Source of the DNA: Pseudomonadales bacterium
GTDB taxonomy: Bacteria; Pseudomonadota; Gammaproteobacteria; Pseudomonadales; Azotimanducaceae
Reading direction: 5' to 3'
DNA: 64,000 nucleotides
Assembly: GCA_022827905.1 (NCBI GenBank)
Contig: JAJEIQ010000001.1
Span: 103,739-167,738, forward strand
Position 1 is the stretch's first letter. Every line of letters starts with the position of its first letter. Shown in pieces: positions 1 to 64,000 of this stretch. The translations under genes were made by a program, and so were the position numbers. The notes under the pieces are model-generated. The model did not search any database, was not told the DNA's origin, and saw only the letters and a list, made by a program, of their open reading frames with translations.

Positions 1-2064
1 CACACCGACCATCGCATGGCCGGCATGGCGACGCCGGAGCAAATGGCCGAACTCGCCGCCGCCTCGGCAACCGACTTCGACCGGCTGTTCCTTAAGTTGA
101 TGATCACGCACCACGAAGGCGCGGTGACCATGGTCGAGGAACTGCTCGAACAGCCGGGCTCGGCTTACGATCCGGTGCTGTTCGAGTTCACGACCGACAT
201 CACCAACGACCAGTCCGCCGAAATCGAGCGGATGCACGCCTTGCTCATCACGCTGTCGGACGACCCCCGCGCCGGCCTTCAGCCCGGGTTCGAAGACGCG
301 GGGCAGGCCATGCTGAACCTGGAACTGGTGGCGTCGTTGCCCAGGCCGCCCGGCTTCTTCGACCCGGAGAATCCCGCCGACCTGCCGCCCGAGCCCCCAC
401 CGGACGATGACGCCGGCGAGGCGGCCGGAGAAGTTGCCGACGACCCTGAGGACGACGCCGGGGACGATGCCGAGGACGCTGCGGATTGGGAGCGCCGGCC
501 ACTGCTGAGCTTCGCCAACACGGACATGGCCTTCCGGGACGATGTCCTGTTTGCCGGCAGCTACCACGGGTTCAACGTCTATCGGCTGGGTGAGGCCGGT
601 TCGCTGGAGCAACTGAGTTCAGTCGTGTGTCCGGGCGGGCAGGGTGACGTGTCGGTGGTGGGGAACCTGCTCATCCTGTCCGTGGAGGAGACCCGGGGCC
701 GGCTCGACTGCGGGCTTGGGGGCATATCCGAGGACGTGAGTGAGGACCGCTTCCGCGGCATTCGCATTTTCGACATCGGCGACCTGGCCCGGCCGGTGCA
801 GGTGGGCGCCGTGCAGACCTGCCGCGGCTCGCACACCCACTCGGTGGTCTCGGCCGATGACGAGCGGATTGTCGTTTACAACTCCGGCACCTCCCGGATC
901 CGCGAGGAAGAGGAACTCCCGGGCTGCATCGACGAGTTGCCCGGCGACAACCGCACCGCGCTCTTCCGCATCGATGTCATCGAGATTCCCGTCAACGACC
1001 CTGCGAACGCCCGGGTCGTGCATAGCCCGGCCGTATTCGCCGACCCCGACGGCGATACCCTGGCCGGCCTGTGGCGCGGCGGCGACCATGGCGACGACAC
1101 CCAGGAAAGCACTGCCACCGACCAGTGCCACGACATCACTGTGTTCCCTGAGCGCGCCATCGCCGCCGGCGCCTGTGCGGGCAACGGCATCCTGTTCGAC
1201 ATCTCCGACCCCTTAAACCCCAAGCGCATCGATGCGGTGGTCGACAAGGGATTCGCCTACTGGCACTCCGCGACCTTCAACAACGACGGCACCAAGGTGC
1301 TGTTCACGGACGAGTGGGGCGGCGGAATGATGCCACGCTGCCGCGCCTTCGACCCCCTCAACTGGGGCGCCGACGCCATATACGACATCGTTGACGGCAA
1401 GCTTGAGTTCAGGAGCTACTTCAAGATGCCGGCACCGCAGAACGAGCAGGAAAACTGCGTGGCGCACAACGGCTCGGTCGTGCCGGTCCCCGGCCGCGAC
1501 CTCTTCGTTCAGGCCTGGTATCAGGGTGGCATTACCGTGATCGATTTCACCGACTCGGCCAACCCGGTGGAGATCGCCTACTTCGATCGCGGCCCCATCG
1601 ACGAGGAGCACCTGACCCTGGGCGGCTACTGGTCCGCCTACTGGTACGACGGCAGGATTTACGGCACCGAGATCATACGCGGGCTGGATGTGCTGACGCT
1701 GCTGCCGAGCGAGCATCTGTCCGACAACGAGATTGCCGCGGCCAACCTCGCAAACCAAGGGGCGGCCTTCAATCCGCAGCGGCAGATGCGCTTCGACTGG
1801 CCGGCGGAACCCGCGGTTGCCCGAGCCTATCTCGATCAACTGTCGCGCGGCGATGCACTGCGGAATCCGCTCGCGGCCGACCTCGATGCCGCGCTGAATC
1901 GGTCGGCCGCGGCGCTCAAGCAGGGCGCTCGGGACGCAAGGCTGGCGAGGCGGCTTGAAAGGCTGGCTTCCCGGGTGAGTCAGGGCGCCGGCGAGGGTGC
2001 CACCAGGACCCGGCGAGCCGGGCTGGCGGAGGCATTGGGCGGGATTGCGGCTCGGTTGCGCTGA
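1..2064 (+). CDS. DUF305 domain plus LVIVD-repeat protein, 5' partial
   Basis: The frame is open from base 1, so the protein starts left of the window; the tracked ATG at 16 is probably internal because DUF305-like sequence already precedes it (HRMAGMATPEQM). The N-terminal ~85 residues carry the DUF305 signature (LMITHHEGAVTMVEELL), a helical, His/Met-rich fold often found in periplasmic copper-related proteins. A strongly acidic linker (runs of D/E/A/P) follows, then ~450 residues of beta-propeller-like LVIVD repeats (for example RGIRIFDIGDLARPVQVG and GITVIDFTDSANPVEIAYF), which are typical of secreted surface proteins. Several Cys and His residues in the propeller could bind metal. The C-terminal ~100 residues are Arg/Ala-rich helix. 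Domain assignment is confident, function is not. Confidence 0.8.
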   Translation, partial: HTDHRMAGMATPEQMAELAAASATDFDRLFLKLMITHHEGAVTMVEELLEQPGSAYDPVLFEFTTDITNDQSAEIERMHALLITLSDDPRAGLQPGFEDAGQAMLNLELVASLPRPPGFFDPENPADLPPEPPPDDDAGEAAGEVADDPEDDAGDDAEDAADWERRPLLSFANTDMAFRDDVLFAGSYHGFNVYRLGEAGSLEQLSSVVCPGGQGDVSVVGNLLILSVEETRGRLDCGLGGISEDVSEDRFRGIRIFDIGDLARPVQVGAVQTCRGSHTHSVVSADDERIVVYNSGTSRIREEEELPGCIDELPGDNRTALFRIDVIEIPVNDPANARVVHSPAVFADPDGDTLAGLWRGGDHGDDTQESTATDQCHDITVFPERAIAAGACAGNGILFDISDPLNPKRIDAVVDKGFAYWHSATFNNDGTKVLFTDEWGGGMMPRCRAFDPLNWGADAIYDIVDGKLEFRSYFKMPAPQNEQENCVAHNGSVVPVPGRDLFVQAWYQGGITVIDFTDSANPVEIAYFDRGPIDEEHLTLGGYWSAYWYDGRIYGTEIIRGLDVLTLLPSEHLSDNEIAAANLANQGAAFNPQRQMRFDWPAEPAVARAYLDQLSRGDALRNPLAADLDAALNRSAAALKQGARDARLARRLERLASRVSQGAGEGATRTRRAGLAEALGGIAARLR

Positions 2065-2138
2065 ATCGTGCGTTGGCCAACCGGGCGCCCGGTTCGACCG
2101 GCGGCCGTCGCACCCAACCGAAACGAGAGGAAAACAGG

Positions 2139-3251
2139 ATGAACGAGAACGGAATCAATCGCAGGCAGTTGCTGGGCGGCACCGCTGTGCTGGCGGCCCT
2201 TGCCGCCACCCATGGGGCGCAAGCGGGCGTACACACCGGCTCCGATGCGCTGGTTGTCGACGGCCTTGACACCTCATCGCCCCTCGAAGGTTTCATCGAC
2301 CTGCTCGAAACCGGCGGTGTGGACGTGGTGCACAAGAGCATCGCAGGCATGGAGAGCTTCGGCCAGATCCTGCAGCTCATCGACCGCAATCCCGATCGCA
2401 TCGCCCTCGCCCGCTCGGTGGCGGACATTCAGGCCGCCAAGCAGGCGGGCAGGATCGCGATGATCGTGGGGTTCCAGAGCGCCAACCACCTCGAGCGGCT
2501 GGACCACAAGAGGCCCTTTGAGTCCTACGCAACGCTGAAGAGCGTGTTCCGCGCCTACGTGGAACTCGGCGCCCGGCTGCACGGCATCACCTACAACGTG
2601 GCGAACCTGTTTGGCGGCGGCAACATGGATCACAACGTGCCGCTGACCAAGGCGGGACGTGTGCTGGTGGAGACGATTCACGAGCACAACGTGGTGCTGG
2701 ACGTGGGCGGGCACTGTGCCGAACAGACCAGTTTCGATGCGCTCGCGATCTCCAGCGGCGTGCCGGTGGTCGCCACCCACACCAACATGGCGGCGCTGAA
2801 CCCCAACATGCGCGCCATAAGCGACCGGCTCGCAGAAGCCATCGCCGACACCGGCGGCGTGATCGGGCTCACCGCCCTCAGCGACTTCCTAGTGCGCCAC
2901 CCCGGCGTGCTGGACGAGCATCCGGAGAAAAGCCCGCGCGCGCAGATCGAAAAGCTGGTGGATCAGTACGACTACCTGAAAAACCTCGTCGGCATCGACC
3001 ACGTGGGGCTCGGGCCGGACTTCATCTGGGGTTGGGGGCCGAGCTTGCCCCACCCGCCGGGGGCCGACATGGTTTTTCCGGTCGACTCCATGGGCTACGG
3101 CGTTGCCGAAACCGTCGAGGGGTTCGAGGACATCTCCGAGTTGCCGAACCTGGTGAAGCACCTGCGCGAGCGCGGCTGGAGCAATGCCGAACTGGACAAG
3201 ATGCTGGGCCAGAACTGGATGCGGGTGTACGGGCAAGTGTGGGGAGCCTGA
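2139..3251 (+). CDS. Tat-exported M19 (membrane dipeptidase-like) protein, divergent metal site
   Basis: The start is placed at 2139, not the tracked 2073, because GAGAGG lies just upstream and a Tat signal follows at once (NRRQLLGGTAVLAALAA). The body matches the M19 renal-dipeptidase fold: GGHCAEQT and VATHTNMA keep the two distal His positions and GIDHVGLGPDF keeps the late Asp. The first ligand motif (normally DxHxD) reads VDGLD, and the bridging Glu position reads GFQSAN, with Gln for Glu. Canonical M19 enzymes cleave dipeptides with two zinc ions; this one may bind one metal or use other ligands. It lies 75 bases after the DUF305/LVIVD gene on the same strand and converges on the S12 gene with a 10-bp gap. 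About 370 residues, usual for the family. Confidence 0.8.
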   Translation: MNENGINRRQLLGGTAVLAALAATHGAQAGVHTGSDALVVDGLDTSSPLEGFIDLLETGGVDVVHKSIAGMESFGQILQLIDRNPDRIALARSVADIQAAKQAGRIAMIVGFQSANHLERLDHKRPFESYATLKSVFRAYVELGARLHGITYNVANLFGGGNMDHNVPLTKAGRVLVETIHEHNVVLDVGGHCAEQTSFDALAISSGVPVVATHTNMAALNPNMRAISDRLAEAIADTGGVIGLTALSDFLVRHPGVLDEHPEKSPRAQIEKLVDQYDYLKNLVGIDHVGLGPDFIWGWGPSLPHPPGADMVFPVDSMGYGVAETVEGFEDISELPNLVKHLRERGWSNAELDKMLGQNWMRVYGQVWGA

Positions 3252-3261
3252 GGGCTAGGAA

Positions 3262-4794
3262 TCAGGCCTTCAGTGCGGCCCGGAACCGCGTATGCGCATA
3301 TCGTCGGACGGGGTCGCTGCCGACCTCATGGAACGACAGGAGCGCCATGCGTCCCCAGACACCCGAAAAGTAATCCCTGGGCAACCCTGCCGGGGCGAAC
3401 AGGTTGTCGTGAATCGCCGAATAGGTGAGGGTCGGTGACCTGTCGCCGGTCGGGCCGGTGTAGAGATTGAGCACGCGTTCCTGCTCCTCGCTGGATGGCA
3501 GGAAGTGCGAGGTCACCTCCAGTTCGTTGCCGCCCTTCCCGGCGCGCACTTCCAGCCGTGACTCGAAAGCCTCGTAGTCGCCCGCATAGTAGTTCATGGG
3601 CAGGCTGGTCTGCGCTTCGGAGAAAGGCGCCTCGACGGTCAGTCCGAGGTGTTCCCGCAGGACCGTCGTGACCAGTCGATCGTGCATGGGGCTCGAACCC
3701 GGCCCCGTGCCAAAACTCGCAATCGCCAGGTCGTACTCCGGAAACACCGTCAGGCCCGCGGTGCCTCCCGGCGATCCGCCTCCGTGCCACCACCCGGTGG
3801 TGCCGCCGATGGGCGGCAGGAACCAGCCGAGGCCCACCGGGGGTGCGTTGGGTGTCTTCAGGTCGAAGGTCGGGGTGCGCATCATGCGGGTGTGTTCGGC
3901 GGAGAGTACGCGCGTCCCGTTGGGCGCCACGCCGTCGGCCAGGTGCGTGCGCGCGAATGCGATGAGGTCACCGACGGTGACGATCGGCGTCGCCCCGGCC
4001 GGAGCCGCCGACACCGGCAGCATGAACAGGCCGGCGGCTTCCATTTCGCCCCCGGGGCCCGGATAGGCACCGAGCGCAGTGCGGTGCAGGATCGCCTGGG
4101 TGGCGGAGGTGACGGAACGATCCATGCCGATGGGCGCGAAGATCTCCTCCTCGAGCGCCCGGTTGAAGCTCTTGCCGGAAAGGGTTTCGATGATCCGCCC
4201 GGCGATGGTGAATCCCGGATTCGTGTAGTGCAGCAGTTCGCCCGGTGCGAACAGGGTGCCTGTTCCGGAAAGCGCATCGATGTACGACTGCACCGCATCG
4301 GGGCCGAATTCACGGGCGGGCATCAGCGTGTCCGCATCGATGCCGTTGCAGTGATTGACTAGCTGCTGCACCCGGATTCGCTCCGCGGCCCCCTTCTCGC
4401 CAAGGCGAAAGTCCGGAAGGTAGCGGGTAATGGGCGCATCGAGGTCGATCCGGCCGGCTTCCACGTATTTCAGCAGTAGCGTCGTGGTCAGCACCTTGGT
4501 GATGGAGCCGAGCAGCCAGGCCGTATCCGTGGTCATGGGATCGCCCGTGTTGAGGTTGCGCACGCCGTGCGCGAACATCCACTCGGACCCGTCCTGGTAG
4601 ATGCCCGCCACGTAACCCGGCGACCCAAGTTCGCCGGCAAGCCGGGGAATCAGGTCGGCAAGCAGCTCGCCGATGCCCGCCAGCGACGAGCCTCCCGCTT
4701 GCTGAGCGCCCGCCGAAGCGGGCCGGCCGGTCAAGGCGATGGCAGGTGTTGCGGCCAGCGTGGCCGCACCGGCTACGAACTGTCGACGTCGCAT
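3262..4794 (-). CDS. Tat-exported serine hydrolase, beta-lactamase/S12 family
   Basis: A 510-residue protein beginning with a Tat signal (MRRRQFVAGAATLAATPA), preceded by AAGGAGA. The class C beta-lactamase/D-aminopeptidase fold is shown by the nucleophile motif SITK (S97-K100), a YTN motif in LLHYTNPGF, and WWHGGGSPGG in the KTG/HxG position. A C-terminal extension of ~120 residues beyond the catalytic domain resembles the lipocalin-like tails seen in S12 hydrolases. Such enzymes act on D-amino acid peptides, esters or beta-lactams; sequence alone does not choose. It follows the S9 peptidase gene on the same strand after 116 bases, so the two may be co-transcribed. Confidence 0.85.
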   Translation of the reverse strand: MRRRQFVAGAATLAATPAIALTGRPASAGAQQAGGSSLAGIGELLADLIPRLAGELGSPGYVAGIYQDGSEWMFAHGVRNLNTGDPMTTDTAWLLGSITKVLTTTLLLKYVEAGRIDLDAPITRYLPDFRLGEKGAAERIRVQQLVNHCNGIDADTLMPAREFGPDAVQSYIDALSGTGTLFAPGELLHYTNPGFTIAGRIIETLSGKSFNRALEEEIFAPIGMDRSVTSATQAILHRTALGAYPGPGGEMEAAGLFMLPVSAAPAGATPIVTVGDLIAFARTHLADGVAPNGTRVLSAEHTRMMRTPTFDLKTPNAPPVGLGWFLPPIGGTTGWWHGGGSPGGTAGLTVFPEYDLAIASFGTGPGSSPMHDRLVTTVLREHLGLTVEAPFSEAQTSLPMNYYAGDYEAFESRLEVRAGKGGNELEVTSHFLPSSEEQERVLNLYTGPTGDRSPTLTYSAIHDNLFAPAGLPRDYFSGVWGRMALLSFHEVGSDPVRRYAHTRFRAALKA

Positions 4795-4910
4795 GCGGAG
4801 TCTCCTTGGTTTGCTCGTTCACAGAAGACGCAGACAGCCGCCCTCGACCTGAACGCGCGTGAATGCCCAATCGTCCGGCATCTCGACCGGCAGCACGGGG
4901 AAATCGACCA

Positions 4911-7217
4911 CTACCGCTCGGCGTCCATCACGTTTCTGGCAAAGAAGCCCGCGAGCTTGCGGATGAAATAGTCTTCCGCCACGCCGGTGTAGCCGTGGCC
5001 CTCTTCCGGCAGCACCACCTGGTCGTGGTCGATGCCGGCATCGATCAGTGCGCGGCTCATGCGCATGTATTCCGGGAAGGTCGCGAAGTCCGCCAGGCCG
5101 CCCACGAGCATCAGCCTGCCCTTCACCTGCGGCGCCAGCCGGTAGGGGGTTGCGAAATCGTAGGCGTCCTTGGAACGCTCCGGCAAGTCGAGGTAGGGCT
5201 CGTACAGGAGTGACGCATAGGGGTTGTAACCCGGTGCGCTGGAGACCGCCGCGCGGTACAGGTCCGGCGCCTGGGCCAGGGCCGCAAAGGCGTAGTAACC
5301 GCCCCAGGAATGCCCCCAGATGCCGACGCGGTCGAGGTCCATGAAGGGGTGCCGTTCGCCGAGTTGGCGGATGGCCGCGGCATGGTCGGCGATCTCGTTC
5401 TTGCCCCAGCTCCGGTAGATGACATCCTGGAATGCCTTGGAGCGCTCCGGCGTGCCGCGCCCGTCCAGGGTGACGACCACGTAGCCGAGTTGCGCCATGG
5501 CGCGCGGCAGGTTCTGCGTTTTCGACAGGCCGAGCGAAAAGGTCCGGTCGGTCGCCACGATCTGGGGGCCGGCATAGAGATATTCGAGAACCGGGTACTT
5601 CTTTCCGGGGTCGAAATCGTAAGGCCTGTGCATGACCCCCCAGAGATCGGTCTCGCCGTCGGCGGCCTTGACGCTGAACTCCACGGTCGGTGTCCAGCCC
5701 AGCGATTCCAACGCTGAAACATCCGCTTCCGCCAAGGTGCGGATCAGGGATCCGTCGGCGGTGCGCAGGTCGACGCGGGGCGCTCGAGAGGAACTGGAGT
5801 GCGTGTCGACGAAGTATGCGAGCGACGGGGAGAACTTGACGGCATGCTGGCCTTCGCCCTCCGTCAGCCGCTGCACGGCGCCGCCATCGAGAGCCACCCG
5901 GTACAGGTGCGTATCGTAGACGCGGGGACGCTCCCCGTGGGCCGTGAAGTACACCCAGCCGTTTTCCCGGTCGATCTTCCGCACCTCCAGAACGGGGTAT
6001 CGGCCCCGGGTCAATTGACGCTCGAGATGCCCGTCGTTGCGGTACAGGTAGAGGTGATTCCAGCCGTCCCGGGTCGACTCCCAGAGAAAGCCGTCGCCGT
6101 CCGGCAGGGTCGTAAAACCGGTGTTGCCGAAGGAGATGACATCGTGCTGGATCTTGACGAAGGTTGCCGCCCTCTCGGTGAAGAGAGTCCGCACCGACCC
6201 GTCCAGGGCGTTCGCCGCCATGATGTCCACCGACTTGAAATCCCGGGAAAAGCGCGCGAAAAGCGCTTCCGACGAGTCGGGCAGCCAGCCGAGCAGGCTG
6301 AAATAGCGGTTTTCCGTATCCACGTCGATGGCGATTCGCTCTCCCGACAGGATGTGCAGGATGTACGGCCGTACATGATCGAGGTGACCTCCGGCTGCGG
6401 CGAAGGGCCGCGGGATGGTGCGCTCGATGGTTTCCATGTAGTGCAGTTCCCCCTTGCGGGGCAGCTTCGAGCGGTCGGTAAGGGTCGCGAAGAGCTTCAG
6501 GCTGTCCGGCGACCAGGGGGTGAACGGCACGTAAGCGATCGTCAGTCCCGCTCCGAGGGACAGGCGCGTGCTTTCCACATCCCAGGCATCGTCGAAGGAA
6601 CCGTCCGTGGTGAGCGCATGCGTGCTGCCGTCCGCCGCCGAGCGCAGGGCCACGTTGTCGTCGACCAGGGTGGCGTACCACTTGCCGTCCGGGGACAGCA
6701 CCTCCGGCGAAGGCATCGCCATCCCGAAATAGCCGCGGCGCGGAAAGGTGCCCGGCCGCACGCCGGCGGCGACCGTTGCGGCCGGCGCGGGCTGCTCCTC
6801 AACCCGGTAGGTCGCCAGGTCCAGGCTGAACCGGCGCCCTTCCACGGAGAAGGTTGCGGTGGCGCCATCGGGAGTCAACCGGAAGGTCTCGAAGGGCACC
6901 CCGGCATAAGGCGGTTCGTGGCCGATCGCCGCGGCGATGGCGGCCCGCAGGCGCTGCACATCGAACAGCGGCTCCAGGGTGTCGGCGGCCGGGTCCACGC
7001 GCCAGATCACCCGGTTGGCCGGCCCGCCCTCGGCGTACCAGAAGCTCGAGCCGTCGGCAAACCAGTTGGGCTCGATGGAGCCGCCCTGCACCAGTGCGGC
7101 GAAGTCGAGATACTGCTCGAACACCGCCTGCCGGCTGTCTTCCGCCGTAGCCAGGGCCGTGAACGGGAAGAGCATCGCAAAGCCAAGTGCCGCCCGCATT
7201 CGCCTGTCACTTTTCAT
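4911..7217 (-). CDS. S9 family dipeptidyl-peptidase IV-like exopeptidase
   Basis: The start is set at 7217 (MKSDRRMRAALGFAMLFPF, a Sec signal) because GAGGGG lies ~10 bases upstream; the tracked ORF begins 25 codons earlier. The 768 residues comprise an N-terminal beta-propeller (DPPIV_N) and a C-terminal alpha/beta hydrolase. The catalytic Ser is in GIWGHSWGGYYAF, the Asp in VGGLADF and the His in PEEGHGYTG. S9B enzymes release N-terminal dipeptides, typically with Pro or Ala at P1, here in the periplasm. It is the close paralogue of the TAG-interrupted gene at 44431-46731 (shared DGRGTPERSKAF and WVYFT.HG segments). The stop is TAG. Confidence 0.9.
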   Translation of the reverse strand: MKSDRRMRAALGFAMLFPFTALATAEDSRQAVFEQYLDFAALVQGGSIEPNWFADGSSFWYAEGGPANRVIWRVDPAADTLEPLFDVQRLRAAIAAAIGHEPPYAGVPFETFRLTPDGATATFSVEGRRFSLDLATYRVEEQPAPAATVAAGVRPGTFPRRGYFGMAMPSPEVLSPDGKWYATLVDDNVALRSAADGSTHALTTDGSFDDAWDVESTRLSLGAGLTIAYVPFTPWSPDSLKLFATLTDRSKLPRKGELHYMETIERTIPRPFAAAGGHLDHVRPYILHILSGERIAIDVDTENRYFSLLGWLPDSSEALFARFSRDFKSVDIMAANALDGSVRTLFTERAATFVKIQHDVISFGNTGFTTLPDGDGFLWESTRDGWNHLYLYRNDGHLERQLTRGRYPVLEVRKIDRENGWVYFTAHGERPRVYDTHLYRVALDGGAVQRLTEGEGQHAVKFSPSLAYFVDTHSSSSRAPRVDLRTADGSLIRTLAEADVSALESLGWTPTVEFSVKAADGETDLWGVMHRPYDFDPGKKYPVLEYLYAGPQIVATDRTFSLGLSKTQNLPRAMAQLGYVVVTLDGRGTPERSKAFQDVIYRSWGKNEIADHAAAIRQLGERHPFMDLDRVGIWGHSWGGYYAFAALAQAPDLYRAAVSSAPGYNPYASLLYEPYLDLPERSKDAYDFATPYRLAPQVKGRLMLVGGLADFATFPEYMRMSRALIDAGIDHDQVVLPEEGHGYTGVAEDYFIRKLAGFFARNVMDAER

Positions 7218-7360
7218 GGCATAAACCCCTCGTTCGTGGTCAAAGCGGGCACTGAACGCGCTGATTGGCGCCGCTACGCATATTGACGTCAACCGGCCGT
7301 CCCTACCTCAGCCGGGGGCTTGGGCCTGTGCGTTACGGTGGGCGGCCGGCAGCGAGCCGT

Positions 7361-8080
7361 TCAAACCAACTCGGCCACCATCAGGCCCGCCAGTTCGCGG
7401 GACAGGCGAAATCGCTCCCTTGAGCCGAGCCCGACAGCCAGCAGGCGGTCAAGACCCTCCCGGCCCAATCCCGGGAACACACGGCTCCGTGCCGCATGAA
7501 CCGGTTCCCCCTGCTTGTTGTCACCGGCGGTCCAGATCACCGCTCCGCCCCGGGCGTTCCAGGTCCAGACTTCACGCACGCCCATACGGAAGTATGGGAC
7601 GAGCTTCCGGTGCGAATTGGCACTCCGGTCGATTTCCACTACCAGGTTCGGCATGGGATGCCCTTTCCGCGTGTCGAGATAGATATCTTTCGCTTGCGGC
7701 CCCAGACCGAGTTCACCCGCCCGGACCGCGCGCCCCCGATCGACGAAGATGGACGCATCGGGTTCGAATGCGCCGTCAGGGCTCAACAGGCGCGTGGACA
7801 GGGCCACTTGATGAGTCGGCATGCGCCCCGCATCTGCGAGCGCGGACTCCATGTGGATGAACAGGCGCGTGGTCAGCAAGGATTGGGAGTCGTGGGCGAG
7901 CCCCCTTGCGGCAACGAATTCAGCCACGCCGCGGGCCGTTTCGTACCGGCAGCGGGGCGCCTTGTCATGCTCGGTCAGGCGATCGAAAAGAAACCTGGGC
8001 ATGGAAACTTCAACGCGGGCCGGATGGCCGCGATAGGAGACTTTGGTCACCGTGGAACTGCTCGATGTCCAAGTGAGCAT
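7361..8080 (-). CDS. Uma2-family (DUF820) putative endonuclease
   Basis: About 239 residues. The PD-(D/E)XK-like core of Uma2 proteins is visible: FEPDASIFVD, then NLVVEIDRSANSHRKLVPYFRMGVREVWTW (Glu, Lys, then GVxEVW), and a late SRVFPGL motif. These proteins are abundant in cyanobacteria and scattered elsewhere; their biological role is unknown and they may be selfish nucleases. The start is uncertain: ATG 8080 or an internal Met (MPRFLFDRL) at about 8002. It points away from the GhR gene across ~260 bases and is not obviously tied to the S9 gene downstream. Confidence 0.7.
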   Translation of the reverse strand: MLTWTSSSSTVTKVSYRGHPARVEVSMPRFLFDRLTEHDKAPRCRYETARGVAEFVAARGLAHDSQSLLTTRLFIHMESALADAGRMPTHQVALSTRLLSPDGAFEPDASIFVDRGRAVRAGELGLGPQAKDIYLDTRKGHPMPNLVVEIDRSANSHRKLVPYFRMGVREVWTWNARGGAVIWTAGDNKQGEPVHAARSRVFPGLGREGLDRLLAVGLGSRERFRLSRELAGLMVAELV

Positions 8081-8344
8081 CCATCATACGGGGGGCCTTT
8101 TCGGTACGGAACGAACCTGGCCAAATTCGCCGTCTAGTTGCTGCCAACCTCTCACAGGCAATACCACCTTGGCGTCAGATGACCCGCGCAAACCGCACCG
8201 GCGGCATGGGGCGAAAACACCTACCGGAAACCGGACCGCCGCGACGGCGTTGCGGAAGAACATGGAGACTCGCTGGCGGCGGGAATGCGCAACGTGACAT
8301 CATCGCGCGAATCGGTCCGCCCGGGGACTTTCGAGGACAACAAG

Positions 8345-9298
8345 ATGGGAATGCTGGTAGACGGCGAATGGGTGCAGGACTCCTTCGACACCCGCACTCG
8401 CAAGGGCGCATTCGTGCGGGCCGATTCCCGGTTCCGCAACTGGATCACAGCCGACGGCTCGCCGGGGCCCACGGGCGACGGCGGCTTCAGGGCGGAACCT
8501 GGGCGCTATCACCTGTACATTGGCCACGCCTGTCCCTGGGCGCACCGCACGCATGTCTTCCTGAAACTCAAGGGGCTGGAGAGCACGATCTCCAAGTCGG
8601 TGGTGCACTGGTTCATGGGCGAGCAGGGCTGGACCTTCGAGCCCGGCGATGGAGTGATTCCGGACGGCGTCAACCACGCCCACGCGCTGCATGAAATCTA
8701 CCGGAAAGCCAGCCCCGAATTCACCGGGCGGGTAACCATACCCGTGCTGTGGGACAAGGAGCGGGAAACGATCGTCAACAACGAGTCGTCCGAGATCATC
8801 CGCATGTTCAACAGCGCCTTCGATGATATTGGCGCTGCCTCGGGCGATTACTATCCGGAGGCGCTAAGGCAGGAGATCGATGCGGTCAACAGGCGCATCT
8901 ACGACACCCTGAACAACGGCGTCTACAAGTCGGGCTTCGCCATGACCCAGGAAGCCTACGAGGCGGCCGTCCATCCCCTGTTCGAAACCCTCGACTGGCT
9001 CGAAGGGCTCCTCGAAGGCTCGAGCTACCTGGTCGGCAATACGCTGACCGAGGCGGACTGGCGGCTGTTCCCCACCCTGGTCCGGTTCGATGCCGTCTAC
9101 CACGGCCATTTCAAATGCAATCTCCGCCGCCTCGTCGACTATCCCAACCTCTGGGCCCATACCCGGCGCCTGTACGCCATGCCCGGAATCGCGGAAACGG
9201 TGTTCCTCGACCACATCAAGCGGCACTACTACGGCAGCCACGCCATCATCAATCCCACCCGGGTCGTGCCCGCGGGGCCGGACATTTCACTCGCATAG
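8345..9298 (+). CDS. glutathionyl-hydroquinone reductase
   Basis: A xi-class glutathione transferase (YqjG/ECM4/PcpF family) that reduces glutathionyl-hydroquinones to hydroquinones in the cytoplasm. The start at 8345 (MGMLVDGEWVQDSF) is typical of the family and follows CGAGGACAACAAG; the tracked ORF adds 20 codons. The catalytic Cys63 lies in HACPWAHRT. The all-alpha C-terminal GST domain includes YLVGNTLTEADWRLF and the NLWAHTRRLY segment. At 317 residues it is normal for the family. No signal peptide. Stands alone between divergent and convergent neighbours. Confidence 0.93.
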   Translation: MGMLVDGEWVQDSFDTRTRKGAFVRADSRFRNWITADGSPGPTGDGGFRAEPGRYHLYIGHACPWAHRTHVFLKLKGLESTISKSVVHWFMGEQGWTFEPGDGVIPDGVNHAHALHEIYRKASPEFTGRVTIPVLWDKERETIVNNESSEIIRMFNSAFDDIGAASGDYYPEALRQEIDAVNRRIYDTLNNGVYKSGFAMTQEAYEAAVHPLFETLDWLEGLLEGSSYLVGNTLTEADWRLFPTLVRFDAVYHGHFKCNLRRLVDYPNLWAHTRRLYAMPGIAETVFLDHIKRHYYGSHAIINPTRVVPAGPDISLA

Positions 9299-9573
9299 CG
9301 GCGCCTCTTCCGGATCGGCGATCGTCTTGTGGCCACCGGCATCGAAACCGGGGTGTATGAATGCGCGTCGATTCATCTAACGTTGCATCGATTTTCGGGG
9401 CTTACTCCAGGGCGCTCGAACATAGCAGAGTGTTCTCGAACGCATGTTCGACGGCGTCTACCAGACCAGTGTGGACTTCGACTTGGAGGGGCTGCGCGCA
9501 GTGACGCCAGGCCGATTCTCGGGGATTGTCTGCGCACATGGTGGAACCGCCGAGACGGGCCGGAGTCCCGAAT

Positions 9574-10181
9574 TTAGCCGGATCCTTTCAGAAAGTAGAA
9601 CCCGCCGGCCGGTTCGGGGCCGGGGTGTACGCGGGCGGCCGTGGCCAGTTGGTGGCGCGCGGCACGGTGGGGCGTGATGTAGTCCTTCAGCGCCGGGGCC
9701 AAGGCGCCGCCCGGCCGCCTGATGTAGTGGCGGGTTTCGCCGGTGCGCTTGTCGTAGGTGCCGATCGAGCCGCCGGCCGCGTACAGGGCGCCGTCCACCT
9801 GCTCGTAGAAGATGAGCCCACGCTCAGGATCGTCCCGGAAGTGGTTGATCGGCCGGAGCGCCGCCCCGGGGCGCGACGCCGAGGCCTCGGGCGCCGGGAT
9901 CAGCACCACGCGGTCGCCGTTGAACCCGAACTGGTAGACCGTGTTTTTCGTGCCGTCGTGCATGGCGACGCCGTAGAGGAAGCGCCCGTCCGCCGACCAC
10001 ATTCCCCCCGTGACGCCCTCGGGCATGGCCGACACGTTGGTCATGGCGCCGGATTGCCGGTCCATCACCCAGAGGTCGTCCGGCTTTCCTCGATATTCCA
10101 ATCCGAAGAGCCGGCAGCCCTCGAGGCGAGGGCCATCGCCGCGGCGGCCAGCAACACCGTGAGGCGGGAACGATGGGTCAT
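9574..10181 (-). pseudogene. decayed exported beta-propeller-like protein: signal peptide and C-terminus in different frames
   Basis: On the minus strand an ATG at 10181 opens a clear signal peptide (MTHRSRLTVLLAAAAMALA), but that frame stops after ~38 codons. The remainder (from about 10120 to 9574) reads in another frame as EGCRLFGLEYRGKPDDLWVMD followed by WD40/PD40-like repeats (MWSADGRFLYGVAMHDG, RGLIFYEQVDGALYAAGG). The two halves look like the ends of one longer gene after an internal deletion that also broke the frame, near 10105-10125. The ORF-track start at 10101 is a TTG inside this remnant. Family unknown; the product is presumably not made. Confidence 0.6.
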
Positions 10182-10738
10182 GGTCGAACCTTCATGCGCG
10201 ATCGGTCGTGGTCCGGCGAGGGCCCTGCATGCTCAGACGCACAAAAACGACCGCAACCCCATCCGGCTCCGGGACCGGAAGCCACTGGCCGAACCGGCAA
10301 ATCGGCGTCCACGTGGACAACGGACGAGGGCGGAACGATAGGGGGCCCGGTCGTGAACTCCTGCCGGCACTGACGCCCCGCCGACGTATCGGCTCGGCCA
10401 AGCCGTGCCGAAACGGCGGACAGGGCTCCGATAATCGGGAGCAGCTCAGCTTTTCGAGGGCTTCGCGAGCAAGGCCACGACCAGGTCGGTCAATCCCACG
10501 GGACGACCGAACAGGTACCCGCCGACTCCCCGTCAGTCCGGATTTTCCGCCCGTGGAACGGCCGGCAGTTCCAGATACTTCAGGATCCTCAGCGTCCGGG
10601 TCGCTCGATCTCGGTGACCCGCAAAACTCTCACACCGAATCGCTCTCGAGGCCGCCATCGATCCATAGCCCACGCCGGCAGACACGCTGTCCGGTCTCTC
10701 GCAACCTCATGAACCCAGGCTGACGCAGGCTATGAGGA
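10182..10738. other. 557-base gap with a possible EAL-domain remnant
   Basis: No intact gene is seen. On the minus strand, 10446 to about 10530 reads GGYLFGRPVGLTDLVVALLAKPSKS then stop, which resembles the last residues of an EAL (cyclic-di-GMP phosphodiesterase) domain; nothing upstream extends it convincingly. The left end of the IS91-like element should lie near the right edge of this gap, but I cannot fix it because this family lacks terminal inverted repeats. Confidence 0.35.
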
Positions 10739-12360
10739 TTGCTACAACCCAGCGGCGCTGACCGGTATGTCTACGAACGCCACCGTCCGGAAGAGACACC
10801 GCTCTACCGAATCGTCGAGACTCACTACCCCCGGTTTCTCGCCAGACTCGAAGCCGAAGGCGGATCGCTCCCGGCATTCGTCAAGCGGGAGTTCGACGAT
10901 TACCTGAAGTGCGGTTTGCTCGAAAACGGCTTCCTGCGCGTCAAGTGCGACGCCTGCAGCCACGAGCACCTCGTTGCGTTCTCCTGCAAACGCCGCGGCT
11001 TTTGCCCCTCTTGCGGTGCCCGCCGGATGATCGAGTCGGCTGCACATCTCGTCGATCACGTTCTACCCGAGCAACCCATCCGACAGTGGGTGCTCACCTT
11101 CCCCTATCCCCTGCGTTTCCTGTTCGCCGCCCAGCCCCAGGTACTGAGCCAGGTGCTCGGCGTCGTCTACCGTGCGATCTCGACTGACCTTCTCAAGAGG
11201 ACCGGATTCACCGTCGCCTCCGGCGCGAAGACCGGTGCCGTCACCCTCATCCAGCGTTTCGGCTCGGCGCTCAACCTCAACATTCACTTCCATATGCTCT
11301 TTCTCGACGGGGTGTACGATTTCAAAGGACGCCGCCCGACGTTTCATCGGGCACCGCGGCCGACTCCTGCCGAACTCACGAAGCTGTTGCATACCATCGG
11401 CCAGCGGGTGGCCCGTTTGCTCGGACGCCTTGGCCTGCTCGTGCGCGACGCAGACAGCGACTACCTCGACTTCGAGCCCGGTGAGGCTTTCGATCGGCTG
11501 GTCGGCGCCTCGATTCACTACCGGATCGCCATCGGGCCCAACGCCGGCAGGAAGGCATTGACCTTGCGCACCGTCCCGGTACAGTCCGAACCCTTCCCAT
11601 CCACCTTGCTCGCCAGGCTACCGGGCTTTTCGCTCCACGCCGCCACCGTCTGTGAAGCCGCCCAACGCGACAAGCTCGAAAAGCTCTGTCGCTACATCGC
11701 ACGGCCCGCCATCGCCAACGAGCGGCTCTCGATCAATGAGCGAGGACAAGTCATCTATCGGTTCAAGCAGCCGTTTCGCGACGGCTCCACCCACATCGTC
11801 CTCGAGCCACTCGACTTCATCGCCCGCCTGGCGGCTTTGGTTCCGCGTCCGCGTTTGAACCTCACCCGGTTCCACGGCGTGTTCGCGCCGAATTGCAAGC
11901 ATCGCGAGTGCGTCGTGCCAAAACGCAAACCTCGCCACGAAAAGCCGGATGAGCCCCTTGCCCCCTTGACTTGGATGCAGCGCCTGAAACGCGTCTTCGC
12001 CATCGACATCGAGACCTGCCCCAAGTGCGGTGGCACGCTGCGCGTCATCGCCTGCATCGAAAATCCCGATGTCATCGCCACGATCCTCGAGCACATTCGT
12101 GTACGCGAGGCAGCCACAACTGCCAATCCGAGAGCGTCTCCGCTCAACACAGAGCACCCCGCCGCGCGATACCAGGACAGGCTTCCGTAGAAAACGACCG
12201 CCTGACGCTATGCTGCGACCGCCACACATGTAACCGCCGTTTCGCGCGGCCTTTCCGTCTCCAGCGCCCACCGCCACATCCTCAACGGACGCCTCTGAAG
12301 ACTTCCCCAGAGCGCCCCGTCAATCAACCGTACTTCGCAACCATCCGGTTTCGAGCGGTT
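10700..12360 (+). mobile_element. IS91-like rolling-circle insertion element, approximate ends
   Basis: The limits are estimates. The right end is placed where CocE-homologous coding sequence resumes on the minus strand (between about 12355 and 12385), leaving ~170 non-coding bases after the transposase stop, which should hold oriIS. The left end is assumed shortly before the transposase start. IS91 elements neither need inverted repeats nor duplicate their target, so the sequence does not show sharp borders. Confidence 0.6.
10739..12190 (+). CDS. IS91-family transposase (HUH, Y2 type)
   Basis: A 483-residue transposase. The N-terminal zinc-binding domain shows CDAC...CKRRGFCPSCGARRM; the HUH motif of rolling-circle replicases is NIHFHML. 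A second CPKCGG zinc motif lies near the C-terminus (residue ~430). IS91 transposases nick oriIS and mobilise single-stranded copies, often carrying neighbouring DNA. The tracked start is TTG; I see no better in-frame ATG, and the initiation signal is not clear. It reads towards the truncated CocE gene, so the oriIS end should be between its stop and that gene. Confidence 0.9.
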   Translation: MLQPSGADRYVYERHRPEETPLYRIVETHYPRFLARLEAEGGSLPAFVKREFDDYLKCGLLENGFLRVKCDACSHEHLVAFSCKRRGFCPSCGARRMIESAAHLVDHVLPEQPIRQWVLTFPYPLRFLFAAQPQVLSQVLGVVYRAISTDLLKRTGFTVASGAKTGAVTLIQRFGSALNLNIHFHMLFLDGVYDFKGRRPTFHRAPRPTPAELTKLLHTIGQRVARLLGRLGLLVRDADSDYLDFEPGEAFDRLVGASIHYRIAIGPNAGRKALTLRTVPVQSEPFPSTLLARLPGFSLHAATVCEAAQRDKLEKLCRYIARPAIANERLSINERGQVIYRFKQPFRDGSTHIVLEPLDFIARLAALVPRPRLNLTRFHGVFAPNCKHRECVVPKRKPRHEKPDEPLAPLTWMQRLKRVFAIDIETCPKCGGTLRVIACIENPDVIATILEHIRVREAATTANPRASPLNTEHPAARYQDRLP

Positions 12361-13104
12361 ATTCGTCCTATCCGCGGGAAAGGCCTCGTACGAGTTGTTG
12401 TGGTTGATGAAGTCGGTCATCGCCGTCCACATTTCCGCGAAGGCGTAGGCGAAGACGCCGCCGGGCTGCAGCAGCAGCGCGTCCCAGCCGGTATGGAACG
12501 GCACGATCGCCTTCAGCGCTTCGGGCTGCGCCGCCGCCACGGCGAACTGCGACCAGCCCTCGTAGGAGCCGCCGATCATGCCCACGTTGCCGTCGCTCCA
12601 GGGCTGCGCGGCAATCCAGTCGACGATGGCGCCGCCGTCCTCGACGAACCGTTGGGTCATCAGGTCGTTCCAGCCGAAAGACGCGCCGGTGCCGCGCATG
12701 TCGGCGGCCACGTACGCATAGCCGCGCGCCAGGAAGAACTCCCAGGGAACCAGCGCCACCTCGCCGGTTTCGGGATCGATCGACATGCGGTGGTACGGGG
12801 TGTAGCGGAAGATCACCGGAAAGGCCGTTGGCGCTTCGCCCTTGCCGGCATAGCCGGTCGGCAACACCGCATCGACGGCGAGGCGCACGCCATCCGCCGC
12901 GGCCACGAAGTGCGACCGGCGCTTGTGGCCGGTCCACTCGACCGGGCTCGTGCCCTCCAGGGACAAGGGGCTGGTCCGCACTTCAGGCGGTGCCGGGCCG
13001 GCCCCCGTTTCGTCCCCCGGGGCGCCGCCTTCGCAGGCGGCCAGCAAAGGAACGCACAGCAGAAGCCTGGCCATCAGGCCGATTGCGTAAGCTGGGGATT
13101 GCAT
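12208..13104 (-). pseudogene. CocE/NonD (S15) hydrolase lipoprotein truncated by the IS91-like element
   Basis: The start at 13104 is preceded by GAGGAG; a lipoprotein signal follows (LLLCVPLLAAC). The first ~245 residues match the alpha/beta-hydrolase half of X-Pro dipeptidyl-peptidase/cocaine-esterase proteins, with GYAYVAADMRGTG and the nucleophile in GGSYEGWSQF. Homology ends around EAFPADR near 12370, and the last ~50 codons come from the IS-side sequence. The catalytic Asp and His and the C-terminal jelly-roll domain are missing, so the enzyme should be inactive. It starts 6 bases after the cupin stop and is the last gene of the GntR operon. The 3' half is not elsewhere in the window. 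Confidence 0.75.
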
Positions 13105-13110
13105 GGTTCG

Positions 13111-13677
13111 CTACTCCTCGTTGAAGGTGGCGAGCTTCTTGAATGCGCCCAGCACCTCGCCGCCGAAGCGCCCGTCGATTTCCCGGCCGACGCTGGGCGG
13201 CACGCAGACGTCGTCGCGTGCGTCCACGGCGCCGGTGATCACGGTCAGCAGCACCGCGTCCTCTTCGCCGGCGTTGCTGAAGCCCCGGTAGGCGCCGGGC
13301 GGGCACGAGAAGGTGTCCCACTTGCCGAGCGTCACCCTTTCCTCCCCCTCGGGGCCGACCCGGAACTCGATCGTGCCGTCGAGCACCACGAAGGTCTCGT
13401 AGGTGTTGTCGTGGGCGTGCAGGCAGGGCCCCTGCCCCGGCGGCATGATCGAGACGTTCATGGTGGTGCCCGCCGCCCCGTAGATCGCCGCCGTCTCGCC
13501 GAAGGGGTTCTTGGTCTGCTCGATGATGATCGGCCTGAGATCCCGGGCGAAGATCACGTCCATGGCCTCCTGCGGCACCCAGTCGAGGTCCTTGGCCGTG
13601 GACATCCGCTTGAGATCCCCGAAGCGCGCCACGCGACTTTGGATCTCCTCGGCGGTCATGCTTCTTTTCGCTTCCAT
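13111..13677 (-). CDS. cupin-domain protein
   Basis: 188 residues; the start at 13677 follows a very strong ribosome site (AAGGAGGAAAGGAGACA). A single cupin_2 beta-barrel is seen: PGQGPCLHAHDNTYETFVVLDG (motif 1 with His, His, Glu) and the second motif in GKWDTFSCPPGAYRGFSN, where the usual His is absent. Metal binding through motif 1 is likely; substrate unknown. It sits between the MetE-like gene and the truncated CocE gene in one leftward transcription unit, so it may process the same substrate. Confidence 0.75.
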   Translation of the reverse strand: MEAKRSMTAEEIQSRVARFGDLKRMSTAKDLDWVPQEAMDVIFARDLRPIIIEQTKNPFGETAAIYGAAGTTMNVSIMPPGQGPCLHAHDNTYETFVVLDGTIEFRVGPEGEERVTLGKWDTFSCPPGAYRGFSNAGEEDAVLLTVITGAVDARDDVCVPPSVGREIDGRFGGEVLGAFKKLATFNEE

Positions 13678-13719
13678 GTGTCTCCTTTCCTCCTTGGTCT
13701 TTTCGATCCGCGTTCCGAC

Positions 13720-14922
13720 TCATCCCCACAGTCGTTGCGTGGCGATGGCCGCGCCGTCCGCCATGGCCTTCATTTTCGCCCACACCACGTCCGGCGCCAC
13801 CATGGTGTAGCCCGCGAAGGTGGAGAACCCGCAGTCGGTGTTGGCGACCACCCGCTCCCGGTCGCCGATCACGTCCACCCAGTGGCAGAGGCGGTTGGCC
13901 ACCAGCTGCGGGTGCTCCAGCATGTTGGTGGTGACATCGATGACGCCCGGGAACATGACCAGGTCGTCGGGCAGCGGCATGTCGCGGAACAGGTCCACCT
14001 CGTGGGCGTGGCGCGGATTGGCGCAGGCCAGCGAAAGGCCACCCACGTTGGCCTTGTAGATGATGGGCAGGATCGACTCCAGGGCGACATCGTCGCAGTG
14101 GGGGCCGTCCCAGTTGCCCCAGCAGACGTGCAGGCGCACCCGGTCCTTCGGAATGTTCGAAAGCGCCTCGTTGAGTGCCGCCACATGCACTTCCATGCGC
14201 TGCTGGAACGCCTTCAGGGGCCGGTCGACGAACAGGATCTGGCGCTCCAGGGCGAGGTCCGGGGCATCGAGCTGCAGGATGTGGCCCCGGGAGACGATGT
14301 GCTCGTACTCCCGCCGCAGCTCGCGGGCCAGGGCGAAGACGTAATCCTCGTCACGCGGATAGGCGGGGTTGTCCGGGCTGCGCAGCAGCGTGGTGGCCAG
14401 GATGCCCGGGGTGACGGCGGTGACGAAGGTGCCCGTGAATTGGCTGCTCGCATCCGGTTCCGCCGCGAGCGCGTCCGCGAACAGGTCGAGTTCCTCCTTC
14501 GCCTGGGTCAGTTCCGGGTCGTAGCGCACGGCGTCCACGCACTCCGGGGTCGCCCACACGGAAGCGGACTTGCCGGCGGTGGACTGCCCCGCCGAGCGGC
14601 TGGCCACCAGCTTCGCATAGCCCGGGAACTTGGCGAAGTCCGTGACCGTGCCGCGCTTGGCCTCGCCGCCGAAGCCGGTCATGCGGTCCTTGGCATAGAA
14701 GGAAAAGCCGATGCGCGGCAGTTCGCCGTCGCCGGCAATGTCGATGCCCGCAGCCGCCTGCTCGCGAACCACTTCCCTCAGGCCGCTGAGCACCTCCGCT
14801 TGGAACGCGCCGCGGTCAACGTCCTCGCCGGCTTCCATGCTGCCGAGCATGTCGAGCAGCGCCGGGCCCCGGGGCAGGCTGCCGACATGGGTGACCAGTA
14901 TGCGATCGTCGCTGTGTTGCAT
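13720..14922 (-). CDS. MetE C-terminal-like, cobalamin-independent methyl/alkyl transferase
   Basis: 400 residues with the UROD/MetE-like TIM barrel: THVGSLPRGPALLDML at the N-terminus, GIDIAGDGELPRIGF, zinc ligands in HVCWGNWDGPHCDD and again VANTDCGFSTFAG. Family members move methyl groups from folate or alkyl groups between thiols on zinc. At 400 residues it lacks the N-terminal half of true MetE, so it is not expected to be the housekeeping methionine synthase; the epoxyalkane:CoM transferase-like and other single-barrel subfamilies are alternatives. The start is 3 bases downstream of the GntR stop, so it is co-transcribed with that regulator. Confidence 0.8.
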   Translation of the reverse strand: MQHSDDRILVTHVGSLPRGPALLDMLGSMEAGEDVDRGAFQAEVLSGLREVVREQAAAGIDIAGDGELPRIGFSFYAKDRMTGFGGEAKRGTVTDFAKFPGYAKLVASRSAGQSTAGKSASVWATPECVDAVRYDPELTQAKEELDLFADALAAEPDASSQFTGTFVTAVTPGILATTLLRSPDNPAYPRDEDYVFALARELRREYEHIVSRGHILQLDAPDLALERQILFVDRPLKAFQQRMEVHVAALNEALSNIPKDRVRLHVCWGNWDGPHCDDVALESILPIIYKANVGGLSLACANPRHAHEVDLFRDMPLPDDLVMFPGVIDVTTNMLEHPQLVANRLCHWVDVIGDRERVVANTDCGFSTFAGYTMVAPDVVWAKMKAMADGAAIATQRLWG

Positions 14923-14924
14923 GG

Positions 14925-15626
14925 TTATCCCCTCCCGCTTAGGTCCGCGTTGCGGATCGTTTCGATGTAGTTGTCGAAATAGGCCATCTTGATGTCGATG
15001 GCGCGCTCGGCATCGCTCGCCAGCAGCGCCTCCGTCGCATCCGCATAGGCCTTAACCACTCGGCCCTGGTCCACCGCCGGATGCAGGTTGGCCACCTCGC
15101 GATGCACCAGCCCTAGGTGCAGCCGCTGGATCAGCTTGGTCAGGTAGTGGTTTCCGGCGATGTCGTGCAGCACGAAGTAGTAGTTGGTTACAGCCCTCAG
15201 GAGATCGGTAATGGGTGCGTCCGCAAAGGCGCGCACCTCATCCACAGCCGCCAGGATGCGCTGGCGATTGGCGGAATCCTCGAGGGCCGGCACGGCAAGC
15301 GTCAGGCTCATGTAAACGACGCCTTTCGCGGCCTGGTAGATCTGCACGATCTCATCCGCCGAAAGCCGCTTGACCACCGCGCCGCGGTAGGGGCGGATTT
15401 CCACCAGCCCTTCGCCGGCGAGCAGGCGCAGCGCCTCGCGGATCGGGCCGACTCCGAGCCCCGAGTTGGCCGCGACCTCCGCTTCCACCAGCCGGTGCCC
15501 GGGCAGGTACAGGCCGTTGCGGATGCCCTCCTCGATGTGCTCGACTGCCCGTTCCATCCGATGCTGGCCCGTGGCTCTCTCCGGGTGCGCGGCGCTGCCG
15601 CTTCGTATCGGGGTGACGCTCGACAT
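14925..15626 (-). CDS. GntR-family transcriptional regulator, FadR/FCD type
   Basis: 233 residues. The N-terminal winged helix is plain (NGLYLPGHRLVEAEVAANSGLGVGPIREALRLLAGEGLVEI, PYRGAVVKRLSADEI). The C-terminal all-helical FCD ligand-binding domain follows, with His residues that could bind a metal for carboxylate ligands (ITDLLRAVTNYYFVLHD, HLGLVHREVANLH). It heads the leftward operon with MetE-like, cupin and CocE genes and faces the TonB receptor across 113 bases holding a perfect palindrome, so it probably controls both units. FCD regulators usually respond to small organic acids. Confidence 0.88.
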   Translation of the reverse strand: MSSVTPIRSGSAAHPERATGQHRMERAVEHIEEGIRNGLYLPGHRLVEAEVAANSGLGVGPIREALRLLAGEGLVEIRPYRGAVVKRLSADEIVQIYQAAKGVVYMSLTLAVPALEDSANRQRILAAVDEVRAFADAPITDLLRAVTNYYFVLHDIAGNHYLTKLIQRLHLGLVHREVANLHPAVDQGRVVKAYADATEALLASDAERAIDIKMAYFDNYIETIRNADLSGRG

Positions 15627-15664
15627 GGGCGCATCATACTCGACGCGGCAAAAATATCATCGTT

Positions 15665-15682
15665 GAAATCATCAATGATTTC
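15665..15682. promoter_or_regulatory. palindromic operator candidate for the GntR regulator
   Basis: GAAATCAT-CA-ATGATTTC is a perfect 8-bp inverted repeat with a 2-bp spacer, centred in the AT-rich divergent space between the GntR gene (start 15626) and the TonB receptor (start 15740). TTGAA and TTCAA flank it. Position and symmetry suit a dimeric GntR site; binding is inferred. Confidence 0.6.
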
Positions 15683-15739
15683 ATTCAACATCTATGCAAT
15701 CCATCCACAGCTATTCCAGACGGCGCAAGGGGGACAGCC

Positions 15740-18049
15740 ATGAGAATCGCAGCCACCATCAGCACTTGCCTTGTCCTGATGAGCCTTTCCGGTCTTCCGA
15801 GCGCTCAGGACACCGGGCCGGGCCTAGTCGAGGAAATCGTCGTCACGGCCCGATTCCGGGAGGAGAGCGCCCAGGATGTCGGCGCATCCATCAGCGCCTA
15901 CGGCGAACAGGCGATCCGCGACCTCGGCGTGGAGAACATGTCTGATCTCGCATTCGTCACGCCGGGCCTGAACCTGCAGGACCGGGGGCCCAACCGCAAC
16001 GAGATTTCGGTACGGGGCGTCGGGCGGCTGGTCTTTCCCCAGGACCTGCTGCCGGTTTCCAACGCCATCGGCACCTATTTCGACGATGTCCCGCTGAACA
16101 TCAACATCGGCACCCAGATCGACATGCGTTTTTTCGACCTGGAGCGGGTGGAGGTGCTGCGCGGTCCCCAAGGGACCTTGTTCGGCGAAGGCGCGGAGGG
16201 CGGCGCGGTGCGCTATGTCTCCAAAGACCCCAGCCTGGAAGCCGCCCAAGCCATTGTGGAAGCCGATTTCAACAGGGTGAGCCACGGCGAATCCGCGTTC
16301 GGCGCCCGGGCCGCCTTGAGCATCCCCTTGGCCCGGGACCGGGCCGGATTGAGGCTGGTGGTCAACCGGGTTACTCAGGGCGGCTTCGTCGACAACGTTG
16401 CCACCGGCACCGATGACATCAACGACTTCGAAGCGGTGAACGTGCGCGCCGTGTTCCTGGCGGAACCGAACGACCGATTCCGCATCCGCCTGGTCGCCAT
16501 GCACGAAGAGATGGACCAGGACACCTTCTGGTTCGTGACCGGCGACCCGGACGACCTGGAACTCGATTTCTTTTCCGACGACGGCTTCGTCGAGGACGAC
16601 TACGATCTGGTGAGCGCCAACCTGAGCTACGACTTCGGTCCCCTGAAGGTGGAGTCCATCACCTCCTACCTGGAACGCGACCGCCATCGCTACCAGATCG
16701 ACAACGTCTTCGGCGGCCTGAACACCGTTGCGGTCACCTTTGCGTTCGGCTCCTTCACGCGGGGCGACACCTTCGCCGACGACAAGACCTCTTGGGAGCA
16801 GTTCTCCCAGGAGGTTCGCCTACTTTCCGATTTCGACGGGCCGTTCAATTTCGTGGCCGGGTTGTTCTATCGGGACTTCGACCTTGAAATTACCGGCACC
16901 AACTGTTCGCCCGTTTACCTAGCCGTGGGCTTTCCCGCCGAATGCGGCGACGACATCTTTGCCGTGCTGAACCCGGCCGGCGAACCCCGCGGCCTCACCA
17001 CCAACAGCGGAGAGCAGATCTCGGCCTTCTTCGAGGCAACCTTGTCCATCAACGACCGGTTGCGGCTGATCGCCGGGCTGCGCAGCCACAACGAGGATGT
17101 CGATCTGGCCACCGGTGGGGCCACATTCAGCCTGTTCGGCTTCAACACCGTCGGCGCCCTGTCCGAATCGGAATCCATCGACGAACTGCTGCCCAAGGTC
17201 GGCCTGGAATTCGACCTGAGCGACGCCGCCCTCCTGTACCTGACCTATTCCGCCGGCGCCCGCAACGGCAACCTCAACTCACCGATCACCATGGGGCAGA
17301 TCGAAGCGGCTTTCGGACCCGGTTCGTCCGACCGCTACCGCACTTACCATCCCGAACGCACCGATGCCTTCGAACTCGGCATCAAGTCGCTGCTGCTGGA
17401 CGGCACCCTGCAATTCAATGCCTCCGCCTACTACAACATCATCGATGACATGCAGGCAGCAACCTTTCCCGGCGGCCTGTTTGCCATATTGGAAAACGTG
17501 GGAGACGGCCATGCCGTCGGCGGCGACCTCGAAGTGACTTGGCGACCCACCGACTCGCTGTTGCTGTTCGGCAGCCTGAGCGTAACCGAGGCGGAAAACG
17601 ACGACGAGTTCATCTTCCGGGACAGTCCGCCGCCTTTGCCCAAGGTGATCACGCCCGAGGGCACCGACAACCCCTATACGCCGAAGACTTCCCTATCCGC
17701 AGGGGCGCAGTACGCTTGGACCATCGAGGGCATGGGACCGGGCACGAACCTCGTGTTCAACGTCAACCTGCAGCATACCGGCAAGTACAAGATCACATTC
17801 GAGGGCGATGCCGAGGAACTCGGGAACTTCCAGACGCTCAACGCCTCCATCGGGCTTGTCGCCGATCGCTGGGAAGTGAACCTGCGCGCGGACAACCTGC
17901 TGGACAACGTCGAGGTGGTTTCCATTCAGGAACTCGACAGCGACCTCTCCCCGTTCCTGGGCCCGCTGCAGCCGGCCGACTACAGTTTCAACGAGGTGAG
18001 CCACAACCGGCCGCGCACGCTGAGCCTGACGGCCCGCTATTCGTTCTAG
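15740..18049 (+). CDS. TonB-dependent outer-membrane receptor
   Basis: 769 residues, intact. A Sec signal peptide (ending about ...SGLPSAQ) is followed by a TonB-box-like stretch (LVEEIVVTARFRE), a plug domain (VTPGLNLQDRGPNRNEISVRGV, LERVEVLRGPQGTLFGEGAEGG) and a 22-strand-type barrel ending in ARYSF with terminal Phe. It imports a large or scarce substrate across the outer membrane using TonB energy; the substrate is not deducible. AAGGGGGACAGCC precedes the start. First gene of a rightward set with BNR, M19, DUF819 and GGT genes. The paralogue at 49933-52284 is very similar but carries an in-frame TAG. Confidence 0.93.
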   Translation: MRIAATISTCLVLMSLSGLPSAQDTGPGLVEEIVVTARFREESAQDVGASISAYGEQAIRDLGVENMSDLAFVTPGLNLQDRGPNRNEISVRGVGRLVFPQDLLPVSNAIGTYFDDVPLNINIGTQIDMRFFDLERVEVLRGPQGTLFGEGAEGGAVRYVSKDPSLEAAQAIVEADFNRVSHGESAFGARAALSIPLARDRAGLRLVVNRVTQGGFVDNVATGTDDINDFEAVNVRAVFLAEPNDRFRIRLVAMHEEMDQDTFWFVTGDPDDLELDFFSDDGFVEDDYDLVSANLSYDFGPLKVESITSYLERDRHRYQIDNVFGGLNTVAVTFAFGSFTRGDTFADDKTSWEQFSQEVRLLSDFDGPFNFVAGLFYRDFDLEITGTNCSPVYLAVGFPAECGDDIFAVLNPAGEPRGLTTNSGEQISAFFEATLSINDRLRLIAGLRSHNEDVDLATGGATFSLFGFNTVGALSESESIDELLPKVGLEFDLSDAALLYLTYSAGARNGNLNSPITMGQIEAAFGPGSSDRYRTYHPERTDAFELGIKSLLLDGTLQFNASAYYNIIDDMQAATFPGGLFAILENVGDGHAVGGDLEVTWRPTDSLLLFGSLSVTEAENDDEFIFRDSPPPLPKVITPEGTDNPYTPKTSLSAGAQYAWTIEGMGPGTNLVFNVNLQHTGKYKITFEGDAEELGNFQTLNASIGLVADRWEVNLRADNLLDNVEVVSIQELDSDLSPFLGPLQPADYSFNEVSHNRPRTLSLTARYSF

Positions 18050-18078
18050 CGTTCCTTCCCAAAGGCGTCGAGAGCTTT

Positions 18079-19575
18079 ATGAGAGCGTTCCCTTCGAAGA
18101 CTGGCCTGACCATTGCATTGACCGCCGCCGTATCGACCGCCGGCTGCGGTGCCGGAAACGAGCCGGTGAAAGAGGAAACCGCGGAAAGCGCGGCCTCAAC
18201 CCAATCCGTGCAACTCGTCGTTAGCGATCCGATCCGCATCGGAACGGGAAAGTCGCCGCTGGACGGCGACTGCGGGAAACTGAGCGACGGTTACACGTAT
18301 CCGGACGATAGCGAAACCGACCCACGCCTCGTCGTATCGGCCGGTAACCCTGCGCGCATTGCGGTGGCCTTCATGCGCGATCCGGTGCTGGCCATCTCGA
18401 CGGCGGTTTCCGAGGATGGGGGCATCACCTGGCGGGAGGCCGAGCCCCCTGGGCTGTCACCCTGCACCGGCACGTCCTACAACAGCTACGGCGACCAGGA
18501 TCTCGGCATCGGCGCCGACGACCGCCTGTATCTGGCATCGGTGCAGGGCGATTTCCTGCCCGAGGGGGAACCCCTCGTGATCGGGGCGGAATACTGGATG
18601 AACAGCGCGGTGGTGGTATCGACCTCCGACGACTTCGGCCTGACCTGGTCGCAGCCCCGGGTCGTCTCACCCCTGGGGGAATACCAGCACACCACGCTCA
18701 TCGCCACCGACCCCGACAGCGCCGGCACCGCCCACGTCGCCTGGCATGTGCACCGGAACCCCAGCCAGCCGGAGGGGACCGAATCGCACTTGGAAGATGG
18801 TCACATCTATCTGGCATCGACCACGGACGGCGGCGCCTCCTGGAGCCGACCCGAACCGGTCATGGCGGCTCGGGGCGCACTAGATCTGGTGCGCTTCGCC
18901 GACGGCGAACTACTGGCCGCGGCACTTAAAGGCGAGGACCCGATCACGGCGGCCACCGTGTTCAGCCGCCGCACCGCGGACGGCTGGACCGCACCGCAGC
19001 CGCTGCCGCTGCAGTCGAACACCGGCGCGTTCATGCATCCCGAAGGGGAAATGGTGCTCGCCATCGACGCGCCGCTGTACCTGGACTCGGACGGCACCCT
19101 GCATCTGGTTGCATCGACCTACGATCCCGAAACCAACCGGGGAGCGGTGGCCGTTGCTTCGTCAGCGGACCGCGGCGTGACCTGGAGTGCGCCATCGACC
19201 GTGGCCGAGGTGGATGGGCCAGCATGGAATGCGGCCGTTGGCGCCGCACCCGATGGGGCGATCGGCGTCTTCTGGTACGACGCCCGCGACGATGTGCCTG
19301 GCGATGGCCGCATTACGACGAGGGCCCGCTTTGCGGCGTCCGTGGACGATGGCGCAAGCTGGACGGAAACGGCGCTGTCACAGCCGTTCGACCTTGCCAA
19401 GGGACCCCGGCCGCATGTGCTTCTTTATCTGGGCAACTATTTCGAGGTCAAGCCCACCGGCCCCGGCGCCTTCGCTGTCGCCTATGCGGTGACCCCGCCC
19501 CTGTCCGAGGGAGCGGCCGATTTGCACTTCGTCAACGTGTCCATCCATCGCACCAGCTACCGTTCAAGTCCTTGA
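18079..19575 (+). CDS. exported BNR/sialidase-like beta-propeller lipoprotein
   Basis: The true start is 18079 (MRAFPSKTGLTIALTAAVSTAGC); the tracked ORF begins inside the receptor gene. The lipobox Cys is residue 23. Repeated Asp-box/BNR motifs are seen (SEDGGITWREAE, STSDDFGLTWSQP, TTDGGASWSRPE, SSADRGVTWSAP, SVDDGASWTETA), giving a six-bladed sialidase-type propeller of ~498 residues. The sialidase catalytic residues are not recognisable, so a binding or scaffold role is as likely as glycosidase activity. It starts 29 bases after the TonB receptor and probably works with it at the cell surface or periplasm. Confidence 0.8.
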   Translation: MRAFPSKTGLTIALTAAVSTAGCGAGNEPVKEETAESAASTQSVQLVVSDPIRIGTGKSPLDGDCGKLSDGYTYPDDSETDPRLVVSAGNPARIAVAFMRDPVLAISTAVSEDGGITWREAEPPGLSPCTGTSYNSYGDQDLGIGADDRLYLASVQGDFLPEGEPLVIGAEYWMNSAVVVSTSDDFGLTWSQPRVVSPLGEYQHTTLIATDPDSAGTAHVAWHVHRNPSQPEGTESHLEDGHIYLASTTDGGASWSRPEPVMAARGALDLVRFADGELLAAALKGEDPITAATVFSRRTADGWTAPQPLPLQSNTGAFMHPEGEMVLAIDAPLYLDSDGTLHLVASTYDPETNRGAVAVASSADRGVTWSAPSTVAEVDGPAWNAAVGAAPDGAIGVFWYDARDDVPGDGRITTRARFAASVDDGASWTETALSQPFDLAKGPRPHVLLYLGNYFEVKPTGPGAFAVAYAVTPPLSEGAADLHFVNVSIHRTSYRSSP

Positions 19576-19631
19576 GCCGAGTCTCCCCAAGCCGCTATGG
19601 TGGGCGTGCCTAAGCTAAGGGATCACCCCCC

Positions 19632-20645
19632 ATGAACGCGGAACCTGCAAGCGCAGCCATCTCGGCGCGCGCCACTGAACTGCTCGCCGATGCAATCGTG
19701 TGGGACAACCATGCCTGCATGCCGGTGCGGCCCGGGGATGTCGAATTCCTCGACCAGCTGGAACGGCACCGGCGCAGCGGCGCCTGTTTCGTCAGCCTTA
19801 ACGTCTCCTTCGACCGGTTTCCCTGGCACTTCGGCTTCAAGATGCTGGCCACCTTCCGCAGCTGGATCAAGCGGCACCCCGAGCGGTACCTGCTGGTGAA
19901 CGAGGTCGGCGACATCCATCGCGCCAAGCGGGAGGGAAAGCTGGGCGTCGCCTTCGACCTCGAAGGGGCGGTGGCGGTGGACGACCTGCCCGAGCTGGTC
20001 GAACCCTATTACGCCCTCGGGGTCCGCTGGATGCTGATCGCCTACAACCTCAACAACCGCGTCGGCGGCGGCTGCCAGGACGACGATGCGGGGCTCACCG
20101 AGTTCGGGCGGCGCGTGATCGACGAGATGGCGCGGGTAGGCATGGTACTCTGCTGCACCCACACCGGTTACCGCACCGCCCGGGAAGCGATCGAGTATTC
20201 GAGCAATCCGGTGATCTTCTCGCACTCCAACCCGCGCGCGCTGTGGGATCACGAGCGCAACATCCCCGACGACCTGATCGTGGCTTGCGCCCAAAGCAGC
20301 GGCGTCATCAACGTTAACGGCATCGGCATATTCCTCGGCGACAACGACAACTCCACGGAGGCCATCGTCCGCCACATCGACTACGTCGCCTCCTTGGTGG
20401 GGCCGGATCACGTCGGGCTGGGGCTCGACTTCGTGTTCGATGCCTCGGAGCTCGACGATCTGGTCGAGAACAACCCGGAGCTGTTCCCGCCGGAGAAAGG
20501 CTATGGAAAGGGCCTGCGCATGGTGGAGCCGGAACGGATACCCGTGATCGCGGAGCGCCTGCTGCAACTCGGCTGGGACGACGAGGCGGTGCGCGGCCTG
20601 CTCGGCGGAAACAACCTGCGCGTTGCGGAGCAGGTGTGGCGTTGA
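19632..20645 (+). CDS. M19 membrane dipeptidase, near-canonical metal site
   Basis: 337 residues without an obvious signal peptide. M19 ligands are largely present: first-motif His in IVWDNHACMP (second Asp replaced by Cys), bridging Glu in VAFDLEGAVAV, His in CCTHTGYRT, His in FSHSNPRAL and Asp in HVGLGLDFVFD. It should hydrolyse dipeptides, possibly with a D-residue at the C-terminal side as known for bacterial M19 enzymes. It is third in the TonB receptor operon (56 bases after the BNR gene, 28 before DUF819). Of four M19 homologues in the window this is the one most likely to be an active metalloenzyme. Confidence 0.87.
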   Translation: MNAEPASAAISARATELLADAIVWDNHACMPVRPGDVEFLDQLERHRRSGACFVSLNVSFDRFPWHFGFKMLATFRSWIKRHPERYLLVNEVGDIHRAKREGKLGVAFDLEGAVAVDDLPELVEPYYALGVRWMLIAYNLNNRVGGGCQDDDAGLTEFGRRVIDEMARVGMVLCCTHTGYRTAREAIEYSSNPVIFSHSNPRALWDHERNIPDDLIVACAQSSGVINVNGIGIFLGDNDNSTEAIVRHIDYVASLVGPDHVGLGLDFVFDASELDDLVENNPELFPPEKGYGKGLRMVEPERIPVIAERLLQLGWDDEAVRGLLGGNNLRVAEQVWR

Positions 20646-20673
20646 GCACGGGCGCTTCGGTAGGGCGTGCTAA

Positions 20674-21801
20674 ATGCTAATTGACGCCAACAATCACCTG
20701 GCGCTGGTCGCGCTGCTGTTCTCCATCGTGGGCCTGTGCAGCTGGGCGGAGCGCTTCTCCTGGGCGAGCCGGGTCTCCGCCCCGGTTCTGATCATCCTGG
20801 TTGCGCTGGTGCTCTCCAACCTCGGGCTGATTCCGCGCGAGGCGCCGAGCTATTCCTTCGTTTCCGAGTATTTCGTGATGGCGTCCATTCCGTTGCTGCT
20901 GTTCAAGGCGGACCTGCGCATGATTATTGCGGAAACGGGCCGCCTGCTGTTTGCGTTCCTGATCGCTGCCGGGGGCACGGTGCTGGGCGTCGTTGCCGCT
21001 TACCTGCTGGTGCCCGTGGGCGATGTGGGCGCCCAAGCCGCCGCGGTGATCACGGGCGGCTACACCGGGGGCGGCATGAACTTCGTGGCGGTCTCGAAGG
21101 TGGTTGGACTGGAGGACCCCACCCGCTTCGCGGTGGTGCTCGGGGCGGAAGCGAGCGTGGCGCTTTCGTACCTGATGCTGCTGTCGCTGATGCCCGCCTT
21201 CGCTTGGTTTGCGCGTTGGGATGCAGCCAAGGCGGCCCCGGGACTGCCGGCCACCCAATCTGAACAGAAAGCAACCGCCGACGGCCCCGACCTGACCCAC
21301 ATGGGGCTGGCGCTCGGGCTGAGCCTCGCCGTTTGCGCGGTCGGCGTCGGCCTGGCGAACTTGGCAGGACAATCGCGCTTCTCGATCCTCGCCATCACCC
21401 TCATCGCCATCGCCATAGCCAACTTGGCGCGCCGGCAGATGCAGGCGCTCAGGGGCGACTTCACGCTCGGGATGCTGCTGCTCTACGTCTTCTTCGGGGT
21501 GTTCGGCGCCGGCGTCGATCTGGTCTCCATGCTGCGCCAAGCGCCAATGCTCATGCTCTTCGCCCTGGTGATCATCGTGGTGCATGCCGCCGTCGCCTTC
21601 GGCCTCGGACGCCTGCTCGGCTTCAGCGCGCGGGAAGTGGCCATCGCCTCCAACGCCTGCGTGCTCGGCCCACCCACCGCGGCGGCCCTCGCGGCGCGTT
21701 CCGGATGGCATGAGCTGGTCACCCCTGGAATCCTGTGCGGAATTTTCGGTTACCTGATCGGCAACTTTCTCGGCGCGGCGGTGTTCGAGTTGCTCCGGTA
21801 A
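20674..21801 (+). CDS. DUF819 family integral membrane protein
   Basis: 375 residues, about ten transmembrane helices. The glycine-rich signature ITGGYTGGGMNFVAVSKVVG and the late SNACVLGPPTAAALAARSGW motif are those of DUF819 (YjcL-like) proteins, which resemble secondary transporters of the DMT/BASS-like type but have no proven substrate. The start ATG 20674 lies 28 bases after the M19 stop. In this operon it could move dipeptide products across the inner membrane; that is inference from position only. Confidence 0.85.
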   Translation: MLIDANNHLALVALLFSIVGLCSWAERFSWASRVSAPVLIILVALVLSNLGLIPREAPSYSFVSEYFVMASIPLLLFKADLRMIIAETGRLLFAFLIAAGGTVLGVVAAYLLVPVGDVGAQAAAVITGGYTGGGMNFVAVSKVVGLEDPTRFAVVLGAEASVALSYLMLLSLMPAFAWFARWDAAKAAPGLPATQSEQKATADGPDLTHMGLALGLSLAVCAVGVGLANLAGQSRFSILAITLIAIAIANLARRQMQALRGDFTLGMLLLYVFFGVFGAGVDLVSMLRQAPMLMLFALVIIVVHAAVAFGLGRLLGFSAREVAIASNACVLGPPTAAALAARSGWHELVTPGILCGIFGYLIGNFLGAAVFELLR

Positions 21802-21891
21802 GGCGCCCCGCTAGCCTGCAAGTGCCATGTGAGGGTACCCCCGTCGGCCTGCGTCCTTGTCTGCATCGTCCCGACGGAAGCCCGAACCGCC

Positions 21892-23550
21892 ATGCATCGC
21901 CGCGACCTGCTGACTTCGACCCTGGCCGGGTCGGCCGCCCTCGCGTTCGCGCCCCGAGCGTTCGCCGGGGGCAATCGCGACTGGGCTGCCATGGCCCGTC
22001 GGGACCTCAAGCCGATTCAGCCCAATCTCGCCAACGTTTACGCCACTGGCCGCAGCACGATGGCATCGAGCGACCATCCTTACGCCACGGAAGCGGCCCT
22101 GTGGGCGCTCGAGCGCGGTGGCTCGGCAGCAGATGCGTACATGACGGCAGCCATCGCCCAGTGCGTTCTGGAGCCCACCATGACCACCCTGGGCGGCGGC
22201 TTCGGCATGGCGTTCTGGGAAGCGGAATCGCGGCAGCTTGCCCAGGGGGGCGGCTTCTTCGCCTTTCCGAGCGGCGCCCCGCCCGGCGAACCCTACGACG
22301 AACGCAAGTCCTGGACCGCCTGGGGCGCCATGGTGCCTGGCTTCGTGCGTGGGCTTCAGGTCTGCCATGCGGCCTGGGGCAAGCTGCCCTGGCAGGACCT
22401 TTTCGAACCGGCCATCGTCTTTGCGGAAGAGGGCTTCGTCCTCGACCACCTGCTGTGGGGCTACGCCAAGGCGACCCGCAAGATGATCGGCCGCTTTCCC
22501 GGCCCCGGCCGCGATGCCTGGTTCCGGGACGGCTACATGCTCGGCGTCGGCGATGCGCTCCGGCAGCCGGCGCTGGCAGCGACCCTGAAGGCGCTGCGGG
22601 ACGAAGGGCCGGACTACTTCTACACCGGGCCGTTCGCCCGGGAACTTGCGTCACAAGTCCAGCGCCGCGGCGGGGGCATCACCGAAGACGACCTGAAGAA
22701 CTTCGACCAAGCCTACGTCTCACCGCCCTGGAAGCCGGGCGAGGACGGCGGAACGCCCTACCGGGGATACGAGGTGGCGCCCGTTTCCGGCGCCCTCTTC
22801 CAGCTGGGGCTGCGCATCTGCGAAGCCGCGGACCTGAGGGAGCTGGGCCGCCCGACGGAATCGGTCGAGGCGCTGCACACTCAGGTGCGACTGGCCCAGG
22901 AACTCTGGATACGCGGCCGGGACCTCACCCCGGAAAACCAAGCGGAGTTCGTCTCCGAACAGCACGCCGCCGAGGTGCTGGAAGCGATCCGCAAGGGGCC
23001 GCCGCGCCCGTTCCGGGGCTTTTCCGCGGCGACCTGCGCACTGACCATCGTCGATGCGGACGGCAACGTGGCGGCGGGCACCCATTCGAGTTCCTCGGAG
23101 CCGTTCGGCACGGGCATCAATGTCGGCGGCGTCATCCTCAACCGTGCCACCTTCATCCGCAAATTTACCGACATGCCCAAGGGCTTCTCGACCCAGCTCT
23201 GGCTGTTTCGGGACGGCCAGCCCGCGTTGGCCATGGCGACGCCGAGCCGCTCGCTCATGGAATGCCTGCTGCAGGGCGCGGCGAACACTATCGAATACGG
23301 CATGTCCCTCACCGACGCCGTGTCCGCGCCCCGGTTCGGCCATCCGCATCCGGGGATGACCGCCATTGAGATCGAAGGGGACTTCAGCGAGGAGGTGCTG
23401 ACCGCGCTGGCGGCCAAGGGACACGACCTCTACCGCGTCTCGCCGAAGGACATGAACATGGGCAGCATCCACGGTGTGCGCGTGGGCCAAGACGGCATGA
23501 TCGAGGGCGTTGCGGACCCGCGGCGGCGGGGTCTCGCCAAGGGCGCCTGA
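21892..23550 (+). CDS. gamma-glutamyltransferase, Tat-exported, Thr nucleophile retained
   Basis: The start is set at ATG 21892 (MHRRDLLTSTLAGSAALAF, twin-arginine signal) rather than the tracked GTG at 21829. About 552 residues of the Ntn-hydrolase GGT fold: STMASSDHPYATEAALWALERGGSAADAY near the N-terminus and AATCALTIVDADGNVAAGTHSSSS at the autoprocessing junction. By eye the nucleophile position is Thr (AATCAL), followed by the conserved VDxDGN. GGT removes or transfers gamma-glutamyl groups, for example from glutathione or gamma-glutamyl peptides, in the periplasm. It closes the TonB/BNR/M19/DUF819 set, 90 bases after DUF819, and converges with the next GGT gene with a 4-base gap. Confidence 0.88.
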   Translation: MHRRDLLTSTLAGSAALAFAPRAFAGGNRDWAAMARRDLKPIQPNLANVYATGRSTMASSDHPYATEAALWALERGGSAADAYMTAAIAQCVLEPTMTTLGGGFGMAFWEAESRQLAQGGGFFAFPSGAPPGEPYDERKSWTAWGAMVPGFVRGLQVCHAAWGKLPWQDLFEPAIVFAEEGFVLDHLLWGYAKATRKMIGRFPGPGRDAWFRDGYMLGVGDALRQPALAATLKALRDEGPDYFYTGPFARELASQVQRRGGGITEDDLKNFDQAYVSPPWKPGEDGGTPYRGYEVAPVSGALFQLGLRICEAADLRELGRPTESVEALHTQVRLAQELWIRGRDLTPENQAEFVSEQHAAEVLEAIRKGPPRPFRGFSAATCALTIVDADGNVAAGTHSSSSEPFGTGINVGGVILNRATFIRKFTDMPKGFSTQLWLFRDGQPALAMATPSRSLMECLLQGAANTIEYGMSLTDAVSAPRFGHPHPGMTAIEIEGDFSEEVLTALAAKGHDLYRVSPKDMNMGSIHGVRVGQDGMIEGVADPRRRGLAKGA

Positions 23551-23554
23551 TACG

Positions 23555-25411
23555 TCAGTACGCGAGAGCGCGGCCGTTCGAGTACGCGTGGGACGCGGCC
23601 ATGAGATCGCCGGTGTCGGGATCCCGGCTGATGCCGGCCCACAGGCCTTGGGTGTAGCGGCGCTGTTCGGCGGGCAGCTGTTCCACCGGCAGGCCGCTGG
23701 CCTCAAGCACCGCCTCGTCGAACTCCCCCTCCATGACCCGGACCACCCACTTGGGCACGGCTTCGGCGGACGCCTCGTCGAGGACCGGCCTCGGCAGGAA
23801 GAACGCCGGGGCATCCACCGCCTCCTTGACGTTCATGCCGAAGTGAATGGTGCCGAACAGGGACTGGAACGTCTGCTGGTGCAGGCCCGTGGCCATGGAA
23901 GCGAACGCGACCACCGGGCGCCCGTTCCGGGTGAGGATGCCCACCTCGATCGGATCCGCCACCCGACCGCCGGGGCCAGCGGCGGCCACCATGGCTTTCT
24001 GGTTGACGGCCGGGTCGCCGATGGAGATGCCGTCGACGATGATCCCGGTCGCGCCCCACACCACGCAGTTGATGGAGTGGGTGACGGCGGTCATGTTGCC
24101 CCACCGGTCGACGGCGATCACGGTGTCGGAATGGGACGGGGGCGTCTCGGCGTACTGGGCCGGCAGCGCGCCTTCCTCCATGCGCGACCACAGGGCCGCC
24201 GCGGTTTGCGGCCGGATGCGGCTCGCGTGGCTGAGATCGAGCCCCGGATAGAGCAGTTCCTGGGTTTCCGGCGGCAGCATCGACAGCATCATGTTGAAGG
24301 TGAGGTTCGATGCGCGGCGCAGGGATTCGCCGTTCGTGGACCAATGGCCGAGGGACGCAATGCCCGCCGCCTCGCCGAGGTGCAGCGCCTCGATCATGTT
24401 GACGCCGCCGAAGGACGGCAGGCCGTTCGCGTGCATCCGGTAATCCCCCACGTCCGCCTCCAGGGGCGGGCTCCAAATCACCTCGTAGGCCGCGAGGTCC
24501 TCCAGCGACATGCTGCCGCCGTCCGCCCGCACCGCCGCCACGGCGCGTTCCGCCCACGGACCGGTGTACATGTAGTCGGCGCCTTGGTCCGCGATGGCCG
24601 TGAGGGTGCGCGCCAGGGCTGGCTGGCGGAAAGTCTGCCCTGCCACGAGCCACCCGCCGTCCGCGTTGGTGAATAGGGCCTTCGATTCCGGCAGGCGCGA
24701 CAGCGTGTGCTTGCGCGGCTCAAGGTAGCTGACCAGCCGGGAGTTGAACGGTATCCCGGCCTCGGCAAAATGGATCGCCGGTGCGAAGAGGTGCGGGAAG
24801 TCCAGCTTGCCATAGCGGCCATGCGCCGCCTCCACGGCCTTCATGAAGCCGCCCACCAGCGCGGTGCGCCCGCTCGGTTCGTCGGAGCCGTACAGCTCTT
24901 CTTCCGAACCCATGCCGATGGTGCCGGGAATCGACATCGGATCGTCCTCGCCGAGCACCGCGTTCCAGCCCGCGTTGAGCGAGACGATCTCGTCGGCCGC
25001 GGCGTCGTAATGCACCATGGTCATGATGCCGAAGTAGCTGATCACCGCCCCGGCGCCCAGGGCCACTTGGGTGAGCGCGGTGGTCATGGCGGCATCGACC
25101 GACGACCCGCCCTGGCGCAGGGCTTCGAGCCCCGCCCGCTGGGCGAGGGGGTGGTAGCTGCCGGTGATGGCGCCCTGGGTGCCCTCGGCCAAGGGATTGC
25201 CGGGGAAGTAGACGTCCTCCATCGCTAGGTACGCTTCCCATTCCCCTGGCGGCCAGCTGCCGGGAGACAGGTCGACCGCGGGCGCTTCGGACGATGCGAC
25301 TGCCGCGGACTCGGCCGCGGGCGCGGGCTCGGGCGGGGTCGGTTCCTCCGCGCAGCCGCCGGCCAGCGCGGCGATCAGCAGCGCCCAGGCCAGATGCCGA
25401 AACCGCATCAT
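23555..25411 (-). CDS. gamma-glutamyltransferase-like lipoprotein, Ser at nucleophile position
   Basis: About 618 residues. The start is taken as ATG 25411, which overlaps the M19 stop as ATGA; the tracked ORF uses GTG 25417. A lipoprotein signal ([10 protein letters not shown]) and a Pro/Glu/Ala-rich linker precede the GGT fold ([26 protein letters not shown]). At the processing site the sequence is [25 protein letters not shown]: counting back from the VD-x-x-GN motif places Ser, not Thr, at the nucleophile. Ser can serve in Ntn hydrolases, so activity remains possible. Translationally coupled to the M19 gene. Confidence 0.85.
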
Positions 25412-26553
25412 CCGCACACCTCGGCGAATACCCGCAGGAAGTTCTCGCCGAGGATTCCCCGTACCGCCTCGTCGGAGTGGCCGCGGGCGACCAGGCCCCG
25501 GGTGAAGTTGACGAAGTCCCTCGCATCGTCGTAGCCGACCAGGTTCTGGCGAATGGTGATGCCGTGCTCCGGGCGGAATCCCAGCGCTTCCGTGTTGCGT
25601 CCGATGGTGTCCTCCGCGATCCCATGGCTGAGCATGAAGGGCCAGTCGGTGCCGATGCCGACGTGCTCCCAGCCGACCACGCCGACGATGTGGTCGATGT
25701 GATCGAGCATGACGTCAACGGTCGCCTTGTCCTTGGGCGGCGCCAGGAAGAAGGGCACCGCATAGACGCCGATCAGTCCGCCGGTGTCGGCGATGGCCTT
25801 CAGCTCCTCGTCGGACTTGGCCCGGTCGTGCATGTACACGCCCTCGGCGCTCGTGTGGTTGGCCGTGACCGGCGCCTTCGAGAACGCGCAGGCATCGAGG
25901 GTGGTGCGCCGTCCGCAGTGGGAGGTGTCGATGATGAGCCCGATGTCGTTCATCTTCTCGACCACCTCGATGCCGTAGTGGCTTAAGCCCGCGTTGGTGC
26001 GATCGGTGCAGCCGGCGCCGACAAAGTCTTGCCGGTTGTAGGTGAGCATGACCGAGCGGGTGCCCAGTGCCTTGGCCCGGTCGAACTGCTCGAGTTCCCT
26101 AGGCAGGCCTTCCAGGCCCGGCTGCGCGAACCCGTAGGTGACGTAATCGCCCGCTTCGTGGGCGGTGCGGAAATCGGCGGCCGTAGCCGCAAAGTCCATC
26201 CAAGGAATGGACTGAACCTGTTCGTTCAGGCGCTCAATGGGTTCGAGCGAACGCTCGCTCACGCCGCCCATGGCGAAGCTGGCGGCGCTGTGGCCCTTGC
26301 AGAAGACCTGCAGCGCATCGGACGCGCCCGCCGCGGTCAGCGCATAGGGCAGCTCCATGCCTTCGAGGAACCGCTGCCAAGGATTCATGTCCGCCGGCAG
26401 GCGCTCTTCGACCACGTCCTCCGGCAGCCGATCGTAGAGCGCCGGCCCCCCGGGCCCCATGCTGCACATGTCGATGCTGATGCTGGTGCGATGCAACTCG
26501 GCCGCTCGCTGCTCCTGCTCCGCGCTCAGCCCAAACTCATAGTTTCCGGACAC
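25408..26553 (-). CDS. M19 dipeptidase-like protein with altered metal ligands
   Basis: 381 residues, no signal peptide. The M19 fold is clear: [32 protein letters not shown] (His), [10 protein letters not shown] (His), [11 protein letters not shown] (Asp). The first ligand pair is lost ([11 protein letters not shown] instead of DxHxD), and the bridging Glu position aligns with Gln (YGFAQPG). It is nearly collinear with the 31531-32700 homologue, which shares both changes, so this is a real subfamily and not random decay. Overlaps the GGT start by ATGA and follows the ECF sigma gene by 40 bases. Confidence 0.83.
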
Positions 26554-26593
26554 TTCGATTCTCCTTGAACTTAAGCCGCCCCAATGCCGGCAA

Positions 26594-27133
26594 TCACAAG
26601 CGCGATTCCCGCAATTCGGCCAGGGCGCTTGAAACGTACTTCTCGACCATGCTCACCGAGACACCCATGCGTCCGGCGATGTCAGCATAGGAACACCCCT
26701 CCACCCGATGGCACAGGAACGCGCTCGCAGCCTTCTCGCTGACCCGGGCCAGGGCCCTGTCGAAAATCTCGGCCTGCTCGATCTGTTCGGCCCAAAGCGA
26801 CGGGTCGTGTTCTTCGGCGTCCTTGAAACTGCCGTCGAAGGCGTCGAGGGAATCCATCTGGTCGAGCCTGCGCACGGCGCGCCGGCGCCACCGGTCGCGC
26901 AGCAGGTTGGCCGCCGCGGAGAACAGGAATCCCTTGCAGTTCGTGGGCGGTGCCCGATCCACTTGGCGGATCAGCCGAATGTAGAGTTCCTGCAGCAGAT
27001 CATCGGCTTCGGTGTCGCCGACGGTGCGCTGGAAGAAGGCGCGCAATTGGCGGTGATAGGTCGTGTAACTCTCGGCAACGTAGTCGTTGCGCGGCGGCTG
27101 CGCCGCTGGGGCAGCGGTAGCCAGATTGTTCAC
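26594..27133 (-). CDS. ECF-type RNA polymerase sigma factor
   Basis: 179 residues. Region 2 ([27 protein letters not shown]) and region 4 ([40 protein letters not shown]) are both complete, most like FecI-type sigma factors. GTG start at 27133 with GGGGAGGGCAAT just upstream; there is no ATG before residue ~88. No FecR-like anti-sigma gene is adjacent, which is unusual for the FecI group. It lies at the head of the M19/GGT pair, so it may belong to that operon. A large symmetric dyad lies 34 bases upstream. Confidence 0.88.
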
Positions 27134-27166
27134 ATTGCCCTCCCCAGGAACCCAGTGAGAGCATGA

Positions 27167-27205
27167 CCATACACCAATGTACGGAAACAGTACAACCCTG
27201 TATGG
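27167..27205. promoter_or_regulatory. 39-bp nested dyad upstream of the ECF sigma gene
   Basis: CCATACA-CCAA-TGTAC-GGAAACA-GTACA-ACCC-TGTATGG: outer arms of 7 bp and inner arms of 5 bp are both perfect inverted repeats and are evenly spaced (7-4-5-7-5-4-7). It lies between the DUF885 stop and the sigma start, in the only AT-richer stretch nearby. It suits a two-dimer repressor or activator site; no regulator is assigned. Confidence 0.5.
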
Positions 27206-27239
27206 AGCCGTTTTCGGTACCGCTGCTTCCCGTTTGAGC

Positions 27240-29072
27240 TCAGTGCCGGCTCATGGTCCGGTCCACATGCGCCTCAAGCACCGGCAGGGGCATGGCGCCG
27301 GCGCCGAGGACCGCTGCGTGGAAGTTGCGGATGTCGAAGGCATCGCCCAGTTTCGCCTCCTGCGCGGCGCGGATCTCCCGGATCTTCTCGAGCCCCAGCT
27401 TGTAGGCCAGCGCCTGGGCAGGCATGTCGGTGGAGTAGCGCAGGGTTTCCGTGGCGGTCTCCTCCTCGCTCGAGAAGGTATTCGCCCGCATGTACGCCAT
27501 CGCCTTCTCCCGCGGCCAGCCGAAGTGGTTCATGCCGGTATCCACCACCAGGCGGTTGGCGATGAAGGCATCGAAGAGCAGCCAGCCGTAGCGCTCGTAG
27601 GGATCGTCCAGAATGCCCATCTCCAGGGCGAGGCTGGCGGCGTAGTTGGCCCAGCCTTCGGTAAAGGCGGCATAGAACAGCGACGACAGCTTGCGCAGTT
27701 CCGTACTCGCCTCGCTCTCCCGCTGCAGGGCGATGTGGAAATGGTGGCCGGGAATCAGTTCGTGAAAGATGAGCGGCCCGGTCCAGACCATGGGGCGGCT
27801 TTCCAGTTTGGAGCCGTTGTAGCGGTAGTTGCCGCGCGGGCTTGCCGGGCTCGGCGGCTGATAGAAGCCGAAGGTCATGCCCGGCTCCGCTGCCGGGTCG
27901 AGGCGCTTGACCCCGTAGGGCGCCTCGGGCAACACCGAAAAGTAGTCCGGGATGTGCGGCTCCACTTCGCGGATGTAGGCCATGTAGCGCTCCTCCACCT
28001 CTTCGGGGGTCTTTGCGTAGAGGCGGGGGTCCTCGCGCATGCGGTCGTGAAACTCCTCTGCCGTACCCTCGAATTCCAGCTCGTTCCGGATCGCCTGCAT
28101 CTGTTGCTGTATGTCCGCCATGTAGGCGAGTCCGCGCTCGTGGATGTCCTCGGGGTCGAGGTCCATCGTGGTCTCCTGGCGGATGGCGAACCGGTAGGCC
28201 GCCGGGCCGCCCGGGTACTGGCCGAGGCCCACCGCTTCCGGCGCACGAGCGGCATAGTCATCGCCCATGTAGTCGAGTAGCGCATCGATGGACGGGATAA
28301 CCTGTTCGGAGACGACCGACTCGATGCCCGCGCTCAGGGCAGCCTGTTGCTCGGCGGTAAGCCCCGAAAGCCGCTCGGGAGCAACCGCCGCCAGGTTGCC
28401 GATTCCCGCGCGCAAGGCCTCGAACACCGTCCTGGCCCCGGGAATAGCGGGCTTCGGCAGCAGGATGCCCCGCTCTTCCTGGCCTTTGAGCCGGGTCAGG
28501 TCATCGGTCACGTAACGGGCGAGATTGCGCAGCAGGCCCAGGTAGGCTTCGCCATCCGCTTCCGTTTCGAAGCGGTAGGTCCCCAGCGCCGACGGCAGCA
28601 CCGAACTGAAGACGGTCCCAGCGGCATAGGGCGTGACGTTGAACTTGTGCCAGAAGTGGGCCGGATATTCGGTGGCGGACTGCAGTACGCTTTCCAGGAT
28701 CGCGTAGGTGATCCGGTCGTCGTGGCTGAGCTGCGACGCATCGATGGCATGCAGTTCCTCGAGCGCGGCCCCGGCGCTCGCCGCCTCGGCTTCGACGTAG
28801 GCGAAGCTGTTGTCTCCAAGCGACTCGATGCGCCGCCCTTCGAGCAGTTGCAGATAGGGCGAGGCATCGACCATCTTCGCCATGGTGCGGTCGGCGATGG
28901 CCAGCAGGGCAGCCGAACCGCGCTCCACGGCCTCCGAATCGGGAGCCGTCCCTTCCGGCGCCGCCTGCGGCCCGGCATCCGGCGCGTCGCCCGTCTCCGC
29001 ACAGCCCGCCAGCACACAAGCCCCCAGTATCGCCAGCGCCACCAGCGCATGGCTTCGCAGCAAATCAGTCAT
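27240..29072 (-). CDS. DUF885 family lipoprotein, putative metallopeptidase
   Basis: 610 residues. Lipoprotein signal with Cys24 in ILGACVLAGC. DUF885 proteins share an HExxPGHH-type zinc motif, here LIFHELIPGHHFHIAL, followed by the helical GWANYAASLALEMG segment. Family members are thought to be periplasmic peptidases, with few characterised. ATG 29072 follows GGAGAAACA. Shares the family with 57235-59031 but is only distantly similar. Stands between the mini TonB receptor and the sigma factor genes, same strand. Confidence 0.85.
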   Translation of the reverse strand: MTDLLRSHALVALAILGACVLAGCAETGDAPDAGPQAAPEGTAPDSEAVERGSAALLAIADRTMAKMVDASPYLQLLEGRRIESLGDNSFAYVEAEAASAGAALEELHAIDASQLSHDDRITYAILESVLQSATEYPAHFWHKFNVTPYAAGTVFSSVLPSALGTYRFETEADGEAYLGLLRNLARYVTDDLTRLKGQEERGILLPKPAIPGARTVFEALRAGIGNLAAVAPERLSGLTAEQQAALSAGIESVVSEQVIPSIDALLDYMGDDYAARAPEAVGLGQYPGGPAAYRFAIRQETTMDLDPEDIHERGLAYMADIQQQMQAIRNELEFEGTAEEFHDRMREDPRLYAKTPEEVEERYMAYIREVEPHIPDYFSVLPEAPYGVKRLDPAAEPGMTFGFYQPPSPASPRGNYRYNGSKLESRPMVWTGPLIFHELIPGHHFHIALQRESEASTELRKLSSLFYAAFTEGWANYAASLALEMGILDDPYERYGWLLFDAFIANRLVVDTGMNHFGWPREKAMAYMRANTFSSEEETATETLRYSTDMPAQALAYKLGLEKIREIRAAQEAKLGDAFDIRNFHAAVLGAGAMPLPVLEAHVDRTMSRH

Positions 29073-29216
29073 TGTTTCTCCAGCCTACATCCGTGAGCGG
29101 TAATCGTCCGCGCAATGCCGGTGTCGGGGATGCGACAAGGCAGTCCCGACACCGGCCGCGGTGTCAGAACGGGTGGACGCACGACCGACCGACGAACCCC
29201 AACCGGCAGACCGCAA

Positions 29217-30071
29217 TCAGAAGCCGAGCCGCAGGTTCAACCCGACCGTGCGTGGCCGCAGGCGCGTGGCCAAGTCCTCGAAACCGGGCTGAATGGCGCC
29301 GCCGGTGACCTTGCCGTCCTCGTCGAACAGGTTGTTCACGAAGGCGTAGACGCCCCAGTGGTCCCTCTCCACTCCCACGCGCACCGAACCCTGGGTGATC
29401 TTGTCGCTCTCGGTGGTCACCGAGCCGAAGTTCAGGCTCCGCTCCGTGGTGTGGTCGAGACGCAGATAGACGGTGCCCTGCAGGCCGCTCGAGCCGAGCG
29501 CCCTGCGGTACGATGCCGAAGCGGACACCGTCCACTCGGGGAACAACTGCACCCGCTGCCCGTCGGCGACCACCACGCCGCCGACATCGGTCACGGTCTC
29601 GCCGTACTTGGAGTCGCTGTAGCTTCCGTTCAAGGTCATCTCAAGGCCCTCCACGGGCGCGACGGTGAGGCCGAAATCGATGCCCTTGGCCTTGACCTTG
29701 CCGGCGTTGGTGATGGCGCCGAGCGCCGCCGGAATCACGCTGATCACCGTCTGCAGGTTGTCCCAGTCGATGAGGTAGCCCGCCGTCTCGACGACCACGC
29801 GCCCGTCCGCCAGACGGGCCTTGGCGCCGATCTCGTAGCTCCAGGCCGTCTCCGGCTCCGCGCCGTTGCCGATGTCGAGGCCCACCTGCTCGGCGATGAA
29901 CAGCGAGATGCCCGGCTGCAGGAAGCCGCTGCGGAACCCCTTGGCGACGTTGGCGTAGATCAGCCAGTCGTCGGTGGCCGCCGCGCCCTCCTCGGCAAGT
30001 GCGGCGGGCATGGATAGGGTGAACGGCAATGCCGTCAGCACGGAGAGTAGAGCGGTCTTTCCCAATGTCAT
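29217..30071 (-). pseudogene. TonB-dependent receptor with internal deletion: signal peptide fused to C-terminal barrel
   Basis: The true start is 30071 (MTLGKTALLSVLTALPF) with AAGGAGGAAGC upstream; the tracked ORF start at 30542 is spurious. An intact signal peptide runs straight into DDWLIYANVAKGFRSGFLQPG, a motif about two thirds into a normal receptor, and then continues to a proper C-terminus (VGLNLRLGF, terminal Phe). The plug domain, TonB box and first half of the barrel are absent, yet the frame is preserved through ~284 residues. This looks like an in-frame internal deletion of roughly 450 to 500 codons. The product might still reach the outer membrane, but cannot act as a normal receptor. 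Confidence 0.8.
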
Positions 30072-30197
30072 GCTTCCTTCCTCCTTCGAAATTGCATCAA
30101 ATCCCAGCGTAGACGCTATACCAGACGCATTTCCGCCCCCCCAATGCGTGAGTACCCCGTGCTGCGGACCAACCGATGCCGCTGCGTCCAAAGGTCC

Positions 30198-31490
30198 ATG
30201 ACTGAAGCAACGAACCAGCCGTCCGCCGTCCAGCCGAAGATGGCGGTGTCCGGCGGATACCGGAACTACGTGCTGTTCATGCTGGCCGTGGTGGCCTTCT
30301 TCAACTACCTCGACCGCATGGTGCTGTCGATGCTGGTGGAGCCCATCAAGGCGGACCTCGGCTTCAGCGACGGGCAACTCGGCCTGCTCACCGGCTTCGC
30401 CTTCGCGCTCTTCTACGCCACGTTCGGCATTCCCATCGCCCGGCTGGCCGATACTCGGTCGCGGGTGACGATCCTGTCGGTGTGCATGGCGCTGTGGAGT
30501 GCCATGACCGCCGTCTGCGGGCTGGCGCAGAACTTTGCGCACATGCTGCTCGCCCGAGTGGGCGTCGGCGTCGGCGAAGCCGGATGCGTGCCCTCAAGCC
30601 ACAGCCTGCTGACCGACTACGTGCCCGCCGAGAAGCGGGCGCTGGCGCTGGGCATCTTTCAGACCGGCGGGGCCATCGGCATCATGGTCGGGCTGATCGC
30701 CGCCGGCTGGCTGGCCGACCGGTACGGATGGCGCGCCGCCTTCTTCATTGTCGGCATTCCGGGCGTCGTGCTGGCCATCGTCGCCAAGCTCACGGTCAAG
30801 GATCCGCCCCGGGGCAACTTCTCCCCGGCGCCGGAACCCGGGGCGCAGTCGTTCAAGGCGGCGGTTTTCGGTCTTTTCCGCCGCAGAACCTTTGTCCACA
30901 TCGTAATTGCTTATTCCCTGGGGCTGTTCGGCGTGTACGGCATCGGCCAGTGGATTCCCGCCTTCTTCGTGCGGGTGCATGAGATGACGCTCACCGAGGT
31001 GGGCTGGGGAGTGGGCATCGCGAGCGGACTTGGCGGCGCGGTCGGCACCTTTCTCGGCTCCGTGCTCGCGCCGCGCTACATCACCCGGGACCGCCGCTGG
31101 GAGGTCTGGTGGCCGGCCTGGGCGTACCTGTTCTGCATACCCGTTTATGCGGTCGCCTTCATCACCGACAACATCGCGTTCGCCCTTGCGCTGGTCTTCG
31201 TCAGTTCGCTGGTGGCCGGTTCAAGCATCCCGCCGGGCATGGCCAGCGTGCAGTCGGTGGCGGAACCGCACCAGCGGGCCACGGCGGTGGCAATCGTGAT
31301 GTTCTGCTCCGCCATCCTCGGCCAAGGCCTCGGACCCACGGCCATCGGCTTCACCTCCGACTTCCTCACGCCCACCCTCGGCAGCGACGGGCTGCGCTGG
31401 GCGCTGGTGATGTCGCTGGCGCTGTTCGCCTGGTCCTGGGCGCACTTCATGATCGCGGCGCGAACGGTCGAGCGGGACCGAATCTCTTAG
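30198..31490 (+). CDS. MFS transporter, spinster/anion-symporter-like
   Basis: 430 residues, twelve predicted transmembrane helices. The start at 30198 (MTEATNQPSAVQPKM) follows AAAGG; the tracked ORF starts 18 codons earlier. The MFS loop motif between TM2 and TM3 reads IARLADTRSRVTI, and TM4 has the GVGVGEAGCVPSSHSLL segment typical of spinster-like transporters. Substrate unknown; related members move sugars, organic acids or sphingolipids. Divergent from the deleted receptor gene across 126 bases. Confidence 0.88.
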   Translation: MTEATNQPSAVQPKMAVSGGYRNYVLFMLAVVAFFNYLDRMVLSMLVEPIKADLGFSDGQLGLLTGFAFALFYATFGIPIARLADTRSRVTILSVCMALWSAMTAVCGLAQNFAHMLLARVGVGVGEAGCVPSSHSLLTDYVPAEKRALALGIFQTGGAIGIMVGLIAAGWLADRYGWRAAFFIVGIPGVVLAIVAKLTVKDPPRGNFSPAPEPGAQSFKAAVFGLFRRRTFVHIVIAYSLGLFGVYGIGQWIPAFFVRVHEMTLTEVGWGVGIASGLGGAVGTFLGSVLAPRYITRDRRWEVWWPAWAYLFCIPVYAVAFITDNIAFALALVFVSSLVAGSSIPPGMASVQSVAEPHQRATAVAIVMFCSAILGQGLGPTAIGFTSDFLTPTLGSDGLRWALVMSLALFAWSWAHFMIAARTVERDRIS

Positions 31491-31507
31491 GGCCTGGTAA
31501 CAGGCCC
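31490..31507. terminator. perfect hairpin between convergent genes
   Basis: GGGCCTG-GTAA-CAGGCCC forms a 7-bp perfect stem closed by a GNRA-type tetraloop immediately at the MFS stop codon, in the 40-base gap between convergent MFS and M19 genes. There is no T-run on either side, so it is at best an imperfect bidirectional terminator or an mRNA 3'-end stabiliser. Confidence 0.35.
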
Positions 31508-31530
31508 CAACCGCCGCTCCCTGAAGAGAA

Positions 31531-32700
31531 TCAGCCGCAGACCGCTTCGAACACCCCCATGAAGTTCTCGCCGAGGATGCCGGCGATCTGCTCGTCGTCG
31601 TAGCCGCGGGCCACCAGGCCCCGGGTGATGTTGGGCATGTCCCGGTAGTCCTGGAAGCCGCGCAACGTCTGGGTGGTGGAGACGTTGTCCTCCGGGCGGA
31701 AGCCGATTTCATCGACGATGGCGCCGAGGGTCGCTTCTATGATGTCCTCGGGCGCCTGCATCGGCCAGTCGGTGCCGATGCCGACGTGCTGCCAACCGAT
31801 GCGCTCGTTGATGTAGTCGATGTGGTCGAGCACCGCCTCCACGGTCGCCTCCGGGTCCGCGGAGAGGAAAAAGGGCACCGTGACCACGCCGACCAGGCCG
31901 CCGGTTGCCGCGATGGCATCGAGTTCCTCGTCGCTCTTGCCCCGGGCGTGGCCGTAAACGCCCTGGGCGCAGGTGTGGTTGGCGAGCACCGGGGTTTGCG
32001 AAGCGCGGCAGCCGTCCAAGGTGGTCTGCCTGCCGCAATGGGAGGTGTCCACGACGATGCCGAGTTCGTTGCAGCGCTCCACCACCTGCTGGCCGTAGCG
32101 GGATAGGCCGGCATCCGTGGGCTCGGTGCAGCCGGCCCCGACGTAGTCCTGGCGGTTGTAGGTGAGCATCAGCACCCGCAAGCCCTCGTCGTAGGCGCGG
32201 TTCACATCGTCTATGTCCTGGGAGAGGCCATACACCGGCTGGCAATAGCCGTACATGGCAACCGCGCCCTCCGCTTTGGCGGCGCGGACCTGGGCCGCGG
32301 TGGTGCATTTGCGCAGCCAGCCCAGGCTCCACAGGAGCTCGACCATCTCTTCGTACCCGCTCGACGCCTCGATGACGTGCGGCGCACCCATGAGCACCCC
32401 AAAGACGCCGAGATCCACGCCGCTCTGCCGCCACCAGCGGCGAATCTCGTCGGATTGCCCGGTGGCCGCCAGGCGGTAGGGCGCGGCGATCGCCTGGCCG
32501 ACGCCGGACAGGCCCTCCCCCACATCACCGAGCGCCTGCTTCAGGAGCCGGGGATCGTAGGTCTTGAAGATGTTGGCGCCGCCCGGATGCTGGTGTACCA
32601 AGTCGGCGATTAAGCACTCCTCGTGCAACCGCGCGGCGCGCGCCTCCTGCTCGTCGTCCAGGCCGAAATCCCATTGTCCGGGTAGCGCTTGGTCAGTCAT
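31531..32700 (-). CDS. M19 dipeptidase-like protein, most divergent metal site
   Basis: 389 residues; start at 32700 (MTDQALPGQWDFGLDDEQEA) with AAGGAGACGATC upstream. M19 features: [52 protein letters not shown]. The DxHxD pair is absent (IADLVHQHPGGAN) and the Glu position aligns with Gln (YGYCQPVYG). Same subfamily as 25408-26553. Its start overlaps the stop of a remnant S9 peptidase gene (see next entry), showing that an S9-M19 operon once stood here. Confidence 0.83.
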   Translation of the reverse strand: MTDQALPGQWDFGLDDEQEARAARLHEECLIADLVHQHPGGANIFKTYDPRLLKQALGDVGEGLSGVGQAIAAPYRLAATGQSDEIRRWWRQSGVDLGVFGVLMGAPHVIEASSGYEEMVELLWSLGWLRKCTTAAQVRAAKAEGAVAMYGYCQPVYGLSQDIDDVNRAYDEGLRVLMLTYNRQDYVGAGCTEPTDAGLSRYGQQVVERCNELGIVVDTSHCGRQTTLDGCRASQTPVLANHTCAQGVYGHARGKSDEELDAIAATGGLVGVVTVPFFLSADPEATVEAVLDHIDYINERIGWQHVGIGTDWPMQAPEDIIEATLGAIVDEIGFRPEDNVSTTQTLRGFQDYRDMPNITRGLVARGYDDEQIAGILGENFMGVFEAVCG

Positions 32701-32815
32701 GATCGTCTCCTTGGTCGTTGCGCATTCGATAGGCCGGCGGCTCCTGCCCGTGCAGGTGCTCCACGAAGTAGTTCCACATGCGCCGCAGGAAGTGCCGGCC
32801 CACCCGAAGCATTTC
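32693..32815 (-). pseudogene. C-terminal remnant of an S9 peptidase gene
   Basis: Too short for the ORF track. Minus-strand reading gives VASLDEMLRVGRHFLRRM then WNYFVEHLHGQEPPAYRM, ending in a TGA that overlaps the M19 start by 8 bases. The FLRRxWxYFVxHLxGxxPP pattern is the conserved tail of S9 prolyl oligopeptidases; compare FLRRQWDYFVTHLLGMRPP in the 42023-44434 gene. Everything upstream is lost and replaced by unrelated sequence near 32815. Confidence 0.65.
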
Positions 32816-32875
32816 ATCAAGGGACGCAACCGCCCGTTACCGCCTCAGTGGCGCGCATCACCCATCCTGACCGGC

Positions 32876-33166
32876 ATGGCATACGACCAGCAGCGATTCC
32901 GGTGTATGCTACTCGGCATGGAGGAACTGCCACTTGGCGAAAGGCTGGACCGCGTGAGCGGCGCCGCGAGCCGCGAAGCAGCACGTTTCGTACCCCAAGA
33001 GGACCGGGGCGAGGCGATCTATCGCGCCTGCTTGGGCGCATGCCAAATTCTGGATACCCGGCCCGACGGGGACCGCCTGCGGCTGCAACAGGAGCCGCCC
33101 GCCCCGGACTACCCGGACATCTGGGCGCGGCTTAACCGTCGATGGCGCGAATCAAACGGCCCCTGA
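32876..33166 (+). CDS. small hypothetical protein preceding a nucleotidyltransferase remnant
   Basis: About 96 residues from ATG 32876, or 82 from ATG 32918 (MEELPLGERLDRVSGAASRE); neither has a clear ribosome site, and the tracked start at 32564 lies inside the opposite M19 gene. The sequence is Arg- and Glu-rich and helical, no signal or membrane segment, and I do not recognise the family. It overlaps the start of the truncated nucleotidyltransferase by 25 bases, suggesting the two were a coupled pair, as in some MNT/HEPN-like or AbiE-like modules. Confidence 0.45.
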   Translation: MAYDQQRFRCMLLGMEELPLGERLDRVSGAASREAARFVPQEDRGEAIYRACLGACQILDTRPDGDRLRLQQEPPAPDYPDIWARLNRRWRESNGP

Positions 33167-33264
33167 CTCCTCCTGAACTGGCCGTGGAGGTGTCCGAGTG
33201 CCTGGCCAGCGCTGGAATCCAGCATGCTGTCGGCGGTGCAATCGCGTTGGGCTTCCACGCCTAA
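33142..33264 (+). pseudogene. N-terminal remnant of a nucleotidyltransferase-fold protein
   Basis: A 40-codon reading frame, MARIKRPLTPPELAVEVSEC...HAVGGAIALGFHA then TAA. The HAVGGAIALGFHA segment matches the helix and GG-x-A motif that opens many DUF1814/MNT-like nucleotidyltransferases; the following catalytic DxD region is absent. Sequence after the stop does not resume the family in any frame I can see. Overlaps the small hypothetical gene. Confidence 0.5.
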
Positions 33265-33344
33265 CCACGTTGGAGTCCCTGTTGGCCGACTGATGCGTTG
33301 CCGACGGCGGTCGTCACGCATCATTCACTCCTTGCGCTTGCTTC

Positions 33345-33497
33345 ATGCCGGCAAGTCAAACTGAGCCACTACCGGATGAGCTTGTGATCCTGTTGGCCGG
33401 CGGGGCGAAGAAACGGCAGCAGCGTGACATCGGTGGAGCGGTTGAAAACTGGAATGCCTACAAGCGGGAGAAAAGAAGTGCCAATCAAGGATCATAA
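33345..33497 (+). pseudogene. C-terminal remnant of a RelE/HigB (Gp49-like) toxin
   Basis: Reads ...PLPDELVILLAGGAKKRQQ then RDIGGAVENWNAYKREKRS and stops. The LLAGGxKxxQQRDI motif is the conserved end of Gp49-like toxins of the HigBA type. The N-terminal half of the toxin is missing. Its stop overlaps the start of the antitoxin gene, the usual arrangement for this TA family. Confidence 0.65.
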
Positions 33498-33759
33498 GGC
33501 GAGTGAATTCCTGCAAACGCCGGAAGACATCGCGGCCTATCTGAACGCCACCATTGAGGAGATGGACGACCCGAGACTGCTCATGAAGGCGTTTCGCAAC
33601 ATTGCCGAAGCCCAGGGCGGCGTGTCCGAGCTCTCGCGGCGCGCGAAGGTGGACCGGGTCGCGCTGTCGCGGGCGTTGTCCGGCCGCAGGCATCCACGCC
33701 TCGACACGCTCGCAAAAGTGGCGAATGCCTGTGGGGTAAAGCTCCAGTTCTCCGCGTAG
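33478..33759 (+). CDS. HigA-like addiction-module antidote protein
   Basis: 93 residues from GTG 33478, chosen because GGGAG lies just upstream and the toxin frame stops at 33497; the tracked ATG at 33424 is inside the toxin remnant. Opening segment KASEFLQTPEDIAAYLNATIEE and a helix-turn-helix (GGVSELSRRAKVDRVALSRALSG, HPRLDTLAKVANACGVKL) are typical of the TIGR02684-like antidote family. The antitoxin is intact although its partner toxin is broken, so it is now an orphan DNA-binding protein. Confidence 0.8.
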   Translation: MPIKDHKASEFLQTPEDIAAYLNATIEEMDDPRLLMKAFRNIAEAQGGVSELSRRAKVDRVALSRALSGRRHPRLDTLAKVANACGVKLQFSA

Positions 33760-33820
33760 ACAAGGAACAAGTACACAGAAAAAGAACTGAGACACACAAA
33801 TAGGGGTTCCGGCGGCCAGT

Positions 33821-33912
33821 TCGAGGGCGGGACGCCCTCGCTCCGGGGAGCCTTCAGCTTATCTACGGAAAGTCCGCTCGACATCAGCGAAAAGCCAAAA
33901 CGAGAATTGCTG
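33821..33912. repeat. REPIN-like repeat, copy A (partial)
   Basis: One hairpin unit TCGAGGGCGGGACGCCCTCG followed by CTCCGGGGAGCCTTCAGCTT, then a tail reading GTCCGCTCGACATCAGCGAA and ending AGAATTGCTG. The tail is the reverse complement of the left end of copy B and the first part matches copy D, so this copy mixes pieces of both. Lies between the antitoxin and CocE genes. Confidence 0.75.
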
Positions 33913-34017
33913 AACGCTTTCGCCTCACCTGTTCCGCCGGTGAGAAATCGCCTCAGTTGTGGTCTGCGCGCCCGTGCCGCGTCTGTGTCCACGCAACCAC
34001 AGCCAGGAAAAACACCC

Positions 34018-35931
34018 ATGCCAAAGTACCGCACCTGCCTTCGCCGGGCGCTGCTCCTTGTGGCGGCCCTCGGCCTGTCCGCCGCCGCCCTGGCCAGCGA
34101 CCTGCCGGAACCGCAATACACCGAGTGGAGCTGGGAGAAGGAGATTTTCGTGCCCATGCGCGACGGCACCCGGCTCTCCACCGACGTGCTGCTGCCGGAG
34201 GGAGCCGAGGGCAAGCTGCCCACGGTGCTGGTGCGCACGCCCTACCACAAGGAGAACACCCACTGGGCGCTGTTCGGCCCTTGGGACCGCATGTTCCTTG
34301 AGCAGGGCTACGCGGTGGTGATCATGAACGAGCGTGGGCGGCACTTCTCGGAGGGGCACTACGAGAACTACCTGGAGGGCGCGCGCCACGACGGCTACGA
34401 CTCCGTTGAGTGGATCGTCAACCAGCCTTGGTCCAACGGCAAGGTGGGCACCTTCGGGTGCTCGTCGTCCGGCGAGCATCAATGGGCCATGGCCTCCACC
34501 AACCACCCCGGCCACGCCGCCATGCTGCCACTGGCATCCGGCACCGCCGTTGGCGACATTCCGGGCAACGACACCCGCGGCGCCATCTACCGGGGCGGCA
34601 TCCCCATGGTCGGCCTGTGGGCCTGGTGGTATCGCGACATGTCGCCGAGCGAGCGCCTGCTGCTGCCGCCCGGCACCACGCAGGAACAGCGCATCCGCCT
34701 GCGCGACACCTTTTCGCTGCAGCCCCAGACCCACTTCTATCCCCTGGCGAACGGCACCATCGACCAGTCCGGCATCAAGAACGCCATCGAGGAAACGCTG
34801 GACATGCTGCCCAGCAAGGACGTCATACGGGCAGTCGGCGGCGCCCTGACGCCCTTCGACAAATACGTCACCTGGGGGCCCGCCGACCAGCGCTGGGACG
34901 AGGTGGAACAGATCGGCGCCGGCGATGCGCCCCGGGTGCCGGCGCTGCACCACAACACCTGGCACGACGTGGGCGTGGGCGAGATGATCCGCCTGTTCGA
35001 ATACCTGCAGTCCATGGACACGCCAAACCAGCACCTGATCATCGGCTCGGGCCCGCACTGCGCCGCCCTGCAGGAGGAAGCGATCATGGCCGACCTGCGT
35101 TTCGGCGACCTGCACGTGGGCGATGCCCGCTACGGCGGCAGCGACCGGGGCTATGCGAAGCTGTTCCTCGACTGGTACGGCCACTGGCTGAAGGGCGAGG
35201 ACAATGGCATCACCGACATGCCCAAGGTCCAGCTGCACGTGAAGGGCAAGGGCTGGATCACCGGCGATGTGTGGCCGCTCGAGGAAACAGTGTTCACCAC
35301 CTACTACCTCGATAGCGACGGCCGCGCCGAAAGCCGCCTGGCGAGCGGCACGCTGTCCACCGGCAAGCCGGACGGCGCCGCGATGGACACATGGGTGTAC
35401 GACCCCTCGCTGCCAGTGCCGTCCCGGGGCGGCGGCTGCTGCGGCGATGCGATGGCGCTGGACCAGAGCGACATCGAAATCCGTTCCGACGTGCTCACCT
35501 ACACGACTTCGGTGCTCGACGAGGGCGTGACCATCGTCGGCCCCATAGACGTGGTGCTGTACGTCTCCTCCTCGGCAAAAGACACCGACTTCACGGTGAA
35601 GCTGGTGGACGTCTACCCGGACGGCACGGCCATCAATCTAATGGACGACGCCATCCGCGCCCGGTACCGCGAGGGATTCGACCAACAGGTGTTCATGGAG
35701 CCCGGCGGCATCTACAAGGTGCGCCTCACCAACCTGGTCACCGCCAACCACTTCCCGGCCGGGCACCGCATCCGCATCGAGGTGGCCTCAAGCAATTTCC
35801 CGGTGCTCGAACGCAACCTGAACACCGGCGGCAGCAACTACGACGAAACCGAGTGGGTGGTGGCCGAGAACAGCCTGCACCACACGCCCGAGCACCCGTC
35901 GCACATCGTGTTGCCGGTGTTGCCGGAGTAG
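34018..35931 (+). CDS. CocE/NonD family hydrolase (S15, X-Pro dipeptidyl-peptidase-like)
   Basis: 637 residues; start ATG 34018 (MPKYRTCLRRALLLVAALG, Sec signal), the tracked start being upstream in repeat A. Alpha/beta-hydrolase domain with VVIMNERGRHFSEG and the nucleophile elbow GTFGCSSSGEHQW, followed by the C-terminal galactose-binding-like jelly roll (GPIDVVLYVSSSAKDTDFTVKLVDVYPDG, HRIRIEVASSNFPVLERNLNTGG). S15/CocE enzymes cleave X-Pro dipeptides or esters and amides; substrate cannot be told. The elbow GCSSSG is unusual compared with GxSYxG. Full length, unlike the 12208-13104 paralogue. Confidence 0.88.
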   Translation: MPKYRTCLRRALLLVAALGLSAAALASDLPEPQYTEWSWEKEIFVPMRDGTRLSTDVLLPEGAEGKLPTVLVRTPYHKENTHWALFGPWDRMFLEQGYAVVIMNERGRHFSEGHYENYLEGARHDGYDSVEWIVNQPWSNGKVGTFGCSSSGEHQWAMASTNHPGHAAMLPLASGTAVGDIPGNDTRGAIYRGGIPMVGLWAWWYRDMSPSERLLLPPGTTQEQRIRLRDTFSLQPQTHFYPLANGTIDQSGIKNAIEETLDMLPSKDVIRAVGGALTPFDKYVTWGPADQRWDEVEQIGAGDAPRVPALHHNTWHDVGVGEMIRLFEYLQSMDTPNQHLIIGSGPHCAALQEEAIMADLRFGDLHVGDARYGGSDRGYAKLFLDWYGHWLKGEDNGITDMPKVQLHVKGKGWITGDVWPLEETVFTTYYLDSDGRAESRLASGTLSTGKPDGAAMDTWVYDPSLPVPSRGGGCCGDAMALDQSDIEIRSDVLTYTTSVLDEGVTIVGPIDVVLYVSSSAKDTDFTVKLVDVYPDGTAINLMDDAIRARYREGFDQQVFMEPGGIYKVRLTNLVTANHFPAGHRIRIEVASSNFPVLERNLNTGGSNYDETEWVVAENSLHHTPEHPSHIVLPVLPE

Positions 35932-35953
35932 CGGGAAACTAGGCTCCTCAGGA

Positions 35954-37630
35954 TCATTCGGGCTGCGTAAAGAACGCAGCGAAGAAGGCGCTTGCATCCG
36001 GGTTGCCGCCGAGTTCCAAGTAGGCACGGCGGAAATCGTCGCGCGAAATGGCCGGGTTTTCGTCCAGGAAGCTGGATACGGCCGCCGTGTCGGTGCCGTG
36101 CTCGCGCAGGTCGCGGGCGCCTTGGATGAATGCCTCGCTGTCCCAGTCGTCCCGGGTGGCGGCCAGGTCGGGGTTTTGCAGGGCGCCGTCGGCCGCCCGC
36201 TGAATCTGGTCGTCGGATACCGGTGTGGGGATGGCTATCGCGTAGTTGAAGGCGGCGGTGAACAGCACGCCGCGCACGTAGGAGACCTTTTTCGCCCAGT
36301 CGGCGCCGGAGCCGCGCTCGACGACCGCGGGCACGGTGGAATCGTGGAGCAGCCAGTTCTCGATGAAGTTGCGGACCATCGTGATGTCCGGAACGATGTC
36401 CGGCACCGCCCAGTTGTTGGTCGCGTAGACCACGGCGGTATCGAAGTTGGGCCAAGCGATGCTCCAGTTGTGCCAGCCGTACATGTGGGCGCCGCCGTGC
36501 TGGATGTTGTAGGCGGGCTCGCCCACCTTGTCGAGCATCCAGGCGAGGCCCATCTGCATGCCGCCCATGCCCTCGGCCTGGGGGGTGAGCGCCTGTTCGA
36601 CGGTTTCGGGTTGCAGAATGCGCGCGCCCTGGTACTCGCCGCCGTTCAGGAACGCCAGGAAGAAGCGCACGAAGTCGCCGGGCGTGGCGACGAAGCCGCC
36701 CGCCGGAAACTCGCCGAAATAGACCGCCGGGGTCGGGATCCAGACCGAGCCCATGGGCATGTAGCCGGTGGACCTGCGCTCCCAGATGTCCGGGCGGATG
36801 TGCTCGGCGTCCTGCACCGGCGGATACTGGGAGTGGCGCATGCCGAGCGGCTCCATTAAGTGCTTCTCGACGTAGTCCGAAAACGAAAGCCCCTCCGGGT
36901 TGTTTTCCTCGACGATGAGCCCGAGCGTGCCCATGCCGAGGTTCGAGTACATGAACGTCTCGCCCGCCTCGGCAAACCAGCGGGGCAGGACGTCGCCGCC
37001 GGAAATGGGCACGAGGTCGCGGCCGTACTCCGCCTCGATCGCCCCGCGCAGCGGCGGGGGCCGCTCGAACAGGCTGAGCGCCGCATCCGCGGACAGGCCC
37101 GGGCGGTGGATCAATAGGTCGCGCACGGTAATGTCGCGCCCGCCCAGAGGGTTCTGCACCGCAAAGGGCAGGTAGTCGTTGATCGGCCCGTCGAGGTCGA
37201 GCGCGCCGTCCTCGACCAGCTTCATGATCGCCATGCCGGTGTAGAGCTTGCCCATCGACCCGGAATTGAACACGGTCTCCGGCGTCATCGGCTTGCGCTG
37301 GCCGAGATCCGCATAGCCGAAACCGGCCTCCCAAACAACTTCCCCCCGGCGCGCAAGGGCGATGTTCAGCCCCGGCGAACCATAAGCGCGCATGACCATC
37401 GGGATGAAGGCGCGCAGGGCGTTGACGAGCCTCAGGTCCTGCTCGTTGTCCGTCCGCAGGTTCTCGCTCACCGGAATGTCACGCCGCGGCGGCGCCTGTT
37501 CGGCTTGCTGCGGCAGTGCCGCTGGTGACGTCACTTCCGGGCTTTGCCCAGCTTCATCGGTTTGCGGCGTACAGGCTCCCAGAGCGAGCGCCAGGAGTAC
37601 GCCGACCAAAACTGCGGCTCGATCAAACAT
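35954..37630 (-). CDS. S12 serine hydrolase lipoprotein, beta-lactamase family
   Basis: 558 residues. Lipobox Cys20 (LLALALGAC). Catalytic motifs: SMGK (S125-K128 in VFNSGSMGKLYTG), YSN in ETFMYSNLGMGTLG, HGG in IQHGGAHMYGW. A C-terminal ~130-residue helical extension follows the hydrolase domain. Periplasmic, membrane-anchored. It shares a strand with the GGT gene upstream (11-base gap), implying co-transcription of GGT then S12. Confidence 0.86.
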   Translation of the reverse strand: MFDRAAVLVGVLLALALGACTPQTDEAGQSPEVTSPAALPQQAEQAPPRRDIPVSENLRTDNEQDLRLVNALRAFIPMVMRAYGSPGLNIALARRGEVVWEAGFGYADLGQRKPMTPETVFNSGSMGKLYTGMAIMKLVEDGALDLDGPINDYLPFAVQNPLGGRDITVRDLLIHRPGLSADAALSLFERPPPLRGAIEAEYGRDLVPISGGDVLPRWFAEAGETFMYSNLGMGTLGLIVEENNPEGLSFSDYVEKHLMEPLGMRHSQYPPVQDAEHIRPDIWERRSTGYMPMGSVWIPTPAVYFGEFPAGGFVATPGDFVRFFLAFLNGGEYQGARILQPETVEQALTPQAEGMGGMQMGLAWMLDKVGEPAYNIQHGGAHMYGWHNWSIAWPNFDTAVVYATNNWAVPDIVPDITMVRNFIENWLLHDSTVPAVVERGSGADWAKKVSYVRGVLFTAAFNYAIAIPTPVSDDQIQRAADGALQNPDLAATRDDWDSEAFIQGARDLREHGTDTAAVSSFLDENPAISRDDFRRAYLELGGNPDASAFFAAFFTQPE

Positions 37631-37641
37631 GTCTTTTTCCC

Positions 37642-39444
37642 TCAGTTTTCCTGGCCCAGCGCCCAGCCGTCGAAGTAGGGCGAAACCGCGCCGCGCCGGA
37701 TGCCCGTTTGCGGATCGACGTGGATGCCGACCCAGTATCCGCGCCAGCCGGCAGCGGCCTCGGGCGACAGCTCCTGCATGGGCTGTTGCATGGCGCGAAC
37801 CTTGGCGAGCAGGTCAGCGTCGAAGGCGCCCTCCTCGACCGCTTGGGCCGCGGGGTTCTCGGCATTGGCGCCCATCGCCCGGTCGACACCGCCGCCCATC
37901 GGCCGCAGCACCTGGGGGCTCTCGGCGGCGGCTTTGGGATCGAGGCCGTATTCCAAAACGTTGACGATGGCTTGGAAGGTCTGTTCGTGTACGCCCATGC
38001 CGATGCTAGAGGACACGAGCACCGGCTTGCCGCTTTTGGTGATCAACACCGGGTTGGTCTCGACCGGCAGCCGTCTGCCCGGGCCGGCGCGGGCGATCTT
38101 GGTCTGCTGGTACTTGCCCGAATCGGCGATCGCCACGCCGTCGACGAAGATTCCGGTGGTGCCCCAGAGCGCCGTGTTGATGGTGTGCAGAAGTGCCGCG
38201 GCATTGCCCTCGGCATCCACCGCCACCACCGCATCGGAGTGATTGCCGGAAGACGAGTCTGGTTGCCATTCATACGCCGCGATGTTGAGTTGATCCCAGC
38301 CATCGGTCTGCATCGCCTGCCATAGCTTTTTCGCCGCTGCCTTGGTGGTGCGTTGCGGCGGTGCCGTCGCAATCCCCGGCGCATGCCGCTCGATCAGCGC
38401 CGTGGGGGTGACGTGATGGGTGAGCGAGGTGCCCATGATGTCCATCAGGCGGGCGATGCGGGTGAGCCGGAACAGGGCCTCCGGGGATTCGGTGTAGTGG
38501 CCGAGACTGCCGAGGTCGGCCTGCTCGACGAGATTTAGCGCCTCGACCATGTTGACGCCGCCGAGATTCGGCTGCGCGGTGGCGTGGACGTCGTAGCCGC
38601 GGAAGGTGGAACGGAGCGGCGCCCGCCAGATCGGTTCGTAGCGCTTAAGGTCCTCGAGGGTCATCTTGCCGCCCTCGGACTGCACCGCAGCGACCAGCTT
38701 TTCGGCCCAGGGCCCTTGGTACATGTAGTCCGCCCCCTCGGCCGCCACCCGGCGCAAGGTGCGCGCCAGTTCCGGCTGGCTGAAGTGGTCGCCGCTGACG
38801 TACCAGCTGCCGTCCTCCTTCGTGAAAACGGCCTTGGTCCCGGGCCGCCGGGAAAGCACTTCCTTGCGCATCTCGATCATGCCCTCAAGCATGGGCAGCA
38901 CCTCGAAGCCCTCCTCGGCAAAATAGATCGCCGGCCCGAACAGCGCCGCGAACGGCAGCTTGCCAAAGCGCCCGTGGGCCGCCTCCAGCCCGGCCATGAA
39001 CCCCGGCACCAGGGACGCGCGCCCGCTCGGCACGCCGTCGCCCGGTATCGAGAGCGGATCGTCCTCGCCCAGAACCGTGTTCCAGCCCCCGTTCAGGTGA
39101 TGCACCTCGCCGGTGGCCGCCTCGAAGACCATCAGGTCCATGAAGCCCGCATGGCTGACGCAGCAACTCGCCCACAGTGTGATCTCCGCCAGCGCATGGG
39201 TCATCACCGCATCGACGGCGCTGCCGCCCCGGTTGAGCGCCTCAAGCCCCGCGCGGGCGGCCGCCGCGGCGGTGGTGCTGACGACGATCCCGGTTTTCGA
39301 TTCCGCCAGCGGCTTCTCGGCCCCGAACAGGTTTTCAAAGCGTTGCAGTTCGCCCTCCGGCCAAGTTCGCGGCGACAGGTCAACCTCGTTCGCCAGCGCG
39401 AGGCTGGGGACGAAACACAACAGCAAGGCGGTCAGGCGCAGCAT
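37642..39444 (-). CDS. gamma-glutamyltransferase-like exported protein, Ser at nucleophile position
   Basis: 600 residues from ATG 39444 (MLRLTALLLCFVPSLALA, Sec signal; AAGGAAG upstream). The tracked 1035-residue ORF wrongly extends into a shadow frame of the YkvI gene. GGT fold: GIVVSTTAAAAARAGLEALNRGGSAVDAVM; processing site NHSDAVVAVDAEGNAAALLHTIN, where Ser occupies the nucleophile position by spacing from VDxxGN. Close to the 23555-25411 lipoprotein paralogue (shared HHLNGGWNTVLGEDDP-type region). Followed by the S12 gene on the same strand. Confidence 0.86.
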   Translation of the reverse strand: MLRLTALLLCFVPSLALANEVDLSPRTWPEGELQRFENLFGAEKPLAESKTGIVVSTTAAAAARAGLEALNRGGSAVDAVMTHALAEITLWASCCVSHAGFMDLMVFEAATGEVHHLNGGWNTVLGEDDPLSIPGDGVPSGRASLVPGFMAGLEAAHGRFGKLPFAALFGPAIYFAEEGFEVLPMLEGMIEMRKEVLSRRPGTKAVFTKEDGSWYVSGDHFSQPELARTLRRVAAEGADYMYQGPWAEKLVAAVQSEGGKMTLEDLKRYEPIWRAPLRSTFRGYDVHATAQPNLGGVNMVEALNLVEQADLGSLGHYTESPEALFRLTRIARLMDIMGTSLTHHVTPTALIERHAPGIATAPPQRTTKAAAKKLWQAMQTDGWDQLNIAAYEWQPDSSSGNHSDAVVAVDAEGNAAALLHTINTALWGTTGIFVDGVAIADSGKYQQTKIARAGPGRRLPVETNPVLITKSGKPVLVSSSIGMGVHEQTFQAIVNVLEYGLDPKAAAESPQVLRPMGGGVDRAMGANAENPAAQAVEEGAFDADLLAKVRAMQQPMQELSPEAAAGWRGYWVGIHVDPQTGIRRGAVSPYFDGWALGQEN

Positions 39445-39544
39445 GCGGTTCTTCCTTGAAACGTGTTGCCCGGTAAGACGCATTCCATGGTGATGGCCCT
39501 CACCACATAGGACTACATCCTGTGCGAGTCCCCCCATCGGATCC

Positions 39545-39676
39545 CAGCAATTCTCACTTTGGCTTTTCGCTGATGTCGAGCGGAACGCCCCGGAGCGAGG
39601 GCGTCCCGCCCTCGATGGATTCCTCTGTTCAAATCGAGGGCAAGATGCCCTCGCTCCGGCATAGTAAGAATTGCTG
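39545..39676. repeat. REPIN-like repeat, copy B (complete, with terminal inverted repeat)
   Basis: 132 bp bounded by CAGCAATTCT and its exact complement AGAATTGCTG. Inside are two inverted hairpin units: CCGGAGCGAGGGCG-TCC-CGCCCTCGA, an 18-base spacer, and TCGAGGGC-AAGAT-GCCCTCGCTCCGG. This is the most complete copy in the window and serves as reference for the family. Lies between the GGT and YkvI genes. Confidence 0.85.
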
Positions 39677-39677
39677 A

Positions 39678-40757
39678 TCAGATCCCGTACAGCCGCCAGG
39701 CCCCGATCGTCAGCACCGGCGCCACGAACAGGAAGATCCCGAACCAGGCCAGGGTGCCGTACCCCTGCGCGACCAGGGCGACGATGCCGAAGTTCGACAG
39801 CAGCAGGCTTGCCAGCACGGCGCCGGCGGCGATCAGCGCGTGCAGCCGCGGCGTGAGCGCGCGGCCGCGCCGCTCCAGCCACCAGGCATCGAGCCGCTCG
39901 TTGATGCCCTGCAGTATGCCGACGCCGGTCTGGGCGATGGTGACGAAAAGCACGATCACGTACACCGTCGCAGCTGCCGGCAGGGCCAGGCGCAGAATCG
40001 TCCAGTAGGTCGGCAGCGCCTGCTCCAGGATTTGCGGATAGCCCGCCATGAAGGTCAGGTGGCACAGCACCGCCGGCAGCGCGCCAAGCACCCCGCCAAT
40101 CAGGCCGGCGCCCCAGGCCTGGGCTCGGGTTTCGATATGATCGGTGGCATAGAGCAGCACCGGGACGAGCATGGCGGTGTACAGGAAGAAGCGCACGCCG
40201 CTGCGCCACCAGCCGGATTCGAGCTCGACGACGGTGAACGCTCCGGCAATTTCCTCGCCCATGTGTACGAACACCAGCACCGTGTAAACGACCAGCAGCA
40301 GGCTCATCAACAGGCCCCAGGCGGTGAGGGTGCGCTCGATCCACTGCCGGCCGCTGTAGTTGAAGGTCACCACGATCAGCAGCATCAGGCCGACCCCCGC
40401 CACGAACGGAATGCCGAAACTGTCGTGCAGCACCTGTCCCGCCGCGGATCCGGCGACCGCCAGCACCAGCACGAAGGCGATGATCATCACCGCCTCGTAG
40501 AGCATCCAGCCGGGGCCGAGCAGCGACTTGATGAACAGGCGGTAGTCGCGCACCTCGAAGTGGCGCGCGTAGTCGAACGCGACCGCTAGGACCAGGCCGA
40601 ACAGCACGCCTATCAGCGCGGTGTTGGCCAGCCCGCCCCAAGGGCCGGCGCTCGAGACGTATTCGACGACCTCCCGGCCGGTGCCGTAGCCGCCGCCGAC
40701 GATCACCGACTGAAAGACGGCGCCGGGCACGATCCAAGCTTTGAACCACTTGATCAT
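39678..40757 (-). CDS. YkvI-like integral membrane protein
   Basis: 359 residues with about ten transmembrane helices and an opening FQSVIVGGGYGTGREVVEY motif, characteristic of the YkvI/APC-like (LeuT-fold) membrane family, whose substrates are not established. LYATDHIETRAQAWGAGLIGG and TIAQTGVGILQGINERLDAW are further conserved-looking segments. Start ATG 40757; its stop lies one base beyond repeat B. Ends in the same strand as the GGT/S12 pair; the repeat between them argues against tight coupling. Confidence 0.82.
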   Translation of the reverse strand: MIKWFKAWIVPGAVFQSVIVGGGYGTGREVVEYVSSAGPWGGLANTALIGVLFGLVLAVAFDYARHFEVRDYRLFIKSLLGPGWMLYEAVMIIAFVLVLAVAGSAAGQVLHDSFGIPFVAGVGLMLLIVVTFNYSGRQWIERTLTAWGLLMSLLLVVYTVLVFVHMGEEIAGAFTVVELESGWWRSGVRFFLYTAMLVPVLLYATDHIETRAQAWGAGLIGGVLGALPAVLCHLTFMAGYPQILEQALPTYWTILRLALPAAATVYVIVLFVTIAQTGVGILQGINERLDAWWLERRGRALTPRLHALIAAGAVLASLLLSNFGIVALVAQGYGTLAWFGIFLFVAPVLTIGAWRLYGI

Positions 40758-40984
40758 CGAGGGAACGCTATCGGGGCGATCGATCGCTCTCGATGATGGC
40801 GCGCATCGGGGCCACCAAGGAGCTCTTCGAGTCGCCCGCGAATTCCCGTAGCCTCTTCAAGCTCGGCAAGGACCTGCCAATTGGCACGGTGCCCGACATC
40901 TTCCATGGAACAATTTTTCCATCTTCAATGAAATCAACCGGTTGCGGAGGCCCTCTGTAACGCAAGGCCGACTGATCCCGAAGG
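40758..40984. other. 227-base gap without a recognisable gene
   Basis: Both strands contain short open frames (for example a 65-codon minus-strand ORF ending at 40768) but none has a recognisable domain, ribosome site or neighbour-like codon pattern that I can judge. It probably is degraded sequence between the YkvI gene and repeat C. Confidence 0.4.
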
Positions 40985-41126
40985 TCAAATCGAGGGCAGG
41001 ATGCCCTCGCTCCGGGGGATCTCGCGGTCGTGAACGCCCTCCCGTAATTTGAGCAACTCCCTCGAACTCGTGGAGGACAGTCCCCGATCTAAGGTTCTCC
41101 GGAGCGAGGGCATCCTGCCCTCGATT
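40985..41126. repeat. REPIN-like repeat, copy C (outward arrangement)
   Basis: Two hairpin units, TCGAGGGC-AGGAT-GCCCTCGCTCCGG at the left and CCGGAGCGAGGGC-ATCCT-GCCCTCGA at the right, about 75 bases apart. The order of the two units is reversed compared with copies B and E, and the terminal CAGCAATTCT repeats are missing, so this copy may be two half-elements or a differently permuted element. Confidence 0.75.
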
Positions 41127-41329
41127 GGCGCGAAGCGCCATTTCTGCGCAAGGTGAATTCGCCTCGGTAGGGCGCTTGTTCCCTGCACGTCCGCAACTCC
41201 GCTCTCGGCGGGGCTGTTGGCTTCCATGCACTCCGCCAGCCGCTCGAAGAACACCCTGCCCCACCGCTCGCTATGCCATGCCGTGCGGATGCCATCCCGC
41301 CATTCCTTCGACGCAGTGTTGTCAGACAT
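40985..41329 (-). CDS. small hypothetical protein coupled to ParE, tail formed by repeat C
   Basis: The ATG at 41329 overlaps the ParE stop (ATGTCTGA), so translation is coupled to the toxin gene. The first ~65 residues (MSDNTASKEWRDGIRTAWHS, ERWGRVFFERLAECMEA) look like a genuine small helical protein that I cannot assign. From IEGRMPSLRR onwards the frame runs through repeat C, so the last ~45 residues are probably repeat-derived and the original C-terminus lost. Confidence 0.45.
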   Translation of the reverse strand: MSDNTASKEWRDGIRTAWHSERWGRVFFERLAECMEANSPAESGVADVQGTSALPRRIHLAQKWRFAPIEGRMPSLRRTLDRGLSSTSSRELLKLREGVHDREIPRSEGILPSI

Positions 41330-41639
41330 CGATGTCCTCAAAGTACACCAATGCCGGCATGTTGCGGCGCTGATGCACAATGCGCAGTATCACTGGCTCA
41401 TCCCCCGCAGCCGCTATGCGCACGTAGAAGACGGCATGCCGTCGGTAGTTCACGGAGCACAGGCCGGCTGCAAACAGGCTCCGGTCGCGACCGCCGTCCG
41501 GATTGGCCGAAATGCCCTCGAAAGTACGCACGAGGCCCCGGTAATACGTCAGCCACTGGTCCCGGCCCCAGGTCTTGACCGTGTAGTGCCGAATTTCGTC
41601 CAGGTCCCGCAACGCCAGACCGGAAAGCTTGATGGACAT
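41322..41639 (-). CDS. ParE/RelE-family toxin
   Basis: 105 residues with the ParE signature: LSGLALRDLDEIRHYTVKTWG, YYRGLVRTFEGISANPDGGRDRS, and RRHAVFYVRI...VILRIVHQRRN. ParE toxins block DNA gyrase; RelE relatives cut mRNA. Lies 9 bases downstream of the ParD-like antitoxin gene, the standard order. Full length and intact, so the module is probably functional. Confidence 0.87.
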   Translation of the reverse strand: MSIKLSGLALRDLDEIRHYTVKTWGRDQWLTYYRGLVRTFEGISANPDGGRDRSLFAAGLCSVNYRRHAVFYVRIAAAGDEPVILRIVHQRRNMPALVYFEDIDV

Positions 41640-41648
41640 GCCGCGCTG

Positions 41649-41891
41649 CTATTCGATACCCGCTTCCGGTTCATATGCCAAAGGATCGAAATCCTCGAAT
41701 CCACCAGCCTCGGCCACACGCACCGCCTGCTCCAGTTCCGCCTTCAGCGCGTAGAACTGGCGGGCGCCGTCCCGTTCCATGAGCATCCTTATGCCGGCGC
41801 GCACGACCTCACTGAGATTCGCGTAGGCACCGGACCTGATCTGGCCGTGAACATAGCTCTGCATCTGATCCGTGAGGTGAACGTTTGGCAT
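41649..41891 (-). CDS. ParD-like antitoxin
   Basis: 80 residues: ribbon-helix-helix N-terminus (MPNVHLTDQMQSYVHGQIRS, YANLSEVVRAGIRML) and an acidic, extended C-terminus (EDFDPLAYEPEAGIE) that would wrap the toxin. Autorepression through the RHH domain is usual for this family, and a palindrome lies just upstream. Confidence 0.87.
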   Translation of the reverse strand: MPNVHLTDQMQSYVHGQIRSGAYANLSEVVRAGIRMLMERDGARQFYALKAELEQAVRVAEAGGFEDFDPLAYEPEAGIE

Positions 41892-41905
41892 TCAGGCTAC
41901 TCCAA

Positions 41906-41932
41906 CTGTCCAATATTGGCAGATACTGACAG
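41906..41932. promoter_or_regulatory. palindrome upstream of parD-like gene
   Basis: CCAATATTGG (41910-41919) is a perfect 10-bp palindrome 18 bases upstream of the antitoxin start, and CTGTC...GACAG flank it as a wider pair. Location and symmetry suit an autoregulatory ParD site overlapping the promoter. Confidence 0.45.
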
Positions 41933-42022
41933 GATTACTCGCGCCAGTCAAAACGGCACGGAACCTGCGCCCTTCAAACCCGGCCTTTTGCTGAACAAGA
42001 CCTCAAGTTCCAAACCCCAACT

Positions 42023-44434
42023 TCAATCCGCGCCCACCTCGTACCCCTCCGGCGGCCGCATCCCCAGCAGGTGGGTCACGAAATAGTCCCATTGCCGGCG
42101 CAGGAAGTAACCGGTCGCATCGCCCGGCCCGTGCGCCGCATTCGGCAATATCAGCAGGTCGAAGTCCTTGTTGGCCTTGATGAGCGCATCGACCACCGCA
42201 TAAGTGTTGCCGGGATGCACGTTGTCGTCCAGCGCCCCGTGCACCAGGAACAGCTTGCCTTTCAGGTTGCCGGCGAGGTGCGCGTTCGAACCCGCCTCGT
42301 AGAAGGCATCGTCGGTATCGCCCTGGTAGCTCTCGCCCCAGATGGGCAGGTAGGTGCGCGGGTCGTGATTGCCCGCGCCAGACACCGCCACCTTGTAGAA
42401 GTCCGGATAGCTCAGTATGGCGTGGGTCGAGGCGTAGCCGCCGCCCGACCAGCCATAGATCCCCACCCGCTCACGGTCGATGTAGGGCCGCTCCGCCGCA
42501 AGCTGCTCGATGGCGGCGATGTGATCGTCGAGGCTGCCGGCGGCGCCGAGCAGGTTCACCCCCGGCGGAAAATGGAAGTCGCGGCTGCGCCCCGGCGTGC
42601 CGCGGCCATCGACGGTCATCACCACGAAGCCCAGCTCCGCCATGGATTGGGCGCCGAACCGGCTGAACAGCGAGCCCGCGAACTGGTGGGGTTCGCGCCA
42701 GATCTGGGGGCCGGGATAGATGGAGTCGATGAGGGGATAGGACCGCTCGGGGTCAAAGTCCGCGGGGAAGAACAAGGCGCCGTACAGGGTGGTCTCGCCG
42801 TCGGCGGCGGTCACGGTGAAGGGCTCCGGGGGGACGAAGCCGTCCGCCTCCAAGGGCGAGGGGTCGGCGGTTTCGAGCACCGCGACCAGTTCGCCCTCGT
42901 TGGTCAACAGCTCCGTGCGGCCAGAGTCGGTGGTCGTGCTCCAGCTTACGACCAGATGGCCGCCGCCGGGCGAGAAAGAAGAAGCGGCCCCGACCAAGGC
43001 CGTCACTGAGCCATGATTGCCGGGACTGGGCGTGATCCTCGCGAAGTCCGACCCGTCCACATCGACGCCGTAGATGAAGTGATGGTACGGATTGCCCTCG
43101 GCCTCGGCTTGCGAGCCGAGGAAATACAGGCGCCCCGCCTCCCGGTCCACGTGCATGATCGCTCCGACGTTCCAGTCCCCGGAAGTGATCTGGGCCACCT
43201 TGCCGTCGCCGTCCTTGCGGTAGAGGTGCCCGTAGCCGCCTTCGTCGGAGAACCAGACCAGCCCGCCGTCCGCGAAGTCCACCACCTGGGGCGGCAGCGG
43301 CGTGGCCAGACCGGGCGAGGACGTGCGTTCGCTTACGCGGTCCACTTCCATGCGGACCGCGCCGGTCTCCAGATCGACGCGATGGATCGAGAACCCGCGG
43401 GCGAACGGCTTGCGATGCACGAATCCGAACCCGCGGGCGTCCTCCCGCCACCAGACTTCCCCCGAGTCGGGGCCAGTAATGGCGGCGTAGGTGAGTTCGA
43501 TGTCCGGGTAGTCGATGTCCGCGCGCTCACCGCTCGGGATGTCGAACACCACGAAGCGGCCCCGGGGCTTGACCGCATCGCGCGCGAACGCGTAGCGCAT
43601 CGTATGGGTGCGCGGCCGTCGGCTGCCGTCGGCGGGGACGTGCTCGATGATCGAGAGTTCCCCAACGCCGCGCTCGTCGACCCGCTGGGTGAGCAGCTTG
43701 GTGGAGTCCGGCGACCACTTGACCTGGGGGGCGTGCCCGCCCATCAGCCGCTGCATGGTGATGTAGGAAACGCTGGTGCCGAGCTGCCCGCCGTAGTGCC
43801 AGGCTTCCTCGCCATCCGTGGTTAGCTGGACGCGGGTCTCCCCGTCCGCCGAGCGGACCCAGAGGTCGTGGTCCTGGTGATAAGCGGCCCATTTGCCGTC
43901 TGGGGAAGGCGTCTCCAAGGGCGTGAACGGCGGCGCGGAGGGCTCGGACGCCGTGCAGGCCTCCGCCGTGCATCGGTAATGGTCGTCTCCGGCAGCGAAG
44001 TCGATGCCGCCGTCGTCGTTGAAGGTGAAGGCATCGAACGGCAGCGTTGCTGGGGTGTGTTCCCCGTCCTCGTCCAGCCGGGAGAGTTCACGGGCGACCA
44101 GCGCGTGGTCGAAGGAAGGCTCCCGCTCCCCGGTCGCGACCGTGACGGTCACGAACTGCCCGCCGCCGCCTACCACGGTGCGCTTGTACCAGAAGCGGTC
44201 GCCGGCGCCGATCCAGTGGGGCGTGATCGACGCGTTCAATACATACCGCTCCTGCCGGTCCGGCAGAAAGCGCTCGGCGCGCCGGTAGGCTTCGGCCGGG
44301 ACCCTTGCCAACGCTACCGTGCCCGCCGCCGCCGGGTCTGATTCCTCCGCGGCTTCGTCCACGGCCGCGGGTTGGCAACCCCAGGCGATGGCCAGCAAGG
44401 CGGACCAGCGGAGGAATCGCGCAGGGCCGCTCAT
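42023..44434 (-). CDS. S9 family prolyl oligopeptidase / DPP IV-like lipoprotein
   Basis: 803 residues. A lipoprotein-type signal with Cys20 (LLAIAWGC), a beta-propeller domain and a C-terminal hydrolase with catalytic Ser in GIYGWSGGGYAST, Asp in HGALDDNVHPGNT, His in NAAHGPGD. Releases N-terminal dipeptides, likely with Pro/Ala preference, in the periplasm. Its ATG overlaps the stop of the neighbouring S9 gene (ATGA), so translation of this gene is coupled to a gene that carries an in-frame TAG. Confidence 0.9.
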   Translation of the reverse strand: MSGPARFLRWSALLAIAWGCQPAAVDEAAEESDPAAAGTVALARVPAEAYRRAERFLPDRQERYVLNASITPHWIGAGDRFWYKRTVVGGGGQFVTVTVATGEREPSFDHALVARELSRLDEDGEHTPATLPFDAFTFNDDGGIDFAAGDDHYRCTAEACTASEPSAPPFTPLETPSPDGKWAAYHQDHDLWVRSADGETRVQLTTDGEEAWHYGGQLGTSVSYITMQRLMGGHAPQVKWSPDSTKLLTQRVDERGVGELSIIEHVPADGSRRPRTHTMRYAFARDAVKPRGRFVVFDIPSGERADIDYPDIELTYAAITGPDSGEVWWREDARGFGFVHRKPFARGFSIHRVDLETGAVRMEVDRVSERTSSPGLATPLPPQVVDFADGGLVWFSDEGGYGHLYRKDGDGKVAQITSGDWNVGAIMHVDREAGRLYFLGSQAEAEGNPYHHFIYGVDVDGSDFARITPSPGNHGSVTALVGAASSFSPGGGHLVVSWSTTTDSGRTELLTNEGELVAVLETADPSPLEADGFVPPEPFTVTAADGETTLYGALFFPADFDPERSYPLIDSIYPGPQIWREPHQFAGSLFSRFGAQSMAELGFVVMTVDGRGTPGRSRDFHFPPGVNLLGAAGSLDDHIAAIEQLAAERPYIDRERVGIYGWSGGGYASTHAILSYPDFYKVAVSGAGNHDPRTYLPIWGESYQGDTDDAFYEAGSNAHLAGNLKGKLFLVHGALDDNVHPGNTYAVVDALIKANKDFDLLILPNAAHGPGDATGYFLRRQWDYFVTHLLGMRPPEGYEVGAD

Positions 44435-46731
44435 TCGAACGGTTTCAGCATCTCGACTAGGAACCGCTTCTTCAGCTCCATGTTGTACTCGCCCGTCTTG
44501 CCCATGGCCCCGTGGCCGGTGTCCGGATAGATCATCATCCGGTGCTGCTTGCCGAGGCGGATGAGGTGCTCGGTCATTTGGAACATGTCCGCCTGGGTGC
44601 CGGTGTCGTTGATGCCGCCCACCTGCAGCAGTTCGCCCTTGAGCAGCGGCGCGAGCGCCAAGGCGTCGGCGGCATCGTAGGCCGCTTTGTTCTCTTGGGG
44701 CATGCCGAGGTAGACCTCGTAGAGGGTGAAACGGCGCGAACTGTAGCCGGGCACCTCGCTGATGCCGACCTTGTAGAGGTCCGGCGCCTGGGTCATGGCG
44801 CGGAAGGTGAAGTGGCCGCCCCAGGAGGCGCCCATCACCCCGACGCGGTCGAGGTCCATGTATGGCAGCCGCTCGCCAAGCTGCCGAATGGCGCCCGCGT
44901 GGTCGTCGATCTCGAACTGCCCCCAGTTCATGTACACGGTGTCGTGGAACGCCTTGGAGCGCTCCGGAGTGCCCCGGCCATCGAGGATCACCACCAGCAT
45001 GCCGAGCTGGGCCAGCGCCCGCGGGAAGTTGACCGAGCGCCCCAAAAGCGCCCCGAAGGGGCCGAGATCGTCACCGAAGTCCATCGGCCGCCAGACGGTC
45101 TGCGGCCCCGCGTAGATGTACTCCACGACCGGGTACTTCCTCTCCGGGTCGAAGTCGTTGGGGAAGTGCATCGTCACCCACAGGTCCGTCTCGCCGTCCG
45201 CCGCCTTGACCACGTGCTCTTCGGGCGCCACGAAACCGAACGCCTCGAGGCGGCCGATGTCCGCCTCGCCCAGCATGCGGACCAGGCTGCCGTCCGTGCG
45301 CCGCAGTTCCGTGCGCGGCGGCGCATCGACGTTCGAGAAGGCATCCACGAAGTACTCCGCCGACGGGGAGATGCTGGCGCTGTGCTGGCCCTTGCCCTCG
45401 GTGAGCTGCGCAAACCCCCGGCCGTCGAGGCCGACCCGATAGAGGTGCGTGTCATAGGGCCGGGATTGGTCGCCGTGCCCGGTGAAATACACCCAGCCGT
45501 TCTCCTGGTCGACGCGCACCACGTCCTTGACCGGCCAGTCGCCGCTGGTGAGTCGCCTCACGAGCCGGCCGTTCATGTCGTAATGGTAGAGGTGGTCCCA
45601 GCCGCTGCGCTCGGAATTCCAGATGAAGCCGGAGCCGTCCGGCAGGAGGAAGAAGCCGGTCTCCGCCGCCCAGATGGCCTCGTGGTGGTTGGTCAGAAAC
45701 GTCTAGGATGATTCCGTTAGGACCGTGCGCACTGCCCGGGTCACCGCATCGACCGCGAGCAGCTCCACGCTGCTGAGCACCCGGTTGTAGCGGGCGACGA
45801 TCAGTTCCGAGCCGTCGGGCAGCCAAGTGAGCACGCGGAGGTAGTGGTCGGTGTTGTCGCCCATGTCCACGTGCCTCGGCTGCCGGGCGTGGATGTCGAG
45901 CAGATGGAGTTCCGAGCGGTACAGGTTGGCGCCGGCCGGAATGGTGATGACTTCCCGAACCTCTTCCAGCGGCTTCAGCCACTTGATGGTCGGAATGGTG
46001 GGCATGCCGTCCGCATGCTGCCTGATCACGGCGATCTGCTCGCTGCTCGGCGACCAGGGCTGCCAGAGCGCCGCTTCCACGTCCCAGAAAACCGCATCGG
46101 TGCCGTCGTCGGTGACCGCCACCTCCTGGCCATCGATGGTGGCGCGCAGGGCCAGGTTGTTGTTCCGTACCGTGGCGGTCCACTTGCCGTCCGGGGACAT
46201 CGCTTCCGGAGACGGAAGGGGGCCGAGGCCCTGAAAGCGTTCCCGCAGGTAGGTTCCGGGCACCGCACGCTCAGCCTCGCTCTTGACGAGCTCGATGGAA
46301 AACGACGACGGCGGAAGCTGCCGGGTTACCTTGTAGGTGTTGAGATCAAGGGTGAAGTTCGCGCCCTCCAGCGCGAAGGCGGCCGTACCGGGGCCAACCA
46401 TCTGGAACCGGGCGAACGGCACGCCGGCGCCTGCCGGTTCGTGGCCGAGCGCTGCGGTGAGCGCGGCGCGCAGGCGGGCGATGTCGAACAGCGGCGCAAC
46501 GGTGTTCTCCGCCGGATCGACTTTAAGGATGCGGCGGTCGTTCGGGCCGCCCTCCTCGGTCCAGAAGGTCGATCCATCCGGCAGCCAGTTCGCCGCGACC
46601 CGGCCTCCGTCGATCAGATCTTGGTAGTCGAGATACTGCTGATAGGCGGCTTCGCGATCCTCCGGAATGCCGCTGGCCGAGGCCAGGGCGGCCATCGATG
46701 CGCCGAATAGGCACAGCGCAAGTTTGACCAT
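44431..46731 (-). pseudogene. S9 DPP IV-like gene interrupted by one in-frame TAG
   Basis: The two tracked ORFs (45703-46818 and 44431-45576) are one gene in one frame: from ATG 46731 (MVKLALCLFGASMAALASA, Sec signal) to 44431, broken only by a TAG at 45705-45703 (codon 343). The reading across is RTVLTESS-TAG-TFLTNHHEAIWAAETG, collinear with RTLFTERAATFVKIQHD in the 4911-7217 paralogue. Catalytic residues are all present downstream: GVMGASWGGHF, GGINDTGTQ, DTGHGAMG. Either a recent nonsense mutation, a sequencing error, or a read-through site. If the stop is real only the propeller half is made. Confidence 0.82.
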
Positions 46732-46824
46732 GATTGTGTGTCCGTGTTTGCCGGGTGGACTCGGTATGACGCAGGCCGTCACCCGGCCCGCAACGGCGGG
46801 CAATCCGCCCCCCGGCATCCGGGC

Positions 46825-47481
46825 TTAGAGGTATTCGGCGAGTTGCTCCGGACTGGACTGGCCGGTCAGCACGTATACGTACATGGGCAGCAGCGCCATG
46901 CGGGCGTCCAGCGTTTCGTTGTAGCCGATGGTGTAGTACCCCACTTGGTGGAAGTAGGTGATGCGGGCGCGAATGAAGGCTTCGTCCTCGCCGTAACCGA
47001 AGTCGAGGAAGATTCGCTTGATGTAGGCGATGCGTTCCTCGTCCACCGCTTTGACCACCGCGGAGACCGCCTCGGACGTTCGCGCCCAGTCACGCATCGC
47101 CGACTCCAGGGCGGGATGGAATTCCGACTCATCGACCCACAGGTGTACCAGCCGCACGAATTCGTCCATGCCCGTCGCCCCGTCGCCGCCGACCAGGCGG
47201 TTGAACATCTCGTGGCTCTGGGCCTGCCAGCGCGCCAGCAGCGTCTGCAGCAGGTGGTTGCGGTCGCGGAAATGCCAGTAGAAGCTGCCGCGGGTCACCT
47301 TCAGGTCGGCCGCGAGCGGGCCGATCTTCACCGCATCGATGCCGCCGTCGACCAGGCGGGCCTGCGCCGCGTTCAGCCAGTCTTCCGGGCGCAGTCGGCT
47401 TACCGTGCGCAGTCCGCGCTCGTCGAATCCCGCACCCCGGCCGGGGGCAATGGCCTGCGATTCACTCATGGCTGGCTTCAT
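46825..47481 (-). CDS. TetR-family transcriptional regulator
   Basis: 218 residues (or 214 from the second Met, MSESQAIAP, which has GGATGA upstream). The TetR helix-turn-helix is complete: ARLVDGGIDAVKIGPLAADLKVTRGSFYWHFRDRNHLLQTLL. The ligand-binding domain has no recognised ligand. It lies upstream of the S9 pair on the same strand (93-base gap) and divergent from the M20 gene, so it may control either or both. Confidence 0.88.
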   Translation of the reverse strand: MKPAMSESQAIAPGRGAGFDERGLRTVSRLRPEDWLNAAQARLVDGGIDAVKIGPLAADLKVTRGSFYWHFRDRNHLLQTLLARWQAQSHEMFNRLVGGDGATGMDEFVRLVHLWVDESEFHPALESAMRDWARTSEAVSAVVKAVDEERIAYIKRIFLDFGYGEDEAFIRARITYFHQVGYYTIGYNETLDARMALLPMYVYVLTGQSSPEQLAEYL

Positions 47482-47639
47482 CCGTCAGCACCGTCACGCT
47501 GGTTTCGCTCCGACAATCACATAGTTTCCGACGCAGCGCAAAGCCCCCGCCCTCAATGCGCTGCCCGGCGAGCGGTCGATTGTGGTCAAGCGGTGGAGCG
47601 AGCGTCATTGCCCACAGCCCGCCAACCAAGAGACTGCCC

Positions 47640-49175
47640 ATGAAAACCCTGCTGACTTTGCTTGCGCTTTGCCTGCCCGCCCTGGCCCATGCCGGCGATG
47701 CCGTGCGCCCGAAACACGCCATTGACCTATCCAATCCCTACTCCACCGACAACGTCCCGACCTACGCGGGCGACCATGCGGCGGTGCATGCCTACATCGA
47801 TGCCGAGATCGAGGCGCATGTGGCAGCATTGCAGCGCTGGATGCGCCAGCGGTCCATCAGCGCCCTGAACGTCGGCGTGCTCGACATGGCGGAAATGGTG
47901 CGGGACGACTTCAAGGCGCTCGGCTTCGCGGAGGCGGAACTGGTGGAAACCGGGGGACATCCCGGCGTCTGGGGCTTTTACGATGCCGGCGCCGAACGGA
48001 CACTCATGGTTTACATGATGTACGACGTGCAGCCGGTGAACCCCGAGGACTGGCGCTCCCCGCCGTTTGCCGCCGAGATCGTCGAGGTGCCCGAAGGCCG
48101 CGCGATCATGGCCCGGGGCGCCACCAACCAGAAGGGCCCGCAGCGCGCCTTCCTCAACGCCGTGGAGTCCATCCTGGCCGTGGACGGAAAACTGCCGGTG
48201 AATCTCATGATCACCGCCGAAGGCGAGGAGGAGCTGGGCTCGCCCCACTACCCGGAAATCATCGACCGCTATGAGGACCGGTTGCGGCAGGCGGACGGCG
48301 TCATCTTTCCGATGTCGGGGCAGGACCCCGCCGGGCAGACCGGCGTGGTGCTCGGCGTGAAGGGCATCATCTATTGGGAACTCGAATCCAAGGGCGGCGC
48401 CTGGGGCGGCCCCACCGAGGCCGAGATTCACGGCTCGTTCAAGGCCATCGCCGATTCGCCGGTGCTGCGCCTGACAAAAGCCATCTCGTCGCTGGTGGGC
48501 GAAGACGGCAATACGATCCTGGTGGATGGCTACTACGACGGCGTGCGCCCGCCCACCGCCGAGGAGCAGTCGCTGATCGCCGGCTACCTGGAGCAGCAGG
48601 ACGACGCCATGCTCAGGCAAATGCTCGGCGTCGAGCGCTGGATCGACGGCATGGAGGGCGTCGATGTGCTCCACGACCTCATCTATGCCCCCTCCATGAA
48701 CGTCGACGGCATCTGGGCCGGCTACACCGGCGAGGGCGTCAAGACCATTCTGCCGCACATGGCCACGGCAAAGATGGACTCCCGCCTGCCGGTGGGCATG
48801 GACCCGCAGGAAGCCCTGGCGAAAATCCGCGCCCACCTGGACACACACGGCTTTGAGGATGTCGAAATGAACGTGCTCGCCGCCTACCCCGCATCGCAGA
48901 CCTCGGTGAGCGCCAGCCTAGTTCAGGCCGCCATTGGGGTTTACAAGCGTTACGGCCAAGCGCCGACCGTCAACCCGCGCGTCGCCGGCAGTGCGCCGTT
49001 CTACGAGTTCACCGAGCGGCTCGGGCTGCCCATGATCCCGTTCGGCCTCGGTCATGGCCGCGGCGCCCACGCTCCGAACGAGGTTTACGTTGTCGAGTCC
49101 AGTGGCAATGTCGCCGGACTCGCCGAGATCGAGAAAGCCTACGTGGACCTGCTGTACGCCTTTGCCGCCGACTAG
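47640..49175 (+). CDS. M20-family metallopeptidase homologue, exported
   Basis: 511 residues from ATG 47640 (MKTLLTLLALCLPALAHAGD, Sec signal). M20 architecture: catalytic Glu in TAEGEEELGSPH, dimerisation domain in the middle, C-terminal GLGHGRGAHAPNE with the late His. The first ligand motif GHxDVQP reads YMMYDVQP (His to Met), and the bridging Asp region reads RGATNQKGPQ (Asp to Asn). These changes are consistent with a recognised M20 side branch rather than decay, but metal binding must differ. Precedes a cupin gene by 66 bases. Confidence 0.83.
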   Translation: MKTLLTLLALCLPALAHAGDAVRPKHAIDLSNPYSTDNVPTYAGDHAAVHAYIDAEIEAHVAALQRWMRQRSISALNVGVLDMAEMVRDDFKALGFAEAELVETGGHPGVWGFYDAGAERTLMVYMMYDVQPVNPEDWRSPPFAAEIVEVPEGRAIMARGATNQKGPQRAFLNAVESILAVDGKLPVNLMITAEGEEELGSPHYPEIIDRYEDRLRQADGVIFPMSGQDPAGQTGVVLGVKGIIYWELESKGGAWGGPTEAEIHGSFKAIADSPVLRLTKAISSLVGEDGNTILVDGYYDGVRPPTAEEQSLIAGYLEQQDDAMLRQMLGVERWIDGMEGVDVLHDLIYAPSMNVDGIWAGYTGEGVKTILPHMATAKMDSRLPVGMDPQEALAKIRAHLDTHGFEDVEMNVLAAYPASQTSVSASLVQAAIGVYKRYGQAPTVNPRVAGSAPFYEFTERLGLPMIPFGLGHGRGAHAPNEVYVVESSGNVAGLAEIEKAYVDLLYAFAAD

Positions 49176-49241
49176 CGCGCTGCAAGAGACCCGCGCATTC
49201 GCCTGTGGTAGGGTGCAGAGGTCTGACGACGGAAGGAAACC

Positions 49242-49637
49242 ATGGACTTGAGACAATGTGATACGGCAGTCAGCCAGCCGGCGGACGCGAAGTTCGAAAA
49301 CTTCGATCCCGAAGGCCAATTCCAGATCCGCGACCTGGGTGTCAAGAAGGCCACGGGCGGCGCCATCGAGGCGCGCATACTGGCGGCGGCCAAACCCTGC
49401 CAGGGCAACCTCGGGCAACACCGCCACGATGTGGATTTCCAGATGTTCTACGTGCTCAAGGGATCGGCCACCTTCTATTTCGAGGGCACGGGCGAAGTGG
49501 AGGTGACGCCAGGCTCCTGCGTGAACATGGCCGCGGGCGTGGTCCACGACATGCTGGATCATTCCGACGACCTGGAGTTCATCGAGATCATCTCGCCGGC
49601 CCAGCACGGCACGGAGTGGATGCAGCCGCTGGAGTAG
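49242..49637 (+). CDS. small cupin-domain protein
   Basis: 131 residues, one cupin_2 barrel: LGQHRHDVDFQMFYVLKGSATF supplies two His and a second-motif region VTPGSCVNMAAGVVHDMLDHSDD supplies a third His. No signal peptide. GGAAGGAAACC upstream of ATG 49242. Likely co-transcribed with the M20 gene. Not closely similar to the cupin at 13111. Function unknown. Confidence 0.78.
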   Translation: MDLRQCDTAVSQPADAKFENFDPEGQFQIRDLGVKKATGGAIEARILAAAKPCQGNLGQHRHDVDFQMFYVLKGSATFYFEGTGEVEVTPGSCVNMAAGVVHDMLDHSDDLEFIEIISPAQHGTEWMQPLE

Positions 49638-49932
49638 ACGCCGGCCGGCTTGCTGCCGCGACCGGCAACACATGCCAGCAGGGACAGTGACCCACTTACG
49701 GTCGGCGGCGGCCCAGTGTAGCGTGAACGATGCGTCAGCCATCGTCGGCTTCCCGGATACGGCAGATCGGTCAGCGACAGCCAACTACTCAATCGCAGCT
49801 TCGCGGCTGACCATTGCATGCCAAATCGCGCTCGGGAAACACGACGGGCATTGAGGGATTTGCCGGAACGTGCGTCTACACGGGAATGAACCGCGGCAAT
49901 CTTCCGCGGCCGCAAACTCAGGGAGGCAAGTG
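49638..49932. other. 295-base leader region before the TonB receptor
   Basis: No gene recognised. It must hold the promoter of the TonB receptor; I see no perfect palindrome comparable to the one before the intact receptor at 15740. GGGAGGCAAG forms the ribosome site at its right end. Confidence 0.4.
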
Positions 49933-52284
49933 ATGAATCGGTCGGTCAAGCAAGTCGGGAATTCACATTGGACGTATCTCGCTACATTGCGTCTTGCAAT
50001 GGGCGCACCCCTGGCCGCGCTGGTGGCGTTGCCCGCCCTGCATCTGGCTCCGATGTCGTCCGCAGCCGCCGAGACGGCGGATGAGCGCCTGGTGGAGGAG
50101 ATACTGGTTACCGCCCGCCACCGGGAGCAGGGCGTGCAGGACGTCGGCGTTTCCGTGAAGGCCTTCAGCCAGGACGACATCGATCAACTCGGCATTACCG
50201 ACCTGAACGGGCTGACCCGGCTCACGCCTAGCCTGAACATCCAGGAGCGCGGCCCGAACCGGAACGAGATGAACATTCGCGGCGTGACCAACTTCCTGGT
50301 CACCCAGGACCTGGTGCCCTCCTCCCGGCCCGTGGGCATCTATCTCGACGATACGCCGGTGAACACGCTGGGCGGCGCCCAGTTCGACATTCGCTACTTC
50401 GACCTGCAGCGCATCGAGATCCTGCGGGGACCCCAAGGCACCCTGTTCGGCGAGGGATCGAGCGCGGGCGCCGTGCGTTACTTCACCGAGGACCCGAGCC
50501 TCACAGAGCTTGAGGGGCGCATCGAAATCGAACATGCCACGGCTGGCCAGGGCGGTTCCGATGTCAGCGCCAAGGCGGCGGTTTCCATACCGCTCGTGCA
50601 AGACCGGCTGGGCGTTCGGCTCACCGGAGGGCGCTTCGCGGTGCCCGGCTACCTGGATGTCATCGACGGAGACCACGACGTCAACGACCTGGAGGCCACG
50701 ATGTTCCGCGCTGTGGTGATCGCCGAGCCCAACGATCAGTTGAGCGCCCGGTTCATGATTCAGCACGACGACTCCAAGGTCGGTTCGCTGGGGCTCTACA
50801 CGGGCGAACCCGGCGACCGCAAGACCAACCTGCCGCAAAGCGACGATGAGATCGACGACGAAGCGCTGGTCACCAACCTCAAGATCGACTGGTCGGTGGG
50901 GCCGTTCGTTGCGACCTCGGTCACCAGCTACTTCGACCGGGACCGGCAGCGCGCCGTGTACGACCAGATCTACTCGGCCGTGGGTTCCCTCGCCTCCATT
51001 CCCTTCTTCGGATTCAAGGACAACTCGTTCATCAAGGACCAGATCACCTACGAGCAGTTCAGCCAGTAGGTGCGGGTCGTCTCCCAGTTCAACGGCCCCT
51101 TCCAGTTCACTGCCGGCCTTTTCTACCGGGACTTCGAGTTCACGACCGGCGGCATTAACGTGACCAGCGCCGTTTATCCCCTGTTGGGCTTTCCGAGCAC
51201 CAGTCAGACAGAAATCCTGCAGGCCCTGGGCTTGCCGACGCCGGACCCGGTCATCGTCAACGACGGGGAGCAGATTTCGGTGTTTCTCGAAGCCGAATAC
51301 CTCATCACCGAGCGGCTCAAGCTCATCGCCGGAGCGCGCAGCCACAACGAGGAACTCGATGTCGCCTCGCCGTCGGCAGGAATCTTCATCGGCTTTTCGC
51401 CGCTTTTGCTGCCGGCCATCTCCGAGAACGTCGATATCGACGTGATCCTGCCCAAGGCGGCCCTGGAATTCTCCGTGACCGACGATGTCCTGCTCTACGG
51501 CCAGTTCGCCTCCGGCGCCCGCAACGGCAACATCAACTCCACCGCCACCCTAGGCAGCATGGAACTGTTCGCCCCGGGCTCCAGCGAGGGGCTCGCGGGC
51601 TACGGCGACGACCGCACGAATACCTTCGAGACCGGCATCAAGTCCCGCTTCGCGGATGGCCGGATCACGCTGAACGCCAGCGCCTATTACACGGACTACA
51701 AGGACCTGCAGGTGGTCGTGGCCACGCCGCCGCTGGGCTTCGGCCTGCTGTTGAACGCCAGCAAGGCGGTCTCCAAGGGCGCCGAGTTCGACCTGTACGC
51801 GGAGCCCCTCGACAACCTGTCGCTGTTCCTGGGCGGCAGCTACACCAAGGCCGAACTCGACTCTGAACTGGTGGTCAACCGCATCACCGGCCAGACGCTG
51901 GAGAAGGGCACGTCGCTGCCGTTTGCTCCGGAATTCACCCTCACAGGGGGTGCGGAGGTGCGCTGGCCGCTTGCCGCCGCGCGAACCCTCTACTTCAACG
52001 GCACGTTTTCACACACCGGCAAGTACCGCAACGGCCTCGGCGGCGCATCGACCGACTCGAAGGACTTCACCGTGTTCGGGGCCGGGGCGGGCCTGCGGGC
52101 GGACCGCTGGTCCCTCGACGTGCGGGTGTCGAACCTGACGGACAAGAAGCATTCGGTGGCAAGCAACTTTTTCGATGCGTTCGTGATCGCCAACCTCGGT
52201 TCGATCCCGCCGGGGATCACGTTCAACGAGAACTTCATGCTACAGCCGCGCATGGTGCGGGTGGCGTTGCGCTTCAATTTCTGA
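49933..52284 (+). pseudogene. TonB-dependent receptor interrupted by one in-frame TAG
   Basis: One frame from ATG 49933 to 52284 with a TAG at 51067-51069 (codon 379). Signal peptide, TonB-box-like LVEEILVTARHREQ, plug (LTPSLNIQERGPNRNEMNIRGV, LQRIEILRGPQGTLFGEGSSAGA) and barrel with terminal Phe (VRVALRFNF) are all present. Reading across the stop gives EQFSQ-TAG-VRVVSQFNGPFQF; the intact paralogue has EQFSQEVRLLSDFDGPFNF, so a Glu codon (GAG) became TAG. Without read-through the barrel would be cut in half and the protein presumably lost. Confidence 0.85.
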
Positions 52285-52325
52285 ACCGCGCAGGATCGAC
52301 TGGAGGCTCCTACCAGCGAAGAGGG

Positions 52326-52850
52326 CTACATCGTGCCTTGGGCCGTGCGCTTTGCGATTGCGAGGGAATCCTCAAGCCAGTCGCGCAGGTACGGCCCGTA
52401 GCCGCGGTCCACATAGAGTTCGAAGGCATACGCGCCGGTGGCCACGACCACGGCGGGCACCTGCGCGAGGCGCGTCGGGCGGCAACCGTGCAAGGGAAAG
52501 TGGCGCTGCCGGAAGTCGAGGCCGCTGCCTGACGCCAGCACCTCGCCAGCTCCCCGGCCTTCAATTCGCAACACCGCATAAGCCGCGGACTGATCGACCG
52601 CATTGTGGAGGAGGCCGGCAAGACCCGCGCTGCATCGTTCGATCAGGGCCGATGCCGGCAGTTGCCGGCCGACCAACAACCAGTGGTCGGGACCGAGCCA
52701 AAGGCTTTGCGGCTCCTCGCCGGCAGCGCATAGCGGCGGCGCTAGGTCCAGGCGCTTTCCGGCTTCGTCCGAGGCCCCTTTCAAGACCCTTAGCGAGACG
52801 AGGGATCGATCGGTCCCACTGTCGATGCGAATGGGGTTATGGTCAGGCAC
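52326..52850 (-). CDS. soxG: sarcosine oxidase, gamma subunit
   Basis: 174 residues from GTG 52850, chosen because GGGGAGC lies upstream and the frame overlaps the soxA stop by 8 bases; the tracked ATG lies inside soxA. GcvT-like small subunit: SLWLGPDHWLLVG and AYAVLRIEGRGAGEVLASG, then DFRQRHFPLHGCRPTRLAQVPAVV and AFELYVDRGYGPYLRDWL. Last gene of the DUF885-soxB-soxD-soxA-soxG operon and part of the cytoplasmic heterotetramer. Confidence 0.88.
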   Translation of the reverse strand: MPDHNPIRIDSGTDRSLVSLRVLKGASDEAGKRLDLAPPLCAAGEEPQSLWLGPDHWLLVGRQLPASALIERCSAGLAGLLHNAVDQSAAYAVLRIEGRGAGEVLASGSGLDFRQRHFPLHGCRPTRLAQVPAVVVATGAYAFELYVDRGYGPYLRDWLEDSLAIAKRTAQGTM

Positions 52851-55692
52851 GCATCCGCTCCCCGGAAGGATCGTAAAAGCAGGGATCGACAATGCGCGCC
52901 GGCAGGTTCCGTCCGCTGTCGTAAACCAGCACCTCCTCGCCCTTGCGGCCGAAGCCGCCTTCGATCAGGCCGATGCCGATGGTCCTGCCCAGGGTCGGGC
53001 TGTCGCAGGCGCTGGTGACGAAGCCCTCACTCCGCCTTCCGCCATTGCTCCCCGTCACGAAGTGGGCGCCCGCCGGGACGCTCGCGTTCCGGTCGAGCAG
53101 TTCGAAGCCGACCAGTTGGCGCCGGTCCGTCCGCCGGTCGTTGGGACGCGCAAGCGACCGGGCGCCGATGAAGTCGCGCTGCTTTCTGTCGACCACGGCC
53201 CCAAACCCGATATCGAGGGGATTCGTGGTGCCGTCGGTATCGACGCCAACATGCACGAACCCCTTCTCGGTGCGCAGCACCATCAGCGCCTCGACGCCGA
53301 TCGGTACCAGTTTTCCGGGACCGGCTGCCGCTTGGAGCCGCTCGAATATCGACGCCGCACGGTTCGACGGAACGCTGAGTTCGTAGCTCTGCTCCCCGGA
53401 AAAACTCACGCGCTGCAGGCGATAAGGCATGCCGTCCGCCAAGTGGCCGGCGGCAAAGCGCAGGTGCGGGAAGCTGGCGGTGGAAAGATCGATCAACCCA
53501 GGCAGCGACTGCAGGACGGCACGTGCGTCCGGGCCGGCTAGGGTCGCCACCGCCCACTGGGATGTGACGTTACTCAGCACCAGCCGCATGTCGAAGAACT
53601 CGCACTGGTGCCATTCCTCGAGCCAAGCGGCGATGCGCTCCGCATTGCCCGAGGTGGTGTTGACGAGGAAGTGGTCCTCGTCCTGGCGCACGAAGACGCC
53701 ATCGTCGATGACGACGCCGTTCTCGTTGAGCATCAGCCCGTATCGCACCCGTCCGGGCTTTAAGGTCAGCACGTTGTTGACGTAGATGCGGTCGAGGAAA
53801 CGCGCCGCATCCGGCCCCTTGACCTCAATCTTGCCGAGCGGCGATCCGTCGAAAAACCCTACTGATTGGCGCACGGCCAATACCTCGCGCGCAATCGACG
53901 CGTCACGGTCATCGCCATAGAAGGCCGGCCGCTTCCAGGCACCGTAGTCATCGAAGACCGCGCCCTCGCCGGCATGCCAGTCGTGGGCGGCCAGCCGCTT
54001 CGCCGGGCGGTAGAAATCGCCGCGCCGGTTGCCGGCGATGGCGCCCATGGTCACCGGCATGAACTGCGGGCGGGCCGTGGTGGTGCCCACCTCCCCCGGC
54101 GATCTGCCCGTCAGTTGCGCGAGCAGGCTCAGGACGCCTAGATTGCTGGTCTTGCCCTGGTCCACCGCCATGCCGGCCGTGGTGTAGCGTTTCATGTGCT
54201 CGACGGAGACGTAGTTTTCGCGCACGGCCAGTTCGATGTCGGCGGCGGTCACGTCGTGCTGGAAGTCCACCCACTGGCGGCCGGTTCGCACCGGCGCCAC
54301 CGTACAGGGCCGGACGCTGGAGCCGTTCTCCCAGCCGAAGCTGCCGCTAGCGGCGCCGACAACATCCAGATCTGCGGGATCCTTGTCCGGCACGAAGCAG
54401 TGGCGCCGTTCGTCGTACCGAAGCTTGCCGCCTGCTTGGGAGTAGAGTTGCGTCGTCGGGTTCAGCCCTCCCGACATGGCGATGAGGTCGCAGTCCACCT
54501 GCTTGGTCGTTTCGTTCGCGGCGGCGAAGCGGAGACCCCGGACGCCTGAAGATCCCCTGGCGGTCAGCGGCGTGGCGCCCGGATGCACGGCAATGCCGCG
54601 TTCCTCTGCGGCGTCCAGCAACTCCCGCTCGACATCGCCACGCGTATCGACGATGGCGCGCACCGCCGTTCCGGCATCGTGCACGGCAAGCAGCGAATGC
54701 CACCCGGCATCGTTGTTGACCACCCCGGCAACCCGCTGTCCGCAGTTCACCGCATAGCGCCCCACATAGGCATGGACGGCACCGGCCAGCATGATTCCGG
54801 GCAGGTCGTTGTTGCCGAACAGCATGGGCTGCTCGGTCGCGCCGGTGGCCAGCACGATGCGTCTCGCCCGCACCTTATGGAAAGTCTCCACCGGGCCGTC
54901 ACTTCGGTAGGCGGCGCTCCGATCATGGATGGTCACCAGGTTGTGGTCGTAGCAGCCGGCGGCCGTGGCATTGGCCATGAGCCGGACGTTGTCCATGCCG
55001 TCCAGCTCGGCAAGGGCCGCTTCCAGCCAATCGTCGGAAGCAGCGCCATCGATCGCCATCGGATCGTGCAGCAGGGAACCGCCGAACGCCACATCCTGTT
55101 CGACAACCAGAACATCCTCGCCGCGGCGGCCCGCTTCGAGCGCTGCCGCTAGGCCCGAAGGGCCGGAACCCACAACCAGCACGTCGCAGTGACTGTTCAG
55201 GTGCCGGTAGCGCGTGCGGTCGGTCCCATCGGGAAGGCGTCCGATGCCTGCGGTGCGGCGCACCGCCCACTCGAAGGCCCGCCAACTCGGCCATTTGAAC
55301 ATCTTGTAGTAGAAGCCCGCCGGCCAGAGGCGGTGCGTGAAATCTAGCGCACGCCCTAGGTCGAAGTTGACGGAAGGGAAACAGTTCTGGGATTGGGCGA
55401 CCAGCCCGTCGAGCGCCGGCATGACGGTGGCGCGGATGGAGGGGATCTTCCCGGACCCCCAATCCACGCTGAACAGCGCATTGGGTTCCTCTACGCCCGC
55501 CGACAGCACGCCCCGAGGGCGATGCAGCTTCATGCTGCGCCCCATGACCTTCACCCCATTCGCCAGCAGTGCCGAGGCCAGGGTGTCGCCGGGATGGCCG
55601 AGGTAGCGGCGCCCGTCGAACCTGAAGGCGACGGTGCGCGTCCGGTCGATGCGGCCGCCCTGAGCCTTGCGCAAGGGCTGGGACGGGCTCAT
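52843..55692 (-). CDS. soxA: sarcosine oxidase, alpha subunit
   Basis: 949 residues from ATG 55692, which overlaps the soxD stop (ATGA). Domains: N-terminal 2Fe-2S-ferredoxin-like fold without cluster (FRFDGRRYLGHPGDTLASAL), NAD-binding Rossmann core (DVLVVGSGPSGLAAALEAG), a second nucleotide-binding part (TGATEQPMLFGNNDLPGIML), and a C-terminal GcvT folate-binding domain from residue ~560 (FFDGSPLGKIEVKGPDAARFLDRIY). The complex oxidises sarcosine to glycine, giving hydrogen peroxide and, with tetrahydrofolate, methylene-THF. Full length. Confidence 0.94.
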   Translation of the reverse strand: MSPSQPLRKAQGGRIDRTRTVAFRFDGRRYLGHPGDTLASALLANGVKVMGRSMKLHRPRGVLSAGVEEPNALFSVDWGSGKIPSIRATVMPALDGLVAQSQNCFPSVNFDLGRALDFTHRLWPAGFYYKMFKWPSWRAFEWAVRRTAGIGRLPDGTDRTRYRHLNSHCDVLVVGSGPSGLAAALEAGRRGEDVLVVEQDVAFGGSLLHDPMAIDGAASDDWLEAALAELDGMDNVRLMANATAAGCYDHNLVTIHDRSAAYRSDGPVETFHKVRARRIVLATGATEQPMLFGNNDLPGIMLAGAVHAYVGRYAVNCGQRVAGVVNNDAGWHSLLAVHDAGTAVRAIVDTRGDVERELLDAAEERGIAVHPGATPLTARGSSGVRGLRFAAANETTKQVDCDLIAMSGGLNPTTQLYSQAGGKLRYDERRHCFVPDKDPADLDVVGAASGSFGWENGSSVRPCTVAPVRTGRQWVDFQHDVTAADIELAVRENYVSVEHMKRYTTAGMAVDQGKTSNLGVLSLLAQLTGRSPGEVGTTTARPQFMPVTMGAIAGNRRGDFYRPAKRLAAHDWHAGEGAVFDDYGAWKRPAFYGDDRDASIAREVLAVRQSVGFFDGSPLGKIEVKGPDAARFLDRIYVNNVLTLKPGRVRYGLMLNENGVVIDDGVFVRQDEDHFLVNTTSGNAERIAAWLEEWHQCEFFDMRLVLSNVTSQWAVATLAGPDARAVLQSLPGLIDLSTASFPHLRFAAGHLADGMPYRLQRVSFSGEQSYELSVPSNRAASIFERLQAAAGPGKLVPIGVEALMVLRTEKGFVHVGVDTDGTTNPLDIGFGAVVDRKQRDFIGARSLARPNDRRTDRRQLVGFELLDRNASVPAGAHFVTGSNGGRRSEGFVTSACDSPTLGRTIGIGLIEGGFGRKGEEVLVYDSGRNLPARIVDPCFYDPSGERMRA

Positions 55693-55994
55693 CGGCCGCC
55701 GTCCGCTTGCGATTCGTTCGAGCAGTCCACGACCGGAGGGGCCTCCCCCGCCCCGTAGACCGCGTGTATCCGGTGGGTGACGGTATCGCGGACGACATTG
55801 AACCACTGGCCGCAGCCGTGGCTGTGACACCAGCGTTCGTGAACCAGCCCCTTCGGGTTGTCACGGGCGAATAGATAGTCGGCCCATGCCTGGTCGCCGA
55901 CATCAGTTTGCGGGATCGACCCGGGCACTTCGCCGCCGTAACGGAACTCGGCCTCGTCCCGCTCGCCGCAGTACGGGCAGGGGATGCGCAGCAT
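55689..55994 (-). CDS. soxD: sarcosine oxidase, delta subunit
   Basis: 101 residues, the small zinc-binding subunit: CPYCGERDEAEFRYGGE at the N-terminus and HERWCHSHGCGQWFNVVRDT in the middle supply Cys and His ligands. The start shares one base with the soxB stop (TGATG), and its stop overlaps soxA. Normal length for the family. Confidence 0.93.
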   Translation of the reverse strand: MLRIPCPYCGERDEAEFRYGGEVPGSIPQTDVGDQAWADYLFARDNPKGLVHERWCHSHGCGQWFNVVRDTVTHRIHAVYGAGEAPPVVDCSNESQADGGR

Positions 55995-57238
55995 CAGTGC
56001 GCCACCCCCGATGCCGCACCCTCGTCGATGAGCGCCCCGCTCTCGAACCGGTCGAGCCCGAAATCGGCGATCAACGGATGCGGCGCATCATGCGCCACCG
56101 TATGCGCCATGGTCTCGCCGCCGGCCGGGATCGCCTTGTAGCCGCCAGTGCCCCAGCCGCCGCTGAGATACAGGTTCTTGACGGGCGTTAAGCCCATGAT
56201 CGGCGTCGTATCCGGGGTGATGTCCACGATCCCCGCCCACTGCCGCATCAGGCGCAGGCGGCTGAAAGCGGGAAACAGCTCGATCAGCGCCGCCAGGTTC
56301 TCCTCAAGCAGCGGAATCCCGCCCCGTTGCGCGTAGCTGTTGTAGCCGTCCGCACCGCCGCCGAGGACCAGCTCTCCGCGGTCGCTCTGGCTGACGTAGG
56401 CGTGGATCGCCGGCGAGAGCACCACCGTGTCGAGGCACGGCTTGATCGGCTCGCTGACCATCGCCTGCAGCGCCATGCTGGTGATGGGCACCCGGAACCC
56501 TGCTTTCGCCGCCAACACGCTGGTATGCCCGGCCACGCAGATGCAGACCTTCTCCGCCGCGATGGATCCGCGGCTGGTCGTAACGCCGGCAACCCGTCCG
56601 TCGGCGATGTCGAAACCGGTGACCTCGCACTGCTGGACGATGGACACGCCGAGCGCGTTCGCCGCGCGGGCATAGCCCCAGGCAACGGCATCGTGACGGG
56701 AAATGCCGCCCCGGCGCTGAATGAACCCACCATGCACCGGAAAGCGCGCGTCGAGATTGAGCAGCGGCACGAGCTTGCCGATTTCCGAGGGCGTCATCAC
56801 CTCGGAGTCGATGCCGTTGATGCGGATGGCATTCGTCCAGCGGCGCAGGGCTTCCATTTCGTGGTGGCTGTGCGCCAGCGTCAGGATGCCGCGCTGGCTG
56901 AGCATGACGTTGAAGTTGAGTTCCCGGCTTAAGTTCTCGTAGAGCTTGAGCGAGCGCTCGAAGAACGCCGCGCTCTGCGGCCAGAAGTAGTTCGAGCGCG
57001 TCACCTGGGTGTTGCGCCCGGTGTTGCCGCCGCCGAGCCAGCCCTTTTCCAGGACGGCGACGTTCGTGATGCCGTGGTTTTTGGCGAGATAGTAGGCGGT
57101 GGCGAGGCCATGGCCGCCGGCGCCTATCACGATGACATCGTAGCTTCGCTCCGGTTCGGCGGAACGCCACGCCTTGGGCCAACCACGATGGCCGCGCAAT
57201 GCCCGCCCGACCAGCGCCGGGAACGAATAACCCCTCAC
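55994..57238 (-). CDS. soxB: sarcosine oxidase, beta subunit
   Basis: 414 residues from GTG 57238 (VRGYSFPALVGRALRGHRGW), the usual N-terminus of the family; the tracked start lies inside the DUF885 gene. FAD-binding motif VIVIGAGGHGLATAYYLAK, substrate/flavin region GFIQRRGGISRHDAVAWGYA, and C-terminal NLYLSGGWGTGGYKAIPAGG. It holds the active site that oxidises sarcosine. The start overlaps the DUF885 stop as GTGA, so the operon begins with that putative peptidase. Confidence 0.94.
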   Translation of the reverse strand: MRGYSFPALVGRALRGHRGWPKAWRSAEPERSYDVIVIGAGGHGLATAYYLAKNHGITNVAVLEKGWLGGGNTGRNTQVTRSNYFWPQSAAFFERSLKLYENLSRELNFNVMLSQRGILTLAHSHHEMEALRRWTNAIRINGIDSEVMTPSEIGKLVPLLNLDARFPVHGGFIQRRGGISRHDAVAWGYARAANALGVSIVQQCEVTGFDIADGRVAGVTTSRGSIAAEKVCICVAGHTSVLAAKAGFRVPITSMALQAMVSEPIKPCLDTVVLSPAIHAYVSQSDRGELVLGGGADGYNSYAQRGGIPLLEENLAALIELFPAFSRLRLMRQWAGIVDITPDTTPIMGLTPVKNLYLSGGWGTGGYKAIPAGGETMAHTVAHDAPHPLIADFGLDRFESGALIDEGAASGVAH

Positions 57239-59031
57239 GATTCGCCCGTAGCGGGAACCGAGTGGGCATCGATCCAGCGCTGCATCCGGTTGTCCAGAAC
57301 CTTCAACGGCAACGAACCGCCAGTGAGCAGCTCGACGTGGAACGCCCGCAGGTCGAACCGGTCCCCGAGCGCCTCCTCGGCGCGCTGGCGCAGTTCGCGG
57401 ATCTTCAGTTCGCCGTGCTTGTAGGCCGTGGCTTGGCCGGGATAGGTGATGTAGCGGTCCACTTCGGCAATCACGTTCTTTCGGGTCAGGCCGGTGTTGG
57501 CCAGCATGAAGTCGATGGCCTCCTGCCGGGTCCAGCCCATGGCGTGCAGGCCGGGGTCCACGACCAGGCGCGCGGCCCGCCACATGTCGTAGATCAGGCG
57601 GCCGAAGCGCTCGTAGGGGGTGGCGTAGATGCCCATTTCCTCGCCGAGGAACTCGCTGTACAGGCCCCAGCCCTCGCCGAAGGCGTGGAAGTAGTAGAAG
57701 CGCCGCCAGTCGGGGAGGTCCTCGTTCTCGCCTTGGAACGAGAACTGCAGGTGGTGGCCCGGCACCGACTCGTGCAGGCCCAAGGCGGGCAGCTCGTAGA
57801 GCGGACGGCTCGCCAGGTCGTAAAGGTTCACGAAGTACCGGCCGGCGCGGGTGCCGTCGGCGGCGCCGGGCTGGTAGAAGGCCGTGGGAGTCAGGGGCGC
57901 GATCTGTTCGGGAATTACGCTGATGCCGTAGGGGTTGCTGGGCAGCCGGGAGAAGAACTGCGGCAACCGGGCCTCGATGGTCTTGCCGATCCACGCGACG
58001 CGATGCAGATAGGTCTCTTCATCGGCGGCGTAGAACTGGGGGTCGGAGCGCAGGAAGGCCAGGAATGCGGCGAAGTCGCCCTCGAAATCGACCTCGCGCA
58101 TCACGGCTTCCATTTCGCCGCGAATGCGATCGACCTCGCGGCGGCCGAGGGCGTGAATGGCGGGGGCATCCGTGTCCAAGCTGGTGTAGTAGCGCAGTGC
58201 GTGGTCATAGGCCGCCCGCCCGCCGGGCAGGGAGGAAAGCCCCACCGAGGTTCGGCAGGCCGGTTCGTAGCTCTCGGCGTAGAAGTCCGCGAAGGCCCGG
58301 TAGGCGGGGTTGACGACGTCGTCGATCACGCGCAGCGCCTCGCCGCGCAACGCCTCGCGCACCGCCGGGGCAAGCGAGTCGGGCATGGCCGCGAACGGCT
58401 TGGCGAACACGCTGGCCTCCGGAGTCTCCGAAATGTAGTCGATGATCGACTTCCCGTAGCCCTGGAGCGACGCGCAAGGCTGGGTGTAGCCGCCTTCCAT
58501 GCCGGCCCGCATCAGGTCGATGTTCTGCCGGGCGTACGGACCGAACCCCGTCAGGCGCACGAGCAGATCCCGGTAGTCCTGCTCTGAGGCATAGGGCGTC
58601 GCCTGGATCAGGTCCGCGAAGCGACTGTGCCAGCCGCCGAAGGAGTTGATGGTGAAGAAGCGGGTGCCGAAGTCCAGGTTGCGCCGTTCGTGGGTCAGCA
58701 TCCACTCGAAGGCTTCGTAGTGTTCGCGATTGGCCGGGCTCAGCTCCCGCGCATCGATCTCCTCAAGTCCGGCGATGGCCCGGTCGAGCCTGGCGACCCG
58801 GGCCGCGAGCGCTTCGGGGCTGAGGTCGTCCACCCGGTCTCGGTACCGGTTCTCCCCCCACAAGGCTGCCGCCAGCGGCGCGGCTTGCACCTGGGCTTCC
58901 CAGAATTCCGCCATGAGCATCTCCAGCGATTCGTCGGAGGGCGAGGCATGCGCCATTCCGACGGCCAAGAGAACGATGGCGAAAACGATGCATCGGTAAG
59001 AGCCGATGCGCGAAATCCGATGTGCGTTCAT
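57235..59031 (-). CDS. DUF885 family exported protein, first gene of the sox operon
   Basis: 598 residues from ATG 59031 (MNAHRISRIGSYRCIVFAIV, Sec signal). HExxxGHH-type metal motif ALGLHESVPGHHLQFSF and the GEGWGLYSEFLGEEMG helix are typical of DUF885 putative metallopeptidases. Its last codons overlap soxB as GTGA, so it is co-translated with sarcosine oxidase. That links an exported hydrolase with sarcosine catabolism: it may release sarcosine or N-methyl residues from peptides. The link is inferred from gene order. Confidence 0.87.
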   Translation of the reverse strand: MNAHRISRIGSYRCIVFAIVLLAVGMAHASPSDESLEMLMAEFWEAQVQAAPLAAALWGENRYRDRVDDLSPEALAARVARLDRAIAGLEEIDARELSPANREHYEAFEWMLTHERRNLDFGTRFFTINSFGGWHSRFADLIQATPYASEQDYRDLLVRLTGFGPYARQNIDLMRAGMEGGYTQPCASLQGYGKSIIDYISETPEASVFAKPFAAMPDSLAPAVREALRGEALRVIDDVVNPAYRAFADFYAESYEPACRTSVGLSSLPGGRAAYDHALRYYTSLDTDAPAIHALGRREVDRIRGEMEAVMREVDFEGDFAAFLAFLRSDPQFYAADEETYLHRVAWIGKTIEARLPQFFSRLPSNPYGISVIPEQIAPLTPTAFYQPGAADGTRAGRYFVNLYDLASRPLYELPALGLHESVPGHHLQFSFQGENEDLPDWRRFYYFHAFGEGWGLYSEFLGEEMGIYATPYERFGRLIYDMWRAARLVVDPGLHAMGWTRQEAIDFMLANTGLTRKNVIAEVDRYITYPGQATAYKHGELKIRELRQRAEEALGDRFDLRAFHVELLTGGSLPLKVLDNRMQRWIDAHSVPATGES

Positions 59032-59124
59032 GCTTTCAACCTGCGTGATTGGGGACGATTGCCTGCCCACTGTTGTTTCAGGACGCACTGCCTCGACATT
59101 CGCTCAGCCCATGCGGGCGCTCGT

Positions 59125-59154
59125 CTTCCCGACGTGCGCACTTCCCGACGTGCG
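59125..59154. repeat. tandem direct repeat in a divergent promoter region
   Basis: CTTCCCGACGTGCG occurs twice with a 16-base period, in the 191-base space between the DUF885/sox operon and the S12 gene. It may be a tandem regulator site; no regulator is adjacent. Confidence 0.35.
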
Positions 59155-59222
59155 GATTGACCCGCCCGCGCCCGCTGCTCAAAATCGGACGTTCAAGGAG
59201 AGTCTCAACGCAGGGAGACGAG

Positions 59223-61196
59223 ATGAAGTCCACGCATTCTATCCGCCACCTCGCCCGAACGCTCCTGGCATTCGCCGTTTGCATCGGCTCGCCAGCTCAT
59301 TCGGTCGCACAACTTTCGGCAACCGGGGAAAGCGCCGACCCGACTAGGACGACCGACATCGAAACCAAGCCCGAACCACAGGCGCCGTCGGCGTCGTTCG
59401 AGCCCTACCTGGACGGGGTGATGAACGCCCTGTTCGAGGATTACGACCTGGTGGGGGCGGTGTTCTCGCTCGTTTACGATGGGCAGCCCGCATTTTCCAA
59501 GGGCTACGGCTACGCGGACTTGGAATCGCGCACACCGGCGGACCCAGCCGTACACCTGTTCCGACCCGGTTCCGTCTCGAAACTCATCACCTGGACGGCC
59601 GTGATGCAGCTCTTCGAACAGGGCAAGGTGCGACTCGATGCGCCGGTCAGCGAGTACATCGATCAGTTCCCCACTCCTGGCAGCTACGGCGCCGTCACCC
59701 TGGAGCACGCGCTCACCCATACGCCGGGGCTCGAGGACGGGGGCATAGGCTACCTCTTCGCCGAGTCGGCGGACGACCTCGTGCCCTTGGCGGAATCGCT
59801 GGCAACCCATGCGCCGACGCAGCAGTGGCCCCCGGGCACGGCCGCGGCCTACTCGAACTGGACGACGGCGCTGGCGGGCCTGGTGGTGGCCAACGTTTCC
59901 GGCATGACCTTCGAGGAGTACGTGGCGCGCAACATCTTTGAACCGCTCGGCATGCGCCACTCCAGTTTCGATGAGCCCTTGCCCGCGCCCCTCGATGCCA
60001 ACATGGCCACCGGCTATTCCGACGTCGGCAAGGGTCTCGAGGTGCTCGGCTACGAGTACATCCGGAACTTCGGGCCCGCCGGCGCCCTGGCAGCCACCGC
60101 CGACGACATGGCGCGCTTCATCGTGGCCCACGTGAACGGCGGGGAACTGAACGGCGCCCGCATCCTTAAGCCCGAGACCGCGCGACTGATGCACTCGAGG
60201 CTCTTCGGCCCGGTCGAGGGCCTGCCCGGCATGGCGCACGGCTTCATGGAGCTCTGGCACAACGGCCATCGCTTCGTGGGGCATGGCGGCGACACGATCG
60301 CATTTCATTCCGATCTGGCGATCGACCCGGACCGGGGATTCGGGTTCTACGTCTCCTTCAACGCGCCCGACGGCGGCCAGGCGCGGGACGTGGTAACCCG
60401 CGCCGTGCTCAACTACTTCTATCCCGAAGCCGCCCCGGCGGAATCGGCCCCGCCCCCCGAGGGCACGGCCGAGCGGGTCGCCAACATCGTCGGGGCCTAC
60501 CGCGCCAACCGGCGTTCGCACACGAAGCTGGAAGCGGTGGCCGGGCTAGCGGCCGACATCCCGATCGTTCCCGGCAACGACGGCCGCATCGTCTTGGCCC
60601 TGCCGATGTTCGGCGGCGAGTACGAGGAAGTGGAGCCCTACGTCTTCCGCGAGGTCAACGGACGGTCGATGCTGGCATTCGAGACCGACGCATCCGGCGC
60701 CGTGGTTCGCGCGTTGCCGAGCATGCCGATCATCGCCTTCGACAAGCTGGCCTTCCACGAGACCGCCGGCAACCACCAGCTGGTGATCGCCTTGGCGCTG
60801 CTCGCCGCCCTGTTCGTCGTCATCAACGCGGTGCGCAACCGGTCCGCCATTCGCGCCTCCGGCGGCACAGGCGCCCGGGCGACATGGACGTTGTTGGGAC
60901 TGTCCATCGTCAACCTGGCGTTCGTGCTGGGATTCGTCGCCCTGTTCGCAACCGCGGTCCAAGACCCCGTGTCGGCCATGTTCAACTTCCCGCCCACCGG
61001 CACCGGCGCGCTGCTGATCCTGCCCATCGCCGGCGCTCTGCTGACCCTGGCGACCCTGGGATTCGGGGCGCTCCTGTGGGCACGCGGCACCTGGAACTTG
61101 GCCAAGCGCCTGCGCTACACCTACGTGACGGTCGTCAACGTGCTGTTCGTACTGGTTCTCAACTACTGGAACATGATTGGCTGGAACTACTACTGA
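59223..61196 (+). CDS. S12 serine hydrolase with C-terminal membrane domain
   Basis: 657 residues from ATG 59223 (MKSTHSIRHLARTLLAFAVC; GGGAGACGAG upstream). Signal peptide, then a beta-lactamase-like domain: SVSK (S117-K120), YSN in AAAYSNWTTALAG, HGG in VGHGGDTIAFHSDLAID. A lipocalin-like segment follows and then four hydrophobic helices in the last ~130 residues (QLVIALALLAALFVVINAV through VNVLFVLVLNYW), which would anchor the enzyme in the inner membrane facing the periplasm. D-aminopeptidase or esterase action is possible. Divergent from the sox operon. Confidence 0.87.
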   Translation: MKSTHSIRHLARTLLAFAVCIGSPAHSVAQLSATGESADPTRTTDIETKPEPQAPSASFEPYLDGVMNALFEDYDLVGAVFSLVYDGQPAFSKGYGYADLESRTPADPAVHLFRPGSVSKLITWTAVMQLFEQGKVRLDAPVSEYIDQFPTPGSYGAVTLEHALTHTPGLEDGGIGYLFAESADDLVPLAESLATHAPTQQWPPGTAAAYSNWTTALAGLVVANVSGMTFEEYVARNIFEPLGMRHSSFDEPLPAPLDANMATGYSDVGKGLEVLGYEYIRNFGPAGALAATADDMARFIVAHVNGGELNGARILKPETARLMHSRLFGPVEGLPGMAHGFMELWHNGHRFVGHGGDTIAFHSDLAIDPDRGFGFYVSFNAPDGGQARDVVTRAVLNYFYPEAAPAESAPPPEGTAERVANIVGAYRANRRSHTKLEAVAGLAADIPIVPGNDGRIVLALPMFGGEYEEVEPYVFREVNGRSMLAFETDASGAVVRALPSMPIIAFDKLAFHETAGNHQLVIALALLAALFVVINAVRNRSAIRASGGTGARATWTLLGLSIVNLAFVLGFVALFATAVQDPVSAMFNFPPTGTGALLILPIAGALLTLATLGFGALLWARGTWNLAKRLRYTYVTVVNVLFVLVLNYWNMIGWNYY

Positions 61197-61213
61197 AACA
61201 CCCACACGCCTCG

Positions 61214-61341
61214 CAGCAATTCTCACTTTGCCGGAGCGAGGGCATAACGAACCGAAGGTTCGCGCCCTCGAATGTTGCGCTCAACATGCGCGGGACTCCA
61301 TCGAGGGCGGGACGCCCTCGCTCCGGGGAGCCTTCAGCTTA
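61214..61341. repeat. REPIN-like repeat, copy D
   Basis: Starts with the terminal CAGCAATTCTCACTTTG; then CCGGAGCGAGGGC with an enlarged tip (ATAACGAACCGAAGGTTCGC) before GCCCTCGA, a ~35-base spacer, and TCGAGGGCGGGACGCCCTCG with CTCCGGGGAGCCTTCAGCTT. The tip contains its own stem (CGAACC/GGTTCG). It produces the spurious N-terminal extension of the next ORF in the track. Confidence 0.8.
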
Positions 61342-61413
61342 CCCATAGAATGGTTGCAAGGCAGCGGCAACACTGTTCCAATCATTGGGGAAGGATCACT
61401 TAGGAGCGATCGG

Positions 61414-63132
61414 ATGCCTGCCGCCAATCACCACCTGTTCGGCAACCGTCGGACATTCCTGAAATCCACCCTGGCCGGTGCCGCCGCCGGTGCATTCGCG
61501 CCGCAATCCGCGCTCGTGTTCGCCGACCGGGTGGAACTGCTTTCCGACGAGGAGCGCCGCCGACTGCTGGAGCTGGCCAACTTCGGGCGCAAGGTCCCGG
61601 ACTCCGGCAAGCAGGGCCTGGTCATCTGCTCGCACCCGCTGGCAACCCGGGCCGGCGTGGACGTGCTCAAGGCCGGCGGCAACGCGGCCGATGCGGCACT
61701 CGCCACCTCGGTGTGCCAGACGGTGGTGGAACCGCACATGACCGGCATCACCGGCGTGCTGTCGATGCTCTATTTCGATGCCGCCACCGGCGAGACCACC
61801 TATGTCAACGGCAGCGCGGCGCGCCCCGCAGCGCCCCTCGACGGGTTCTCCCCGGCGGACCTGGCCACCGGCCGGGGCGTCGCGGTGCCCGGTTTCTGGG
61901 CCGGTTTCGAAGCGGCCCATGCCCGCCACGGCCAGGCCTCTCGCGCAACCGTCATGGAAGCGGCGATCGGCTATGCCCGGGACGGGTTCGAAATTCATCC
62001 GTTCCTCTGGGGCGAGATTTTCACCGAGTATTCGAGAATTGGCCGCACCGCCCAGGGCCGGGAGATCTTCAGCCGCAACAACACCCTGCCCCGCCCCGGC
62101 GACCTGCTCGTTCAAAAGCGGGCCGCCGACACGCTGACGGCGCTGCTGGAAGAAGGCAACGATTACTTCTATCGCGGCGCTTTCGCCAAGGAACTCGTCG
62201 ACGTGGTGCAGGCGGCCGGCGGCGTGCTCACCCTGGAGGACATGGAGCAATACGAAGCCCGCTGGCAACCGCCCGCCGCAGGCAGCTATCGCGGTTACAA
62301 AGTACTCGGCTCGCCGCCGCCGGACCACGGCGGTTCGCACCTGATCGAGATCCTCAACATGGTGGAACTGCTCGACCTGCAGAAGCTCGGCCCGCCCACG
62401 GAGTCCGCCGAGTCGCTGTTCCACATGGCGCGCATCGCCAACCAGGTCTATCTCGACGGCTTCAAGCAGCACGACCCGGCGACCCACGAACTGCCGTTGG
62501 AGCTCATCCTCAGCAAGGAATACGCCCGCATGCGCTTCGACCTGATGCAGATGGACCAGAAGGTCGATGCGGGCCCGGCGCCGCCGCCCGTCGGCAGCAA
62601 CCACGTGACCGCCGTGGATGCCGATGGCAACGTGGCGACCATCCTGCACTCCTGCATGTCGCTGCCTTGGTCGAACGGCCTCTTTGCCGGCGGCGTCACC
62701 GTGGTGGCGGCCGGCGCCCACTACCTGCGGGTCATGCCCGGCCCCGGCGACCGCATCTCGGCCTACGTTTGTCCCAACATCGTCTTCGACGGCGCCCGGC
62801 CGGTGCTGGCCTCGGGCTCGCCGAGCGTGAGCCTGCTGCAGAACATCCTGCAGAACACCACCAACATCCTCGACTTCGGCATCCCCATCGGCGAGTCGGT
62901 GAACCGGCCGCGCTTCGGCGGCGGTTCCTACACCAGGCCCGGCCGGCTGCTCGTCGAGGTGGACCTTGACGAAAAGGTCCGGGCCGCCGCCGCGAAACGC
63001 GGCATCGCCTGGGACGTGGTCAATCCGTGGAACTGGCACCACGGCTCGTTCGAGGGCATCTTCATGGCCGCCGACGGCACCGCCCACGCCTGCGGCGACC
63101 CACGCCGCAACGCCATGGCGCTGGCGGTCTGA
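61414..63132 (+). CDS. gamma-glutamyltransferase-like protein, Tat-exported, Ser at nucleophile position
   Basis: 572 residues from ATG 61414 (GGAGCGATCGG upstream); the tracked start at 61177 reads through repeat D. Tat signal FGNRRTFLKSTLAGAAAGAF. GGT fold: CSHPLATRAGVDVLKAGGNAADAAL, PLDGFSPADLATGRGVAVPGF; processing site PVGSNHVTAVDADGNVATILHS, where the nucleophile position (five residues before the AVD) is Ser. The later glycine loop is LPWSNGLFAGG. Fourth GGT homologue in the window. Confidence 0.86.
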   Translation: MPAANHHLFGNRRTFLKSTLAGAAAGAFAPQSALVFADRVELLSDEERRRLLELANFGRKVPDSGKQGLVICSHPLATRAGVDVLKAGGNAADAALATSVCQTVVEPHMTGITGVLSMLYFDAATGETTYVNGSAARPAAPLDGFSPADLATGRGVAVPGFWAGFEAAHARHGQASRATVMEAAIGYARDGFEIHPFLWGEIFTEYSRIGRTAQGREIFSRNNTLPRPGDLLVQKRAADTLTALLEEGNDYFYRGAFAKELVDVVQAAGGVLTLEDMEQYEARWQPPAAGSYRGYKVLGSPPPDHGGSHLIEILNMVELLDLQKLGPPTESAESLFHMARIANQVYLDGFKQHDPATHELPLELILSKEYARMRFDLMQMDQKVDAGPAPPPVGSNHVTAVDADGNVATILHSCMSLPWSNGLFAGGVTVVAAGAHYLRVMPGPGDRISAYVCPNIVFDGARPVLASGSPSVSLLQNILQNTTNILDFGIPIGESVNRPRFGGGSYTRPGRLLVEVDLDEKVRAAAAKRGIAWDVVNPWNWHHGSFEGIFMAADGTAHACGDPRRNAMALAV

Positions 63133-63200
63133 CGGGGACGGCATCCGTTCCCCATCGTCTGCAATCAAGGGTTCTGAGAGGAGTTCAACGTCGGAAGGGG

Positions 63201-63644
63201 TCAGGTGACCTCAAAGCCCGTCACGCGCGAGCGCAATTCCTCCTTGCTCACCTCTTCGAGCTTCTCGCCCACCATCCAGCGGTAGCCGAACGGATCCAGG
63301 AACGTACCGCGGCGCTCGCCGTCCGCCTGCTCGGCTACCTCGAAAAGGACTTCGGCGCCAGCCGCCACCAGGCGCCGAGCGGTCTCGTCCGCGTCGTCGA
63401 CCCTGATGTGCAGGGCCGCGCTTGAGCCGCCGAGCGACTTCGGGCTCCGCGCGCCGAAGTCTGGGTACTCGTCGGAGAGATAGAGCGTGGCGCCCCCGAT
63501 GCTGATCTCGGAGTGCCCGATCCTGCCTTCCGGGTCCGTGAATCGAGCGCCGGTCTCGACGGCCCCGAACGCTCTCTCGTAAAACGCGATCGCGGCAGCG
63601 CAGTCGTGGGGGGAGAGATAGGGCGTGAGCTGGACGTCGGTCAT
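63201..63644 (-). CDS. VOC/glyoxalase-superfamily protein
   Basis: 147 residues from ATG 63644 (MTDVQLTPYLSPHDCAAAIA); the tracked start reads back through repeat E. PhnB/glyoxalase-like paired beta-alpha-beta-beta-beta units: AIAFYERAFGAVETGARFTDPEGRIGHSEISIGG and VDDADETARRLVAAGAEVL...FLDPFGYRWMV. Members include glyoxalases, dioxygenases and antibiotic-binding proteins; cannot specify. Single gene. Confidence 0.85.
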   Translation of the reverse strand: MTDVQLTPYLSPHDCAAAIAFYERAFGAVETGARFTDPEGRIGHSEISIGGATLYLSDEYPDFGARSPKSLGGSSAALHIRVDDADETARRLVAAGAEVLFEVAEQADGERRGTFLDPFGYRWMVGEKLEEVSKEELRSRVTGFEVT

Positions 63645-63746
63645 CTTGGTCTCCGGTCTGATGAGTGTGCGGTCGAGTTTAAGGCAGATTTCGATCTTCA
63701 GGTGATGAGCTTGCTGCAAAGTCCCACTCAAGGCGAGGGCGGGAAG

Positions 63747-63848
63747 CCCCGGAGCGAGGGCGTCCCGCCCTCGATGGAATCCTCTGTTCAAATCGAGGGC
63801 GCGAACTAAAGTTCGTTGATGCCCTCGCTCCGGCATAGCGAGAATTGC
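63747..63848. repeat. REPIN-like repeat, copy E, with adjacent half end
   Basis: CCCCGGAGCGAGGGCGTCCCGCCCTCGATGGA, the same spacer as copy B (CCTCTGTTCAAA), then TCGAGGGC with an enlarged tip (GCGAACTAAAGTTCGTTGAT) and GCCCTCGCTCCGGCATAGCG, ending AGAATTGC. A second left end (CAGCAATTCTCATTATGGCT) lies 11 bases further on at 63860, as though another copy began there and was lost. Confidence 0.8.
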
Positions 63849-63909
63849 CGGCGGTCAACCAGCAATTCTCATTATGGCTTTTTTGGTCGGATCCCGTGTT
63901 GAAGGGGGC

Positions 63910-63938
63910 TTGACAGCATAGGCTGGGGGGCCTATGGT
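63910..63938 (+). promoter_or_regulatory. sigma-70-type promoter candidate
   Basis: TTGACA (63910-63915), 17 bases, then TATGGT (63933-63938). The perfect -35 and exact spacing stand out in this GC-rich DNA. The next in-frame ATG is at 63946, so transcription would begin almost at the start codon and give a leaderless mRNA. Confidence 0.5.
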
Positions 63939-63945
63939 TGGGGCC

Positions 63946-64000
63946 ATGGGCAACCCATGGTTCGGGTCGAAGGCGGCGTCGGGCCTGTGGCAGGCGCTGG
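63946..64000 (+). CDS. start of a probable DNA adenine methylase, 3' partial
   Basis: Only 18 codons are in the window: MGNPWFGSKAASGLWQAL. The FGSKAASGLWQ motif resembles the N-terminus of phage-type D12-class DNA adenine methylases (normally FPGSK or YPGSK, the S-adenosylmethionine loop). An in-frame ATG at 63934 is an alternative start but would overlap the -10 element. The call depends on a short motif only. Confidence 0.45.
   Translation, partial: MGNPWFGSKAASGLWQAL

Follow-up and report, generated by a model that had tools for sequence, protein, structure and literature searches.

Two divergent gene arms in a 64,000-nucleotide stretch of a Pseudomonadales genome (Azotimanducaceae; the whole stretch analysed is called the window here) raise the question of which compound is handled jointly by a TonB-dependent receptor (TBDT), a BNR propeller protein, an M19 dipeptidase-like protein, a DUF819 membrane protein and a GGT-family enzyme. 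The original prediction was a peptide-uptake system in which outer-membrane import and binding are followed by gamma-glutamyl removal, dipeptide cleavage and inner-membrane transport.

Organization of the locus

All nine genes of the described set are confirmed by Pfam, five on the plus strand (TBDT, BNR, M19, DUF819 and GGT) and four on the minus strand (GntR-FCD, MetE-like, cupin and CocE/S15). The features are as follows, with loci of relatives denoted by L numbers.

12208-13104, minus: CocE/S15-type hydrolase, probable lipoprotein, truncated at the C-terminus by an IS91-type element (Pfam S15; L023 alignment)
13111-13677, minus: cupin with HxH...E motif (Pfam Cupin_2; motif; kept in L023, L024, L027 and L028)
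13720-14922, minus: MetE-like protein, cobalamin-independent methionine synthase C-domain (Pfam Meth_synt_2; orthologues 87-98%)
14925-15626, minus: GntR/FCD regulator (Pfam GntR and FCD; orthologues 83-96%)
15663-15684, no strand: probable GntR operator (intergenic footprint in L023, L027 and L028)
15740-18049, plus: TonB-dependent receptor TBDT1, non-core (Pfam Plug and barrel)
18079-19575, plus: BNR propeller, probable lipoprotein with lipobox-like STAGC (Pfam BNR_2; start at 18079; orthologues in L023 and L025-L028)
19632-20645, plus: M19a, dipeptidase-like, without signal peptide, His-x-Cys for His-x-Asp (Pfam M19; alignment; plasmid homologues 55-57%)
20674-21801, plus: DUF819 (CPA/AT clan), predicted inner-membrane transporter (Pfam DUF819; hydrophobic segments; in 7/7 loci including the window)
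21892-23550, plus: GGT1, GGT-family Ntn hydrolase, Tat-like signal, Thr nucleophile, gamma-glutamyl pocket lost (Pfam; residue comparison)
23555-25417, minus: GGT2, probable GGT-family lipoprotein, Ser at the nucleophile position (Pfam; residue comparison; THN1 plasmid homologue 45%)
25408-26553, minus: M19b, divergent M19 without first-motif metal ligands (Pfam; alignment; orthologues 91-99%)
26594-27133, minus: ECF-type sigma factor (Pfam Sigma70_r2/r4_2; syntenic in relatives)

The predicted order of five closely spaced rightward genes opposite a GntR arm is borne out, with gaps of 28-90 bp when measured from in-frame starts (TBDT-BNR 29, BNR-M19a 56, M19a-DUF819 28 and DUF819-GGT1 90 bp). 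The boundary proposed at 23550 encloses the five plus-strand genes, but GGT2, M19b and the sigma factor continue convergently beyond it and are kept together in relatives. The gene families of the GntR-led arm are those predicted, but its CocE gene is broken: homology to L023, where the intact counterpart has 731 aa, does not return until about 12376, next to an IS91-type transposase (10739-12190). The insertion of this Y2-type element spans 10579-12375, and about 1.4 kb of CocE is missing relative to L023.

Signal features, judged by eye, are Tat-like in GGT1 and lipobox-like in BNR, GGT2 and CocE, with none in M19a, MetE-like or cupin. For GGT1 the ATG at 21892, which gives the Tat-like start MHRRDLL, is preferred to the less likely GTG at 21829. 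The MetE-like protein has the zinc-type residues HxC...C (H265, C267 and C364).

The locus is one module of a hydrolase-rich stretch of contig C71 (G000:C71:45000-167738). This contig makes up 3.8% of the genome and holds five of its six M19 genes, both DUF885 genes and six of its eight GGT genes (nine matches, one gene being in two pieces), an enrichment treated as binomial, which ignores tandem duplication. Elsewhere in the window, a TonB receptor at 49870-52284 is split into abutting Plug and barrel ORFs that share one frame, as would be expected from an in-frame stop, and an S9/DPPIV-type peptidase at 44431-46818 extends over two ORFs with parts of the N-terminal domain in each, a possible pseudogene.

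Conservation in relatives and exchange of the receptor

When genome contigs were searched with DUF819, six close loci emerged (L023-L028, 85-94% identity), all in MAGs whose titles read Gammaproteobacteria or Pseudomonadales. One further, distant locus (L029) belongs to Woeseiaceae. Some isolate names suggest that the relatives are sponge-associated. In tblastn searches with the window proteins, the DUF819-GGT1 pair and the convergent GGT2-M19b pair are each found in 6/6 close relatives, and the sigma gene in all six (for the L024 genome, in the longer copy L015, from genome G005). Cupin and MetE-like genes are present in the four relatives whose contig extends that far, GntR in three, and BNR, which is nearly constant, in five (L023 and L025-L028). 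M19a occurs only in L023 and L024, thus in three of seven genomes including the window. The core of the locus consists of cupin-MetE-GntR, DUF819-GGT1 and the convergent GGT2-M19b-sigma group, while TBDT1 and M19a are non-core. The locus is conserved, and the gene set, which the original prediction expected to recur in relatives, is shared with six of them.

The receptor varies. In the 95%-identical L023, 332 bp stand in place of window 15749-18045, so that TBDT1 is missing nearly exactly from start to stop codon, and no close TBDT1 counterpart was found in the relatives covering its site. The receptors at this site in L028 and after GGT1 in L024 are only about 26% identical to TBDT1. A second receptor in the window (29220-30593) carries an in-frame deletion, after which the signal peptide is followed directly by the C-terminal half, and gives no Plug match; its counterpart is intact in L023 (L023:18547-20868, 774 aa), the locus without TBDT1. 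The two genomes therefore show reciprocal receptor loss, each keeping one intact receptor in the shared region. Close relatives differ in their outer-membrane receptor but retain the inner machinery and the operator.

The probable GntR operator

The predicted palindrome between the divergent arms is present in the intergenic region, at about 15664-15683, as TGAAATCAT-CA-ATGATTTCA. Searched with a pattern of the conserved positions and up to three mismatches allowed, the window has two matches, both at this site on the two strands, against 0.03 expected. The footprint TTGAAAnnnTCnATGATTTC is found in the GntR intergenic region of the window, L023, L027 and L028, where the flanking sequence has diverged; it is absent from the other loci compared. 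It is also the sole zero-mismatch site in the 4.44-Mb assembly. Since the footprint is conserved and unique in the genome, the palindrome is probably the GntR operator, with TGAAATCATCAATGATTTCA as the putative target sequence. Since the assembly holds no second zero-mismatch site, GntR is probably a purely local regulator of this locus. The arrangement, a conserved palindromic candidate operator in a divergent promoter, is that of a GntR-FCD local regulon.

Residues of the GGT-family and M19 proteins

Glutathione is classically broken down by a GGT and an M19 enzyme, and the pairing of these families here, together with the Thr nucleophile of GGT1, speaks for the uptake and degradation of a glutathione-like gamma-glutamyl peptide, as first proposed. 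The residues of GGT1 and GGT2 argue strongly against it. In an alignment to E. coli GGT (NC_000913), the genome's own canonical GGT, encoded on contig C46, retains R114, T391, T392, T409, N411, D433, S462, S463, G483 and G484 and has Glu at 430. Of the eleven positions, only T391 is retained in GGT1 and its orthologues, T409 being a conservative Ser; the gamma-glutamyl pocket (R114, N411, Q430, D433, S462-S463 and G483-G484) is replaced throughout. GGT2 has Ser at 391 and, of the positions checked, retains only the Asn of N411. The substitutions R114L and R114D each abolish E. coli GGT activity (PMC8062742). Both proteins also fall below the curated cut-off of NCBIfam TIGR00066 (357.85 bits), GGT1 at 192.5 and GGT2 at 143. 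The assignment of GGT1 as a Thr-type member of MEROPS T03 thus holds for its catalytic Thr and fails for the glutamate-binding pocket, and because the glutamate-binding residues are missing from both proteins, a gamma-glutamyl removal step is unsupported. The gamma-glutamyl pathway was rejected on these residues, and we regard it as highly improbable. GGT1 and GGT2 are probably periplasmic GGT-fold amide hydrolases that are not gamma-glutamyl-specific, a pair whose residues speak against annotation as gamma-glutamyltransferases.

M19a matches Pfam M19 above cut-off (247.8 bits) and was described as near-canonical. It does retain the Glu, the two later His residues, the Arg and the late Asp, but has HxC in place of HxD, so that the full set of metal ligands (HxD, Glu and two His) is incomplete. 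M19b, M19c and the M19 protein of L085 are without the first motif and have a different residue at the Glu position; a Gln occupies this position in 2i5g, the closest solved relative of M19a. The loss of one canonical ligand in M19a and of several in M19b calls for caution over their predicted activities. The model of M19a (mean pLDDT 54) is too poor to use. Because M19a has no signal peptide, it would act after inner-membrane transport, which reverses the proposed order of cleavage and transport. Among the closest plasmid homologues, one from Variovorax (57%) lies beside RidA with serine hydrolase, FAD and MFS genes near, and one from Rahnella (46%) follows a peptide-type ABC importer.

The DUF819 protein and its genomic contexts

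The DUF819 protein matches PF05684 with 240 bits, above cut-off, and has multiple hydrophobic segments. The family belongs to the CPA-reentrant fold class, the same as glutamate and Asp/Ala carriers (PMC8396727). Neither a characterised member nor an assigned substrate was found in the papers searched, no solved structure is related by sequence, and no relatives were found on plasmids; the model of the protein (mean pLDDT 51) is too poor to use. A pairing of M15 with DUF819 has been reported in Neisseria (PMC12671195).

In a set of 40 genomes with DUF819, MR_MLE_C, M19 and M15 neighbours within 10 kb were counted outside the focal genus. Genes of the MR_MLE (epimerase) superfamily lie in this range for 5 of 65 genes against 0.36 expected, M19 in 2 of 42 against 0.25, and M15 in 2 of 14 against 0.10. 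Combined, these give nine pairs against 0.71 expected (Poisson, P 7e-8), a value that overstates the strength because two genomes (G788 and G654) contribute six of the nine pairs, the families were partly picked after some contexts were known, and the Poisson calculation assumes independent pairs. The individual contexts include DUF819 with M19 and an epimerase (L085), with NlpC/P60 and an epimerase (L071), with a D-Ala-D-Ala dipeptidase-like M15 (L075), and with amidohydrolases and alanine racemase (L029). In L081 (9299-13369), DUF819 and GntR/FCD face DgcN and DgcA, which score just under NCBIfam cut-offs, an arrangement that suggests DUF819 as a transporter of the D-glutamate pathway. S9 HMM matches adjoining DUF819 in L062-L066 fall on open frames in GC-rich regions and were left out of the counts.

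M19, M15 and epimerase-type genes occur near DUF819 above expectation, but pairing with M19 or GGT is not universal. Numerous members of the family, among them the second DUF819 gene of this genome, have different neighbours (kdsA, SDR and TPP enzymes), and constant association with M19/GGT was rejected, the nearest other relatives adjoining TPP/CN-hydrolase or SDR genes. The window clade is well supported and has a long stem branch (1.13 changes/site), so that inference to the window DUF819 is by family context only; given this stem and the many other contexts, transfer of a substrate to it is weak. The broader generalization that DUF819 is a widespread carrier for D-amino-acid dipeptides (or D-glutamate), and that the locus scavenges them by way of TonB, its Ntn hydrolases being GGT-fold enzymes put to a new use, is rather doubtful, though it gives this family a concrete and testable substrate class.

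Proposed function and alternatives

Our leading, still tentative, explanation is a locus under GntR control that scavenges small peptide-like compounds with amide linkages, with a D-residue dipeptide as the likeliest product class and DUF819 as the inner-membrane carrier. The strain-exchangeable TonB receptor would bring the compound across the outer membrane, where the BNR lipoprotein may bind or trim it. Tat-exported GGT1 and the lipoprotein GGT2 would hydrolyse its amide bond in the periplasm, DUF819 would take the product into the cytosol, and an M19 enzyme there would split it, most likely as a dipeptide with a D-residue. GntR bound to the palindrome would control both arms, and the MetE-like/cupin arm may process the product or inducer by some thiol- or methyl-transfer step. 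Synteny in six relatives, the genome-unique operator, the signal features and the contexts of DUF819 and of M19a homologues point, tentatively, to this explanation; D-residue dipeptides are possibly the substrate, on reasoning from these contexts.

Ordinary L-peptides would suit a generic scavenging module to which the D-residue link of DUF819 does not apply. The island is rich in M19, GGT, S9, S15, DUF885 and beta-lactamase-fold hydrolases, like broad peptide scavengers, and no epimerase, D-amino-acid oxidase or RidA lies next to the locus; since the recurrent neighbours of DUF819 elsewhere include enzymes for D-residue compounds, we consider this somewhat unlikely. Less likely again is that the locus breaks down one particular amide or thiol compound that is not a peptide, such as a host metabolite or a betaine-like compound, with GGT1 and GGT2 as acylases or amidases and the MetE-like and cupin proteins handling thiol or methyl groups. 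The loss of the GGT pocket, the zinc-type residues of the MetE-like protein and a cupin/MetE-like/alpha-beta hydrolase trio in Ruegeria agree with it, as does an M19a-like gene in L082 (7248-14645) near MttB- and GcvT-like genes, judged by sequence appearance alone; genes that resemble PhzF and dimethylglycine dehydrogenase in their N-terminal sequence also lie there. The M19 and DUF819 contexts favour peptides, however, and no gene specific to such a substrate was identified.

Comparison with known systems

No named system with this gene set was found, as the original prediction had it. Glutathione degradation by GGT and membrane dipeptidase employs the same two Pfam families, but with the gamma-glutamyl pocket that GGT1 and GGT2 lack. 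Like RagAB/SusCD peptide uptake, the locus combines a TonB receptor with an adjacent lipoprotein and genes of peptidase families; it differs in that the lipoprotein is a BNR_2 propeller, the receptor is exchangeable, and no SusD/RagB protein is present among the window genes scanned. DUF819 does occur in muropeptide catabolism clusters of the ykf type (NlpC/P60, L-Ala-D/L-Glu epimerase and dipeptide transporter) in L071, L080 and L085, whereas the window genes scanned include no epimerase or NlpC/P60 and have M19 and GGT-like enzymes instead. DUF819 and GntR/FCD adjoin the DgcN-DgcA D-glutamate pathway in L081, but neither Dgc gene lies beside the window locus. Pfam gave no match to L-Ala-D/L-Glu epimerase or DgcA/DgcN among the window genes scanned, and a whole-genome MR_MLE_C search gave a single sub-threshold match, on C25.

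A further parallel is on an alphaproteobacterial plasmid, pTHN of Novosphingobium sp. THN1 (L056, 228649-253623), where a grouping of TBDT, GGT2-like, MFS and M19a-like genes recurs with a DAO-type oxidase, among transposase-like ORFs. The plasmid is typed as conjugative, and the module is unannotated in its record. Its M19a-like protein is 55% identical and its GGT2-like protein 45%, the next best plasmid matches being about 27-31%. No MetE-like, cupin or BNR homologue was detected there. The TonB receptor, the GGT2-like enzyme and the M19a-like enzyme are common to the two modules, and an MFS transporter stands where the window has DUF819.
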